This document shows positions 1 through 64,000 of a DNA stretch of 64,000 nt, piece by piece. This DNA comes from Dactylorhiza incarnata (lineage: Eukaryota; Streptophyta; Magnoliopsida; Asparagales; Orchidaceae). The stretch lies in NCBI GenBank assembly GCA_033032865.1, contig JAWHQI010000099.1, positions 2,861,001-2,925,000 on the forward strand, read 5' to 3'. The notes beneath the pieces are model-generated. The model did not search any database, had not been told where the DNA came from, and was given only the letters and a program-made list of their open reading frames with translations. The position numbers and the translations under genes are program-made. The first letter of the stretch is position 1. The number at the start of each line of letters is the position of its first letter.

Positions 1-2158
1 ATGTGCAAAACAGAGCACTCATAAATAAAAACCATGAAAAGACTCCCTATGAACTACTAAAAGGCAAGAGACCCACCATCTCTTATTTTAAAATCTTTGG
101 CAGTAAATGCTTTGTTCTTAATAATGGGAAGCATTACAAAACCAAGTTTAGTGAAAAGAGATTTGAAGGTATTTCCGTAGGCGATCGTAGCCATAGCAAA
201 GCTTATAGTGTTTTTAATAAGAAATCCTTGGTTGTAGAAGAATCTATTAAGATTTTATTTGATGAGACGAGCATGCTATATAGCAGCTCTTCTAGTGCTT
301 CTGTTGAAGATGCAGGCTCAAATTTGCAAGACTCGAGCTTGGATGAGCTAGTTAAAGAGAATACTCAAACCTTCGTCAAGATCTCTCCCCCAACCTCAAC
401 TGAAGAGGAAGATCACCAAGATGAAGAGTCAATTCAAGTGGAAGAAGACATTCCAATAGTAGAAGAAGTTCCTGGTGTCCCAATTGATGCAAGGAATCTT
501 GAGTTCATACATATGAGGGATCATCCGGTTGATCAGATCATAGGAAATCCTCAAGTCGGTATAAGAACAAGAAGAGGTACTACTAACGAAAATATGCATT
601 TCAGTTTTCTCTCACATGTTGAACCAAAGAAGTTACCAGAAGCAAATGAAGACCCCCATTAGATAATTGCAATGGAAGAAGAATTGAATCAATTCAAGCG
701 GTGCAAAGTGTGGACTCTTGTTCCAAAAGCCAAGGATAAAAATATCATTGGAACAAAGTGGGTCTACATAAACAAATTTGATGAAGAAGGAACAATAATC
801 AAAAACAAAGCCAGACTTGTAGGCTGTAGCAAAAGGATACAGACAGGAAGAAGGGATCGACTTCGGTCAGACTTATGCTCTTGTAGCAAGACTCGAAGAG
901 ATCAGGCTGTTCCTAGCTTATGTTGCATTCAAGCGATTCACTGTATACCAAATGGACGTCAAGTCAGCATTCCTCAATGGTAATATAAAAGAAGAAGTAT
1001 ACGTTGAACAACCCCTAGGTTTTGTGGATTCTGAACGTCCTGATTATATTTATTTACTACAAAAAGCTTTATACAATTTGAAACAAGCTCCTTGAGCTTG
1101 GTATGAAATGCTATCTAACTTTCTTCTTGAGAACAAATTCACAAGAGGGAAGATAGATAAAACGTTATTTCTTATGGAAGTTAAAGGCAAGATTTTGCTA
1201 GTGCAAATCTATGTCGATGATATTATCTTTGGCTCTATGGACGACAACCTTTGCAAGAAGTTCTCCAAACTTATGTAAGGGTAGTTTGAAATGAGTAGTA
1301 TGGGTGAGCTGAAATATTTCTTAGGACTTCAAGTGAAACAATCTGAAGATGGAATTTTCATCTCTTAGACAAAATTCACCAAGAAGTTGGTAAAGAAATT
1401 TGGAATGGAGAGTGCATCCTCTATGAGGACTCCAATGAGTTCAGTTATGTCTCTATACAAGGTTGAGAAAAGGAAACCTTTCGATGAAACCAAGTACAGA
1501 AGCATAATTGGCTCTCTGCTCTACCTTACTGCTAGTAGGCCCGACATAATGTTCTTTACTTGTGTATGTGCTAGATATCAGGTGAACTCTAAGGAATCTC
1601 ACTATACCGCTGCAAAGAGGATTTTTAGATACCTTAAGGGTACACCAAATCTTGGCTTATGGTACCCAAGAAGTAACGATAGCGAACTAATTGGTTTTTT
1701 CAGATGCAAACTTTGCAGGTAGCAAGGATGATAGAAAAAGCACTTCCAGGACTTGTCAATTTCTTGGAATGAGGCTTATTTCTTGGAGTAGCAAGAAGCA
1801 TAATTGTGTTGTAATATCAACCGCCGAGTCAGAATACATTTTTGCAGGCAGTTGTTGCGCAGAATTTCTCTAGATAAAGAATCTGCTTGAAGATTATAAC
1901 TTGAAGTTCAAGGACATCCCAATGTTTTGCGACTCCTCTAGTGCTATTGCAATTGCTAATAATCCAATCTCTCACAGCCGGACAAAGCATATTGAATTGA
2001 GATATCATTTCATCCGGGAGCATGTGGAGAATGGGGACATCAATCTAAGTTATGTCCCTACGGATAAGCAAGTTGCGGATATTTTCACAAAGCTACTAGA
2101 TGAGACAAAGTTCTCTTTCTTCAAGACAGAACTTGGAATGCTCAATTTAGAGTCCTAA
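1..2158 (+). pseudogene. Element A pol (integrase C-terminus, reverse transcriptase, RNase H), broken
   Basis: The reading aligns along its length with the intact Pol of element E. It holds the integrase C-terminal region and acidic linker (1-660), the RT with its YVDD site near 1210, and an RNase H ending in a [12 protein letters not shown] motif near 2000. It is broken by a TGG-to-TAG stop at 660, a frameshift near 825-835, stops near 1094, 1276, 1282 and 1366, an extra T near 1700 that shifts frame, and a stop near 1871. Several stops are CGA, CAG or TGG codons changed by C-to-T or G-to-A, as expected of long-methylated DNA. The natural pol stop is at 2156-2158. It cannot encode a working polymerase. 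Confidence 0.93.
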
Positions 2159-2256
2159 TCAAGTCATAAATGAAGCAAGGAAGATCCTCATCTCATCAAT
2201 CTATCAAGAAAGCAAAGATCTGTAATTTTTTATGAAAGTTCAAGTTATGTCTGAGT

Positions 2257-2560
2257 TTTCTCAAGAAATGAACTTTATATCTCGAGAACTCACTATTATA
2301 TCTCGAGAAATGGGTAAATCCCTCCAGTATTGACTTCAAAGTAACTCTTCTACAGATTTCTCGAGAAGACACTTAAATTTCTCGCAAAATACCATTTATC
2401 TCGAGAAATGATCATAATATTCTCGAGAAATACAAATTATCTCTGGATCAAGACTTCTAAGTGTTCACACTGCAATTTCTCGAGAAATACAATACGTCTC
2501 GAGAAACAAATTCTGATTTCTCGAGAAATCAATTCGACCTCTTGAGAAATAGATATTAAT
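2257..2560 (+). repeat. TTTCTCGAGAAA palindrome array upstream of the element A accessory ORF
   Basis: This non-coding spacer between pol and the accessory ORF holds about nine copies of a palindrome centred on CTCGAG. The clearest is ATTTCTCGAGAAAT at 2475-2488. The same motif fills the U3 of A's own 3' LTR (14055-14465). Copies are irregularly spaced at 25-45 bases, with decayed versions such as CTTGAG and CTCAAG. Confidence 0.85.
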
Positions 2561-2602
2561 TTTCCAAAATCAACTATTCATTCCCTAAAAGAAGTCGAAA
2601 GG

Positions 2603-2667
2603 TCAGGTACGTGCCGAATTTTATTTCTTTTATTTTATTCCATCAAATCAAGAATTATATATAAATA
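2603..2667 (+). promoter_or_regulatory. Candidate internal promoter of the element A accessory ORF
   Basis: A TATA box (TATATATAAATA, 2656-2667) lies about 100 bases after the palindrome array and about 150 bases before the accessory ORF's likely ATG at 2816. Upstream at 2603-2614 is TCAGGTACGTGC, which has a near-identical counterpart upstream of the equivalent TATA box in element E (24034-24045). Promoter activity is inferred from position and conservation only. The CAG/GTACG core could also be a splice donor. Confidence 0.5.
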
Positions 2668-2815
2668 AGATGAGTCGAGAGAATTAATGTTCACGCAATC
2701 TTTCCCTCAGAGCAACCATAGACCTCTCGCAACATTCCCATCTCCCTGGACTTCTCGCAACCCCTCTTGTCAATTCAATTTCAACTTCAACAAGTTTAAG
2801 ATTTCTTCTCGATCA

Positions 2816-4231
2816 ATGGCACCTCTTCCTCGACCTAAGATCGGAATTGGCAGTGAACTGGTGCGTGCAGGCCTCAGCTCAATCTCAGATGAGTTCCAGA
2901 ATCTGTTTTACCTCTTGGATGCTACATGCTTGACATTTGTTCTTGAGCAACCGAGTCGGATTCTATTCAAGGAAGTAGAAGAGTTCATTATCAACATCAA
3001 AGTTCACAAGGATGGGAAAATGATGAAATCCACGGTGAATAACTTCAAGATCAAGCTCAGCTCCAAGACAATTTCCAAATATCTGAGATTGCCGGTAGTG
3101 GATTCTGAAGAGATTCTTGAAGATGCAGACTGGGCAAAAGCTGTCTTTCTGTGGTCGGATTAAAGCTGCTACATCAGTTCGAAGACAGAAAATGAATGAT
3201 GTAGGCAAGCTCTTGGTCGATATTATCTCTAAAGTACTCCTCTGCAATACAGGTAGCTTTGGTTATATCTCTGCAGATGTCTTCTGCTTAATGACAACTA
3301 TTATTTGTGTAAAGAAATGTGACTGGGCAAATCTCCTCTTCACAAAGATTAAAGAAAGCCTTCTTGCTCTGAACTTTGCAAGAATTCTCTCTTTATCTGA
3401 ATCAGCTCAATCAAGAAGTTTTTGACTTGTCCAAAGGAGCAGTTCTCCACCACTTGAAGAAAATAGATGCCACCACAATACAGAGGTGGGACATAAGGAT
3501 CACTAAGCTAGTGCATGCAGGTGCAACTTCCAAGGGGGAGCCTGAGCCTTCTAATGACGATGGAAATAAGCCTATTTCTCCAGCTCCCCTCCTCTCTTCT
3601 CAGCCTTCAGGTGCTCCACCAGTTCCTCCTCAAGAACCAGCTCTACCCCAACAACAAATTCCACCTCAACAGACAGTTTATCAATAAGAACCAGCTCCAA
3701 CTCTGAGTTTAGTTCCATCTCCACCAGTTCCTGAAATTCTCCTTGAAGATGCCATCCCCTCCACCATAGACACTGTTGCAGACATTGAGAAAGATTATCA
3801 TGAAGAGCACAGTCCTAGTTCCCATCAGGCAAGGTCAGGGGCTGACCTAGAATTTGCTGATAATGATGATGTTGACTCAGTGCAAAGGAACTCTCCTCCC
3901 ACAACAGATGTTGAGGGGGAGAAGGAGTCTATTTTGTGTGAAGGCCTGGCTGCTCTTTCTGAGCATGCCAGTGAGGGAGAGGATGAGATTCCATCCTCTG
4001 CCCAAAGGAAAGTCAGTTATGTACTTCTAGAAGAAATTCCTGATTGGAGGACTAATACTCTACTTCCTCCACCTCCTTCACCTCCTATGCATGATGCAGA
4101 ATCTCTTCTTGGTCAGATTGAAATAATGCTAAATAAGCAAAGAGAGAAGTTTGAAAGTTCTATTCAAGGTGTTCATGCCAAGATCTATGATGTTGAAAAA
4201 AGATGAGCAAAGGATTAGCTGAAGTTCAAGC
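2816..4231 (+). pseudogene. Element A env-like accessory ORF, 5' part
   Basis: It is homologous to the 880-residue accessory ORF of element E. Both begin just before a GSELVRAG/GSELVRTG motif and share the N-terminal globular region, then a Pro/Glu-rich low-complexity middle. An open frame extends up to 2687, but the ATG at 2816 is where similarity to E starts. The reading is broken by frameshifts near 3120-3160 and 3400, a stop near 3685 and a one-base shift near 4200. GGGGGAG motifs at about 3534 and 3915 are polypurine-tract-like. The frame across the element C target site rejoins at 12649. No signal peptide or membrane span is evident, so env-like describes position, not proven function. 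Confidence 0.8.
4227..4231 (+). other. Target-site duplication of element C, left copy (CAAGC)
   Basis: CAAGC precedes the 5' LTR of element C and is repeated immediately after its 3' LTR at 12644-12648. A perfect 5-bp duplication is the usual integrase footprint of Ty1/copia elements. Confidence 0.92.
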
Positions 4232-5578
4232 TGTTGGACATGTGTGTCACATCCCTTTGTTTGAGAATAACAAATCCCAAATTGTATTTGATCTTGTATT
4301 TTGTGTGTTTATAGTGTGCGTGAACTATACGTGCAATACTCCACAGGTAGAAAGCAGCAGAATTAAAAAATCTGGAATAATGCGCTACCGCTAGGCGCTA
4401 GCCGTCCGACGAAATTGAAGTTGCGTTCGACGAAAAGTTAGGTCGACGAAAATTCCGTTCGACAAAATTTCGTTCGACGAATTTGGCTCCGTTCGACGAA
4501 ATTTGCATTCGACGAACTTGAAGCTCCGATCGACGAAAGTTCGTTCTGCCACGACACCGACAATTTTCACTACCTCCAGTGCTAGCGCTGCCGCCTGGCG
4601 CTATCTCAAATTCGTGCACAGCGCCACGCCACCGACGGTTTCGCAACCGCTCCACACGATCGCTACTGCAGGCTCTAGGAGCTACTGCAGGCGCTATCGT
4701 TAAGTTCTATAAAATGATGGGTTCTCTCTCGTTTTGAGTTAGTCCATCCCAGAGAGGTTGCTTGTGCCACAATTCGAGTGTTGTTATGCTGTCGAGGATG
4801 GATCTCCCACAAAAAGCTTAAGGAGAATTCTGGAGGAGGACTACGTCACGCTACATCCGAAGAACGATCGCTTCAACCTCTCTTATGCTACAGCGATACT
4901 TCATCCTCGACTCCAGAGATCTCATATAGGGAGTTTTATTATTGTTATCATTATTTTCATTCCATACTTTTTGTAACTGTTTAGAGAATTCGCCTTGTGT
5001 TGGCGACTAGGTCTGGGTAGGACTTAGTGGGAAATTCGCCTTGTGTTGGCGACTAGGTCTAGGTGATTAGATCTAGGGGTGCTCGAGGACATATCCAGGG
5101 ATGGATTGGCTAGAGTGGCTTGAGGTCGTATCCAGGGAAGGATAGGCTAAAGCCAACCGGTTTGTGGGGATACAAGTCGGTATAGAAAAGGAAAAGATAT
5201 TTACTTTTGTACGCCTCCGATTTCTAGCGATATTGAAATCAAATTTATGTAAACACCTTTTTATATAAATACAATCATGTCTCTATTTGTGTTTACTTGA
5301 TTTCTCTCCTTTGGCGTTATCTCTAAAATATTGGTTACAAAGTTTTCAATTCAAATTACATTATCTAAATTGTTTATTTCAATCTCTTAATCACATAACA
5401 ATTTAGTACTTATTTCTAAACTTGAAAATTATGATATTCTCACAAATTAGCTAAATTGTCATTTTGCCTTTCTCATATTATAAAACAATTTAGTAATTTT
5501 CATAAAATTATAAGAATGAAATTTTTATTCCCTTATTCACCCCCCCCCCCCCCTCTAAGGGCGCCGTAAGATCCAACA
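4232..5578 (+). repeat. Element C 5' LTR
   Basis: It begins TGTTGGACATG and ends GATCCAACA (TG...CA). U3 carries an array of CGTTCGACGAAATT-type motifs (about 4408-4540) and GC-rich CTACCGCTAGGCGCTAGC words. A TATA box (CTATAAAAT) is at 4707-4715. Near the 3' end a tract of 14 C (5540-5553) precedes TCTAAGG, a Sirevirus-style LTR terminus. Two direct repeats of AATTCGCCTTGTGTTGGCGACTA lie in the R/U5 area near 4986 and 5033. Confidence 0.93.
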
Positions 5579-5580
5579 AG

Positions 5581-5592
5581 TGGTATCAGAGC
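5581..5592 (+). other. Element C primer-binding site
   Basis: TGGTATCAGAGC starts two bases after the 5' LTR. It is complementary to the 3' end of plant initiator-Met tRNA, the standard Ty1/copia minus-strand primer. Confidence 0.9.
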
Positions 5593-5625
5593 AGGTTATT
5601 CCAAACGGTTTAAATACCAGGAATA

Positions 5626-7045
5626 ATGGTGTCTCATGATCTCGCTTCTATTAATGGGGAGAACTTTCTTATAAATGAAAAATCTTTAGCACCACCTTTA
5701 TTTGAAGGCAAAAATTATAAAGGGTGGAAAATATTAATGAAATCTTTTTTTAACTCATATGATATCAAAATTTGGAATACGGCAATTATAAGACCAGCGG
5801 ATGAATCAAATAAATTGGAATGTCATTTAAATACGAAGGCTATGAATACTTTATTTTGTGCTTTATCAAAAGATATTTCCAAATTGATTTATTGTTTTAC
5901 TAATGCTTACAAAGTTTGAAAGTTTCTTGATGAAATGTTTGATCTTCCGTGTATAGGTTTGGAGCATGCACAACATTTGGAAAACATTCAAATTGGCACA
6001 AGCAATCAAGAAAGAATCTCTCAGGATGAAACCATGGAGAGCACATCAAGTGGAAGAGAAGAAGAAATGTTGTCTTTGGAAGAGGAGTGCCAAAAAGATG
6101 TTAAAGGAACATTATGTTCAAATCTTGTCTCTCCCGATAGCAATGTAAGTAAATCAAATTCTTCTATCCTTGTGACTAATTCTATTTCCACGTTACATAT
6201 GCTACAAATTGCTAAACGTAAAATTAAGAAATTGAAAATTACAAATGATAAATTACGTTTAGAAAATAAAAGGTTAAAAGCTAATGTTAAAGTAGAATCT
6301 CATATTGATGTGTTAAATTCTCTTTCATGCTCTTTAGTTGAAATTCCTACTCCTTGTTTTGATTTTAATGATCTTAAAGAAAAATTTAAGGATTTAGAAA
6401 AAGGACTTTTAATTTCAAAAGAGCATAATGAAAAATTGATAAAAGAAAATGATAATATAAAGGATAAACTAGAATCATTAAAAATGTTTATTCAAAAATT
6501 CTCATATAATAAAAAAATCTCTTATTTCTAGTTTATCAAATCTTCAAAAGCCTAAAAGCTTAACATCATATTATAAGAGTATGTCTATAAGAAAGAGTGG
6601 AAATGAAAATCATCAAAATAATAATCAATCTTTTAAAACATATTGTAACCCACTCTTTCAACAATCACTTCTAAAGAAAGACAATCACTCTTATACACTT
6701 TCAAAGAATCCATATAATAAAATTCATTATGATTATCAACATCAATCTATTTTGAAAAATAATTTGAATAAACATAAATCACAAATGAATTATTTTTCAA
6801 ACAAATATAATCATATAAAGATGTCACATAATCATAATATGAATTTGAAAGATAAACAACCAAGGTATGAATGGAGACCCTTAAAGAAAAATGACACATC
6901 AACTTTAATTGAAATGGCCCATTTATCCTTGTCTCCTAAAAAATCACCACGATGTATTTGGGTACCCAAAGGAACCATCCCACTTGGTCCACTTTGGATA
7001 CCTAAATCTCTCATTCATTACTATCCAATCATTTGCATGAAGTAG
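5626..7045 (+). pseudogene. Element C gag, broken
   Basis: The frame opens at ATG 5626 with a UBN2/DUF4219-type gag start, including an FEGKNYKGWKILM stretch around residues 26-38 that is typical of copia gag. A TGG-to-TGA stop at 5917-5919 interrupts it. The same frame continues to a TAG at 6529-6531 through a Lys/Glu/Asn-rich coiled-coil region, and reading then moves to another frame (6581-7045). The end carries the IWVPKG motif that closes gag in these elements (compare IWVPKGN in element E). No CCHC zinc knuckle is visible, unlike elements B, D, E and G. After 7045 no pol follows. Confidence 0.8.
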
Positions 7046-7779
7046 AAACAATTAAAAATGAAATATCAATACTCTACTTCATGATATGCTTATTGTCTCT
7101 TTTTTTTGTTTATTTTTTTTTTTTGAACAAACATGCTATGATCACTTTATATATCATGAAATATGACTTTCAAACATTAAGCCTAATGTTTATCAAATCA
7201 AATTTGAATTAAAATTGAACAATAAGTCATATATTTTTCAAAATGATCTATCTCTCATCTTAAATTGTGTATATATAGCCTTTTAAATCCTTTACCCATC
7301 AATGTCTTGAATTAACATTATCATTTGAATATTGAAATTATTTTCAAGACTAATGAAATTATTTTAGAAAAATGAATTTAAATAGTTTATTAAAGGGCTT
7401 AAGCTAAAAATTAAAATGCGTAACGTTTTGTTTATTTTCTATTTTATTTGCTGCATTTGATAGCCCTTATAATGAAAAATATTATCAAATAAAATCAAAA
7501 ACAAAAATTCATCGAAACGCATGTTTAATCTTTCAAAAATGCGAGTTTACGATCAAAACTTCAAACAACCATATCTTTTGATCCGCTCGTCCGATTTTTG
7601 CGTTTAATATATTTTCGGAAAGAGCACAGAAATCTCCATCCACCAGCGAACTAGGCTTGCCCTTTTGAGTTCGTTTGGTGCTTTCAACTTGCCCAATTTC
7701 AACTCCATTTTTTTTTAAAAATGCTATCTTAGTTTGCTTGATTCAGAAATTTTTGTGTTTATGGATTTTTCATCACATG

Positions 7780-8810
7780 CTATCCTATGTATAATTGTTT
7801 CATATATTAATTTAGATATTATGTGTGATGTGTTTCACCATTGTTTGCATGTAATTTAGACCTTAGAATCATCTTGTATCATTAAGATTAAATCAAAAGT
7901 TTAATCATTTCATTCTAGGTCTAAAGAAAATTAATTTGAAAACTTCTCATATTACATGCAACATTATCTCCATTAATCCTATGTAATAACATTACATTCA
8001 AACTCATCATCCTAGCATCACCTCTTATTTTTTGCTTAAATTTATATGCTAGGTATAACATGTACAATGTTATTTAAAATTAATGATAACTATGTGATTT
8101 GAAATTATAATATAATAATAAAATTCAAACAAACACATAGTTTATGGATTAATCATTAGAATATATATATATATGAATATTGTATCATAAATCATATATT
8201 ATCATGCAAAACCAAAGATCAATAGATTCAATTATTGAATGCAAATTTTATTATAAATTTCAAAAAATTATATATGTGATCTTTGTCTTTAATATGACAC
8301 ATGTTCATCATTTTCTAGGCTTAAAAATCAAACATGCTTATTCAAAAGAAAATCACTATATCACTATATCATAAGTCTAGAAGGATTAGAATTTTCATAC
8401 ATCATGATAATCTAACATATATTCTATGCAAAATTCTCTATAATCATAATTCATAATTCATGTTCTATCAAGAAATATCTCAAATCAATGATGTATATCA
8501 CCTAGGAATTATGAATCTTGTGAATATGAATTATGTATTTCTTTCCATTATTTGGTGTATTGATATGCTTTGCTATTGATTGCATGTATCTCACATATAT
8601 GCAGACTCTAGAATCAACTTTGTAACAATAAAATTAAATCAAACTAAATCATCACTTTATTCTAGATCTGTAAATTGAAACTCTATTTTGGAATACATGC
8701 AATATTAATATTAATCTTATGACATGACATTAAACCCAAAACTCATCATACTAGCTTTATCACTTATTAAATATTAGTAATTGTGCTAGTTATCACATAT
8801 CATCATCTCA
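7780..8810 (+). repeat. Diverged tandem duplication inside element C
   Basis: About 290 bases at 7780-8070 (landmarks: GATTGCATG-like start, TTCTAGGTCT, ACATGCAACATTA, CTCATCATCCTAGC) recur with substitutions at about 8540-8810 (TGCATGTAT, TTCTAGATCT, ACATGCAATATTA, CTCATCATACTAGC). The offset is roughly 750 bases. No coding potential is visible. Confidence 0.6.
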
Positions 8811-8939
8811 TAAAAGTAGAAAAACTATGCGGCTTTATAACTCATCACATTAAACAAAACCCATAGTTTATAAATCAACCCATAGTTTAAAAAGCATAGG
8901 TTGTCCAAAGATTATTCACCTTTGACTTCATATCTCACA

Positions 8940-9190
8940 ATAGCGGGGGCGTAGGGTTGTATGCATTAGAGACCTAACCTCTAAGTCATGTCTTGTCCTT
9001 AACCGGGGAGGGTTCCAGTGGGGCCTTGCGAGGCACTGGGGGAAAGAGTGCTAGGTTGAGCGTTCTCTAGTGTGAGCATATGGGACTAACACCCCAACCT
9101 ACGGCATGTGTGCAGCTCCGCATGCCCATCCGTCACTTAGTACAGGGCTAGGGTGTAGACATTTAGTCCGGGTAATTTGTAATCCTAGGA
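8940..9190. other. GC-rich island in element C
   Basis: These roughly 250 bases are much more GC-rich than the surrounding DNA and lack its repeated words. Neither strand has a convincing ORF. It could be a captured fragment or an old insertion, but no target duplication or LTR end is evident. I do not recognise it. Confidence 0.45.
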
Positions 9191-9582
9191 CATACTTATA
9201 TTACTCTTTGCATGATCATTTTATTTACTTATCAATTAAATCATGCATATTTTGGGTTGTTCAAATTATGTCCTTTTGTGTTTTGCATAATTTATTTATT
9301 TTTGTGCTTAAATGTTTTTGTAAAACACATGTATTTGAAAAAGCTAAAGTTTTATGCAAATTTGAGCAATCAAGACATCTCCAAAAATTACAAAATTTCT
9401 GCATAAGACTACTCTAAGGACACTTAATAAATATCAAAAATCAAATTTTAAAAATTCTCAAAAAGGCAAGTACTGTTTGCCGCGCTAGCGTGGGTGTTTG
9501 ATTTTTCTGATTTTTAAAATTTCCAAAAATCTATAAAAATATGTTATTCATATATACTACTTATTTGTTATGTTTCTAACAT

Positions 9583-9800
9583 TTGTTATTTTTGTTTTAT
9601 TCATATTATGAAAAATCAACTACAAAAATTCAAAATTCAAAAATACAAAAATATGTTTTTTGTTATTTTTGTTTTATTCATATTATGAAAAATCAACTAC
9701 AAAAGTTCAAAATTCAAAAATACAAAAATATATTTTTTTGTGTTATTTTGTGTTTTATTCATATTATGAAAAATCTACTACAAAAATTCAAATTTAAAAA
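9583..9800 (+). repeat. Three tandem copies of an AT-rich unit of about 80 bp
   Basis: The unit begins TTATTTTTGTTTTATTCATATTATG and continues through AAAATCAACTACAAAA and TTCAAAATTCAAAAA. Copies start near 9589, 9665 and 9749, and the last is more diverged. The short open frame across it is a by-product of the repeat. Confidence 0.75.
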
Positions 9801-10029
9801 AATTACAAAAATATGTTTTTGTGATTTTCTGTTTTTAATTGATTTAAAAAATGATAAAACAAAAAAACTGTATGATCTTTATTGTCAATATCAAGCATGT
9901 ATGAATTCTATTATTTAGAATTATTTACAATGTTAAAACATATTCTTTCAAATTACTATGAACATTGTTTTGCTTATCATGCTTTGATATATCTATTTAA
10001 AGTGCATCAAATATTGAAAAATATGTGTA

Positions 10030-10440
10030 GATTCAAGCTTAGCATGCCTCTAAGTATGAGTAAATGTATTGTGATTGATATTGATACCTTTCACTCACTT
10101 ATTTTGGTAATCAACATGTGTGTTTAAAGCTAAAAATGCTTGCTTGTATATTGTATTTGTACAATGAATTAAAACATGCATAAGTTTATTGCCTACACTA
10201 TATTTGAATTGCACTTATGAAATTTAGAAAAGTTGTTAAGTTTAAAAAATTGGGTTTGCAAAACAAGTGTATTCGAAGAATGTTGTCTCACAAATATGAA
10301 CAAAAAAATTATATATGTAGACAAATATAACTCCACCAAGCACTACTTGAACCTCCAGATAAGTCTTCATAAGCATTGTGAGGTTGAGCACCTTGGAAAG
10401 AATAGTAAAGTGTCTTGTGCAAACCTTGGTTATTACACCA
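10030..10440 (+). other. Element C block conserved with the 3' non-coding region of element D
   Basis: Words such as GCATGCCTCTAAGTATGAG (near 10043), CCACCAAGCACTACTT, GATAAGTCTT, AGCATTGTGAGGTTGAGC, ACCTTGGAAAGAAT and AAAGTGTCTTGTGCAAA occur here. They recur in the same order on the minus strand of element D at about 57825-57440. Conservation between a gag-only and a pol-bearing element suggests shared descent or a cis-acting function. Confidence 0.8.
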
Positions 10441-11040
10441 CTTCGTTAAAAATTATGTGCATTAAAAGTGTGTGAAAGTAATTTACTTGTGTTTTATTGT
10501 GCACTTTACTTTACATGTGTCTTGTATTTTATTGATTTAAATCAATTGTTAACATTGCCCAAAATACACTTATGTGCACATCATTATCTTTCATAACACT
10601 TCTTCTCATGAGTATTGGATTCTAATGTTTTATCTATACTACTTTTTATATAAGAAATGCACTAGATAACCTAGCATGATCTCTACAATGTTTTGGTACT
10701 TCTTGAACTTAAAATTAAGTAACATTGTTGTATAATCTCTCTTTGATATGTTCATTTCATGCTTGGTATCTTTATGAAAAACTTTGAGATTTTAAAAAGT
10801 TAAAACATCTTTCAAATTTGAACTAAAACTCATATTTTTACTTATGATTTTCATGCTTACAAAAAGATGTTTATTATAATCTTCCGCTTGCTTACAACTC
10901 TTATCTTTTTATTTGAAATCTCTTATATATACTATGCTTAAAATCTTTATCATTATCTATATTAAAAAACTCGATCATGCTTTATCATTTATAAGAAATG
11001 CCTCCTTACTACCCTCACCCCACCTTCTTTTGATAAAACC

Positions 11041-11297
11041 AAAAGGGGGAGATTAATTGAAGAAATCTATATAGGAGAAATATAGAAGAATAAGGGGAGA
11101 ATAATTAATGTAATCTATCATTTCGGGGGAGTAAAACATAAATTGCATTTATGTAGGGGGCATTAAGATAAGAGGAGTATGCACATTATCATGCTTATCA
11201 TATACTATAGTTGCACTATCATCTTGCTTATCTTATACTATAAACACTCTTGTTGATTTCTTGTTAAGAGGATTTGTTATTATCAAAAGGGGGAGAT
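11041..11297 (+). other. Element C polypurine-tract cluster
   Basis: AAAAGGGGGAGATT-type motifs occur at about 11040, 11090, 11126 and 11154. The last, at 11285-11297, directly abuts the 3' LTR and is the functional-position plus-strand primer. Repeated polypurine tracts upstream of the 3' LTR are a known Sirevirus trait. Confidence 0.85.
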
Positions 11298-12643
11298 TGT
11301 TGGACATGTGTGTCACATCCCTTTGTTTGAGAATAACAAATCTCAAATTGTATTTGATCTTTTATTTTGTGTGTTTATAGTGTGCAGGAACTATAGGTGC
11401 AATACTCCATAGGTAGAAAGCAGCAGAATTAAAAAATCTGGAATAATGCGCTACCGCCAGGCGCTAGCCGTCCGACGAAATTGAAGTTGCGTTCGACGAA
11501 AAGTTAGGTCGACGAAAATTTCGTTCGACGAAATTTCGTTCGACGAATTTGGCTCCGTTCGACGAAATTTGCGTTCGACGAACTTGAAGCTCCGATCGAC
11601 GAAAGTTCGTTCTGCCACGACACCGACAGTTTTCGCTACCGCCAGTGTTAGCGCTACCACCTGCCGCTATCTCAAATTTGTGCACAGCGCCATGCCACTG
11701 ACGGTTTCGCAACTGCTCCACACGAACGCTACCGCAGGCGCTAGGAGATACCGCAGGCGCTATCGTTAAGTTCTATAAAATGATGGGCTCTCTCTCGTTT
11801 TGAGTTGGTCCATCCCAGAGAGGTTGCTTGTGCCACAATTCCAGTGTTGTTATGCTGTCGAAGATGGATCTCCCACAAAAAGCTTAAGGAGAATTCTGGA
11901 GGAGGACTACGCCACGCTACATCCGAAGAAAGATCGCTTCAACCTCGCTTATGCTACAGCGATCCTTCATCCTCGACTCCAGAGATCTCATATAGGGAGT
12001 TTTATTATTGTTATCATTATTTTCATTCCATCCTTTTTGTAACCATTTAGAGAATTTGCCTTGTGTTGGCGACTAGGTCTGGGTAGGACTTAGGGGGAAA
12101 TTCGCCTTGTGTTGGTGACTAGGTCTAGGTGATTAGATCTAGGGGGTGCTCGAGGCCATATCCGGGGAAGGATTGGCTAGAGCGGCTTGAGGCCATATCC
12201 GGGGAAGGATAGGCTAAAGCCAACCGGTTTGTGGGGATAAAAGTCGGTATAGAAAAGGAAAAGATATTTACTTTTGTACGCCTCCGTTTTCTAGCGATAT
12301 TGAAATCAAATTTATGTAAACACCTTTTTAAATAAATACAATCATGTCTCTATTTGTGTTTACTTGATTTCTCTCCTTTGGCATTATCTCTAAAATATTG
12401 GTTACAAAGTTTTCAATTCAAATTACATTATCTAAATTGTTTATTTCAATCTCTTAATCACATAACAATTTAGTACTTATTTCTAAAATTGAAAATTATG
12501 ATATTCTCACAAATTAGCTAAATTGTCATTTTGCCTTTCTCATATTATAAAACAATTTAGTAATTTTCATAAAATTATAAGAAAGAAATTTTTATTCCCT
12601 TATTCACCCCCCCCCCCCTCTAAGGGCGTCGTAAGATCCAACA
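11298..12643 (+). repeat. Element C 3' LTR
   Basis: It has the same TGTTGGACATG start and CAACA end as the 5' LTR, with scattered substitutions (about six in the first 125 bases). TATA box at 11773-11781. The C-tract before TCTAAGG is shorter than in the 5' copy. It is followed directly by the CAAGC duplication. Confidence 0.93.
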
Positions 12644-13514
12644 CAAGCTAACACTGATAATCTTAAGAAGCTTGTCACTCAAAGTGGCAAAGCAATAGAT
12701 CATTCTGTTCAGTGCATGGGTAAAGTTTTAGAACAAACTATCCAGGTCAGAAAAATTCAAGACACCATTGAAGGAAAAGCTGAGGAAAATACTTTTAAGA
12801 TCATAGATGAGATTGGACAGTTCAAGGAATCTGTACTCCAAACCCTATCTGTAGAAGTCAGAAAGGGGGAGGATAAAATGGCAGAGCTTTTGGATTATCA
12901 AGTCTCTCAGCTTCAAAGAAATTGGGTTGATCAGTTTGAACAGTTAAATTTTGGTGTTCAGAAGCAGATTGCAGATATCAATGCTTACACTTCAAAGACT
13001 GCAGTGTGGCTGCATAATGAGATCTTTCTAGAGTTTGTAATCCATCCTGATCAACCTCAATTTTCACCTAGACCTGAAGGGCAACCTGGATATGTTCCTC
13101 ATGTTGACTATACTCAAGTCTGGCCTGCAGACCAATCTGATGTTCAGTCCAGAGTGCCAGGGTCAAGGAAAAGGAAGTATGGAGAAGGTCCTTCTGCTAG
13201 TAGGTCTATCCCTGGAAGAATTTCTGAAGGATCAAGTAAGGGTATTGCAGTAGAAGCTGCTGAAACAATGGAGTCCAGATTCAAGGGTAATCATTCTTGA
13301 CACCCTCAAGCTAGTAAATGATGGTGGCATGAAGGTTCAAGATTACTACAGTTAGGAAGAGTGGAAGAAGTATGAAATGAGCATGACTAAGAGAAGGATT
13401 CATTACAGAACTCATGGATATGACAATCCACAAGGTCCACCTCCTCCTCCAAAGTATCATCCCAAGCCTTATGCCTATTTCAAGAGACATGAAAAGAAGA
13501 GAAGGAGTCATTGA
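12644..13514 (+). pseudogene. Element A env-like accessory ORF, 3' part
   Basis: This continues the reading interrupted by element C. CAAGC (12644-12648) is the right copy of C's target duplication. The stretch to 13300 is open and similar to the coiled-coil C-terminal half of E's accessory protein, with shared landmarks such as EVRKGE and VWLHNE. After 13300 reading must change frame. A stop near 13352 and a terminal Pro-rich, Lys/Arg-rich tail (PPPPPKYHPKP-like) end at TGA 13512-13514, matching the tail of E. A GGGGGAG motif lies near 12866. Confidence 0.8.
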
Positions 13515-13716
13515 AGGATAGGATCTTAGACCTTTCAAAATCTTCTATTAGAGAGATTGTGTGAACTCTAATCCATTTAAGACAATCTTGTTTATATATA
13601 TAATTTTTTATTTTGATGGTCTCTGCTGTTTCTTTATTATTTTTCTTCTGTGATGAGTAGTTTATATCTTTTATCATGTTGCAATTCATCTTAGTGCATA
13701 GGGTTCTGACTTCTAC

Positions 13717-13729
13717 AAATAGGGGAGAT
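13717..13729 (+). other. Element A polypurine tract
   Basis: AAATAGGGGAGAT directly before the 3' LTR, one G shorter than the AAATAGGGGGAGAT of element E at the same place. Confidence 0.85.
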
Positions 13730-15323
13730 TGTTGGGTATTGAATCCACAATATCCTAGATTTGTGAGAAGTCAACCTTGAACCAAGGTGAATTGCTAGTG
13801 TATTTGATATTGTCTCGTAGTTATGATCTTGCAGGTGATAGATGCTAAGTGTAGACCAATGTCAGATCATAATGGGACATTAAACATAGTCTCATGCAAT
13901 GTAATCCCTCATTGTGTGGAACATGGTGTAGACTCAGGTGTGATCTCTCAATTGGGATACACTTTATTTTCAACGCTCTTAAAGCTTGGAAGATGGAAGA
14001 GTTGTTGGTGTTCTAGAGAAGAAAGGAGTAATGTTCAGAAATTTTGCTAAGGGTATTTCTCGAGAAATCAAAGGTATCTCTCGAGAAATCCAATTCATTT
14101 CTCAAGAAGTCCTCTCTAGTTTTCGAGAAATTCTTCTATGTTTTCTATTCTTTTGTTTCTAAGGAATTTCTCGAGAAGTCCTTTATTTCTCGAGAAGTTG
14201 AATTCATTTCTCGATACGTCTTAATTGTTCTCGAGAAATCTTTTCTATTTTCCTTTGAAAGTTTTTCTCAGTGGTTTCTCGAGAAGTCTTATGTTCTCCC
14301 GAGAAATCGAAGCCATATCTCGAGAAGTCCCTTTATTCTCGAGAAATTCTCTTCCAGTCCTCTCGAAAGCTTTTTCCAGCCTTATCTCAGTTTCTTGCAT
14401 CCATTTCTCGAGATGTAAAGTTCATTTCTCGAGAAGTCAACTCTATTTCTCGAGAAATCCATATTGTCTCAAGAAAATTATTTTCTTCCTCTGCTGCTTT
14501 GAAATCCGGTTCCTGACGGGATTTTATTTTCTTCTGACGGACTTGACGACACGTGTGAACGGTGTTAAAGTTAATCTTACCATAAATCAAGGCCTCTTAG
14601 CCGTTACTTATGATTGATATATAAGGCTTCTATCTGGTCTTATCTCAACCCTAATTATAATCTTTCTTATCTTCCATTCTATCGGATCATCGTGAAGAAA
14701 CTGCTACCTTCAGCCATTGTTGAAGGATCAATCTCTCTCTCTCAATCAATCGATTCCTTCTAAAGAAAATATTTGACAGATCAGCGCTCTAATCATCTAC
14801 AACAATCTATTGGATTGTGTCGAATCCTAAAAATCAGATCTGGGATTTCAATCGTTTCTCCCTCTTCTTCTAGCCAAAGTTTTTCAAGACTCGAGGAGGA
14901 AGAAGATCTCAGAAGTTCAGATCTGTAAAAGTTTTGTTAAGTATTTCATTGTACTCCATATCATTTTCTTGTAGGAGAGTTTTTCTCCGAGTTGTGGCAG
15001 AGTGTTTCTCCGAGTTGTAGGAGCAGTGCCTCCAAGTTTGTAGGAGATTTGTCTCCGAGTTGTAGGAGTTATGACTCTGAGATTGTAGGATCATTCTTGA
15101 TCTGAGATTTTGAGAAGTAGCCAAGGCTAGCTGTGGTACTAGATTGGTGAGGCTCGAAAGTGGAGTACCCAAGATCAGGGAACCACTATAAATTCCTTGT
15201 GTCGTCTATGATTGTGATTTGCTTTCTGTGATTATCTTTTTATTAAGTATTTATTCCGCAAAAGACACAGAATTCACCTATTCACCCCCTCTAGGTGATT
15301 TAGGTAGGCAACTAGATACTTCA
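13730..15323 (+). repeat. Element A 3' LTR
   Basis: It begins TGTTGGGTATTGAATCC and ends ATACTTCA after TTCACCCCCTCTAGGTGATTT, closely related at both ends to the LTR of element E (TGTTGGGTATTGTATCC...ATACTTTCA). It has a U3 palindrome array at 14055-14465 and a TATA box (TATATAAG) at 14618-14625. R/U5 contains repeated TTGTAGGAG...CTCCGAG words near 14970-15090, also seen in E. Length about 1594 bases. Confidence 0.92.
14055..14465 (+). repeat. U3 palindrome array (TTTCTCGAGAAA) of the element A LTR
   Basis: About 14 copies of a CTCGAG-centred palindrome, perfect at 14055-14068, end about 150 bases before the LTR TATA box. The same motif occurs upstream of the internal TATA box at 2656. Open frames through the array, rich in Ser, Arg and Glu, are artefacts of the repeat. 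Confidence 0.88.
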
Positions 15324-16900
15324 GAAACACTGCAACATAGTCTCACTTGTGAGTTGATTCTTTGTATTGACTCCTGCTATCAAGTTTCATATCACTTGAG
15401 TTGAAGGATGGTCTTTTTGGGTCATCCTGGATCTAGTTGAGTGATCTAGGATCTGCTCTTCTTCCTGGGCTATCACCTGCTCAGTGACAGTTGGAATTTC
15501 AGCCTCAGGTACTGGAATAGTATCTGTAGCTGGTACCCCTGGTGCTGCAGTTTCCTCTTCATCTGCTGCAGAGTCCTCATCCGAGTCAGTGTCAGTTTCT
15601 TGCTGTTCCTATTCTTGACATACTGATGGATGATCTACTATGCTCATCCTTTCAACATGCTATGCAAGATGATCTTCTTCCTGTAGAATAGGACTGGTGG
15701 AAGTTTCCTTCCCCTTATATACCATGTTAGTTTCATCAAAAACTATATGCATTGACTCCTCAATTTTGAGAGAGCTTTTATTGAAGCACCTATATGCCTT
15801 GCTTGATGAATAATATCCTAATAACATTCCATCATCAGCCTTCTTGTCAAATTTTGCAAGATGGTTTTTCCCATTGTTAGGGATAAAGCAAGAACACCCA
15901 AAGATTCTAAAGTAGGTGACTATGGGTGCCTTTCCCTTCAGCAGCTCATAGGGAGTCTTCAACTTAGTCTTGTGGATGAGACTTCTATTCAGAACATAAT
16001 TTGCAGTATTTACTGCCTCAGCCCAGAAGGAGTTTGGAAAGTTAGATTCAGCTAACAATGTTCTTCCTGATTCAATTAAGGTTGTATTTTTCCTTTCAGC
16101 CACCACATTTTGTTGGGGGGTCCTAGGAGCTGAAAAGCTTTGTCTGATTCCTTCATCCTCACAGAATCTACACATTAACTAATTCTCAAACTCAGTGTCA
16201 TGATCACTTCTGATCACAGCAACCTGTGTATTGAGTTTAGATTGAATCTGTCTAATGAATCTTGAGAGGATCTTGAAGGTGTCTGACTTAGCTTTTAGAA
16301 AAAACACCCAACTGAACCTAGAGAAGTCATCAACAATGACTAAGGTGTAGGACTTGCCTGCTAAGCTTTGAGTGGAGATGTGACCAAATAGGTCCATGTG
16401 CAACAGGAAAAGGATTCTAGGAGAATCATTCTTACCAATTGGTTTGAATGAGGCTTTGATCTGCTTCCCTAGTTGGCAGGCTCTACAGGAGTGGTCTTTA
16501 TTGAATTTACCATTTGGTAGACCCCTGACTAAGTTCAGTTTGGAAAGTTTGGCTATAGTCTTAAAGTTAAGGTGACTAAGCCTACTATGTCACAACTCAT
16601 TATTTTCTAATTGGGAGTTAAACAAGCAGATCTCAAACTTTGTGTACTCAAAGTCTACAACATATACTTTACCCTTTCTGAGACCAGTCAAAACTGTTTG
16701 ATCAGTCTTAGAGCTAACTATATGACACAAGGACTTAGTGAATACAACTTTGTATTCACCATCACACAGCTGACTAATGCTGAACAAATTATGTTGAAGT
16801 CCTTCAACATAAGCTACTTTAGCAAAGGAGATTTCTCCAATCCTGAGCAAACCATATCCTTTGGTTTGATCAGAGCGGGAGTTCCCAAAAATTACCTTGG
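15324..16900 (-). pseudogene. Element B pol fragment (end of protease region, integrase, linker), broken
   Basis: Read on the minus strand from 16900 down, it continues the protease-region reading that ends at 28373, on the other side of element E. It then shows the GAG-pre-integrase region (HSRLSHLNF, CRACQLGK), integrase core (HMDLFGH, RSDHDTEF, QQNVVAERKN) and the IN-RT linker, which runs to the boundary with element A at 15324. Stops occur near 16589 and 16178, and near 15640 and 15390 in the linker. Altered conserved residues include DHG to DHD and QNG to QNV. RT and RNase H would lie left of element A, outside the window. Confidence 0.9.
16896..16900 (+). other. Target-site duplication of element E, left copy (CTTGG)
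   Basis: CTTGG lies immediately before the LTR start at 16901 and again at 28368-28372 after the 3' LTR. It lies within element B's pol. Confidence 0.96.
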
Positions 16901-17210
16901 TGTTGGGTATTGTATCCACAATAGCCCTGATTTGAAGAAGTCCCCTTCAAACTAGGATGAATTGTAGTTGTATTTGATTATGCTCTTTAGCTGTGTTGTG
17001 ACAGGTCATTCCATTCTAGGTACAAACCAATGTCAGTTTTCAATGAGCCGTCAAACACAGGCTTGTGCAATGTAATCCCTCATTGTATAGACCAAAGTGT
17101 TGGCTCATGTGAAATCTCTCTATTGGGATGTACCTCATTTCCTAAGTGCAAGAAAAGGAGGACTGGAGCTGTTGATGGACTTTCCATAGAAAGGAAGTTT
17201 TTCCAAGTAA

Positions 17211-17420
17211 AATTCGGTTATATCATTCAGAGACGTATAGTCGAATTCGACTATATAGTTGGGATGGATATAATCGAATTCGGTGGATCTTAGTTCGAAT
17301 TCCTTTGAAGAATTAGATTAACCGAATTCGGTTATTAAATTCGGTCATCGCAATTCGGTTATATCATTTAACCGAATTCGATTCGGATTCTTCCATTCGG
17401 TTATTCCATTTAACCGAATC
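17211..17420 (+). repeat. U3 palindrome array (AACCGAATTCGGTT) of the element E LTR
   Basis: Perfect AACCGAATTCGGTT is at 17320-17333, with several partial copies (TCGAATTCGA, CGAATTCGG, AACCGAATTCGATTCGG) around it. The array ends about 118 bases before the LTR TATA box. The same motif is used at 23849-23960 before the accessory ORF. An identical copy is in the 3' LTR at about 27302-27511. Confidence 0.88.
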
Positions 17421-17537
17421 GGTCTGCAATAATTCTTCCGGTTCATTTTTGAATGCGCGTTTCCTAGGGCTTCTTCCATGTACAGTACACGTGGAGTTAG
17501 ATCCGTATTTCGCGTTTATGACCGTTGTAGAAGACAG

Positions 17538-17545
17538 TATAAATA
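17538..17545 (+). promoter_or_regulatory. Element E LTR TATA box
   Basis: TATAAATA in the 5' LTR, downstream of the U3 palindromes. The 3' LTR copy is at 27629-27636. It is the likely core promoter of the genomic RNA, by position. Confidence 0.75.
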
Positions 17546-18278
17546 CCTAAGGATTATTTCCAGATAACAACAATCAAAGATTGAAGAAGAAATCGCATAT
17601 TATCTCTAACGGCCGACTGTTCTCACGAAAGTGATTCGTCTCCGACATAGCCAGCGATTATTGTTTCGTCTTCTAAAGATTCAATCGACAAGATCAAGAT
17701 CTGATTTGCTCTCATCTTCTGTTGATCAAGTCGATTCAAGTTCTCAGATCTAGCTTCAAATCGTTTTCAAGATTTCTTCATTCTTCATTCACAAAGGACT
17801 GAAGTTCAAGGCTAAGAAGAAGGAATCTATTTCTCAAGATCTGAAGAAGAACTTCATCTGAAGTTTAAGAAGATTGTTTCCAATCTACGTTGTGTTGTAA
17901 TAAACATTTTTATAAACTTTGTAGGAAGCTTGCTTCCGAGTGTTGTGTAGATCCTTGGTTAAGGATTGAGTTGTAGGAGTTGTTTTTACTCCGAGTTGTA
18001 GGAGTGGTGCACTCCGAGTTGTAGGAGTTGTTACTCCGAGGTGTAAGATTATTTTGATCTGAGTTTGGTGAAGTAGCCGAGTCTAGCCTCGAAGAGCTAG
18101 ATAGGCGAGGCGGGAAAGAGGAGTACCCACATCGGGGAACCTCTATAAAATCCTTGTGTCTGAGCTGTGCTTTATTGTGTGCTTTTCTGTGTTAAATTTT
18201 TTAATTCCGCGTAAAGACATAGAATCCACCTATTCACCCCCCTCTAGGTGATTTAGGCCGCAACTAGATACTTTCAAT

Positions 18279-18289
18279 TGGTATCAGAG
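18279..18289 (+). other. Element E primer-binding site
   Basis: TGGTATCAGAG, starting two bases after the 5' LTR, is complementary to the 3' end of plant initiator-Met tRNA. The next base is G where the canonical site has C. Confidence 0.9.
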
Positions 18290-18354
18290 GGAGGTTGTTC
18301 GCTATAAGGTTAACACCTTGAACAAGGTCTCCTTATCTAGTTGCCTAAGCAAGT

Positions 18355-20637
18355 ATGTCTGGCATGGATAAGACCAAGGATTCCGTCAAGCTTCCAGTCT
18401 GCACAAAAGAGAATTTTCCTATGTGGAAGGAGAGAGTCAGATTCTTCATGGAGGCTGCTGATCCAAGAATATTTCAGATTGTGGAAGAAGGTCCTCATGT
18501 TCCTATGAAACCATCTTCCATAAACTCTACAATTATGGTCGCCAAGAAGATGCTGGAACTCACAAAGGATGAGATTGCACTGGTCTCTCTGGACAAGAAG
18601 GCAAAGAATATCATTGCAGGTGCAGTCGATGATTCCATGTTGCAGAATCTTCTTCACTGCAAGTCCGCCAAGGAAATGTGGGACTCTCTGGTTGTTCTGA
18701 TGGAAGGAACAGATGAAGTAAGGGATGATCGAAGATCATTGCTGAACCAAGAATACGAAGCCTTCAAGCAACGCTCTGGTGAATCCATTTCTGATACTTA
18801 TGAGAAGTTCTTTAAGATCGTAAATGGTCTTAGGAACTATGATCGTGAATTCACTACTGGCGAACTTAATGATAAATTCCTAAGATCCCTGACCAAAGAA
18901 TGGGACACTAAAGTTATAGCCATTAGAGAATTCGGAAAACTTGGATCAACGGAGCCACAAATGCTGTTTGGGAAGCTCTTGTCCCATGAATTGAAGTTGA
19001 ACACCCGTAAAGCTGAAGAAGAAGGAACCAGGGCCTCTGGAAGGGAGAAGTCCACTGCACTTAAAGCTGTAAGTTCAAGAAAAGGCAAGGCTCTCCCACC
19101 TGTCAGGAGATCCTCCTCTGATGAAGATAAATCTGATGCTAGCCCCTCAGGCTCAGAAATGTCAGATGAAGAGTTCTCTTTACTCTCCAAGCAGTTCAAA
19201 AAGTTCTTTAACAAACAAAGGAACATGAGAGGTCAAACCTCGTCTTCTCGTCATAGAAGATCAAACCGTAATGAGGATCATCACAAAAAGAAGCATGAAG
19301 ATGACAGGTATAAATCTAAACCTAGTAAACACTCTTCTAACGATATCATTTGCTATTGCTGTAATAAGCCAGGACACATAATTGCGGAGTGTCCATATAA
19401 GAAAAAGGAAGGCTCAAAGAAAGAGGATAAGAAATCCTACAAAGGTAGAAGGAAAGAAAAGAGCCTCATTGCAAAGAAGCCAAAAACTCTGAGTGACAGC
19501 GACTCAGAGGTGTCAAGCACTGATGAAGAAGCCTACTTTGGGCTTATGGCACAAACGGATGATGAAGCAAGCGACACCTCATATAAGGCAAAGGTGAATC
19601 TTCATACTCCTCTTTCTGCCTCTGAGTGTGAAACTGCATCCAGAGCAAATGAAGACTATTATTCACAGGATGAGTCAGAATTAATGACTCAGTACAAAGC
19701 TCTTTTGCAAAGCTTTGACAAATGCCGCAAGGTTGTCAGATCTCAAGCAAAAGAAATTGTCTCTCTCAAGAACGTGGAATCAGCTCTGAGAGAGGAAATC
19801 GAAAGATTAACTCCCCTCGGAAATGAAGTCCAATCCTTGAAGGAGGAATTAAGAAGCTCTACTGAATCATCAATTCTGAAAGAGAAACTTATAACTGAAC
19901 TGGAAGAAAAGCTGGTGGCAGAGAAGAAAATATCTGAAAGTTTCAACAAGCCAAAAAATGTTCTTCCTCTTATTTATAAGTTCTCCACTCCTGGGAAGGT
20001 TAGTGGCATTGGTCATGAGGCTGAAAGTAGTAAGGCTGCCGAGATAAAAGTCAAAAGAGGTAAAGGGAAGGCTGATCAAAGTCAACCTTCGTTCAAGAAG
20101 GTCGTTTTTCCGACAAACCCGCTTGACTTTGAAACATCCTATGGTCATCTCACTAGACCAATACCTGTTGAATCTAGCAATAGATATCAGGGATGGAGCC
20201 GACCTCGAAACTTTGACTCGACTCCTTTCAAGGCACCTTATGAAGAAGTAATTCTCAAAGACCATGGTCCATTTGTTCATGGATCAGTTAAAAAGAAAGC
20301 ACCAAAAGTTAAATCTGTTAGTGCTAAGCCTAATGAGAAGAAGGAACCCTGTGTTTGTTGCAAACATGAGGCATCCACCTCTAAGAAGGTTGCTCCTACT
20401 AGACCCCCCGTTCAAAAGGTAAAGCAGGAGAACAAGAGAAGGTACAACCGATTTGATTGTTGGTGCTGTGGCAAAGTTGGTCACTTCGCCATAGATTGCT
20501 GGTTTAATTACAGTTATGTTAAGACCCCACGAGGTAACAATGCTAGAGTGACTCCTCGCACTGTTAACACTCATGTTGGTGGTCATCTGACAAGGAACCA
20601 AGGACCCAAATCTATTTGGGTTCCTAAGGGCAATTGA
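18355..20637 (+). CDS. gag: Element E Gag (capsid/nucleocapsid polyprotein)
   Basis: This 760-residue Gag would form the virus-like particle and package the element RNA. Residues about 10-220 are a UBN2/DUF4219-type copia gag domain (FPMWKERVRFFM near 22-33, AKEMWDSL near 103). Two CCHC zinc knuckles are present: CYCCNKPGHIIAEC (333-346) and CWCCGKVGHFAIDC (702-715). Between them lies a long Lys/Glu/Ser-rich region, probably coiled-coil near 440-520. It ends in the IWVPKGN motif. Gag this long with two knuckles far apart exceeds the usual copia gag but fits Sirevirus gag. The ATG lies 66 bases after the primer-binding site. Pol follows in the +1 frame after two stop codons. Confidence 0.95.
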   Translation: MSGMDKTKDSVKLPVCTKENFPMWKERVRFFMEAADPRIFQIVEEGPHVPMKPSSINSTIMVAKKMLELTKDEIALVSLDKKAKNIIAGAVDDSMLQNLLHCKSAKEMWDSLVVLMEGTDEVRDDRRSLLNQEYEAFKQRSGESISDTYEKFFKIVNGLRNYDREFTTGELNDKFLRSLTKEWDTKVIAIREFGKLGSTEPQMLFGKLLSHELKLNTRKAEEEGTRASGREKSTALKAVSSRKGKALPPVRRSSSDEDKSDASPSGSEMSDEEFSLLSKQFKKFFNKQRNMRGQTSSSRHRRSNRNEDHHKKKHEDDRYKSKPSKHSSNDIICYCCNKPGHIIAECPYKKKEGSKKEDKKSYKGRRKEKSLIAKKPKTLSDSDSEVSSTDEEAYFGLMAQTDDEASDTSYKAKVNLHTPLSASECETASRANEDYYSQDESELMTQYKALLQSFDKCRKVVRSQAKEIVSLKNVESALREEIERLTPLGNEVQSLKEELRSSTESSILKEKLITELEEKLVAEKKISESFNKPKNVLPLIYKFSTPGKVSGIGHEAESSKAAEIKVKRGKGKADQSQPSFKKVVFPTNPLDFETSYGHLTRPIPVESSNRYQGWSRPRNFDSTPFKAPYEEVILKDHGPFVHGSVKKKAPKVKSVSAKPNEKKEPCVCCKHEASTSKKVAPTRPPVQKVKQENKRRYNRFDCWCCGKVGHFAIDCWFNYSYVKTPRGNNARVTPRTVNTHVGGHLTRNQGPKSIWVPKGN

Positions 20638-20644
20638 TTATTGA

Positions 20645-23600
20645 TTGCAGGTATGTCCAAAGGCCAATTCAAATCCTATATGGTACTTGGACAGTGGATG
20701 TTCACGGCACATGACCGGAACAAGAAGTTTGTTACAAGAGTATACACCCGTGAAAGATGGACCAAAAGTTATTTTTGGCGGATCTGATCGAGGAATCACA
20801 AAAGGCTACGGTATGATCACTAATGGTACAGTCTCTTTCACAGACGTGGCTTATGTTAATGGATTACAACATAATCTCATTAGCATAAGTCAACTTTGTG
20901 ACAAAGGCTATATGGTAGAATTCTACAAGGACAAGTGCTTGATAAAGTCGTCTGATAAGTCAGAAACTATTTTAACAGGCACTCGGAGTAGAAATATCTT
21001 TTGTTTAAATTTTCTTTGTTTAGACTCTTCTACACCAGTGTGTCTTTTAGCAAAAGATAGTGCATCTCTCTGTGACCAGTGGCACAAGAGACTAGCACAT
21101 ATTAATTTCAAAACAATAAGTATGTTATTCTCTCACAACTTAGTTCGTGACGCTCCAGATGTTAAGTGCATTAAAGAGAGACCTTGTCATGCCTGCCAAA
21201 TGGGTAAGCAGACTCGGGCTACCTTTAAGAGCATTATTGGCAAAGATTCTACCAGATGCTTATATCTGCTCCATATGGACTTGTTTGGTCCCATGCCAAT
21301 CCGAAGTTTAGGAGGCAAGTCTTATACGCTGGTTATTGTAGATGATTACTCACGCTTTACTTGGGTATTCTTTCTGAAACACAAGTCAGACACCTTTGAC
21401 TCGTTCACCACATTCGTCAAGCAAATTCAGAATGAACTAGAATGTTCTGTGGTCAAAATCAGAAGTGACCATGGTACAGAATTCAAGTCTGGGGCTATGA
21501 CCGAATTTTGTGAAAGCCTAGGTATCTTTCATGAGTTTTCCTCTCCTCGTACTCCACAACAAAATGGAGTAGCTGAGAGAAAGAATAGAACACTCATAGA
21601 GGCTTGCAGAACAATGTTGAGTGACTCTTCTCTCCCAGAATACTTTTGGGCTGAAGGCATCAACACTGCTTGCCACGTGCAAAACAGAGCACTAATCAAC
21701 AAGAACCATCATAAGACTCCTTATGAACTCCTGAAGGGCAAGAAGCCAACCTTGTCTTATTTTAGAATCTTTGGCAGTAAATGCTTCGTGCTTAATAACG
21801 GGAAATATTACAAAACTAAATTTAGTGAAAAATGTTTTGAAGGTATTTTCGTAGGATATAGTAGCCATAGTAAGGCATATAGGATTTTCAACAAGAAAAC
21901 CCTGGTTGTAGAAGAAACTTTTAATGTTATATTTGATGAAACTAGTATGCTTCAAAGCAGCTCTTCTAGTGTTCTTGTTGAAGATGCTGATGCAAGGTTC
22001 AAGGACATAAACTTGGAAGAAGCTGTAAAGGAAGATGCTCCAAAGTCTATTGAAGTCAACATTCCATCCGCACATGAGGAAGATGAACCTCAAGAAGATG
22101 AAGATGTACCGGAAGTGCAGGAACCCCGTGGAAATCCATATGCTGGAATGATCCGACACTTAAGGGACCATCCTGCAGAGCAAATTATTGGAGATACCCA
22201 TGTTGGTGTAAGAACAAGAAGAGGTACAGCTAATGAAGTTTTACACTTAAGTTTTCTTTCACAGGTTGAGCCAAAGAAATTCAATGAAGCAAAGAACGAT
22301 GCTTCATGGATCATAGCAATGCAAGAAGAACTCAATCAATTTAAGAGATGCAAAGTGTGGACGCTTGTACCCAGACCCAAAGGACAGAATGTCATTGGAA
22401 CAAAATGGGTATTCAGAAACAAGTTGGACGAGGATGGTGTGATCATCAAGAACAAGGCCCGACTTGTTGCTCAAGGGTATAGACAAGAAGAAGGGATCGA
22501 CTTCGACCAAACTTTTGCTCCCGTAGCAAGGCTTGAAGCGATCAGGTTGTTTCTAGCGTATGCTGCTCACAAAGGATTTAAAGTCTATCAAATGGACGTG
22601 AAGTCAGCCTTCCTTAATGGTGATATAAAGGAAGAAGTATACGTAGAACAACCCCCAGGTTTCGTAGACTCCTCATTCCCTGATTATGTTTATTTTCTTC
22701 GAAAAGCTTTATATGGTCTCAAGCAAGCTCCCCGTGCTTGGTATGAGACGTTGTCTACCTTCCTCTTTGAAAACAAATTCACAAGAGGCAAGATAGACAA
22801 GACATTATTTCTTAGGGAAGTAAAAGGCAAGATTTTGCTAGTGCAAATCTATGTCGATGACATTATTTTCGGATCTACCGATGATAACCTCTGCAAAAAG
22901 TTTTCCAACTTAATGCAAGGGAAATTTGAAATGAGTAGTATGGGAGAGCTGAAGTATTTCTTAGGACTTCAGGTAAAGCAGTCTGAAGATGGAATTTTCA
23001 TCTCTCAGACGAAGTTTACCAAAGAGTTAATTAAGAAATTCGGAATGGAGAACGCAACCTCTATGAGGACTCCAATGGGTTCAGCTATGTCTCTAGACAA
23101 GGATGAGAAAGGGAAACCTTTTGATGAAACCAAGTTTAGAAGCATAATTGGATCCTTGCTCTACCTTACTGCAAGTAGACCGGATATAATGTTTTCAACA
23201 TGTGTGTGTGCTAGATTTCAGGTGAACACTAAGGAATCTCACTACTCAGCTGCAAAGCGGATTTTGAGATATCTTAAAGGCACACCAAATCTTGGCTTAT
23301 GGTACCCAAGAAGTAATGATTTCGAGCTCACTGGTTTTTCAGATGCTGATTTTGCAGGAAGCAAAGATGACAGGAAAAGTACTTCAGGAACGTGCCAATT
23401 CTTAGGAAAACGGCTCATCTCCTGGAGTAGCAAGAAGCAAAATTGTGTTGCCATCTCAACTGCTGAATCGGAGTATATCTCTGCAGGCAGTTGTTGTGCA
23501 CAATTGCTCTGGATAAGGAACCAACTTGAGGATTACAACCTAAAGCTCAAAGAAATTCCTATGTACTGTGATTCATCAAGCGCCATAGCAATTGCCAACA

Positions 23601-23797
23601 ATCCCGTGTCTCACAGCAGGACAAAGCACATAGAAATTCGCTATCACTTCATCCGAGAGCATGTGGAGAACAAAGACATTGATCTTAGCTATGTCCCGAC
23701 AGATCGGCAAATTGCAGATATTTTTACTAAGCCGCTCGACGAATCAAAGTTCAATTATTTCAAAATGGAGCTTGGTATGCTAAACAAAGACTCTTAG
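20645..23797 (+). CDS. pol: Element E Pol (protease, integrase, reverse transcriptase, RNase H)
   Basis: This 1050-residue polyprotein has the copia domain order. Protease: [12 protein letters not shown], Asp16. Integrase zinc finger: His147, His152, Cys181, Cys184. Integrase core: Asp212, Asp275, Glu311, a D-x62-D-x35-E triad. RT: Asp651 and the YVDD box at 736-739. RNase H: Asp900, Glu941, Asp976. It ends at TAG 23795-23797. No catalytic residue is missing. There is no ATG at the start: the frame opens at TTG 20645 just after TGA 20642-20644 and is +1 relative to gag, whose own stop is at 20635-20637. How Pol is made is therefore open (see findings). Confidence 0.96.
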
Positions 23798-23842
23798 AGA
23801 CTCTCAGAATCTCAGAAGACAAAAAGATGTTCTGTCGAACAT

Positions 23843-23960
23843 TCACTTAACCGAATTCGGTTACTCTATTTAACCGAATCCGGTGATTCCATTTAACCGA
23901 ATCCGGTGATTCCACTTAACCTAATCCGGCGATATCGATTAACCGAATTCGACTAATTCC
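23843..23960 (+). repeat. Palindrome array upstream of the element E accessory ORF
   Basis: Five tandem copies of a unit of about 25 bases (TTAACCGAATCCGGTGATTCCAT-like) are present, the first a perfect AACCGAATTCGGTT at 23849-23862. The same word occurs in the LTR U3. The array lies 46 bases after the pol stop and ends about 110 bases before the internal TATA box. Confidence 0.88.
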
Positions 23961-24033
23961 CTTTAGCCGGATGACGAATTTTCTGGAATTCAACTCTTTC
24001 CTAAATGGAATTCGAAGGGTCACGGTTCAAATC

Positions 24034-24080
24034 TCAGGTACGCGCTCTCTCTCTAAATCTTCATAACACTATATAAATGG
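24034..24080 (+). promoter_or_regulatory. Candidate internal promoter of the element E accessory ORF
   Basis: TCAGGTACGCGC (24034-24045) is followed by a TATA box within CTATATAAATGG (24069-24080), about 175 bases before the conserved ATG at 24250. Element A has the same pair at 2603 and 2656, at similar distance from its ATG. Array-to-TATA spacing (about 110) resembles that in E's LTR (about 118). Function is inferred; no transcript evidence is available here. Confidence 0.55.
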
Positions 24081-24141
24081 TTCTTAAAAGAGAAATACGA
24101 ACTCTTGTTTCCGAATCGCACGGCTCTTCAACTTCCGATTC

Positions 24142-26784
24142 GTGCGTCCGTTCGTGCTCCTCTTCTCCGACCGGCGATTGTTAGTCTCCGTCGATTCTTC
24201 GTCTTCCTCAACCGACAGTCAACAGATTCTTGCTCGACAGTCATTTGCAATGCCTAAGAAATCGTCTGAGAAGCTGCTTTTTGGGAGTGAGCTAGTCAGA
24301 ACTGGTTTCGACACCTCCGTAGATGAATTCAGAAATATTGTCCTCGTTCTTGAGGTGGCCGGTCTGGGCTATGTTCTAGAACACCCCTGCAAGGTGTTGG
24401 AATCAGAAGTTCTAAAATTCTTCAAGCATGCAGAACTGAGAAAGAGAGGCTCTGTAATAAAAAGCAGGATTGGTGATGTCCAAATCAAGATTACTGCCTC
24501 AAGTCTGACCAAGCTTCTCAAGCTACCTGAAGTTTCAGTAACAGATACACTATCTCCCAAGGATTTCAAACAAGCTCTCCGGTTCTGTGGTTTGCCCAAA
24601 GGAACAAAATCCATTTATCGCAAGCAGATGAATGAGGAAGGAAAATTACTATCTGATATCATGGGAAAGGTTCTCCTCTGTAAAGTCGGCTCTCACGACT
24701 ATCTCTCCAATGATATGTTCAAGTTGCTGGGATCAGTTATCTGCAGAAAAAGGGTTGACTGGGGAAAAGTGTTATTTGACAGAATCTCCGCTAGTTTAAA
24801 CACTCCAAATTTCGGGAGAATTCTCTCTCTTTATCTCTCTCGTCTAGATAAAACAAGATTCAGCATGAAGAATGGAACTCCCCTCCATCATTTCAAAAGA
24901 ATTGACTCCTCTATGATTGAGAGGTGGTCCAGGAAAGTTGGTGAGCCACGAGTAATATCTCCCAGGGCTCCAAAAGTTAAGAGAACTTCCCGCGTAGAAT
25001 CTGACAGTGAAGCAGAAAGTGATCCATCCAGACAGAAGGACAGTGATCAGGAAGCTGAGCAACACCATGAGAATCTAGATAGTGAGCAAGAAAGTGAGAA
25101 ACAGGATGAAGATCTGAATGAAAGAGACGGTGAACCCTCCAAGGGGGAGTGTTCCAAGCTGCCCGAATCTGATAAAGAAGAAAATGCTGATAGCCACATC
25201 GACAGTGATGGCAATGATGAAGGGGGAGATGATCCTGATACTGATGCTGTGAAGACAGGTCAGTCAGAGAAGAGTCCAGCTGTTTCTCCTAAGGCTGCTA
25301 TCCCCGCTCAAATTGAGGGGGAGAATGTTCTTTCTGACTTCTCTGCTCCTGAACAAGATAGGCAAGACCAGGCAGATCTTCCTACAACCCCTGAACACGT
25401 TACTATCCTCATTGAAGATAACAGTGCTGCAGGGCCCTCTGCCTCCACTTCAAAAGTTAAGGGAAAGTCTGTGCAAGCTCCCAAGATTCACAAAATCCAA
25501 ATAACAGTGGAAGACAGGAGAGATGATGAACCCACCCCTCCTCCAGCTCAAAATGAAGAAACTCTTGATACTCAACAGTTTTATCACTATATGAAGGATG
25601 TCGATTCAGCAGACTTACTCGTAGCAGAAGATGATTTTGGAATCTCTTCTCGCTTGCAAGATCATCCTCCCTCTGCCGTCGACTCATTGCTACTCAATAT
25701 GGAAGAAATGCTTGTCAAACAGAAAAAGTATTTTGAATTTGCTATTCATCAGATCTTTGACAAGACCAGAGCTATAGACAAAGGAATGGGCAATCACTTG
25801 CAATCTCTAACTCATAGCATGGACAAGGTAAAAGAAAAACAGGACGAGTACTTCTCTCTGGGTGCATCCTCCCTTAAGTTTGTTGGGGATGGATTACATG
25901 CCCTTTGTGAGAATACTACAAAGCTCTCTGAAAATCAAGAGTTCATGTTTCAACATGATGAACAGGGAAGATCTTCAGTTCAGAACTCTTTCCAGGCTTT
26001 CAAGACAGAGATCATCCAAACCCTAACTGAAGAAGTCAGAAAGGGGGAGGAAAGACTGCATGAACGTATTCAAACTCAAATCTTTGACTTAAATAGAGAG
26101 TTAGAAGGAAGGATTCAGGAATCTCAGTTAAATGTTCAATCTCAGATTGCTGAAGTTTCAAGAAATATTGATAGCAAATTTCAAGACCTATATGGTTATC
26201 TTCACCAAAATCAGGTTTGGTTGCATAATGAGCTATCAAGAGGCTTTGCCTATGGTTTCCAAGGGACAGGCCAATCTTCTGAGCAGCCAGCATTTCCTTC
26301 TGAAGTATTCCATCCTGACACTCAGGTTGCTGCTCCGTCTGAACCTCTTATTCCCTCTGAAGGTTATCATTGGTCAGATGATGAAGAAGAATTCTCCAGG
26401 AAGAGAGCTAGAGTTGATCTAGGAGGATCAAGCTCAGGTGGTTTCTTGCATGATGCTAGAAGGGCTGCAGGTCCCAGATTTCTAGAACCAAGAGCAACTC
26501 ATCCCAGGAAGATAGTTGGAGAACTGTGGAGTCCGGAATCCAGGAATATTATTTTGGACACTTACAATCTTGTCATGAACTCAAATGAGTCTGTTGACAA
26601 TCACTATGATAGAGATGAGATCCACAAATGGGAGATGGCTAAGCTCAAAAGAAGAATTCACTACAGGAACCATCAAGATGATGAAAAGCCTCCTTCTCCT
26701 CCTCCAAGATACTATCCAAAACCAAGAGCATATTTTTCCAGACAATTGAAGAAAATTCAAAAGGCAAAGACAAAAGAGAAATGA
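24142..26784 (+). CDS. Element E env-like accessory protein (unknown function)
   Basis: This open frame of 880 codons lies after pol. Similarity to element A's copy begins at the in-frame ATG at 24250 (residue 37), so the likely protein is about 844 residues. An N-terminal globular region (GSELVRTGF, about 50-280) is followed by a long Glu/Asp/Ser-rich, presumably disordered middle (about 285-500). A coiled-coil region (about 540-720) and a Pro- and Arg/Lys-rich tail (PPSPPPRYYPKPR) complete it. I see no signal peptide, membrane span or cleavage motif, so the label env-like reflects position only. GGGGGAG motifs lie near 25143, 25222, 25316 and 26043. The N-terminal fold may be distantly related to the accessory ORF of element D, but that is by eye. 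Confidence 0.85.
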   Translation: MRPFVLLFSDRRLLVSVDSSSSSTDSQQILARQSFAMPKKSSEKLLFGSELVRTGFDTSVDEFRNIVLVLEVAGLGYVLEHPCKVLESEVLKFFKHAELRKRGSVIKSRIGDVQIKITASSLTKLLKLPEVSVTDTLSPKDFKQALRFCGLPKGTKSIYRKQMNEEGKLLSDIMGKVLLCKVGSHDYLSNDMFKLLGSVICRKRVDWGKVLFDRISASLNTPNFGRILSLYLSRLDKTRFSMKNGTPLHHFKRIDSSMIERWSRKVGEPRVISPRAPKVKRTSRVESDSEAESDPSRQKDSDQEAEQHHENLDSEQESEKQDEDLNERDGEPSKGECSKLPESDKEENADSHIDSDGNDEGGDDPDTDAVKTGQSEKSPAVSPKAAIPAQIEGENVLSDFSAPEQDRQDQADLPTTPEHVTILIEDNSAAGPSASTSKVKGKSVQAPKIHKIQITVEDRRDDEPTPPPAQNEETLDTQQFYHYMKDVDSADLLVAEDDFGISSRLQDHPPSAVDSLLLNMEEMLVKQKKYFEFAIHQIFDKTRAIDKGMGNHLQSLTHSMDKVKEKQDEYFSLGASSLKFVGDGLHALCENTTKLSENQEFMFQHDEQGRSSVQNSFQAFKTEIIQTLTEEVRKGEERLHERIQTQIFDLNRELEGRIQESQLNVQSQIAEVSRNIDSKFQDLYGYLHQNQVWLHNELSRGFAYGFQGTGQSSEQPAFPSEVFHPDTQVAAPSEPLIPSEGYHWSDDEEEFSRKRARVDLGGSSSGGFLHDARRAAGPRFLEPRATHPRKIVGELWSPESRNIILDTYNLVMNSNESVDNHYDRDEIHKWEMAKLKRRIHYRNHQDDEKPPSPPPRYYPKPRAYFSRQLKKIQKAKTKEK

Positions 26785-26977
26785 TGGATGCTTGATCGCT
26801 AGACTCTATTTCTCTTTTAAGAACATTTATATATTGCTGTCCAATTAATTTTTTGGTGGACTTAAGTTTTTGCTTATGATGACAACATATATAGCTTCAT
26901 AGTTCAGTTCTTTACTTGCCTATATTTATTCTTTTCTACTAGCAATTCACCTCAGTAGATAGGGTTCTGACTTCTTC

Positions 26978-26991
26978 AAATAGGGGGAGAT
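26978..26991 (+). other. Element E polypurine tract
   Basis: AAATAGGGGGAGAT directly precedes the 3' LTR and is the plus-strand primer site. Further GGGGGAG copies lie inside the accessory ORF. Confidence 0.9.
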
Positions 26992-28367
26992 TGTTGGGTA
27001 TTGTATCCACAATAGCCCTGATTTGAAGAAGTCCCCTTCAAACTAGGATGAATTGTAGTTGTATTTGATTATGCTCTTTAGCTGTGTTGTGACAGGTCAT
27101 TCCATTCTAGGTACAAACCAATGTCAGTTTTCAATGAGCCGTCAAACACAGGCTTGTGCAATGTAATCCCTCATTGTATAGACCAAAGTGTTGGCTCATG
27201 TGAAATCTCTCTATTGGGATGTACCTCATTTCCTAAGTGCAAGAAAAGGAGGACTGGAGCTGTTGATGGACTTTCCATAGAAAGGAAGTTTTTCCAAGTA
27301 AAATTCGGTTATATCATTCAGAGACGTATAGTCGAATTCGACTATATAGTTGGGATGGATATAATCGAATTCGGTGGATCTTAGTTCGAATTCCTTTGAA
27401 GAATTAGATTAACCGAATTCGGTTATTAAATTCGGTCATCGCAATTCGGTTATATCATTTAACCGAATTCGATTCGGATTCTTCCATTCGGTTATTCCAT
27501 TTAACCGAATCGGTCTGCAATAATTCTTCCGGTTCATTTTTGAATGCGCGTTTCCTAGGGCTTCTTCCATGTACAGTACACGTGGAGTTAGATCCGTATT
27601 TCGCGTTTATGACCGTTGTAGAAGACAGTATAAATACCTAAGGATTATTTCCAGATAACAACAATCAAAGATTGAAGAAGAAATCGCATATTATCTCTAA
27701 CGGCCGACTGTTCTCACGAAAGTGATTCGTCTCCGACATAGCCAGCGATTATTGTTTCGTCTTCTAAAGATTCAATCGACAAGATCAAGATCTGATTTGC
27801 TCTCATCTTCTGTTGATCAAGTCGATTCAAGTTCTCAGATCTAGCTTCAAATCGTTTTCAAGATTTCTTCATTCTTCATTCACAAAGGACTGAAGTTCAA
27901 GGCTAAGAAGAAGGAATCTATTTCTCAAGATCTGAAGAAGAACTTCATCTGAAGTTTAAGAAGATTGTTTCCAATCTACGTTGTGTTGTAATAAACATTT
28001 TTATAAACTTTGTAGGAAGCTTGCTTCCGAGTGTTGTGTAGATCCTTGGTTAAGGATTGAGTTGTAGGAGTTGTTTTTACTCCGAGTTGTAGGAGTGGTG
28101 CACTCCGAGTTGTAGGAGTTGTTACTCCGAGGTGTAAGATTATTTTGATCTGAGTTTGGTGAAGTAGCCGAGTCTAGCCTCGAAGAGCTAGATAGGCGAG
28201 GCGGGAAAGAGGAGTACCCACATCGGGGAACCTCTATAAAATCCTTGTGTCTGAGCTGTGCTTTATTGTGTGCTTTTCTGTGTTAAATTTTTTAATTCCG
28301 CGTAAAGACATAGAATCCACCTATTCACCCCCCTCTAGGTGATTTAGGCCGCAACTAGATACTTTCA
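26992..28367 (+). repeat. Element E 3' LTR
   Basis: 1376 bases, offset from the 5' LTR by 10091, with no difference found on line-by-line reading. It ends ACTTTCA and is followed by the CTTGG duplication at 28368-28372. Confidence 0.97.
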
Positions 28368-28372
28368 CTTGG

Positions 28373-30836
28373 GCCCTTCCTTGGCCTTGAAATTTTCCAG
28401 CAGATCTCTTGCTCTAGTCATATGCATGGAGCATCCACTGTCCAGATACTACTGATGGTTTGTGGTTGAACATCCTTCCCTCTGCACATGTAAATTAAAC
28501 ATTATTAATAAAGACCCTCTCATGTTGGGGTCTCTTCCTTCTATCATCATATGGAGATATGGAAGAATGAGATGGTCTTTCATTGTTCTCCCTTGGGTGA
28601 AGAAGTGATGCATTATTATGCCAGCAATATTTGTCAGTATGCCCTTATTTGGAGCAGCAAAGACATCTTAAGATAGACAAAGAAGATTTTGATGTTTGAT
28701 GATTTTGTGCAGGAAATATGCGTCGAGTAGAAATCGACGTAGTTTTAGAGTTGCGTCGAGTGCAATTCGACGAATCAGCATAGTCCCGTCGATAATCATT
28801 CGAAGTAAGATATTGGTTACGTCGAGTGTAATTCGACACACCCACATAGTTGCTTCGAGATGATGTCGACGCATATGCTGGAGTCCGTCGAGATATATTC
28901 GGCGTATTCCTAAAATTGCGTTGAGTTTTATTCGACGTATAATTCATATCATTCAGTGTTCGTGAATTTGAACTTACAATTTCCTTAAGCAAGTTAATTT
29001 CTAACCTTAATTTATCATTTTTGATCATTAAGTCTTGTCTAGCTTTATTGTAGGCATTTGTGTTATTTTTAAGAGTAGAAATGACAGAGTCAATGTGTGC
29101 TTGGTAATCATTTCTATATTCCTCAAAAGTTTCATCCATCTCTTATATTTCAATTTTATAACTTCTACATGTAGCACACTCATTATTCAAATCTAAATTT
29201 TCCAAGGGTTGTTTTCCTAGGATTCCTGGTTCATCACTAGTGTCTACCCTATTAAATGTGGTGAGTTTATTAGGGTTATCTTTCTTATGTTCTTTACATG
29301 ATTCTGATAAATTATTTGGTCTAGACCTAGAGGATGTTACTTGTCTATCACAAGCAAGTTTGCTAGTAAGTGATTGTGAATCTTGATTAAGATGATTAAA
29401 TCTCATTGAGAGAATTTTTGAAATCTCTTTGATCTTTTGTCTCCTTCCATTGAGGGAGTCTTCAAAGGCTTTTACCTTTGAGAGTTCTTTCCTTATATCT
29501 GAGTTTTCATTATCTAAAATGTCTATTTCTTTTTCTTTCTCAAGCAGTTCACATCTCAGATCATTGTTAACTGAGGAGGAGGGATCTTTACTAAGAGCTT
29601 TTATTTCAGATTTGATTGTTTCAAGTTCCTTTTGTTTGCTGATAAAATCTTTGCAACTTTTCTGAAAGCATTCTTTGAAATCTATTGAGGAGAAGTCAAA
29701 GTATTCAAAGATGCTTACCTCAGCATTATTAGTGGAATTTTCAAAGGCCATCAGACAAGCTTCTCCTGGTCCACCTTCTTCTTCATCATCAGATGAGAGG
29801 GAGCTTTATTCAGAGTCTGAGTCACTCTAGGTCTCAGCTATGAACCTTTTCTCTCCTCTCTTTCCTTTTCTCATGAGGGATTTTCTCTTATGCTCCTTCT
29901 TTTGCTTGTTCTTCTTATTCTTTTCTTCTTCAGGAAATTCAGTAGAGATGTGTCCTGGCTTCCTGCAATAGAAACAGATAACCTCCTGGTTATGAGTTTT
30001 ATCATACCTTAGCTTGTTTGAGCTCCTCTCTATTCTCCTGGACTCTTCTATCCTAACCCACTTTTTGAATCTCTTAGCCAAGGGATTACACATTTCCTCT
30101 TTAGTGGAGGAGGACTCTGCATCTGCAGTTTTTAATGCAAGAGTCCTCTCTTTAGGAGTTGGTGTCCTCTCATTGGCTTCTGATTCAGCTCTGCTTTTTA
30201 GTAGAAGCTCAAAGGATTTGAGCTTTCCCAAGAGAGCATCTGTTGATATCTCTCTGAGGCATCTAGAATCTCAGATGGCCCAGATTCTAGAGTCCCATGT
30301 GCTGGGAAAGCACATGAGGAGCTTGTCATTAATTTTTGTGAGAGAAATTTCCTTGTCAAGCCCTCTCAGCTCATTTCTGATGAGACTGAATTTATCATAC
30401 ATTTCTGTAATGCTTTCATCAGCCTTTTTCTTACAGTTCTCATATTGAGATATGAGAAGAGCCTTTGTATCTTTCCTCTCATTATAACTTCCTTCAACTA
30501 GTCTGGAGAGAGATTCTCAAATCTCTTTTGCAGAGTTGCAGTCAGCAACTTTCTGAAATATGTCATCAGACATAGTTGAGACCAGTATGTTCATGGCCTT
30601 GGCATCACATGCCTTGACCTTCTTCTCATCATCAATCCATTCTGCTATGAGAACTAAAGTTTGTATAAGTTTTCCACTGGTGTCCTTCCTTATTAGAGCT
30701 GGGGCACCTGTGAGGTGACATTGAAGATTTCATCATCAATAGAATTCATATATAGTTTTATTCTGGCCTTCCAGAGTGTAAACTTATTCAGATTACACAC
30801 TGGAGGTCTTGTTGAGGCATAATCCTTAGAACTCAT
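28373..30836 (-). pseudogene. Element B gag and start of protease, broken
   Basis: On the minus strand, ATG at 30836-30834 opens a UBN2-type gag (TRPPVCNLNKF, LYMNSID near the start). The reading is broken by several stops and frameshifts between 30800 and 30230. Open pieces follow at 30231-29827, 29751-29143 and 29139-28645. The first zinc knuckle (CFYCRKPGHISTEF) has lost its last Cys to Phe. The second (CLCC...GHTDKYC, near 28660-28620) contains a stop. The protease motif YLDSGCS is at 28448-28428, after a TGG-to-TAG change. A coiled-coil region lies near 29700-29300. The reading crosses E's insertion site into 16900. Confidence 0.88.
28717..28940 (-). repeat. CGTCGA/TCGACG inverted-repeat array inside element B gag
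   Basis: Eight or so words of the CGTCGAGTGCAATTCGACG type alternate on both strands within the gag coding region, just before its second zinc knuckle. They encode a repeated S-N-Y-T-R-R-N-like peptide. The same CGTCGA...TCGACG words make up the U3 array of B's LTR (32030-32450). Confidence 0.8.
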
Positions 30837-30922
30837 TTTTTTATGAAATATATGTGTATAAAAGAAAATAAGAGTATGAGGTCTTTTTGATCAAGGTGTT
30901 AACCTTTTATTGATCAACTTTT

Positions 30923-30933
30923 CTCTGATACCA
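30923..30933 (-). other. Element B primer-binding site
   Basis: On the minus strand TGGTATCAGAG follows the 5' LTR after two bases. It is complementary to initiator-Met tRNA. Confidence 0.88.
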
Positions 30934-30935
30934 AT

Positions 30936-32630
30936 TGAAAGTGCATAGTGTGCCTCTGAGAATCCTCTAGAGAGGGGTTGAATAGGGATTTAAATTTATT
31001 TCTATCCTAACTGTGAAAACAATAAAATTAATCTAAGGATTTATGCTCACAAAAGAACTCAGGCAGAATAAACTTGTGCTGGAATGTAAAGCAGAGACAG
31101 TAGAATAAACTAGCTATAGAGACATCACAGAAAATTGACAACCAGAAGACACAGATTTTTTATAGAGTTTCCCCAAAATGTGGGTACTCCCCTCTTCTAC
31201 CACCTGGTAGGGATGCACCACTGTGTCTGAGTCTTTTGATAAGTTTGATAAGGAGACTCATAGAACCACTGATCTTTTGACAAGGAGATCATGAATCACC
31301 AGATCTTTTGATAAGGAGATCTTGCACCAGATCTTTTGATAAGGAGATCTTGAACCACTGAATCCTTTGAAGAGTGATTAATAAAACTCTTTTATAGAAT
31401 GAGATAGAAGGAGAGGAAAGAAGGTTATAGGAATTCTGTTCTCAGAATTCTTATGAGGACTGTATGAAGAACAACCAATTATGTTTCATAAAATCTGCTC
31501 TTGATTATCCTAACTGTGATGAATTACAGGTGCTTTGTATGTCAGATCCTTTGTGATCCTGCTGATTGAGATCTGGCTGCCATGAGATTGTGATGATTAG
31601 CAGCTCTCAGATCCTTTGTTCTATTTAGATGAAGATCAGCAGAGCTTTTCTTTTCTCTTTTCTGTGTTAGGGTTCCTGAGGGAGAGAGAAAAGGAAGCCC
31701 TAGCAAGAAGAAGAATAGCCGATTGTTATTAATGCTTTGTTTGTATCTGTCTTCTCTTCTCCTTTTATATTCTCTACTCAATTTCAAATTTCTTTCCCTT
31801 TCTGGTATGCCTTGAAAAGGTAATCTTCTGATGACATTCTCTTTCTTTCCTCTTTAATTCTAGGCTCGTCCACCTACAAGGAATATGGTTCCAAGAAACC
31901 TTTTGTGTCCTTCTTTAATGCTCCTTTCTATTTCAGGCAATTATTGAGCCGTTGGGGAACGGTCTTGAAGGATGTAGGCCATGAAAGAAGGATCAGAGAG
32001 ATAGCTGAAAAGATATACTCTTACAGATTGTATTCGACGTAGCGTCGAATTCATTTCTTCTCTTATCAACATAACTTTGAGTTTTTGTAGAAGTAGCTTC
32101 GATTTCATCTCTGCTCTGATTGAACTCTGCTAGTCGATGTTACGTCGACATATTATCGACGAGTACGTCGAGTTGACCTGCCTGGCTCTGAACTTCATCT
32201 TCTGCGTCGAGATGCAGTCGACGTTGCGTCGACTTTAGATGGCTTCGACAGATAACCTCTTCTGCTTTGAGTTGAAGTAGAAGTTGCGTCGACTTCACTA
32301 GTTACTCTGACAAGTCCCTAACCTCTACGTCGATATCTATTCGACGTAATGTCGACTTGAGTTACTTCGACAGAAGGGTTGAACCACTTGGACTTCTAGG
32401 CAGAGCAGCGTCGATATGGACTCGATGTTGCGTCGAATTCTATTCAACGCAAATATTAACTTAGCCCAATTTTGCTTCCCTTGATCTGGTCCTGATACCC
32501 TATGTTGAGTATGACATCCTAAGACATCTAATGACCAGATTACCCTCTTTATACAATGGGTAATTTACTCCTAGATAATAAAATCACTTTTAGTTAATTT
32601 GTTAAGTTAAATCAAGGGTTTTTCCCAACA
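30936..32630 (-). repeat. Element B 5' LTR
   Basis: On the minus strand it begins TGTTGGGAAAAACCC (32630) and ends TATGCACTTTCA (30936), about 1695 bases. The end carries the CCCCTCTCTAGAGG version of the Sirevirus terminus. TATA box TATAAAAGG near 31770-31762. U5 contains repeated CTTTTGATAAGGAGATC-type words (about 31230-31380 on the plus strand). Confidence 0.88.
32030..32450 (-). repeat. U3 inverted-repeat array (CGTCGA/TCGACG) of the element B LTR
   Basis: Repeated near-palindromes such as ATTCGACGTAGCGTCGAAT (near 32034) and TCGACGTTGCGTCGA lie upstream of the TATA box in minus-strand sense. They are related to the array in B's gag at 28717-28940. Confidence 0.82.
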
Positions 32631-33384
32631 GGGTCGAGCATGCAAATAGTCACAGGAGAATCCAACGGCTGACAAAGGAGCTTTTTACATGGAAAACCCC
32701 AGGAAATGATAAAAAATCACAGGGCCGAGTGTTTGCCAACCAAATTTCACTATTTCTTGCTAAGTTACACAAGCTTTTCTTGCGAGAGTGGCATACCACC
32801 TCTCATTGCAATGGTGTTTTCGGACTACGGGGGTCGCTTGTAGCGGGATGGTGATGAGTGTGCTTGGGAGCAATCTAGGACATTGAATAGTACGATAACT
32901 GGGCTCTGAGCGTGGAGCCGGACGAGGCCTTCGAGTAGTCTTCAGAGGATCCTTCGAGGGGCGAAGGTAGAAAGAGATTTTTGAGACTTCGAAGGCAAAA
33001 GGAGAACTTCGAGCAATATTCAAGAGATCTTCGAGCAATATTCAAAGGATCTTCAAGCACTCGGGGAGAGCTTCGGGCAATCTTCAAGGGATCTTCAAGC
33101 CCTCCGGGAAATTTTTGAGCAATCTTCAAGCGCTTTGGGAGATCTTCGAGCAATCTTCAAGGGATCTTCAAGCGCTCCGGAAGAACTTAGGAGATCTTTA
33201 AGCGCGCGCCCGCGTGCATAGCGCAAACATGCGCCCGCGCTGATCACAAAATGCGCACCCATGCTCAAATCACGGAGCGCAAGCAAGTGGAGCGCACCCA
33301 CGTGCAAGCATGCGCAACCGCGCGAAACCACGGACAAGCGGGTGGAATCGTGGGGAATGCAAGTGCGCGGAGCGCGTGCGGCCG
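32631..33384. repeat. Unclassified repeat with CTTCAAG/CTTCGAG tandem words
   Basis: The left part (about 32640-33000) is homologous in inverted orientation to about 50930-50560. From 33000 to 33190, 20-40 base units combining CTTCGAGCAATCTTCAAG and GGATCTTCAAGCGCTCCGG are repeated. From 33190 to 33384 the sequence is GC-rich with GCGCRCCCACG-type words. It looks like a fragment of an unclassified LTR or satellite. No coding function is supported. Confidence 0.6.
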
Positions 33385-34146
33385 TGTAACATCCCAGAAA
33401 TGACTAGACACCTAGAATGATTTTTGGCATGACTTGGGTCATGACATAGGACTAGGATAACCAAAGTGCTCTTAGAGGCCCAGATGGTTAGGTAATGACC
33501 CTTGGCCTACATTTAGTAGTTCTATACCACCTAAACTAAGATTGTTCAAATGAGCTTCAGAATATTGAATTGATCTCACCATAACTCTTATAACACTTTA
33601 AGGAGGTCATAGAGTCACCATGGACACATTGGATTCAAGAGTCAAGTTGACTAAAGTCAAGTTTAACCTTAAATTGGTCAAATCACTATACCTAGGGCAA
33701 ATTAGCTATCAAATGATCAAAGTGATCCCACCAACCTCTCCCCAACCTTTTAGGCGGGTCAATGCCTGCCAAATAACCCATTGGGATCAACCACATGGGT
33801 CAACTTGACCAAAGTCAACCCTAGCCCCAAATAGGTTAAACCACCCTATTCAGGGTCAACTAGGGTTTAATTAACCAAATTGGCTTTCCAAAGTCTTCCT
33901 ACCCATCAAGGGAGGCCAATGGGTCAAAATTGACCCATTGGGCCCAATCAATTTCAATAATTTGATGAAATTCAACCTTTGGTCAACATACTCCCCCCCC
34001 CCCCCCAATTTAGTATATATGGGTTCAATTAGCGCAATGTGGACCCCACAATGACCCAACCAATGTTGGATGGTCTCGATGGACTCATGACCATCATGTG
34101 GGGCCAGCTCGTTCATCAATTTGACCAAGTCATCTCAAAAGTCAAC
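33385..34146 (+). repeat. Element J: start of a Ty3/gypsy-type LTR
   Basis: It begins TGTAACATCCCAGAAATGACTAG, a start typical of plant gypsy LTRs. The same start with substitutions is at 53995-54046. It contains many GGTCAA/TTGACC words and no ORF of note. Element F interrupts it at 34147, and the sequence appears to resume at 42683. Confidence 0.6.
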
Positions 34147-34147
34147 T
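34143..34147 (+). other. Target-site duplication of element F, left copy (CAACT)
   Basis: CAACT recurs at 42678-42682 after the second LTR. The last T may belong to the LTR (TGATGAG start), making the duplication 4 or 5 bases. Confidence 0.7.
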
Positions 34148-35722
34148 GATGAGTAGTTTTTATACTCATCCTTTAGTATAGTTTTAATATATTTTTAATA
34201 TGAAATTATATAAATTATATGAATTATATCATATAAATCTTTCCATTTTTTATTTCATGAACTAACTTAAGTTTTTTCTGTATTTTCCAAGTTTTCTGGG
34301 CACTTTGACCAAAATTATCAAGTACACGCCCAAGGTCACGGGCGTGACCAAGGGGCGTGACAGCCTAGATGTGTTCCAGACCCAATTCCGCCACCCCGGG
34401 CAAATTCCGTGAAAATTTGCCAAGTACACGCCCCAGGTCATGGGCGTGACCAAGGGCGTGACCCAATGTCATGGTCGCGACCCGCCACCAGCAGCAGAAG
34501 CGCAATGCCACATCAATTAAAATTACACGCCCTCAGTCATGGGCGTGACCGAGGGCATGACATCCAGTCATGGGTGTGAATCATCCCGCGCTCTTTCCAG
34601 CTAAAAGCTTCCCGCCAGCAGCCTATTTTGAAAAGTACACGCCCTAGGTCACGGGCGTGACCAAGGGCATGACGTGCATGTAATGCCCGCAATTACTCCA
34701 GAAGGTGCCCTCTCCACTGCTACTTTGAATACACCCCTTACACGCCCTTGGTCACGGGCGTGACCAAGGGCGTGTAACACCAAATTTTCAGCTATTTAAA
34801 GGGTGCTTCTCCAGATGATCAGGAACGAATTTTTGGAGTTCTAGTTTTAGTTTGTGCACTGTTTTCTCATTTTCAAGTCCTTGTACTTTTCTTTCTAGTG
34901 CAATTGTAAGTTTCAATTCATGTACTTTTCTTTTCTAAGTGTAACTTTCATTTCAATAGCTTGTAATCTCAATTTCTTAGTTTGTAATTTGCATTTTCAA
35001 ATCAATAAAATTAGTTTTCTTAACTTCTTATTCCCCTCTTATTTTATCATGTTCTCTTTTATTCCTGCTAATTCCTTAATCTCAATGGGTAACTAAACTT
35101 CTATTAGAACTCGATCAAGATGATCCAAGGAATGATATTTGCAATGAAATAATTAGATCTCCTTCTTCCCTTCTTTGAAATACTTAAGATTTATCCTTAA
35201 TTTTATTGAGGTGGGATTATATTTTTGATATATAATTCTCATTCATGTTTTCGTAATTTAGTAGTTCAGAGACTCATAATTTGAATTGATCACTTTAGGA
35301 TAAAGAGAGTTGATTGCAACCCTTGAGAAAGGATGATATAGATCTCCCGGATTGGAGTCAAATCCAATAGAGGGGTTCATTATGAAAAAGCGAGTTTTAG
35401 GGGTTTTGATTCTAAAGCGAAAGTTTGATTGATCAACCTAAACTCAGTTGAGCATATCCTCGAGAGAGGTACGTTTATAATTCGGGAACCTCCACAGTCA
35501 AGTAGTTTCTTTAAGATATTAGAAGTTTTATTTCTTATATTCTGAGGTGATTCAATGATCGGGTGCTAGCTTTTAACCATCAAATTAATTCTATTAGTCT
35601 TTCTAATTTTTACTATTTTTAACCCAACTCCAAATTTCTAATTGATAAAATAATAGAGATTTTCCGAAGTAAAAGTATTCAACCACCCAGAGTCTAATAC
35701 GACCTTGGTTTTATAACCTATA
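34147..35722 (+). repeat. Element F 5' LTR
   Basis: It begins TGATGAGTAGTTTTTATACTCATC, itself a palindrome-like start, and ends AACCTATA. Five hairpin units of the CACGCCC...GGGCGTG type lie in 34321-34774. A TATA-like CTATTTAAAGG follows at about 34793-34803. The next base after 35722 is already element G sequence. Confidence 0.85.
34321..34774 (+). repeat. Hairpin array in the element F 5' LTR
   Basis: Five inverted-repeat units of about 34 bases built from CACGCCC, GGTCACG and their complements are spaced about 100 bases apart. The last (34741-34774) is a perfect inverted repeat with 16-base arms around GG, ending about 20 bases before the TATA-like box. The second LTR has the same five units in about 41275-41730. 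Confidence 0.88.
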
Positions 35723-36859
35723 TTACTGCAAGAAGAGCTGGATGAAGATGCAAGATCTGACTCACTGCTTGAGTCATAAATGGCCATCAAGCACTGGTCC
35801 TTTTCTTTTGATTCTTCTTCATCATCAAAAGAACTTGATGAAGATTCTGATTCAATTTCACTTCAAGTTTCTGCTACAAATCCTCTTCCCTTGTGTTTGT
35901 GCTTGTGGGAGGAAGACTTGCTGGAGTGCTTCTTGTCTTCTTTTTCTTTTCTCTTTTATTTCTTCTGAGTCTCTAGACATTCTGGTAGAATGTGTCCAGG
36001 TTTCCAGCAACCAAAACAGATAATCACTTTAGAATTTGATTTATCATACCTTGGCTTTTCTCTGGATCTGGAGTCCTTCTTTCTGAAGTCCTTTCTAGCC
36101 ATCTTGTAGAACCTTTTGGCTAGAAGGCTCATGAACTCCTCATCTCTTGGAGCCTTTTCTTCTTCTTCAGTAGCTTGGAAAGCTATATTCTTTTCCTTCT
36201 TGGATACTAAGGATGAAGTTGATTGTTCAGCTTCTCTGGTTTTGATAAGCTGCTCATAGGACTTGAGTTTGCCTAACAAGCTCTCAGTTGAGATCTCATT
36301 AATTCTTCTGGCTTCCTTGATTGGCCAGATCCAAGAGTCCCATGTGCTGGGGAAGCACATAAGGATCTTATCATTGACCTCAGTGATAGAAATCACTTTG
36401 TCCAAAGATTTTAGCTCATTAATTATGAGGCTGAGCCTATTGTACATATCAGCAACTATTTTAGATTCTCCCTTTTTGAAATTCTCATATTGAGAAATGA
36501 GGTGGGATCTTCTGTCCTTTCTTTCATCAGCTGATCCTTTAACCAGATTGTTGAGAGAGATCCATATTTCTCTTGCAGAAGTGCATTCCACCACTTTTTG
36601 AAAAATGTCATCAGACATTGTTTGTGCTAGAATGTTCATTGCTTTTCCATCTGCACTTCTTTGCTTTTTCTGTGCCTCTTTCCACTCAGGTGGTGGAACA
36701 ACATTGTTGTTTACTGGTGCTTCAGCACTTGTTGTTGATGTTGGTGTTGGAGGTCCTGTCAAAATAACATTGAAGATTTCCTCATCAATAGAATTCATGT
36801 ACAACCTAATCCTTGCACATAGGAGGTCTTGTGCTAGAATATTCTTTATTTTGTGCCAT
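35723..36859 (-). pseudogene. Element G gag, truncated
   Basis: On the minus strand, ATG 36859-36857 opens gag. About 30 bases after the CTCCTATGTGCAAG segment are missing compared with element B, and this shifts the frame. From 36804 an open stretch of 282 residues follows: UBN2-type domain (MYMNSIDEEIF at its start, AREIWISL near 80) and an intact zinc knuckle CFGCWKPGHILPEC near its end. A stop at 35956 is followed, after a frame change, by an acidic Ser-rich stretch that ends at the F LTR junction (35722). No pol remains. It is closely related to the gag of element B. Confidence 0.85.
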
Positions 36860-36947
36860 GGGTTTTTGACAAAAATAAAACTCTAAAATAAACTAAGATC
36901 TAATTGATCTTTATGATTCAGGTGTTAGCCTGTAAAAATCAACTACC

Positions 36948-36958
36948 CTCTGATACCA
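36948..36958 (-). other. Element G primer-binding site
   Basis: TGGTATCAGAG on the minus strand, two bases after the LTR end, as in elements B, C and E. Confidence 0.85.
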
Positions 36959-36960
36959 AT

Positions 36961-38501
36961 TGAAAGTGGAGGTTAGTTCTTAAAGTTACTCTAGGGGGAG
37001 GGTGAATAGAGTATTAAAAACTTTTCCCTTAATTTTATAGCAAAATTAAATTAGTGATATATATATATGTGTGTATAGAGTGATTTATAAAAACTAAATA
37101 AAGAACAAATCAGCACAGCACAACAACACAGAAAATCACAAGCACAGAGACACAAAGATTTTATAGTAGTTCCCCAATAAATCTGGGTACGTCTACTCTT
37201 CTACCACACTTGGTAGGATCCACTAGGTTTTTGATCAGGTGCCCTATCACCAAGGGGTTTTTGATCAGGTGTCCACACACCAAGGAGCTTTTGATCAGGT
37301 GCTCTAACTAAACCACAGGTTTTTGTTCAGGTGCCTGTCACCAAGAGGTTAACTTTTGAAGGGAGTTAGAACCCTATACAAGATGGAATAAAGAGGTTAA
37401 GAAGTTCTTCTCTGTCAACAATCTAAGAGAATAGTCTAGTGGATTGATGGTGTAGAGCTCCCCCCGTCTGATTGAAATTCTTGACAGCTTGAGGATGGAG
37501 CTTTCTCTTGAAGGAAAGTATCTTCCTTGATAAGTTGATGAATCTGAAAGACAGAAGTTTCTCAGATTATTGTTGCTCTATAGAAGATTTGAAACTTGCA
37601 ACAGAAAGACTGAGAGATTGATCTTGAAGAAGTTCTCAGAGAATAAGATGCTGCTTGAGGAAGATGAACTTTCTTTTTCCTTCTGAATAATTTTCTCTCT
37701 TGACAAAAGCTCTGATATTTTCTATCTATGTGTCTATCTTCTTTTTCTTTCTGGTATACTATATTTTCTGAGAGAATACGACTGATTTGAATTTCAAATG
37801 ATCTCTGAATAGGAATAGAATAATCTGCATTAAATCATTCCTTGGAACTTCAACTGATTCAGCTAATCTTAATTCCTTTCCTTTTCAATAATAAATGATA
37901 TCCTTTTCCAATAAGCCAAACGGCTATTTTTCTCGAGAGAAGGAATTGGAAAGAGAATAAAATAAAGTAAGGATAAAACTTGTCTTATCTGGAAGAATAA
38001 CTCCAAATGAAGAATAGAACTGAATCTGATAGTTGAACTGAGTTCAGAGAAATAGAATAACTGATCTGAATAGACTGAGAGAAAATTCGTCGATCTGAGA
38101 TAAGATTTCATTGACCTGAAGGATGAGTTCGTCGAATTGAACATCTGATAAAGATTCATCGAACACAGGCTGGAGTTTGTCGATCTCATGTTAGAGTTCA
38201 TCGAACTGAAGAATTCGTCGACCGCTGAGCCGCTGAGCTGCTGAGTATTAAAGATCGTCGACCGCAGAGACTGGAGCAAGGCGTTCGTCGAACGCAGAGA
38301 GGAAGCCGTTCATCGAACACAGAGAGCAATTCGTCGAACCCAGTATAGAGTTCGTCAAACGCAGAAACTTAGAGAAATCCTAAGTTCTAGCTATCTTATC
38401 AGCCTAAAACTATGACCCTTAGACTATACATTGGGGGTCAACTTAATCCTAGTCAACACATAGTAATCCTAGCCCAAATCATTAACAGTGTTGTTCCAAC
38501 A
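36961..38501 (-). repeat. Element G 5' LTR
   Basis: On the minus strand it begins TGTTGGAACAACACTG and ends CCTCCACTTTCA, with the CACCCTCCCCCTAGAG terminus. U3 (plus 37900-38360) carries repeated TTCGTCGAAC/GTTCGTCGA words. U5 carries GGTTTTTGATCAGGTG repeats (37227-37330). Length 1541 bases. Confidence 0.85.
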
Positions 38502-38715
38502 GGTTCTCTGCCCCAGTTGCTTTTGTAAGATGGTTGAGTTCCTCTGCCTCCAGGTGAAGGTAAGCACCTAGGACGTGGACTGGTTCTCTGCCCCCAGTTG
38601 CTTTGGTGAGATGGTTGAGTTCCTCTGCCTCCAGGTGAAGGTAAGCACCTAGGATGTGGACTGGTTCTCTACCCCAATTGCTTTTGTGAGATGGTTGAGT
38701 TCCTCCACCTCCAGG
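38502..38715 (+). repeat. Minisatellite, about 81-bp unit, 2.6 copies
   Basis: Units start with GGTTCTCTGCCCCAGTTGCTTTT at 38502, about 38582 and about 38662. They contain GTTCCTCTGCCTCCAGGTG and AAGGTAAGCACCTAGGA. Confidence 0.85.
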
Positions 38716-39050
38716 TGAGCTCGGCTCCCTGTTAGTTGTTGAGTTCCTCCACCTCCAGGTGATCTCGGCTCCCTGTTAGGTGTTAAGTTCCTCCACCTCC
38801 AGGTGAGCTCGGCTCCCCGTTAGGTGTTGAGTTCCTCCACCTCCAGGTGAGATCGGCTCCCTGTTAGGTGTTGAGTTCCTCCACCTCCAGGTGAGCTCGG
38901 CTCCCTGTTAGGTGTGGAGTTCCTCCACCTCCAGGTGAGCTCGGCTCCCTGTTAGGTGTTGAGTTCCTCCGCCTCCAAGTGAGCTCGGCTCCTGTTAGGT
39001 GTTGAGTTCCTCCACCTCCAGGTGAGGTCGGCTCCCTGGTAGGTGTGGAG
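38690..39050 (+). repeat. Minisatellite, about 44-bp unit, about 8 copies
   Basis: The unit is GTTCCTCCACCTCCAGGTGA followed by GCTCGGCTCCCTGTTAGGTGTTGA, with few differences between copies. Open frames across it are repeat artefacts. Confidence 0.9.
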
Positions 39051-39350
39051 TTTCGGCCTTCCACCTCAGGTCGAGCTCGGCTCGACTAGAGGTGTTGATT
39101 TTTCCTCCACCTCAGGTCAAGTTTAGTTCGACCTAAGGTGTTGAACTTTCTCCACCTCTAGTTGAGCTCGGCTCACAGTAGGTTTGTTAAGTGGAGAAGG
39201 TTTGCCTTCCACCTCAGGTAGAACTCGGCTCGACTAGAGGTGTTGATTTTTCCTCCACCTCAGGTCAAGTTTAGTTCGACCTAATGTGTTGAGCTTTCTC
39301 CACCTCCAGTTGAGCTCGACTCACAGGAGGGTTGTTAAGTGGAAAATGGT
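39050..39350 (+). repeat. Minisatellite, about 151-bp unit, two copies
   Basis: The first unit starts near TTCCACCTCAGGTCGAGCTC (39059), the second near 39208. They share GGCTCGACTAGAGGTGTTG, TTCGACCTAA and TTTCTCCACCTC. Confidence 0.8.
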
Positions 39351-39639
39351 TCGCCTTCCGCCTCAAGTCAGGTTCAGCTGAAAAACTCGGCAGGAGTATC
39401 CCGTTGGCAGGGCCCTTCGTGGATTCCCCTAAGGTCCCACCTACTCGTCAAATAGGTGGGTTGGACTTTCTTTTTGAGCTTAAGGCAAGCTCGAAAAGAG
39501 CGGGGATTGTGTACAACCCTCATATTTTTTGAGTCGATGTGACCCAATATGGATGAGGTCGGGATAGAGAGGGTGATCGTGACGCAGAAGATCGACCAAT
39601 TGGAGGTCGTTGGGATTAAAGATGCAGTCCCAAGAGGGA

Positions 39640-40010
39640 GGAAGTGGACCGGAAGTCCACTTCTTGGGCGAGTGGACCTATGGTCCACTCGCCCTGGGGT
39701 GGCGAGTGGACCATGGTCCACTCTCCCAGGGTGAGTGGCGAGTGGACCTGTGGTCCACTCGCCCCGGGCATTCAGTGGAGTGGACCATGGGTCCACTCGC
39801 CCCTGAGGAGAGTGGACCGAGTGGTCCACCCACCCAAGCCCAAGCAGCGGACCATTCGGTCCACTCTCCTAACCCTTGGCAGGGGGGGAGTGGACGTCTC
39901 AAGCTCCACTCGCCCCCTCCTATTTTGGTCGTTTAGGTTAGTTGTTGAGCTACGGATAATAGATTTTCGGCTATCCGCAGCCCAATTTTGGGAAGTCTAT
40001 AAATAGACCC
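39640..40010 (+). promoter_or_regulatory. GTGGACC palindrome array with TATA box (LTR U3-like)
   Basis: Eight or so GAGTGGACC...GGTCCACTC inverted repeats fill 39644-39900. The one at 39704-39723 is a perfect 20-base palindrome. A TATA box, CTATAAATAG (39998-40007), follows about 100 bases later. The layout resembles the U3 of the copia LTRs here, so this may be the remains of another LTR. The ends are not identifiable. Confidence 0.6.
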
Positions 40011-41097
40011 ACATGGGCACGTTGGGAAGGGATGTTGATACCCCCTCCCTCACGTGTGTGTTGTGAGCAAGCACTACCCCTCCCTTCCCCTTGTCATTAA
40101 AGGTGGACGGTGAGGTGATCCTTAGTGCCCTCCAAGGTGCCCAGGCTCAGCATTGGCTTGGGAGGGGAAGTTCCTTGTGAGCTTCCGGGTATGTGGTGGG
40201 ACCTCCACGCTATAGCTTAAGGGGTCCGTTTGTGGACATAGGTGTTCTTCAAGGGCCAGGTTCTTCAGTTCTTAGTGGCTGGTCAAGGGTCTAGCTCGGG
40301 TCAAGTAAGGGTTAGCTGCATCTCCCTTTCGAACGTCGAGACCAGTTCTCTGGTTTCAAGAGCGCTCAAAATAGTTTAATTTATAAACTAGAAGTATTTT
40401 CTTACCCTCGACCTTTATTGGCAAATAAAAAAAGTGTAGTAAAAGATCATATGTCATGGGAATAAGAGGATAAAATTCATTATTCCCTAAACATAGGCAC
40501 CCAAAATCATTTAAAAGACTATATGTCATGATGTACAAGGATAAAATTCATTACATATAACCATATAGATTTTGGGTTTTTTATTGAAGAGCATTGTTAA
40601 AAGATTATATGGCATGGAAAATGAGAGGATAAAATTCATCATTCTCCTAAACATATACAAATATTAATTTTTGAGTGAGGTTTTCACCACCTCCAATCAA
40701 AGAACTCTTCATTTTGCCATCTCTACAAAACCAAACCCTAGCCATTTCTATTGATTCTAGTCCTAAATAAAATTATTTAGAGAGCAATATTTTGGTAGGT
40801 GTCTTCTCCGTAAAGTTTCTTTTATGTTAGAGTGTCTATAATTTCAATCTATTCTTGTTTGAAAATTTCTATAATTTTGTTTGCTAAATAGTTATCTTGA
40901 GAAGTACTTAGCTAAACATTTTTCTCTTTTTAAATTATCACCATAACTTATGACTTACTTCTTGAATTTCTAGAATTTGCTTTTAACTTACTTTTGGTCT
41001 AATAAAATTTAGGTTCATTAGAAATAATATCGATTTCTTATAATTCTTTCCTCATTCTTTTGCTCTGGAATAGCAAAAGTTCAAGTATGGTGGTGTT
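40011..41097. other. Unassigned DNA inside element F
   Basis: 40011-40350 is GC-moderate sequence that could be the R/U5 of the LTR-like block before it. 40350-41097 is AT-rich with repeated ATATGTCATG...GAGGATAAAATTCAT words (near 40449, 40522 and 40608) and ends in a polypurine-like stretch before the second F LTR. No coding region is seen. Confidence 0.5.
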
Positions 41098-42677
41098 TAA
41101 TGAGTACTTTTCATACTCATCCTTTAGTGTAGTTTTAATATATTTTTAATATGAAATTATATAAATTTTATGAATTATATCATATAAATCTTTCTATTTT
41201 TTTAATTTCATGAACTAACTTAAGCTTTTTCTGTATTTTTCTGGTTTTCTGGGCACTTTGACCAAAATTGTCAAGGACACGCCCAAGGTCACGGGCGTGA
41301 CCAAGGGGCATGACAGCCAAGATGCGTTCCAGACCCGATTCCGCCACCCCGGGTGCATTCCGTAAAAATTCGCCAAGTACACGCCCCAGGTCACGGGCGT
41401 GACCAAGGGCATGACCCAATGCCACGGTTACAACCCGCCACCAGCAGCAGAAGCGCAATGCCACATCAATTAAAATTACACGCCCTCAGTCACGGGTGTG
41501 ATAGAGGGCGTGACATCCAGTCACGGGCGTGAATCAATCCTGCACTCTTTCCCACCGAAAGTTTCCCGCCAGCATCCTATTTTGAAGCGTACATGCCCTA
41601 GGTCACGGGCGTGACCAAGGGCATGATGCGCATGTAACACCCACAATTACTCCAGAAGGCGCCCTCTCCGCTGCTACTTCAATCACGCCCCTTACACGCA
41701 CTTGGTCACGGGTGTGACCAAGGGCGTGTAACACCAAATTTTCAGCTATTTAAAGGGAGGTTCTCCAGATGATCAGGAACAAATTTTTGGAGATCTAGTT
41801 TTAGTTTGTGCACTGTTTTCTCATTTTCAAGTCATTGTACTTTTCTTTTTAGTGCAATTGTAAGTTTCAATTCATGTACTTTTCTTTTCTAAGTGTAACT
41901 TTCATTTCAATAGCTTGTAATCTTAATTTCTTAGTTTGTATTTTTCATTTTCAAATCAATAAAATTAGTTTTCTTAACTTCTTATTCCCCTCTTATTTTA
42001 TCATGTTCTCTTTTATTCCTGCTAATTCCTTAATCTCGATGGGTAACTAAACTTCTATTAGTACTCGATCAAGATGATCCAAAGAATGATATTCGCAATG
42101 AAATAATTAGATCTCCTTCTTCCCTTCTTTGAAATACTTAAGATTTATCCTTAATTTTATTGAGGTGGGATTATATTTTTGATATATAATTCTCATTCAT
42201 GTTTTCGTAATTTAGCAGTTAAGAGACTCAAAATTCGAATTGATCACTTAAGGATAAAGAGAGTTGATTGCAACCCTTGAGAAAGGATGACATAAATCTC
42301 CCAAATTAGAGTCAAATCCAATAGAGGGGTTCATTACGATAAAGCGAGTATTAGGGGTTTTGATTCTAGAGTGAAAGTTCGATTGATCAACCTAAACTCA
42401 GTTGAGCGTATCCTCGAGAGAGGTACGTTTATAATTCGGGAATCTCCACGGTCAAGTAATTTCTTTAAGAGAATTAGAAGTTTTATTTCTTGTATTCTGA
42501 GGTGATTCAAAGATCGGGTGCTAGCTTTTAACCATCAAATTAATTCTATTAGTCTTTCTAATTTTTACTATTTGCAACCCAACTCCAAATTTCTAATTGA
42601 TAAAATAATAGAGATTTTCTGAAGTAAAAGTATTCAACCACCCTGAGTCTAATACAACCTTGGTTTTATAACCTATA
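41098..42677 (+). repeat. Element F 3' LTR
   Basis: It starts TAATGAGTACTTTTCATACTC, where the second base G of the expected TG has become A, and ends AACCTATA before CAACT. It has the same five hairpin units (about 41275-41730) and TATA-like CTATTTAAAGG (near 41750). Confidence 0.85.
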
Positions 42678-42682
42678 CAACT

Positions 42683-45600
42683 TTCGATACGGTACACTTA
42701 CCGTTATTGTTTGCAGATATAGTTTTGTGCATCATCAACACTTGGTCAAATTGGCCTAAATGGGGCCCAAAAGAAAATAAACCCAATTCACATGGGCTAA
42801 GGCCCTCAAACTTGGCCCAATTTGAAGCCCAATGGTCAAATTATCTCTCATGTCCCCAAATTTCCGGAAATATGGGGCATGCAAGGGTGAAAATGGGATT
42901 TCCCCCAATTTTCACATAAGGCCAAGAAGGAATTTAAATATTGAGTGTCATTTGGCACTCAATTCTCCTTCCTAATCTCAGCCCTAAACTCCGCCCAGAG
43001 ATTCCCCATCAATTCCAGTTGAACCCCATGCCAAATGACAACTAGGAGGAAGAACCTATGCTTGGCCAAAATTCCCCTTTAATGGTGGAATGGTTTTAAG
43101 CTCCCCTCAGCCCCATTTGGGATCACCACTAGCTTCAAAATGCTGAGAGGAGTAGAAGCCCTCTCTTGGAGAGGAGAATCGACCACTGGAAGGGGAAAAC
43201 ACCATGGGAGCTCGAGCTCAAGCTTCAAAAATGGCAAATGGAGAAATGTCCACTAATCGAGCCCAATAAAGGTTGGATTCCCCATTTCTCCCTCTTTGCT
43301 AGATCTTTAGATCTTTAGGTGATGAGAACCGGGCCTCATTTGAGATTTTGATCTAAAAAGTCCATGGTCGAATGGGAGAAAATGCCCATGCTAGAAATCA
43401 GGGTTTAGGCCATGGTTTCTTATAATTTCTATCCTAAACGATTGCTTGCTTCAAAATGAAGCTTTAGGGACTTATTTCGTGAAGAATCATCAAGCATTGA
43501 GAGAGTATTGGTCAAAACAACCTCAAAACCTAATTTTCCTGTCGGGCTCATGAAGAAGATGAGTAGTAATGTGCATCAAAATGAGAGCATTGATCATATA
43601 TGTATATAATTAATTATATTCTGCCACAATTTTATGCAGTACCTTGCATGCTGAAATTAGCTAGCTAAAAATAAAAATTGTAGCCCTCTAAATTAACTTT
43701 AGTTTGGCACTAATTTTGTGACATTTGGAGTACTGTATCTCCCTGGGCACTCATTTTGGTGAAGGGTGTGCAAAGTGAACCCTAGGCACTAAATTGAGTG
43801 CCCCTATCATTTGGCTCATCTGAATGAGCTGATTTTTGGAACATGCATGAGATATACCAAAACACACCCACTGTACAAATATGAGAAATTTTAGGAAATA
43901 TTTTCCTAAAGTTTTTGTAATTACTTAATATTACATGCATGGATTAAATAAATGTCAAAATGAATCCAAATGTCCCCAAAATTTTGGTGGGTGTCACTTT
44001 AGGGTATAGTTGGCCTATGATCAAAATTTTAGAGCTTTTGGATATGTGCATGCATGGGAAAATCCATTTGCATGTCTATGGTCCTTAAAGTAAATGTGTC
44101 TGGGTCATATTTGGGGCATTTGAACTATGATGTTACTCTACTCTCACTGAATGCTGATGAAATTCAATACATGTATGCATAGTGATGAAAACCACCATCT
44201 TTGAGAGTTTGGACCCATTTGGGGATAAATTTTCCCAAATTCATTAATTAATTCAAATAATCACGTTTATGTGATTTTATTCATATAATGCTTTTAATGA
44301 TTGGGAAAAATCCCAAACTCTAGAATTAGCCTTCTTAAGTTATAACTTATCTTGGCAAAAATTTATTTATCTTTAGAACTATTTTTACCACTGAAATTCT
44401 TATAATTCCAATATTGCCCTTTTTGCCTTAGGAGAAAATACTCATGCAAGTGAACTTATATTTGTATTAAATTTTGTCAGAATCATTTTTAGAACCACAT
44501 GAACCTCTGTAAATATTCTTATAATTTTTGGAATAATAATTTTAAGGGTTTATTCATTAACTTGGATATTCATGATTTGTGTATTTATTTAAATTTGGAG
44601 AAATTATCTGATGGAATGTTATGAATCTTTGTCAGTAATAATTTTGGATCATTATAAGTATCTATAAATTTTCTTATAAATTTTGGATGATTAATTTTTG
44701 TAATTCCTTCAATAACTAAAATATTCATGTTTTAGGAATTTATTTAATTTTGGAATAATTATTGGTTAGAATTTTAAGATACTCTGGACAAATGTTTAGT
44801 TGGTGAATTTATATGTCTAGAAAATTTTGAGGAATTATGTTTAAGGATTTAGATTTATTTCCAGTAATATTGTAATTTATGCCAGTTTTTGTGAAAATAC
44901 ATTATAAGGGTTTTATGGTCTGGAAGAATGTGAAATTCAGTTTATGGCTATTTTTAGTTAATCTTAGGCCCTGACAATTTTCCTGAAACAATTGGATCAA
45001 TATAGCTTAGGGTTCCTTTGTAAATGTCCCCTAGACCCTATATTTCTCATAAATGATTTTTGGAAGGAAATTAGTTGAGAAAATTACCAAACACGTGATT
45101 TATCCTTAATTTAGCATGTTTGACCTCTGGTAGAAAATTTATCCCATTTGGATATCAGAAAACAATACTTCATGTACAAAATGGGAAAATCACTAAGTTA
45201 ATATGCAAGGTTAATTAAGTAGGCCCCCCTTGATGGAATATGATTCATCACAAGTATTTGACACCCTAGGACATGTGGAACTTCAGGAAAGCATCTTAGG
45301 TCAGTTGAATATGAAGATCGTATAGGTTTCTCATGTGGGCCTTAAGGTCATACTTAGGTTGGATAGTGGTTTGCGGATATCCAAAACGTGAAAAAGAGAT
45401 TAGACATCATTAAGGGTCCCACACTCAACCCATCAGTATTAAGTTATTATGTGGATGTAAACCAACCTTAGTAGGATAGGTCATCTTAGGGTTAATACTT
45501 AAGGGTGAAGCCGGGAAATGACTAAGGTGAACCATGGCTTAAGAGTGATTAAGGAATAAGATTGTGGGCCCAAGTAAGGCTGAGATTTTAATTGTGTGTG

Positions 45601-47466
45601 TAGTTCCTAGGTGAAGAAGGAAACTCGAGTTTAGAATGTGATTGTGAGTGAGTTAGCACCCGATCACAAGTCATAGTGGCGTTGGGATTCAAAAGAACTC
45701 CCCCACTCCAAAGTACTAAGCTTAACTCATCTTAGGTGAACATAGCAACAAAAGAGAAAAAAGGGTAGATGTAAAGGGTAGCCACTAATAAGACTAAGTG
45801 CCCTGGGAAGAAGGAGGTTTGGGATGTCAGCCCATCACACCTCCTAGTGCCGTTGCGAGCCCATCACAGGGTAGTCCTCAGGAAGCTCAAGGCTAACCCT
45901 TAGTCAATAAGCATAACCATCATTAGAAAAGATTAACTTAAATTGTACCGAAAGTGCACACTGATCCCTATTAAGGGGTGGTGGATGTAGAATAGAAATG
46001 ACAGTTCAGTCCTGTGAGTTATATGCATGGGTTTGATAAGGACGGTTTAGCCATGTGAGTGGTTGGCTCGGCGATACTTAGCATGGAGGACTTGATAGTC
46101 CAGTGAGCTGGAGGCTCGATGATGATGATAGAAGGAGGTGATATATTATATAGTGTGCAGGTGCATAAACGTGGTGGGTCTTCGGTACTAACTTAGTCGA
46201 CACACCGATGGTTGAACGTTGACTCGGCTGTGTAGAGGTAACATGGGCCAGATTCTTATATGGTCCAAGGGAATGTGAGCCTCCTTAACCCTACCTGGTC
46301 AACTAAAAGTCTAGTTCCTTCGGGTCCAGCAAGAGTACGCCCGGAGCTCATGAGTACCAGTCAGGTACATTAGCGTACGTTAGGGCTTAGGTCTGGTTTA
46401 TACCCACCTAAGTGAGGAGACGCACGCTCCTCTGCCACCGATTGACCACGACGGGGGTGCCCGAGAGGTTAGCTACCTCCAAAAAATGAAAACTATAGGT
46501 ATGTACGTACAGAGTCGTGTGTGTGAGTTGCATGTGTGTGTGCCATCAATAACCAATTGCATTGCATAGCATTCATAACACATTCCTCATTGCATATATC
46601 ACATACCCCCATCGTATAAATTAGTATGAGCTCTTCTATACGATGGGTCCTTACAAAATGATCCCTTAACGTATAAGTTGTATGGGCATTCATATAAGTT
46701 AAGGTTACTTTTACTGTAATGACTGTGGTTGTTGTCCATTAATTTCTATTACCCGCTAGTTAGCTGTTTTTCATTACTTATTATTACTGTTGTTCGTTTA
46801 TTATACTTGTTATGATAGAACTGCTAAGTAGGCCATGTTCTCTCTCTCTATATATATATATATCAATAATAGTAAGCTCTACTGTATATACATATATGTC
46901 GTAGTTATTATTAGTAACTATTTAGCGCCATTGTCACCTGCTTGTGTAATCTTGTATTGATGTCCCTCAACTTTCCATCCTCCCGCTCGATGCCTAGGAG
47001 TCATGGGGGGAGGGGTGGAAGAATCTGCTTAGTCTTTTTGTCTAACGGTCGGTTATGACCATATAATTTTAGGAGTATGCGGAACAGGTGCAGCTACAAC
47101 ATGTCCAGGAAAAACAACGATCCAGGATGATGGTGCTTAAGGAGATCGTGTAGTGAAGCAGTCGTAGATAGGTGTGATTAGTGTATTAGTTTACTTCCGC
47201 GAGCTATGTTGTAGTGAGGAATTCATGTACGGGGCATAAGCCCCTATTACAGTATTATTTGTCATACTCTATTGTATCTCATCTTGTGGACAACTCTTTA
47301 AATTTCTTATATATATAATGTGTGATGTCGGCTTGAAATATTTATACTTTTATTATTATTATTTATTGGTTGGCCTGGGTGAAAAGAATAGCTGGCAGAA
47401 TCAGTGTCTTGTGGTGGCAACCTTCCTGTGAGTGGGTGTCACCATGAGGCGGTGGTTCTAGGCGGT
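42683..47466 (+). repeat. Element J: remainder of a long Ty3/gypsy-type LTR-like sequence
   Basis: Non-coding sequence resumes after the F duplication. It has a TATA-like AATTTAAATATTG near 42931, AT-rich mid-portion, and a 3' part (45900-47400) with GGTGCAG words and AT-rich polyadenylation-like signals typical of plant gypsy LTRs. A (TC)n(TA)n microsatellite is at 46840-46863. No ORF above 90 codons is convincing. The right edge is uncertain; TAAGACCC at 47467 and GGGTCTTA at 47493 form a short inverted pair there. Confidence 0.45.
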
Positions 47467-48326
47467 AAGACCCCGAAAATGAATGCAAAAAAGGTGGGTC
47501 TTATAGGTCGTGCGCACCCGCGCCACCCCACCCGCGCGACGCGCAACCACACGCATGTGCGCTAGTTCGGGAATACAGTCGCACGCCTGCACGGTTATGT
47601 CGGTATGCCACCATATGCCTCCATTGCACCACGGGCGCACCACACTAGTACGTAAGTGTGTTTGCCCGTTCGTCCTCGCCGACACGATCGCACCGCCACG
47701 TTCGCCTCTACAACTCCGCTTACCACCTGCATGACACCAACAGACCTCCCATCTCCAAAGCATGCACATGCACGCAGAAGCGAATAATAAGGAGAAAGAA
47801 AAATCCTCACACTCCACTTTTACAAGCCGTGGACTCCAAGGATTTGGGGCACAAATGATATAAACCCCTCAAATTTATAGGAGAAATGGGCAAAAATATC
47901 CAAAGCTCCACCTCCCCACTAACTTAGGAAGTGTCATTAGTGGGGAGAAGGGGAGTGTGCCAAACTGTCGACCAACTCCGTAGATGCACGTGCGACCACA
48001 CGATGCACGACACGAACCGCCCGGGCGTCCGTCGCCGCCGCCCGGTGGCACACCGCCCGGACAGCTGCCGCCGCCCGACCGGGCACCTGCCTGGCCGCAC
48101 GACCGTGCACAACTGGCCGCCCGACCATGCACAACTGGCCGCGTAGCCGCCTGACCTCGCCCAACCAGTTGGCACCTCAGTCTTACACTGCTGCCCGACC
48201 TTCGCCGCCGGACCACCGCCCGACCTCCGTCGCCTATCCCCTGCCGCCCGACATTTGCCGCCTCGACCGGGCAACTTCTGCACTACCGTCGCCGCGCCCC
48301 GTCATCCGCAAAACCACCCATTACAA
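47467..48326. other. GC-rich unassigned region
   Basis: Strongly GC-rich sequence with CCGCCCGACC and CACGACCGTGCACAACTGGCC words repeated around 48040-48145. Long open frames here on both strands come from base composition and carry no family motif. Nothing coding is supported. Confidence 0.5.
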
Positions 48327-48577
48327 GGTGTGCATATAACAAAATTCGCATCATGGGTGTGCACATAGCCAAATATATGATTGCGGTGTGCATATAAATA
48401 AAATAACCATCAAAGGGGTGCACATAGCCAAATATATAGTTATGGGTGTGCACATAACAAAATACCCCTCATAGGGTTGTACATATAGCCAAATATATGG
48501 CTATGGGTGTGTGTATAGCAAAATATATACCCAATCATGAGGGTGCACATAGTAGAATATATGGCTACAGGTGTGCG
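48327..48577 (+). repeat. Tandem repeat, about 37-bp unit (GGTGTGCACATAGCCAAATATATG)
   Basis: Seven or so diverged units alternate the words GGTGTGCACATAGCCAAATATAT and GGTGTGCATATAACAAAAT. They run up to the start of the solo LTR at 48578. Confidence 0.8.
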
Positions 48578-50313
48578 TGTAACACCCCAAAACTTTGAAG
48601 CAGAATTGGGCCGCTGGGAGCTAGCGCAGGCGGTAGTGCTACCGCCTGGCGCTAGCCATCTCGACGGTTGCTAGCCGTCGAGACGGAAGCTTTAAGTGTC
48701 GACAGACGCTAGCGGTCGAGACATAAGCTAGCGTCGGCGCTAGCGCGCGATACAGATCCGTGATTTGAAATCGTGGCCGTCAAATCCTTATGTTCTTAGA
48801 TCCGATGGCTGGGGTTTAATCCGGGATTTCTTAAGCCTTGACCAGAGGAGATATTCTCTTTATTTCTAAAGTCTTATCTCTCTTCAAGCTTGAGAAAGAG
48901 GAAAGCCAAGGAGGAAGAAGAAGGTGTCTTCCACCATTGACGGAGCTCCGAAGCTCCGAATCGCGAGCCATTTACAGATCCACGGAGAGCAGCCCGGTGC
49001 GGTCCTTTCCATCCGATTAGAATCTTGGATTCTCATGGTGAACAAGAAAACGACAAGGGTAACGATCTTCTACTTTGACAAGTGAAGTCCTCCCTTTTTA
49101 TGGCATGTTTGCATGGAAAATTCCCCACCGATTGGTGGAGAAAAGGGAGTTTTCCAGCGGGTTGATCGTTTCGATCCCCTTTGGTTACTTGCATTAGCAT
49201 CCGGAATCGTAGTACGGATATAGGCATTGTGTGTGAAACCCATCCGGACAGGTTGGTCTAGATTGGTGATGGCTATAGTGATTATTTATGCCGGAGAAGA
49301 CTCCGTGTTTTGTTTGCGCTATTTTCGGGTTCTGTGTACAGTAGAGTACTGCAGGGAGTCCTGGAGGTAACCTCCAGGAAATACCCGAAGTTGTGGGTGG
49401 ATTCGGAGATCTGCCACTACCGCCCGGCGCTAGTGCTAGCGCCGACGGTAGCTCCCAGGGAACTGGTTGTGGAGGTGTGAAACCACCTTTCGTTATTTGG
49501 GCCGAGGTGAAGCTGTACCCGCGTCGCGACGATTGATTCCGACGATTTGAGCACGGGCAAAGCTGAACCGAACCCGCTCCCATACCGAATCGGTGAAGAG
49601 GTAGCTCCTCGGTGCACCGTATGATGTTGGGATTGGTCCGTAAGGCAAGTTAGTCTTGACGGTCAAAGCTCATGCGAACTCTTTGTTTAAGGAGTTGTTA
49701 GGTGTAGCTCGGAGAGTACACCGTGAGAGTGCCTTGAGAGCACGAAATGTGTGGCCGTGCGTGCCCACGTTGGTGTTGATTGCTTGTACATGTGGTGTTT
49801 GAATGTACCTTGACAATCTATGCCTATATTGTATGCCTGCAGGGAGGGAGTACCACCACCCCGGCTTTAGGGGTGGGGTCGTTATAATTTTGGTCAGCTT
49901 TAGCTGACCGGTTACCTGTTTGCCACATTTTGGTGGATCGTTGTTGCAGGTGCAGGTGAGCCAAGCGGGAAATAGCGGGCGGTGGCCCTTTTGCCGTGTT
50001 GGCCCTCGAAGGCCAGCCTCTTTTCTGCTTTTCATGTATTGTCGGCCTGCGTGCCGAAATATGTTTATGGAGTTTTGTACTTTTTGGAATGTAAGGCCTT
50101 AAGGCCGTAACTCTACACTTTATTGTTTCATTCCTGTGATAGTGGACTATTCTAAAAACAATGTTAAATATTTATGCTTCTGCTTATGTTTAGTATACTC
50201 TGGTGTAGTTCTTTTCTGTATATCTCCTTTTAACGCCTAGCTAGTGTGATTAGTATAGCGTGTGGTCCCGGCCGTACCTACTGTTATATTATCCGTACTG
50301 GAAGGGTGTTACA
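48578..50313 (+). mobile_element. Probable solo LTR, Ty3/gypsy-type
   Basis: It begins TGTAACACCCCAAAAC and ends GGAAGGGTGTTACA, giving perfect inverted ends TGTAACACCC/GGGTGTTACA. It is flanked by GTGCG (48573-48577) and GTGTG (50314-50318), a 5-bp duplication with one C/T difference. No internal coding region is present, so an unequal-recombination remnant is likely. It contains CTACCGCCTGGCGCTAGCC and its inverse (near 48640 and 49417), words also found in the LTR of the unrelated copia element C. Confidence 0.7.
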
Positions 50314-50419
50314 GTGTGGATAGTAGGATTCCCTAGCAACTAAATTACCAAAGTGTCATTCTCAAAATCTACAAAAGGGACCCAAGGCTCCCATTTGAAA
50401 GGACATTGCCTTCTATACT

Positions 50420-50930
50420 TAAGAGAGCTCAAATGTCTTCCTTCGAAGATCTCTTATGTTCTCCCTCAGCGCTTGAATATCTCTTGAAGATTGCTCGAAT
50501 ATCTCTCAGAGTACTTGAAGACCTCTTGAAGATTGCTCGAAGATCTCATTCAGGCTTTGATGAATCGAAGATCTCCTTCGCTCCTCGAAGGATCCTCTGA
50601 AGACTACTCGAAGGCCTCGTTCAACTCCGAGCCCAGAGCCCCATTACCGCATTCAACGTCCTAGATCGCTCCATAGCATGCTCATCTCCATCCCGCTGCA
50701 AGCGACCCCCGTAGTCCGGAAACACCCTTGTAACGAGAGGTGGCATGTCACCCTCATAAGAAAAACTTTTGTAACTTAGCAAGAAATATTGAAATTCGGT
50801 CGGCATAGACCTGACCCCGTGATTTTTCCCCTTTCTGGGATCTTTTCACGTAAAAAGCCCCTGTGTCAGCCGTTGGATTCTCCTTTGACTGTTTGCGCGC
50901 TCGACGCGCTCCCGAGCTAAGACTTCTCGC
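50420..50930 (-). repeat. Inverted homologue of the 32640-33190 repeat
   Basis: Read on the minus strand, it matches 32657 onward: AATCCAACGGCTGACA, CTTTTTACGTGAAAAG, AAAATCACGGGGTCAG, CTCTCGTTACAAGGGTGTTTCCGG, then CTTCGAG/CTTCAAG tandem words. Copies are diverged. The two loci are about 17.7 kb apart in opposite orientation. Confidence 0.75.
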
Positions 50931-51960
50931 TTTGACCGGTCTACGAGCGTTTCGAGTGACCCGCAACATGTATTTTTGTTATCTACGGATTTGTAAAGAA
51001 ATTAAAAAAAAAAACCTTTGGTCGCCCTCTCCGCCTTCCTCACCACAGGGAGTGAGTAACCCTAGCTATCTAAATCTTCCCAAACAAACAAAAAGCGCAC
51101 GAACAACGAAAAAAATTATCTTTCTTCCTCGAGAAGGTATCTATTCACAGATTCATTTTATGAATCACAATCCGTGCACACAATGAAATGCTCAGAAAAT
51201 CGTCGGAGATGTTCCTTCGTTGTCGGGCCCTGCTCAAGTGAAGAAGCTCAAGTTTAAAAGTGGTCTGAAGATAACAATTTGTAAACTCAACTAAAATGAT
51301 AAAAAATTAGTCTCTATGTAGACTTTTATGTAGAATAACAATATAGCCTATATTTATGGCCACGTGTCATATCACAATGGGTGGCTATCCACACATCCAC
51401 CCACGGTATTTCCCTCCGCAGTACTGCAGTCAGCTTTATGTGTTACCACGGTGAAAGAAGTTCAGCTTTCAGGCGTGGAAATGATGAAGATATCGATATC
51501 GGGCACATTGGCCGAGATCTATTCGGAGTACCGAATCAATGTCATGTGCGGAAAATTTGATTCCTCTCTCTCTCGGCCGCCTCATCATCAAAAGCCGTCA
51601 ACCTTTCTGTCTTAACACTGGAGGGATGAGAGAGAAAGTATGTTATAGACATATAGCAATGTGATCATTATGATCGCATATGATTTTATCCAGTCTTTCG
51701 GTTAATGCATGCCATCTCTTTATTCTCCGGCGATCGCCGGTTACTTGAAAACTTCGAATCTGTTGGGGACCTACTGTAGAGTGTTGCAGATTACAGTGCA
51801 AGTCTATACTATATATGTAGAGTATATAGACTGCTATTGTTTGGTCCGTGTTGGAGCAATGATGATATTAAGATTACGATTAGAGCGGGAAAGAGAATCA
51901 GCCCAATGGCTTCATTTTCCAGATCTATGAGATTAATTATGCAATGGAACAAAATATCAA
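50931..51960. other. Unassigned single-copy-looking DNA
   Basis: About 1 kb without recognised LTR or repeat words. Short open frames (for example 51364-51615, +) show no family motif, so I do not call a gene. This stretch is among the few places that could be host intergenic DNA. Confidence 0.4.
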
Positions 51961-52471
51961 GGTTTTAAAAATTGGACCGATGATCGAACCGATGTGATCA
52001 AAGGTTTAAGGTCCGGTCGGTTCGACTGGTTGGACCGGTGTTGAACCATAATATTATAATGAATAATAGATATATATATTATTTATAACTACATATGCAT
52101 ATTAATTTGTATACTTTTATACATATTTTTTATAGTTGTATACTTGTATACGTGACTATTTTTATATATTAATTTTGATATATATATATAAGATTATAAA
52201 TATAATATGCAATTATACATATAAATAAATATAATAAATATTATATATATATATAAAAAATAATCTTATATATATTTAATTAATAAATGTAATAAATATA
52301 TGTTTATTTATATGTATAATTGTATATTATATTTATAATCTCACGTATATATATATATATAAGATTATATTTATATTATAAATATAAAAACTGTCAAAAT
52401 ATAAATATTGAATTCTTGGCTGATTGGTTAAGAGTTCTGTTCCTCATGGGTCGCCTGTTCGAAAACACACG

Positions 52472-52509
<38 letters not shown>

Positions 52510-52612
52510 TTTTTAATGGAGCGGGTTGCTTACCTGGACCGGACCAGCTTGGTGTCCGGTCCGCGGTTCGACCGATCGGACCGGCCGGTCCGATCCGGTT
52601 TTCAAAAGCTTG
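51961..52612. mobile_element. MITE-like element with GGACCGG-rich inverted ends
   Basis: The left end GGTTTTAAAAATTGGACCG (51961) and right end CGGTCCGATCCGGTTTTCAAAAG (52587 onward) are imperfect inverted repeats, each flanked by further GGTCCGG/CCGGTCC words. Between lie AT-rich sequence (52040-52400), a tRNA-like segment (52417-52466) and a 38-base C tract (52472-52509). No transposase is encoded. Target duplication not established. Confidence 0.45.
52417..52466 (+). other. tRNA-like A/B-box pair (possible SINE head)
   Basis: TGGCTGATTGGTTA at 52417-52430 resembles the Pol III A box (TRGCNNAGYNGG). GTTCGAAAAC at 52457-52466 resembles the B box (GWTCRANNC), with tRNA-like spacing. The rest does not fold as a complete tRNA by eye. 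Confidence 0.3.
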
Positions 52613-52759
52613 CAAAATATGCCTTCGGGTCGCGTCCGGGGCCAACGAAAATCCACGAAATCCATCATACAATGAGTACCGCACATTTTTGTGTGAGGCC
52701 CACCGTATGGTGTATTCTCATTGGTGACCCAAGAAATTTCGCAATGACACTAATAACTT

Positions 52760-53290
52760 AATTTTAAATATATTAAAATGGGAATGGATTTTCGTGCTTA
52801 ATATACGACTGACATCAATGGTTCTTCGACTTTCGTGAGAGTTCTCTATGTATGGTGTGTTCATGTGTGGATGAAATTGTGTGTATGTGATTAGAGTATG
52901 TTTGTAAGTGTGTTTTTTATGATGTGTATACGTTTTGTTTGTCTTCAAATGTGAATGAAATGGTGTGGGTGTGTGCGCGCGCACTTTTCATAATGACGTT
53001 CATAGTGTTGTGATATATGTGTGTGTTTGTGTGCTTTATGTATGTGTTTGTTTTGATTATGTGTGTTTGTGTGCTCATGTGTGTGAAATTGTGTGTTTGT
53101 GTGTGTGATTTTTTAGATGTCTATATTTTTTTGTTCAAATGTGAATGAAATTGCGTATGTGATTAGGGCCTGCTTGTGTTGTGTATGTGTGTAGCTGTGA
53201 ATGAAATTGTATGTGTATGTGTGTTTGTGTGTATTTTTATGTATTTGTTTGTTATTATGTGTTCATGTGTGTGAATAAATATATAAGGAT
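52760..53290 (+). repeat. GT-rich simple-sequence region
   Basis: Interrupted TGTGTGTTTGTGTG and related words occur with repeated GTGAATGAAATTG motifs, suggesting tandem duplication of a GT-rich unit. No coding region. Confidence 0.75.
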
Positions 53291-53994
53291 AATTATATGG
53301 GCAGACTGATTTATGCTATGGGCAAATCAAATAATTTAAAAATAATTTGTTTTTTCTCCTCATCATTTTGACTAGTGGCAGCCCAATTTTTCCTACTGAT
53401 GGAAAACCCTAGCCCTCGCCTTCCTACGACCTGCCTCGGTGAACTATCGCCACCGCCCAACGCTTCCTCCCCGACGACATCTCCGATGACCATCCTGCAT
53501 TTGCTTCCATCAAATATCCTTCCTCTGCGGCGGTGGGAAGCGGCGGCTACTCGTCGAAAGGAAACATAATTGTATCGATCCCCTGCAAGATCAATGTGAT
53601 GGGGGCCAGATTCAGAGAGGGAGAGCCGAATTTTTTCTCCGTCGAGCGCGCGGTGACTGGCGGAGGGGAAGGATGAGGGAATTCGAGTCGGGACGAAGTG
53701 GAAGAGAAGGAGGGCTTGGAGGGATTTGGCCTAACATTAACATTTTTGGTCTAACATTTACATTATCGGTCTAACATTAGCTTTGAGATGGCATTAGTCA
53801 AAGTAGATCTGTCCATAAGACCACCCATATTTAATTATTTATGTAGAAGGATGAAATAATGAGACAACGTAGACATCAAAATATTGTGAAGGTACACATC
53901 GAAGATGTTTGAGCCAACTATGTATAGGTAATAGTTAAAAAAAAAACTAATTTGCAATATGTATAATTCTTGAGTCTAATCTCAACTTAACTTA
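53291..53994. other. Unassigned DNA
   Basis: Contains a Pro/Ser-rich open frame (53375-53569, +) without recognisable domain and three copies of GGTCTAACATT (53727-53782). No gene or element is supported. Confidence 0.4.
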
Positions 53995-54046
53995 TGTAAC
54001 ATCCCCCAAACAACTAGACCCCTAGAGTGATTTTGTCATGACTAGG
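53995..54046 (+). repeat. Fragment of a Ty3/gypsy-type LTR start
   Basis: TGTAACATCCCCCAAACAACTAG and the next 30 bases parallel the start of element J at 33385. It is cut off at 54047 by LTR H. Confidence 0.6.
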
Positions 54047-55408
54047 TGTTAGTAATGGAACGTTCACCTAGAGGGGGGGGGGGGGGGGGGGGGGGGTGTT
54101 AGGTGATCTGGGTTCTTTTTAAGTTATTTACGCACGATTCGAATATCCAAGCACAAAACAAAAATTATTGCACAGATAAACACAGATAAGGCACACCAGA
54201 CGACACAAGATCTATAAAGGTTCCTCAAGACTGGGTGTCTTGAGTAGTCCTCTGTCCCTCTGCGCCTACCCAGCTGTGTGCTAGGATCGGCAAACGCCGC
54301 CAAAAACTTCAGGCCCTCAAGCTTTACAACACGGACCCGCAAGTCCAACAGCCTAGGCCCGCAAGCCCCTACTGCCCCCGAGCCCGCAAGATCGACACTC
54401 AGGCCCTCAAACCCTACTCAACACAGACCCGCAAGTCCTGTGCCTACAGCCTAGGCCCGCAAGCCTCTACTGCGCCCGAGCCCTCAAGCTCGACAAGATC
54501 GGACCCGCAAGTCCACTGCCCTGGCCCTCAAGCCTCACAACTCTCCACCCCTCAAGTTAGACGGTGTCGGACCCGCAAGTCCACTGCCCTGTCCCTCAAG
54601 CCTCACAGCTCTCCAACCCTCAAGCTAGACAAATAGGCCCGCAAGCCTTTACAAGAGATTATAGTAAAAGAACTGTTTCTTCTGCCGGATGAAGATTGAT
54701 AACTTTAGTCTGTTGAAGATCGGCTTCTTAAGGTTGAAGAAGATGCTTCTGGATCAGATCTTGAGCGCACAGATCTTCTTCAATCTTTTCTTAGCCTGAT
54801 GAGGATTGGCTTCTTATAAGTCGATGAAGATGGATGTTTCTTCTTTTTCGCTTTTCTTTCTTGCGACGCTTTTAGTGTTCTCTTTTCTGTATGCGCAAGT
54901 TCTTTCTAATTGATCGATTGATGCAGCATTAGGGCAACTTCTTATCTCTTTTATAAGACTGCGAGGTCCCCAACGGTCTTCTGAAAAAGTTCCTTAAGTG
55001 TCAGACGCTCCTTTCCTTAAGAGCACGCGATGATTAGACAATTAGGCAGCGACATTAAATGCTGACAGTGCGTCCACAACTTTTTAATCTGTCTCAACGA
55101 TATCTCCATTGTTACGACGACAGGACTTTGTCGATGCCTTACGCCTTGTTAGATCTTCAATTCTTCTTGCTTCTGCCTCTGATGCTGGTATCTCGACGAT
55201 ACGAGACATTACGGCGCTTCTGCATATACGACGATATGCTATCTCTGACTGCGTCATCGTAATCACATTGTTCTCTCGATGACATGAGTGATAACATGTC
55301 GACAGATCATATGTTATCAGCTGCTTATCTTCAGCTGTCCTTCTTCAGTCTTCTCGATGACATGCCTTCTTTATGACGATGTTCGACGCCAAGATAATCA
55401 GTCATACT
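54047..55408 (-). repeat. LTR H: partial Sirevirus-like copia LTR
   Basis: On the plus strand it begins TGTTAGTAATGGAACG. On the minus strand this is the LTR end, with CACC, a 24-base C tract (plus G 54073-54096) and CTCTAGGTG, the Sirevirus terminus. U5/R holds CCCGCAAG/CCCTCAAG tandem words (54290-54640). TATA box (minus TATAAAAG) at about 54955-54948. U3 (54960-55408) carries CGACGA-rich words. Element D interrupts it at 55409; the remainder should lie beyond D, outside the window. Confidence 0.7.
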
Positions 55409-56688
55409 TGTTGGATCGTGTGACGCCCTTAGAGGGGGGGGGGGGGGGGGGGGGTGAATAAGGGTGTGTTTAAAAATATAATTTTTACTTAATAATTTTT
55501 AGACAAATTTTACTTTACTAAAAAGTTACTTATAAATAATTTTAAGCCAATGCAATTTTTGTATTAAACCAACCACAAATTTCTAAGATAAAGATTTAAG
55601 CAAATAAATTTGCAATTAGTGAAAAGAGCATAATTATATTTATCATGAAATTTGCATACAATAAAAAATGATCTTAACAATGCTTAAGATCAAGGCACAA
55701 TTATGATAATAAAAAATACAATAATTTTTGGTTTACCAATCCTTCTCCCAAGGATCGGAAGGCTATCACTTGTCTCTCCCAAGACCAAGCCCAAGCCTAT
55801 CCTCTAGATCTTCCCAAGATCTAGACGTAGCACACAAGGCCACGATTTCCCACCAAGCCACGCAAGGACTTGGACGCTCCACACAAGGAAGCGATTTTCC
55901 CTTAAGCCACGCAAGGACTTAGACGCCGCACGCAAGACGACGATTTCTCTACCAATACAAAATGAAATGTGTGTAAATGAAAATACAATATGAAAAGAAC
56001 AACTCCCTAGAATTTCAGATCTCTGAAAGGATCGTTGAAGCCTCGAGATGATCGTTGATGTAGAAGCGCGCCCAATCTCGTCTTCAATCTTCAATCCTTC
56101 TTTGCACAAATGGGAGTTGAAGAGGTTCTGGAGCTCTCTGGTTCGTATGCACTCATGAAGGAACTTGGAATTCTCAATGCATGTCATGCACGAACACAAG
56201 GAGTCAATTTATAGAAAATCGTTGTCGCCTGGGCGACATCGACTGTCGGAATTTTCCGACATCGCTAAACTGCCGCAGAAGTGCCGTCATGCGGGCAGTT
56301 ACTGTAACCGCCGAGCTGTCGCCTGGGCGACATCGATGTCGGATTTCCGACAGCGCAAAACTGCCGGTCGTGGTGGTGTCGTGGGCAGTTGTTGTAACCT
56401 CCGAGCTGTCGCCAGGGCGACATCACTGTCGGATTTCCGACAGCTCAAAACTGCCTTTCGTCGTGCTGCCGTGGAGGGAAGTAGTTGTAACTTCTCTGCT
56501 GTCGCCGGGGCGACATCGGCTGTCGGAATTTTCCGATAGTGAAATTTTCCCACATTCAAATTTAGCTCCAGCAGAAATGTGAACATCTCATACCTGTTAC
56601 CTGCACACCATTAATAAAAAATAGAATCAAATACAAACGGGACTTTGTTATTATCAAACCGGAGGAGTGCGAAACGCATGCTCCAACA
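55409..56688 (-). repeat. Element D 3' LTR
   Basis: On the minus strand it begins TGTTGGAGCATGCG (56688) and ends GATCCAACA (55409), 1280 bases. The C tract near the end is 21 bases (plus G 55434-55454) before TCTAAGGGCG, like element C. U3 carries alternating palindromes TGTCGCCTGGGCGACA and TGTCGGATTTCCGACAG (56223-56535). The TATA box (minus TATAAAT) is at 56213-56207, about 9 bases after the nearest palindrome. Confidence 0.9.
56223..56535 (-). repeat. U3 palindrome array of the element D LTR
   Basis: Four pairs combine a TGTCGCCNGGGCGACA palindrome with a TGTCGGAATTTTCCGACA-type palindrome (near 56223, 56318, 56410, 56504). The same pair occurs at 58037-58077, 58637-58677 and 59872-59911, and a related one at 63513-63551. 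Confidence 0.9.
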
Positions 56689-56990
56689 ATCTCCCCCTTT
56701 TGATAATAACAATTCCGTATAAAAAGAAATCATGTCTATTTAGATTGTTGATTTTAACATTTGGTGTGTGCACAAAAATAGCATGATATATTTCTCTTAA
56801 AAATAAATAATTTCCCTTTAGATGAAAGCTCCCCCTAAATGAATGCTCCCCTTAAATTCATGCTCCCCCTAAATATATGCTCCCCCTAAATGTTAAAGTA
56901 AGTTGAAATGATGTATTGTTTAGGTGGAATATTTAGGTGTAATAGATTTGTGATTTCTCTTTTTATACTTTTAATTCTCCCCCTTTTGGT
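56689..56990 (-). other. Element D polypurine-tract cluster
   Basis: The tract abutting the LTR (56689-56702, minus CAAAAGGGGGAGAT) is followed at about 56830, 56845, 56860, 56880 and 56975 by further GGGGGAG or AGGGGAG copies on the minus strand. This multiplicity is a Sirevirus trait. Confidence 0.88.
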
Positions 56991-58030
56991 ATTAGCAAAA
57001 GTTAATATTAGATAAAAGAGTAGTTCTGAAGGGAAAAGATATAGGATGTAGAAATGAAGAGTAAGCGGAAGCACTTTATTGGAAATGATTGAAGTTCATG
57101 AAATAATAGGAATATGCCATAGTATGAATAAACTCATGAAGTGACGGTATAGATTTATGGAATATGCCATAGTATGAAAATAACTTAAACATGTGTAAGG
57201 TCATTTGAAAGTATCATAGAATGACACAATAGTGTATAGATTTATGGAATATTTTCGGTCCAATTCTCATGAGATGAATGCTTAAATAACATAATGATGT
57301 GTACATGTGATACTTAGATCAAACATATAAAGTTATTTAATCTACATGATCATTGAAATGGAGAACATAATATAAGCATATAAAGTCAACTTTTATGTTG
57401 AAGATATAGCACAAGAAGAATAGCAAACCATTTTTCTTTTGCACAAGACACTTTACAATTCTTTCCAAGGTGCTTAACCTCACAATGCTCATTAAGACTT
57501 ATCAGGAGGGTAAGTAGTGCTTGGTGGAGTATCCTTGTCTTGTAATTTTAACCTTATATTTTTTTTGATCACATATTTGTGATATCTTAATTTTTTAATT
57601 GACCAAGGATCTCCGAATTCACTTGAATCGCAAAAGATGGTGTATATTTTGTTGTGCTAACAAATCAAGGTTGAAAGTTGTATTTATGAAGTGCTATTGT
57701 ATTATGTTAAAGCAAATATGATTCACGTATATATTAAATAAAAAGACATACGTATTGATCAAAAGAAGTGAACGTGATAGTTCATTATGATAGATAAACA
57801 ATTTCTCATACTTAGAGGCATGCGAAAACAATTTCCAATGGTCTAAACAACTAAGTAGGAGTGTCAATACGATGATAGCTTGGAAATGAAATCATATAAT
57901 CATGTAAGAGCCATTTTTTTTAAAGATAAAAAGCACATGGTTTGTCATCAAGTCATGAGGTGAAGCATTAATAATGACATATAACTATTGTAAAGCATCA
58001 AAGGGACCAAAAATTGGAGATTTATCAAAT
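56991..58030 (-). other. Element D 3' non-coding region
   Basis: AT-rich without ORF. The part at about 57440-57830 matches element C 10030-10440 in order and sequence on the minus strand. Nothing else is recognised. Confidence 0.75.
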
Positions 58031-58036
58031 CGGAAG

Positions 58037-58092
58037 CTGTCGGAAATTTCCGACAGTCACTGTCGCCTGGGCGACAGCCAAAAATATAAATA
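58037..58092 (+). promoter_or_regulatory. Candidate promoter of the antisense ORF in element D
   Basis: Two palindromes lie side by side: CTGTCGGAAATTTCCGACAG (58037-58056, perfect) and CTGTCGCCTGGGCGACAG (58060-58077). Seven bases later comes TATAAATA (58085-58092). In the LTR the same GGGCGACA-type palindrome lies about 9 bases from the TATA box. This points plus, towards the ORF at 58729, and opposite to gag-pol. Confidence 0.6.
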
Positions 58093-58187
58093 CGGCTTTG
58101 GACCGAGTCAAACCCTATTGTGCATCATTTTTCTGAACTGAAGGGCGAGAGAAGGCTGTCGGAGGTCGGCGACATCCTAGATCTAAG

Positions 58188-58727
58188 GTATGGTTTTGGA
58201 TTTTTAAGTGTTTTGACTCAAAAATTTTTAGGTTTTTTTTTTTATTTTAGAAAGGGGAGATGATAAAAGATGTATGTTTTTTTATTTTCCCTTTGATGCA
58301 TGGTGTAGATCTTGGAAGTTTTGTGTTTTAAAAGTGTAGATCTAGTGTAAATCAAGGGGATCTTATTGGATCTTGGTGAAAAATGTTTTGATTTTGTGAT
58401 TTTTTTTGTGGTTGAAGTTTTGCATTTGTACATAGTAGAATTTTTTTTTAAAAATGGAAGATTTGCTTTTGGAAGAAGGTTGAAGATGATGAATAGTAAG
58501 GATATGGAGAAGATGTAGATTTGAAAAAATATTATATATATATATTTTTTTAAAACTTGATGTTGAAATAAAACTTGATTTTGAGTAGATCTGGAAGTTT
58601 ATGTAAAAAATTGCAAGAGAAGTTTACTGAATTACTGTCGGAATTTTCCGATTGTCACTGTCGCCTGGGCGACAGTCTTCTAGTGCACATCACATGTTTA
58701 ATCCATTTTTTTATATGTTATTTGCAG
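58188..58727 (+). other. Candidate 5'-UTR intron of the antisense ORF
   Basis: The donor CTAAG/GTATGG (58183-58193) and acceptor TTATTTGCAG/A (58718-58728) fit plant consensus. The 540 bases between are T-rich, as plant introns are. Exon 2 begins one base before the ATG. The intron would carry another palindrome pair (58637-58677). Predicted by eye only. Confidence 0.5.
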
Positions 58728-58728
58728 A

Positions 58729-59577
58729 ATGGCTTCCAGTTCTAAAGCGCGAAGGAGTACTTCTGAAGATGCGCATAGTTCGTATCAAGTGTACCCTGGG
58801 GTGGAGAAAGCCATAGTTGGAGTAGCGAAATATGTTGAATTTGATTCGCTGAAGCATGATCATATCTATGATCGGCCTGCGAATGCAGGTATACTCTCAA
58901 TAATCACAGCAGATTCATTTTCATCCTTTTTGGTTCGAGAATTCTATAATCATTTGGAAGATCCCAATTACACTGAATTGGATGGGGGAGTTAGATCAAG
59001 AATCCAAGGTCAACATGTGGAAATAACACATGTTGATCTAAGAGAGGAATTCGGACTAGTGATGAGTGAAAATATGCCGGATATAGTGGAGAGTTATAGA
59101 AAAGATAGAGATTGGACCCTTGTAAACATGAGTTTACATGGGAGTCAAAAGAAGACTCTAACCACTGAAGTTACGTCACTCACTCCGGATGCTTTCTTAG
59201 TTCAAGATATATTAAGGAACTCAGTCATGTTGAAGAGTGGAGATACAAGAAGTATCACGGCTCAGTTGACCCTCATTACTTACTTCATTATGGAGGATGA
59301 ACTTTTCGATGTGGCGGACTTCATACTCTCCCAGATTCGGTATGCGTTTAGATTAAAGCATCCAAAATGGGTGAAGGTTCACACGCTGCCAATGGGGGCG
59401 ATAATTCAGCGTATATTATATAAGAAGTACGGATGGATAGCTCAAGATTCATATTTTGATGATTGTTATCCGGAGATATATTATACGGGTACTATGAAAG
59501 TGAAGAAGACGCAGAAAAAGGCCCATCCTGGAATTGAGATTAGAGAGCCGCCAATGCCTAGGGCAGGATCACTATGA
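58729..59577 (+). CDS. Antisense accessory ORF of element D (plant transposon-type domain)
   Basis: This frame of 282 codons lies opposite to gag-pol, between the pol end and the 3' LTR. Landmarks: VEFDSLKH (about 37-44), LVREFYNHL (65-73), RIQGQHVEI (87-95), then SITAQLTLITYFIM (about 182-195) and an aromatic-rich C-terminus. The REFY...G-x-x-V...L pattern resembles the putative plant transposon protein domain seen in many plant retroelement accessory genes; I judge this by eye. After TGA 59575-59577 the same frame stays open to 59911-59913 through a Lys/Glu-rich helical stretch and an Arg-rich tail, so the ancestral protein was probably about 394 residues and the TGA a CGA mutation. A promoter-like module and intron precede it. 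Confidence 0.75.
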   Translation: MASSSKARRSTSEDAHSSYQVYPGVEKAIVGVAKYVEFDSLKHDHIYDRPANAGILSIITADSFSSFLVREFYNHLEDPNYTELDGGVRSRIQGQHVEITHVDLREEFGLVMSENMPDIVESYRKDRDWTLVNMSLHGSQKKTLTTEVTSLTPDAFLVQDILRNSVMLKSGDTRSITAQLTLITYFIMEDELFDVADFILSQIRYAFRLKHPKWVKVHTLPMGAIIQRILYKKYGWIAQDSYFDDCYPEIYYTGTMKVKKTQKKAHPGIEIREPPMPRAGSL

Positions 59578-59913
59578 GAGTCTATTGATGATTTACGTGA
59601 TTCATTAGAGGATCACAAGAAAGAAGTGAAAAAGGACCGTAGTCGAATGCAGAAGTTTATGAAGTTTCTTGTCAAAGGTCTGAAGTTAAAGCCAACTCCG
59701 GAGGAAGAGGCCGAATGGCAAGTTCCAGACAAAGAACCTCCACGCCAATCGGTGAGGCGGGCTCGCCGTGGTAAGGCCGTGAGACGAGGACCTCCAGAAG
59801 ATTGTCTAGAGAGCAGCGGGGCTGGTTTTAGGATTCTGAGTAGTTTCATCAGGCTGCTGCTGCTGACTGATGTCGGAAATTTCCGACATCCACTGTCGCC
59901 TGGGCGACAGTGA
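59578..59913 (+). pseudogene. In-frame C-terminal extension of the antisense ORF
   Basis: It is open in the same frame after the TGA and codes a Lys/Glu-rich, probably coiled-coil segment (LRDSLEDHKKEVKK) and a basic region (VRRARRGKAVRRG). It ends inside a palindrome pair (59872-59911). Coding-like composition suggests it was part of the ORF. Confidence 0.55.
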
Positions 59914-60134
59914 ACTTCTTCAGATGTTGTTTTCTGTTAATGAACTTGAAACTAATGTTGTTTTCTACTATTTTTATTGGAACAATAGTGATGTAATATT
60001 AATTATGATTGAATTTTTGTTAAGTCATTTGATATTCTATGGTTTGATTTTAAAATTTAGGCTTTTTCTTTTTAAAATGTATGGGTTTTGTGATGATTTT
60101 TTTTAAATTTTATAGGTTTTAAGTAGTGATATAT
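59914..60134. other. Spacer between antisense ORF and pol end
   Basis: AT-rich, no ORF. It lies between the palindrome pair after the antisense ORF and the convergent end of pol. Confidence 0.6.
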
Positions 60135-61169
60135 TCATTGAGAAATGTCTAGGATTCCCAATTCTAGCATAAGCATAGAAAAACAGGAATCCGGTAACGG
60201 CTTAGTGAATATATCCGCTAGTTGATTTTCCGTGCCTATAAAGTTGATTTTTATATTACCCTTCTTAATATGATCCCTTATAAAATGATGTCGGTCATCT
60301 ATATGCTTAGATCTAGAATGTAATACGGGATTGTTAGTTAAGTTTATAGCACTTTTATTGTCACACTTTAATTCTACACTACTTTGTTGCATGCCAAAAT
60401 CTTCTAACGTTTGTGACATCCAAAGAGCTTGGGCACAACAACTACCTAGTGCAATATATTCGGCCTCGGTAGTAGAGAGGGCAACAGAATTCTGCTTCCT
60501 ACTCGACCATGAAATAAGTGAAGGGCCGATAAAGTGACAAGTGCCACTAGTGCTTTTCCTATCTAAAGAACATCCCGCATAATCCAAATCCGAAAAACCA
60601 TGCAAAATAAAAGAATCATTATGAGGATACCATAATCCTAATTTTGATGTTCCTATGAGATATCTAAAGATACGTTTCACCGCTTTTAAATGTGACTCTT
60701 TAGGATTAGCTTGAAATCTAGCACATAAACAAACGGCAAACATAATGTCAGGTCTAGATGCGGTTAAATACAATAAAGAACCTATCATACTTCTATAAAG
60801 GGTTTGTTCAATTGAAACACCACTTTCATCTTTTCCTAATTTTAGTGAAGTACTCATAGGAGTGTTTGCATGCTTAAGATTTTCAAATCCAAATCTTTTT
60901 AACATATCATGAATATATTTGGTTTGACATATAAAAATACCATCATGTTTTTGTGTAATTTGAAAACCTAGAAAATATGAAAGTTCTCCAACCATGCTCA
61001 TTTCAAATTCATTTTTCATAATTTGAACTACTTCATTACACAACTCTTCATTAGTGGCTCCAAAAATAATATCATCAACATAAATTTGTAAAATAACTAA
61101 ATCATGATCAATTTGCTTAATGAAGAGTGTAGAATCAGCACTTCCTATTTTATAATCGTGCTTTAACAA
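60135..61169 (-). pseudogene. pol: Element D pol, 3' part (RT C-terminal half, RNase H)
   Basis: The minus-strand frame of 344 codons opens just after the frameshift noted in the 5' part. YVDD box near residues 31-34 ([11 protein letters not shown]). RNase H motifs: SDLDYAG (expected SDAD form altered to SDLD), TTEAEY, KCDNKSA, SKHIDDRHHFIRD. It ends at the normal place. Apart from the upstream shift, no stop is present. Confidence 0.92.
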
Positions 61170-63250
61170 ATATTGAGTTAATCGATCATACCAAGCACGA
61201 GGCGCTTGTTTTAATCCATAAAGTGCTTCATCTAATTTATAAACATAATTTGGATATTTCTCATTTATAAAGTCAGGGGTTGTTCTACATAAACCTCTTC
61301 TTTTATATACCCGTTTAAAAATGCGGTTTTGACATCCATTTGATATAATTTAAATCTTTTAAAACAAGCAAATGCAAGAAATATCCTAACCGCTTCTAAT
61401 CTTGCTACGGGTGCAAAAGTTTCATCAAAATCTACCCCTTCAATTTGTGCATAACCTTTTGCAACTAATCTGGCTTTATTTCTAACAATTCTAGATTCAT
61501 TATCCATTTTATTTTTAAAAATCCACTTAACACCAACAACAGGATGATTTTTGGGTCGTTCTACAAGATTCCAAACCTTATTCCGTTCAAATTGATTAAG
61601 TTCTTCATTCATAGCTAAAAACCAAAATTCATCATTTAAAGCGGTGGAAACATCTTTTGGTTCTATTTCAGAGACAAAACAAAGATTTGAAAATAAAACA
61701 TGTAGCGATGAACGAGTACCAACCCCTTTTTGCGGATCTCCAATGATAAGCTCCTTTGGATGATCCTTTGAAAACCTCAATTCACTTGGAGGCTCATATT
61801 CTTCTCTTTCTTCTACTTCTCTATCTTCTTCTTCTCTTTCTCCTTCTCTTTCTTCTTCTTTTCCTTCTTCATTTTCTCCAAGTTCTTCATCATCATTCTC
61901 CACCGATGGAAGGGGATCATCTTCTCTTCCTGTAATTTTCTTTTTTACACATGAAGCAAACTCATCAAACCTAACATGAATAGATTCTTCAACTATTTTT
62001 GTTCTTTTATTAAAAATCCTATAAGCTTTACTAGTTGAAGAATAGCCAATAAAAATACCTTCATCACATTTTTCATCAAATTTTCCTAAGGAATCTTTAG
62101 AATTCAAAATAAAACATTTACAACCAAAAACTTTGAAATAAGAAACATTTGGTTGTTTATTAAAAATTAATTCATAAGGAGTTAATTTTAAAATAGGGCG
62201 AAGCATTACTCTATTAATTACATAACATGCCGTACTAACCGCTTCAGCCCAAAAAGATTTTGGTAATTTAAATTCAGATAACATCGTACGGGCTAACTCT
62301 TGAAGAGTTCTATTTTTCCTCTCCACTACACCATTTTGCTGTGGTGTGCGTGGAGCAGAAAATTCATGTTTAATTTCTAACTCCGTACAAAAAGAAATAA
62401 ACTTTTCATTTTCAAATTCTCCTCCATGATCCGATCGTATGCAATTAATTTTTAACTCAAATTCATTTTGAATACGCAAACATAATTTTGAAAATTCTGA
62501 AAATGCATCGGATTTTGAGGTTAGAAATAAAGTCCAACAAAAACGAGAATAATCATCAATCAATACAAATGTGTATTTTCTACCTCCCAAGCTAGAAATT
62601 CCAATTGGCCCAAATAAATCCATATGTATTAATTGAAGTGGCCTAGTGGTAGAAATACTATTTTTACTTTTAAAAGTAGATTTTGAAAATTTTCCTTTTT
62701 GGCAAGGCACACATAGTGAAGAAGATAAATTTCCATTTAACAATGGTAAACCTTTAATTAATTTATCTTTTGAAAGTTTTGAAATTAACTTGGCACTAGT
62801 ATGTCCAAGTCGCCTATGCCATAAATCTAATTCATCATTTTTTGATAAAAAACATTTTAAGGTAGAATTTGAAAAATCAAGAAATTTAATCATATATACA
62901 TTATGACATCTAGGTGCGGTAAAAACAATTTCATTTGTTTTGGAATTAATAATTTTGCACAAATTTGTAGAAGATTCAAATAAAACATTTAAACCCTTAT
63001 CACATAATTGACTAATAGAAATCAAATTATGCTTTAATCCTTCTACAAATAGAACATTTGAAATTGAAAAATTTTCGTTACCCACAACTCCGATGCCGAT
63101 GATTTTTCCTTTTACATTGTCTCCGAAAGTAACAACTCCTCCTTTCTTCATCTCTAGGCTAAGGAACTTCTCTTTATTGCCCGTCATGTGTTTTGAACAG
63201 CCCGAGTCCAAGTACCACACGTCTTCTTTGTCCTTAGCCTGCCAACACAC
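61170..63250 (-). pseudogene. pol: Element D pol, 5' part (protease, integrase, RT N-terminal half)
   Basis: The minus-strand frame starts right after a TAG that ends gag in the same frame. Protease [12 protein letters not shown] near residues 12-25. Integrase zinc region WHRRLGH and CVPCQKGK. Core [15 protein letters not shown] and [11 protein letters not shown] with the D-D-E residues present. A Glu/Arg-rich linker precedes RT, which starts WNLVERPK and reaches EEVYVEQP, where a run of C appears one base short compared with relatives (near 61280). The frame then closes at 61265. Reading continues in another frame at 61264-61170 and joins the 3' part. A single indel separates this pol from an open one. 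Confidence 0.92.
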
Positions 63251-64000
63251 CTAGAAAGAAGAGGTGAGTAAAGATCTGGTTACCCAAGTGGTTCCACCCA
63301 TAGTATAGGTAGAAGCCTTAGGCACCCAGATTTGTTTAATTTTACTTTTTCCTTCCTTCCAGCAAGAGTCCGTAGTGTGACCAAATCTATTGCATTTGGC
63401 ACATGTAATGTATTTAGAAGAGTATAACTTTTCTGGACTTTTACTGGATGAGGATGCAGTATTTGACAATTCATTAATTTTAGAATTTTTTAAATGAATT
63501 TTCTGGACTTTTCACTATCGCCGGCGACAGTGGTTGTCGCCGGGCGACAGCTTCCAGATGTGTATCCGAGTCCAAACCTTCCAGATCCATGGCGTTGGTA
63601 TCCTAAGATCATATCTAGTGATCTTCGGCCCATTCCAAATTTTTTCATGGCTAGTGTTAAGTCATGAATCTAGTTTCTCATTTTTGTATTTTCGGATACC
63701 AGATTTACACATCTACGTTCAAAAGATTTCTTTCCCTCATGGATTTTGGAAATTGAAGATTTGAGATCTCTCTCTAAAATCTCATTATTTTTAGTAAGAA
63801 GTTTTATTGTAGAATGAGATTTGGAAAGAGATTCTTCAAGTTCTTTAATTCTTCCCATAAAGTGATCACACTCTTGGCAAGAAATATCTCTTTTTCCAAT
63901 AGTCTTAATTTCATTTAACAATTTTTTGTTTTCTTTAAGCAAAATTTCATTTTTAGATTTAAGAAGATCATTATCTTTTAAACTTTTTTCAAAAAATTTG
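63251..64000 (-). pseudogene. gag: Element D gag, C-terminal part
   Basis: From the window end, 64000 down to 63670 is a Lys/Glu-rich coiled-coil gag region ending at a TAG (63672-63670). The same frame then codes a gag-like GRFGLGY stretch with a palindrome pair inside (63551-63513) and another stop near 63490. The last part (63469-63251) holds a zinc knuckle CAKCNRFGHTTDSC and the IWVPKA motif. It ends at TAG 63253-63251, directly followed in frame by pol. The N-terminus lies outside the window. Whether the stops are mutations or are bypassed is unknown. Confidence 0.8.

What the first reader, a model, noticed from the sequence alone, without database searches (positions are those of the whole stretch)
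23843..24250. Accessory ORFs carry their own promoter-like module matching the LTR U3
Three families show the same layout. In A and E a family-specific palindrome array lies after pol, then a TATA box, then the accessory ORF (A: 2257-2560, TATA 2656, ATG 2816; E: 23843-23960, TATA 24070, ATG 24250). In D it is on the opposite strand (58037-58077, TATA 58085). The palindrome in each case is the one in that family's own LTR U3, and spacing to TATA is similar within a family: E about 118 in the LTR and 110 inside; D about 9 and 7; A about 150 and 100. This suggests an internal promoter derived from, or co-evolving with, the LTR promoter, so a single host factor could drive both transcripts. Internal promoters are known in foamy viruses; I do not know of one described for these plant elements.
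Basis: partly seen in the sequence, partly recalled or inferred. Interest (0 to 1): 0.88.

Follow-up and report, generated by a model that had tools for sequence, protein, structure and literature searches.

The report
Sirevirus accessory gene carries LTR-like promoter
Jumping genes in a plant genome carry, in front of an extra gene, what looks like a second switch built from the same repeated DNA word as their main switch; the repeats were reported in 2010, but the TATA box behind them, its steady spacing and a reversed version with a predicted intron give the old idea of a second promoter something concrete to test.

Summary
In three Ty1/copia families of Sirevirus type (A, E, D) the palindrome of the family's own LTR U3 recurs between pol and the accessory ORF, followed by a TATA box; in D it faces the other way. 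The core is not new: Bousios et al. 2010 (PMC2829016) reported such repeats in Sirevirus LTRs and upstream of ENV, and argued for an internal promoter without conclusively identifying one. Added here: (1) in E and ten relatives picked by protein, TATA follows the array in 11 of 11, at 112-116 nt; (2) the stretch before and at TATA is the best conserved part of the gap; (3) it is E's only internal CpG island; (4) A and E share the internal flank by descent yet carry different palindromes, each changed in LTR and inside alike, so the module is not a fresh LTR copy; (5) D has an antisense version, TATA in 21 of 21 copies (found by the module itself), with a predicted 5'UTR intron. Against: A's spacing differs from its LTR, E's equality with its LTR depends on counting a shortened unit, and D and F carry repeats elsewhere too. 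Best reading: a second Pol II promoter sharing the LTR's repeat-binding factor. No transcript was seen.

The parts
16901..18276 (+). 5' LTR of element E (1376 nt)
   Evidence: identical to 26992-28367, 0 mismatches, target duplication CTTGG
18279..18289 (+). primer-binding site TGGTATCAGAG
   Evidence: pattern scan
18349..20637 (+). gag ORF
   Evidence: Pfam Retrotran_gag_2 1.2e-21
20645..23797 (+). pol ORF, copia order integrase then RT
   Evidence: Pfam rve and RVT_2
23848..23955 (+). internal palindrome array, 5 units at 23-nt period
   Evidence: periods
24000..24077 (+). conserved pre-TATA block and TATA box (TATATAAA at 24070)
   Evidence: 0 of 76 sites fixed-different E1/E2; 70 of 79 columns (24000-24078) invariant in 11
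24100..24249 (+). predicted 5' leader without ATG; start site inferred, not observed
24250..26784 (+). accessory ORF (844 aa), sense, no Pfam hit at E<=0.001, no strong membrane segment
   Evidence: constraint
26992..28367 (+). 3' LTR of E; palindromes 27329-27514, TATA 27629
2256..2550 (+). internal palindrome array of family A
   Evidence: 11 hits
2656..2667 (+). TATA box of the A module
2816..4231 (+). accessory ORF of A, broken by stops and frameshifts and interrupted by element B; described only
13731..15323 (+). 3' LTR of A (boundaries read by eye); palindromes 14055-14458, TATA 14618
55410..56689 (-). 3' LTR of D (boundaries read by eye); palindromes 56222-56540, TATA 56213-56207
58038..58077 (+). 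internal palindrome pair D1+D2 of D, antisense to pol
58085..58092 (+). TATAAATA of the antisense module
   Evidence: 21 of 21 copies
58188..58727 (+). predicted 5'UTR intron, AAG|GTATGG to TTTGCAG|AATGG
   Evidence: 42% T, 7% C; donor 20 of 21, acceptor 19 of 21 copies
58729..59577 (+). antisense accessory ORF of D (282 aa)
   Evidence: Pfam Transposase_32 1.1e-7, below its curated cut-off
60135..63250 (-). pol of D, in two overlapping frames
   Evidence: Pfam RVT_2, rve

Best explanation
The segment between pol and the accessory ORF is a second RNA polymerase II promoter. An array of the family's palindrome, the same word used in the LTR U3, is bound by a (probably dimeric) DNA-binding factor and activates a TATA box that starts a short mRNA for the accessory ORF, so LTR and accessory transcripts are switched on together. 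In E and A it points the same way as gag-pol; in D it points against it and feeds an antisense mRNA whose 5'UTR intron is removed. Shown: arrays, TATA boxes, their distance and conservation (E, D), CpG island (E), non-homology of E's LTR and internal flanks. Inferred: transcription start, splicing, binding of a shared factor.
For: Palindrome matched between LTR and internal site in three families. E and ten relatives chosen by protein, not by the module: TATA in the gap 11 of 11 and in the LTR 11 of 11; array to TATA 112-116 nt in the gap; in the LTR 114-115 nt from a shortened last unit, with no similarity of E's two pre-TATA flanks. D: 7 and 8 nt. Block 24000-24078: 70 of 79 columns invariant in 11 sequences against 85 of 171 after it, p=8e-10; E1/E2 fixed differences 0 of 76 against 23 of 360, p=0.02; the sequences are related, so p is nominal. 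D: subfamily differences 0 of 93 at 58035-58127 against 15 of 145 in its two flanks, p=0.0006, bounds chosen after looking. CpG observed/expected: the top 14 of 336 windows inside E (1.44-1.93) all overlap the gap, windows clear of it reach 0.83 at most, the LTR 2.17. Leaders: 0 ATG in 1864 nt against 38 in 2964 nt upstream of TATA, 11 sequences. Stops in all three frames between pol and aORF rule out simple readthrough in E. aORF aa 1-240 constrained between E1 and E2: 26 synonymous, 5 nonsynonymous (3 copies). D: T-rich predicted intron; leader without ATG if spliced, 16 ATG if not.
Against: No transcript data. A's spacing does not match its LTR (105, 159), and E's match rests on the shortened unit: with 16-mers of up to 4 mismatches the LTR distance is 153-154. 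TATA boxes are common here. Two of D's three internal repeat pairs are not at a TATA, F has repeats inside gag, and D's module is not among D's ten highest CpG windows. Among D copies palindrome D1 varies as much as its flanks (2.4% minority bases; upstream 2.7, intron 1.4, aORF 1.3); only the 15 nt to and with TATA do not vary (0 of 315). The D copies and the E2 copies were found with the module as query, so copies without it would be missed. E's leader is C/T-rich: 45% of its shuffles lack ATG. A's and E's leaders after TATA are not alike (39 of 200 shuffles as good). The gap RNA folds better than shuffles (z -2.78), which leaves room for an RNA role. A's conservation could not be measured: its genome search did not complete.
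Confidence: 0.7

Rival explanations
1. The accessory ORF is translated from a spliced RNA started in the 5' LTR, as in plant gypsy env-like elements; the internal repeats serve something else.
For: Splicing is reported for Bagy2 and acceptor sites predicted for Bagy2 and Athila (as told in PMC7264820 and PMC2829016). A CAGGTACG block shared by A and E sits upstream of the internal TATA. One of 8 YAG sites in E's gap, at 24218, has 72% pyrimidines upstream.
Against: All 8 YAG sites listed in E's gap have only 17-39% T upstream (a crude measure, no splice-site model was run). It explains neither a TATA at steady distance nor the CpG island. In D the ORF is antisense and cannot come from the LTR transcript.
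Confidence: 0.13
2. The internal repeats are not a promoter but general binding sites (silencing, anti-silencing, insulator or CpG-island function) present at several places of the element.
For: D has pairs in the predicted intron and after the ORF, F has them in gag. Repeat-bearing CpG islands are known in Sirevirus LTRs.
Against: In E 5 of 6 and in A 11 of 13 internal hits lie in the one gap; steady TATA distance and conserved block.
Confidence: 0.13
3. The array is an RNA element (hairpins guiding translation of the aORF from the genomic RNA).
For: The gap folds better than 100 of 100 shuffles, z -2.78.
Against: Palindromes raise folding energy in any case; the same repeats in the LTR lie upstream of TATA, outside the 5' end of the RNA; D's copy is antisense.
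Confidence: 0.03
4. The internal module is a recent copy of LTR sequence captured by recombination (this concerns origin and could be true together with a promoter role).
For: Identical 16-nt palindrome in E.
Against: No similarity of E's LTR and internal flanks (132 of 200 shuffles as good) while A's and E's internal flanks are homologous (0 of 200); A's LTR and internal flanks only weakly alike (8 of 200), a T-rich stretch.
Confidence: 0.04

Closest known systems
Sirevirus repeated motifs (RM) upstream of ENV, Bousios et al. 2010, PMC2829016
   Same: Palindromes in clusters before the LTR TATA box, extra copies before ENV (77 of 79 linker copies), CpG islands, internal-promoter hypothesis
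   Different: They could not conclusively identify a promoter. Here: a TATA box after the internal array, its steady distance, conservation data, an antisense version; the palindromes of A and E lack their CGG-CCG order
Maize Grande gene23 (Gomez-Orte 2013; seen only as cited in PMC7264820 and PMC11963269)
   Same: Antisense accessory gene between pol and 3' LTR with its own promoter
   Different: Ty3/gypsy (recalled) and reported from experiment; D is Ty1/copia and predicted, and shares its cis-element with the LTR. Whether Grande does was not checked
SIRE1 of soybean (as told in PMC2829016)
   Same: Sirevirus with env-like ORF after pol
   Different: SIRE1 uses stop-codon suppression; E has stops in all frames and a 452-nt gap
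VANDAL/VANC anti-silencing (PMC5735166, abstract and outline seen)
   Same: Target motifs, often tandem repeats, that differ between related elements
   Different: Arabidopsis VANDAL elements (DNA transposons, recalled); binding shown there, not here
Foamy virus internal promoter
   Same: Second promoter before 3' accessory genes
   Different: No homology tested; animal retrovirus

Membership tests
Sirevirus (Ty1/copia) | Copia gag and pol domain order | tested here: met
   Pfam, E gag and pol, D pol
Sirevirus (Ty1/copia) | TATCAGAG primer-binding site and polyC integrase signal | tested here: met
   E: 18279, 18235, 28326; D's primer-binding site lies outside the window, its polyC signal at 55431
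Sirevirus (Ty1/copia) | Several identical polypurine tracts before the 3' LTR | tested here: met
   E: 25141, 25220, 26041, 26981 (the first three inside the aORF); D: 5 copies 56691-56977, minus
Sirevirus (Ty1/copia) | Placement in a reverse-transcriptase tree | not tested
   no tree built
Sirevirus RM boxes | Palindromes clustered before the LTR TATA and before ENV | tested here: met
Sirevirus RM boxes | CGG-CCG core (absent also in Tnd-1 of the original set) | tested here: inconclusive
   D1 has it; E has CCG-CGG; A has CTCGAG, no CGG
Envelope protein | Transmembrane segments | tested here: not met
   best 19-residue hydropathy 1.23 (E) and 1.32 (D); crude method
Functional internal promoter | Capped RNA starting after the internal TATA | not testable with these tools
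   no RNA data
VANC-like cognate regulator | aORF protein binds the palindrome | not testable with these tools
   structure model of the N-terminal domain too poor, pLDDT 45
Transposase_32 (PF20167) | Pfam curated cut-off 45 bits | tested here: not met
   D 32.4 bits, A piece 17.5 bits, E aa 1-253 no match at E<=10

The most novel reading that the evidence does not exclude
The so-called env-like accessory protein is the element's own regulator: its N-terminal domain binds the family's palindrome as a dimer and activates, or frees from silencing, both the LTR and its own internal promoter. Repeat and protein then change together. This would explain why two related families (A and E, RT 83-85% identical) carry unrelated palindromes, each changed in both places, and why E subfamilies with the same palindrome hold aa 1-240 almost fixed (5 nonsynonymous to 26 synonymous) while between A and E aa 8-110 is 35% identical (then 52% at 108-194, 41% at 192-230, 28% at 549-667, 53% at 760-835). 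The N-terminal part is thus not the only divergent one, and these figures allow the idea rather than prove it. A copia counterpart of VANC.
Probability: 0.2. Interest if true: 0.85.

Novelty: new variant of a known kind. Interest (0 to 1): 0.55.

Why it matters
How Sireviruses express the ORF after pol has been open: PMC2829016 credits the internal-promoter hypothesis to a 2002 paper and could not conclusively identify a promoter. The elements here give a precise TATA box, distance and start region to test, a natural comparison of two families whose repeats differ in both places at once, and an antisense version with a predicted intron. If the shared repeat is read by an element-encoded protein, it would explain what the 'env-like' gene is for.

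Tried and rejected
Readthrough of the pol stop: rejected for E, stops in all frames. Recent LTR copy: not supported (14 comparisons; besides those told, E's LTR leader and A's internal leader share a short stretch, 1 of 200 shuffles as good). Homology of the E and D accessory proteins: not found (BLASTP E 8.4; hhalign probability 0.1). Structure of the E N-terminal domain: pLDDT 45, so no fold search was made. Relatives in viral contigs: none in 3 scans. TATA boxes alone as evidence: weak. The upstream-ATG figure was wrong for three sequences (slicing error) and is replaced; the repeat counts came from a strict pattern (3-7) and those from up to 4 mismatches (4-7). S9's LTR slice starts too late, so its LTR repeat count is a lower bound. 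Element B as a control: its LTR motif has no internal copies in B and no ORF of 150 aa or more lies at 7046-11297, but n is 1 and it was not searched for pol. Not done: A-family copies, a search for intron-less D retrocopies, a splice-site model, a reverse-transcriptase tree.
Full report
WHAT IS THERE. The window (G000:C3183:2861001-2925000 of a 3.27-Gb genome) is a nest of LTR retrotransposons. E is a complete young insertion: LTRs 16901-18276 and 26992-28367 are identical over 1376 nt, with a CTTGG duplication; gag, copia pol, then an 844-aa accessory ORF at 24250-26784. A is a decayed relative (RT 83-85% identical in protein, the stretch before it 63%), cut by the window start and interrupted by element B. 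D lies on the minus strand with its accessory ORF on the plus strand. E meets the Sirevirus hallmarks tested; no tree was built.

THE OBSERVATION. Each family has its own palindrome in the LTR U3 and the same one before the accessory ORF, above shuffled expectation. TATA boxes follow in all three. Distances from array to TATA, inside and in the LTR: D 7 and 8; A 105 and 159; E 116 and 114, the last measured from a shortened unit, or 153 with the 16-mer criterion. A TATA box in each gap would not be very unlikely by chance, so conservation is the real test.

CONSERVATION, E. The genome search for the module scored 40 of 478 candidates, 15 of the 40 at full score including the window. The search with aORF aa 1-240 scored the best 150 of 40163 candidates; these 150 are 95% identical or more, 2 of them with a stop inside. 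I fetched gap and LTR slices from ten of the 150 places, chosen to differ in identity and frame length. With E itself, 11 of 11 have TATATAA in the gap and TATAAAT in the LTR. The array ends 112-116 nt before TATA in the gap; in the LTR the shortened last unit ends 114-115 nt before TATA and the last 16-mer 153-154. The number of repeats in the gap varies from 4 to 7. The block 24000-24078 is invariant in 70 of 79 columns, 24079-24249 in 85 of 171. Leaders from TATA to ATG vary from 165 to 252 nt, and none has an ATG between TATA+30 and the start codon (0 in 1864 nt, against 38 in 2964 nt upstream). Five copies of a subfamily about 92% identical (L041-L045) show no fixed difference in 76 sites of that block against 23 in 360 around it, p=0.02. 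These sequences are related, so the p values are nominal.

CONSERVATION, D. 40 of 2233 candidates were scored, the window at 100% and the others at 93-97%; the query held the module, so copies lacking it would not be seen. In 20 fetched copies plus the window the internal TATA is intact in 21 of 21, the predicted splice donor in 20 and acceptor in 19; the LTR has TATAAAT in 19 of the 20 fetched copies and TATAAAA in the other. Four copies (L036-L039) differ from the other 17 (up to two exceptions allowed, gaps counted) at 21 positions: 15 in the two flanks of the module, 5 in the intron, 1 in the ORF, none in the 93 nt with palindromes and TATA (p=0.0006, bounds chosen after seeing the data). 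Within copies, palindrome D1 varies like its flanks; only the stretch to and with TATA is free of change (0 of 315 bases). The predicted intron is 42% T and 7% C, unlike the exons, and removing it leaves a leader without ATG instead of 16. An intron on the antisense strand is not spliced from the genomic RNA and so can survive retrotransposition (inference).

A SHARED WORD, NOT A SHARED SEGMENT. LTR heads and U5 of A and E are homologous (0 of 200 shuffles as good), and so are their internal pre-TATA flanks (0 of 200). E's LTR and internal flanks are not alike (132 of 200); A's only in a T-rich stretch (8 of 200). After TATA, A's and E's internal leaders are not alike (39 of 200) (single-base shuffles). 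So the internal flank descends from the common ancestor of A and E, and yet the palindrome differs completely between the families and agrees between the two sites within each. Something has to recognise both sites, or the sites exchange sequence (inference). In A units repeat mostly at 19-22 nt in both places; in E at 23 nt in the gap, irregularly in the LTR. About two helical turns would suit a protein bound repeatedly on one face (inference).

CPG ISLAND. Of 336 windows of 300 nt inside E the top 14 (1.44-1.93 CpG observed/expected) overlap the gap, and windows clear of it reach 0.83 at most; the LTR reaches 2.17; the accessory ORF is at 0.25. A's ten highest windows at 1-4231 lie at its array or its edges; D's internal module is not among D's ten highest. 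This agrees for E and A with the islands of PMC2829016.

THE PROTEIN. It is under constraint: E1/E2 fixed codon differences are 63 synonymous and 57 nonsynonymous without stops (three copies), 26 to 5 in aa 1-240, 16 to 31 in aa 241-480. It has no strong membrane segment and no Pfam match at E<=0.001; A's piece and D's ORF match Transposase_32 below its cut-off. 'Env-like' is therefore a name only.

PRIOR WORK. PMC2829016 (passages and sections 9 and 10 read) reports the repeats in 13 Sireviruses, with linker copies in the nine that have ENV, and argues for an internal promoter it could not conclusively identify. PMC3414828 (passages) lists an internal promoter among possible ways of expression. 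PMC7264820 (parts 1 and 2 of 3) tells of Grande gene23 and its own promoter. PMC11963269 (passages) covers Retand antisense ORFs. PMC6317226 holds none of five accessory-ORF terms. PMC5735166: abstract and outline. These six are the papers I opened. In them, as far as read, I did not see the TATA box after the internal array or the antisense copia version; the listings of searches were not otherwise opened, three later paper searches failed, and the library leaves out most subscription journals. So novelty in print is not established.

VERDICT. A real, conserved feature in E and D; a known phenomenon made concrete, with an antisense version and evidence of concerted change. Transcription remains to be shown.

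Noticed in passing
28721-28940 and LTR 31990-32480 (family F, minus strand): F's LTR palindromes (CGTCGA..TCGACG) recur as a cluster inside the gag-region reading frame, a third kind of location for such repeats.
   Followed up: partly
58636-58675, 59871-59910, about 63510-63550: Further repeat copies of D in the predicted intron, after the antisense ORF, and (partial) in the gag region.
   Followed up: partly
2585-2620 and 24000-24045: A and E share a block around TCGAARGGTCA and CAGGTACG upstream of the internal TATA; possible binding site or splice donor.
   Followed up: no
34735-34810, similar near 41700: Another element (C) has the palindrome GGTCACGGGCGTGACC just before a TATTTAAA box in its repeat.
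   Followed up: no
4232-12643 (element B): Insertion into A with CAAGC on both sides, no ORF of 150 aa or more at 7046-11297; LTRs with TTCGACGAA repeats and no internal copies of them.
   Followed up: partly
16901-28367 (E) and its family: Recent expansion: identical LTRs, 15 full-score copies of the module among 40 scored, 148 of 150 scored N-terminal matches without a stop; gap arrays varying by whole 23-nt units (L047 and L048 lack one).
   Followed up: partly
52474-52510, 54070-54095, 55431-55455: Unusually long poly-C/poly-G runs, the last two at sites with the look of expanded integrase signals.
   Followed up: no
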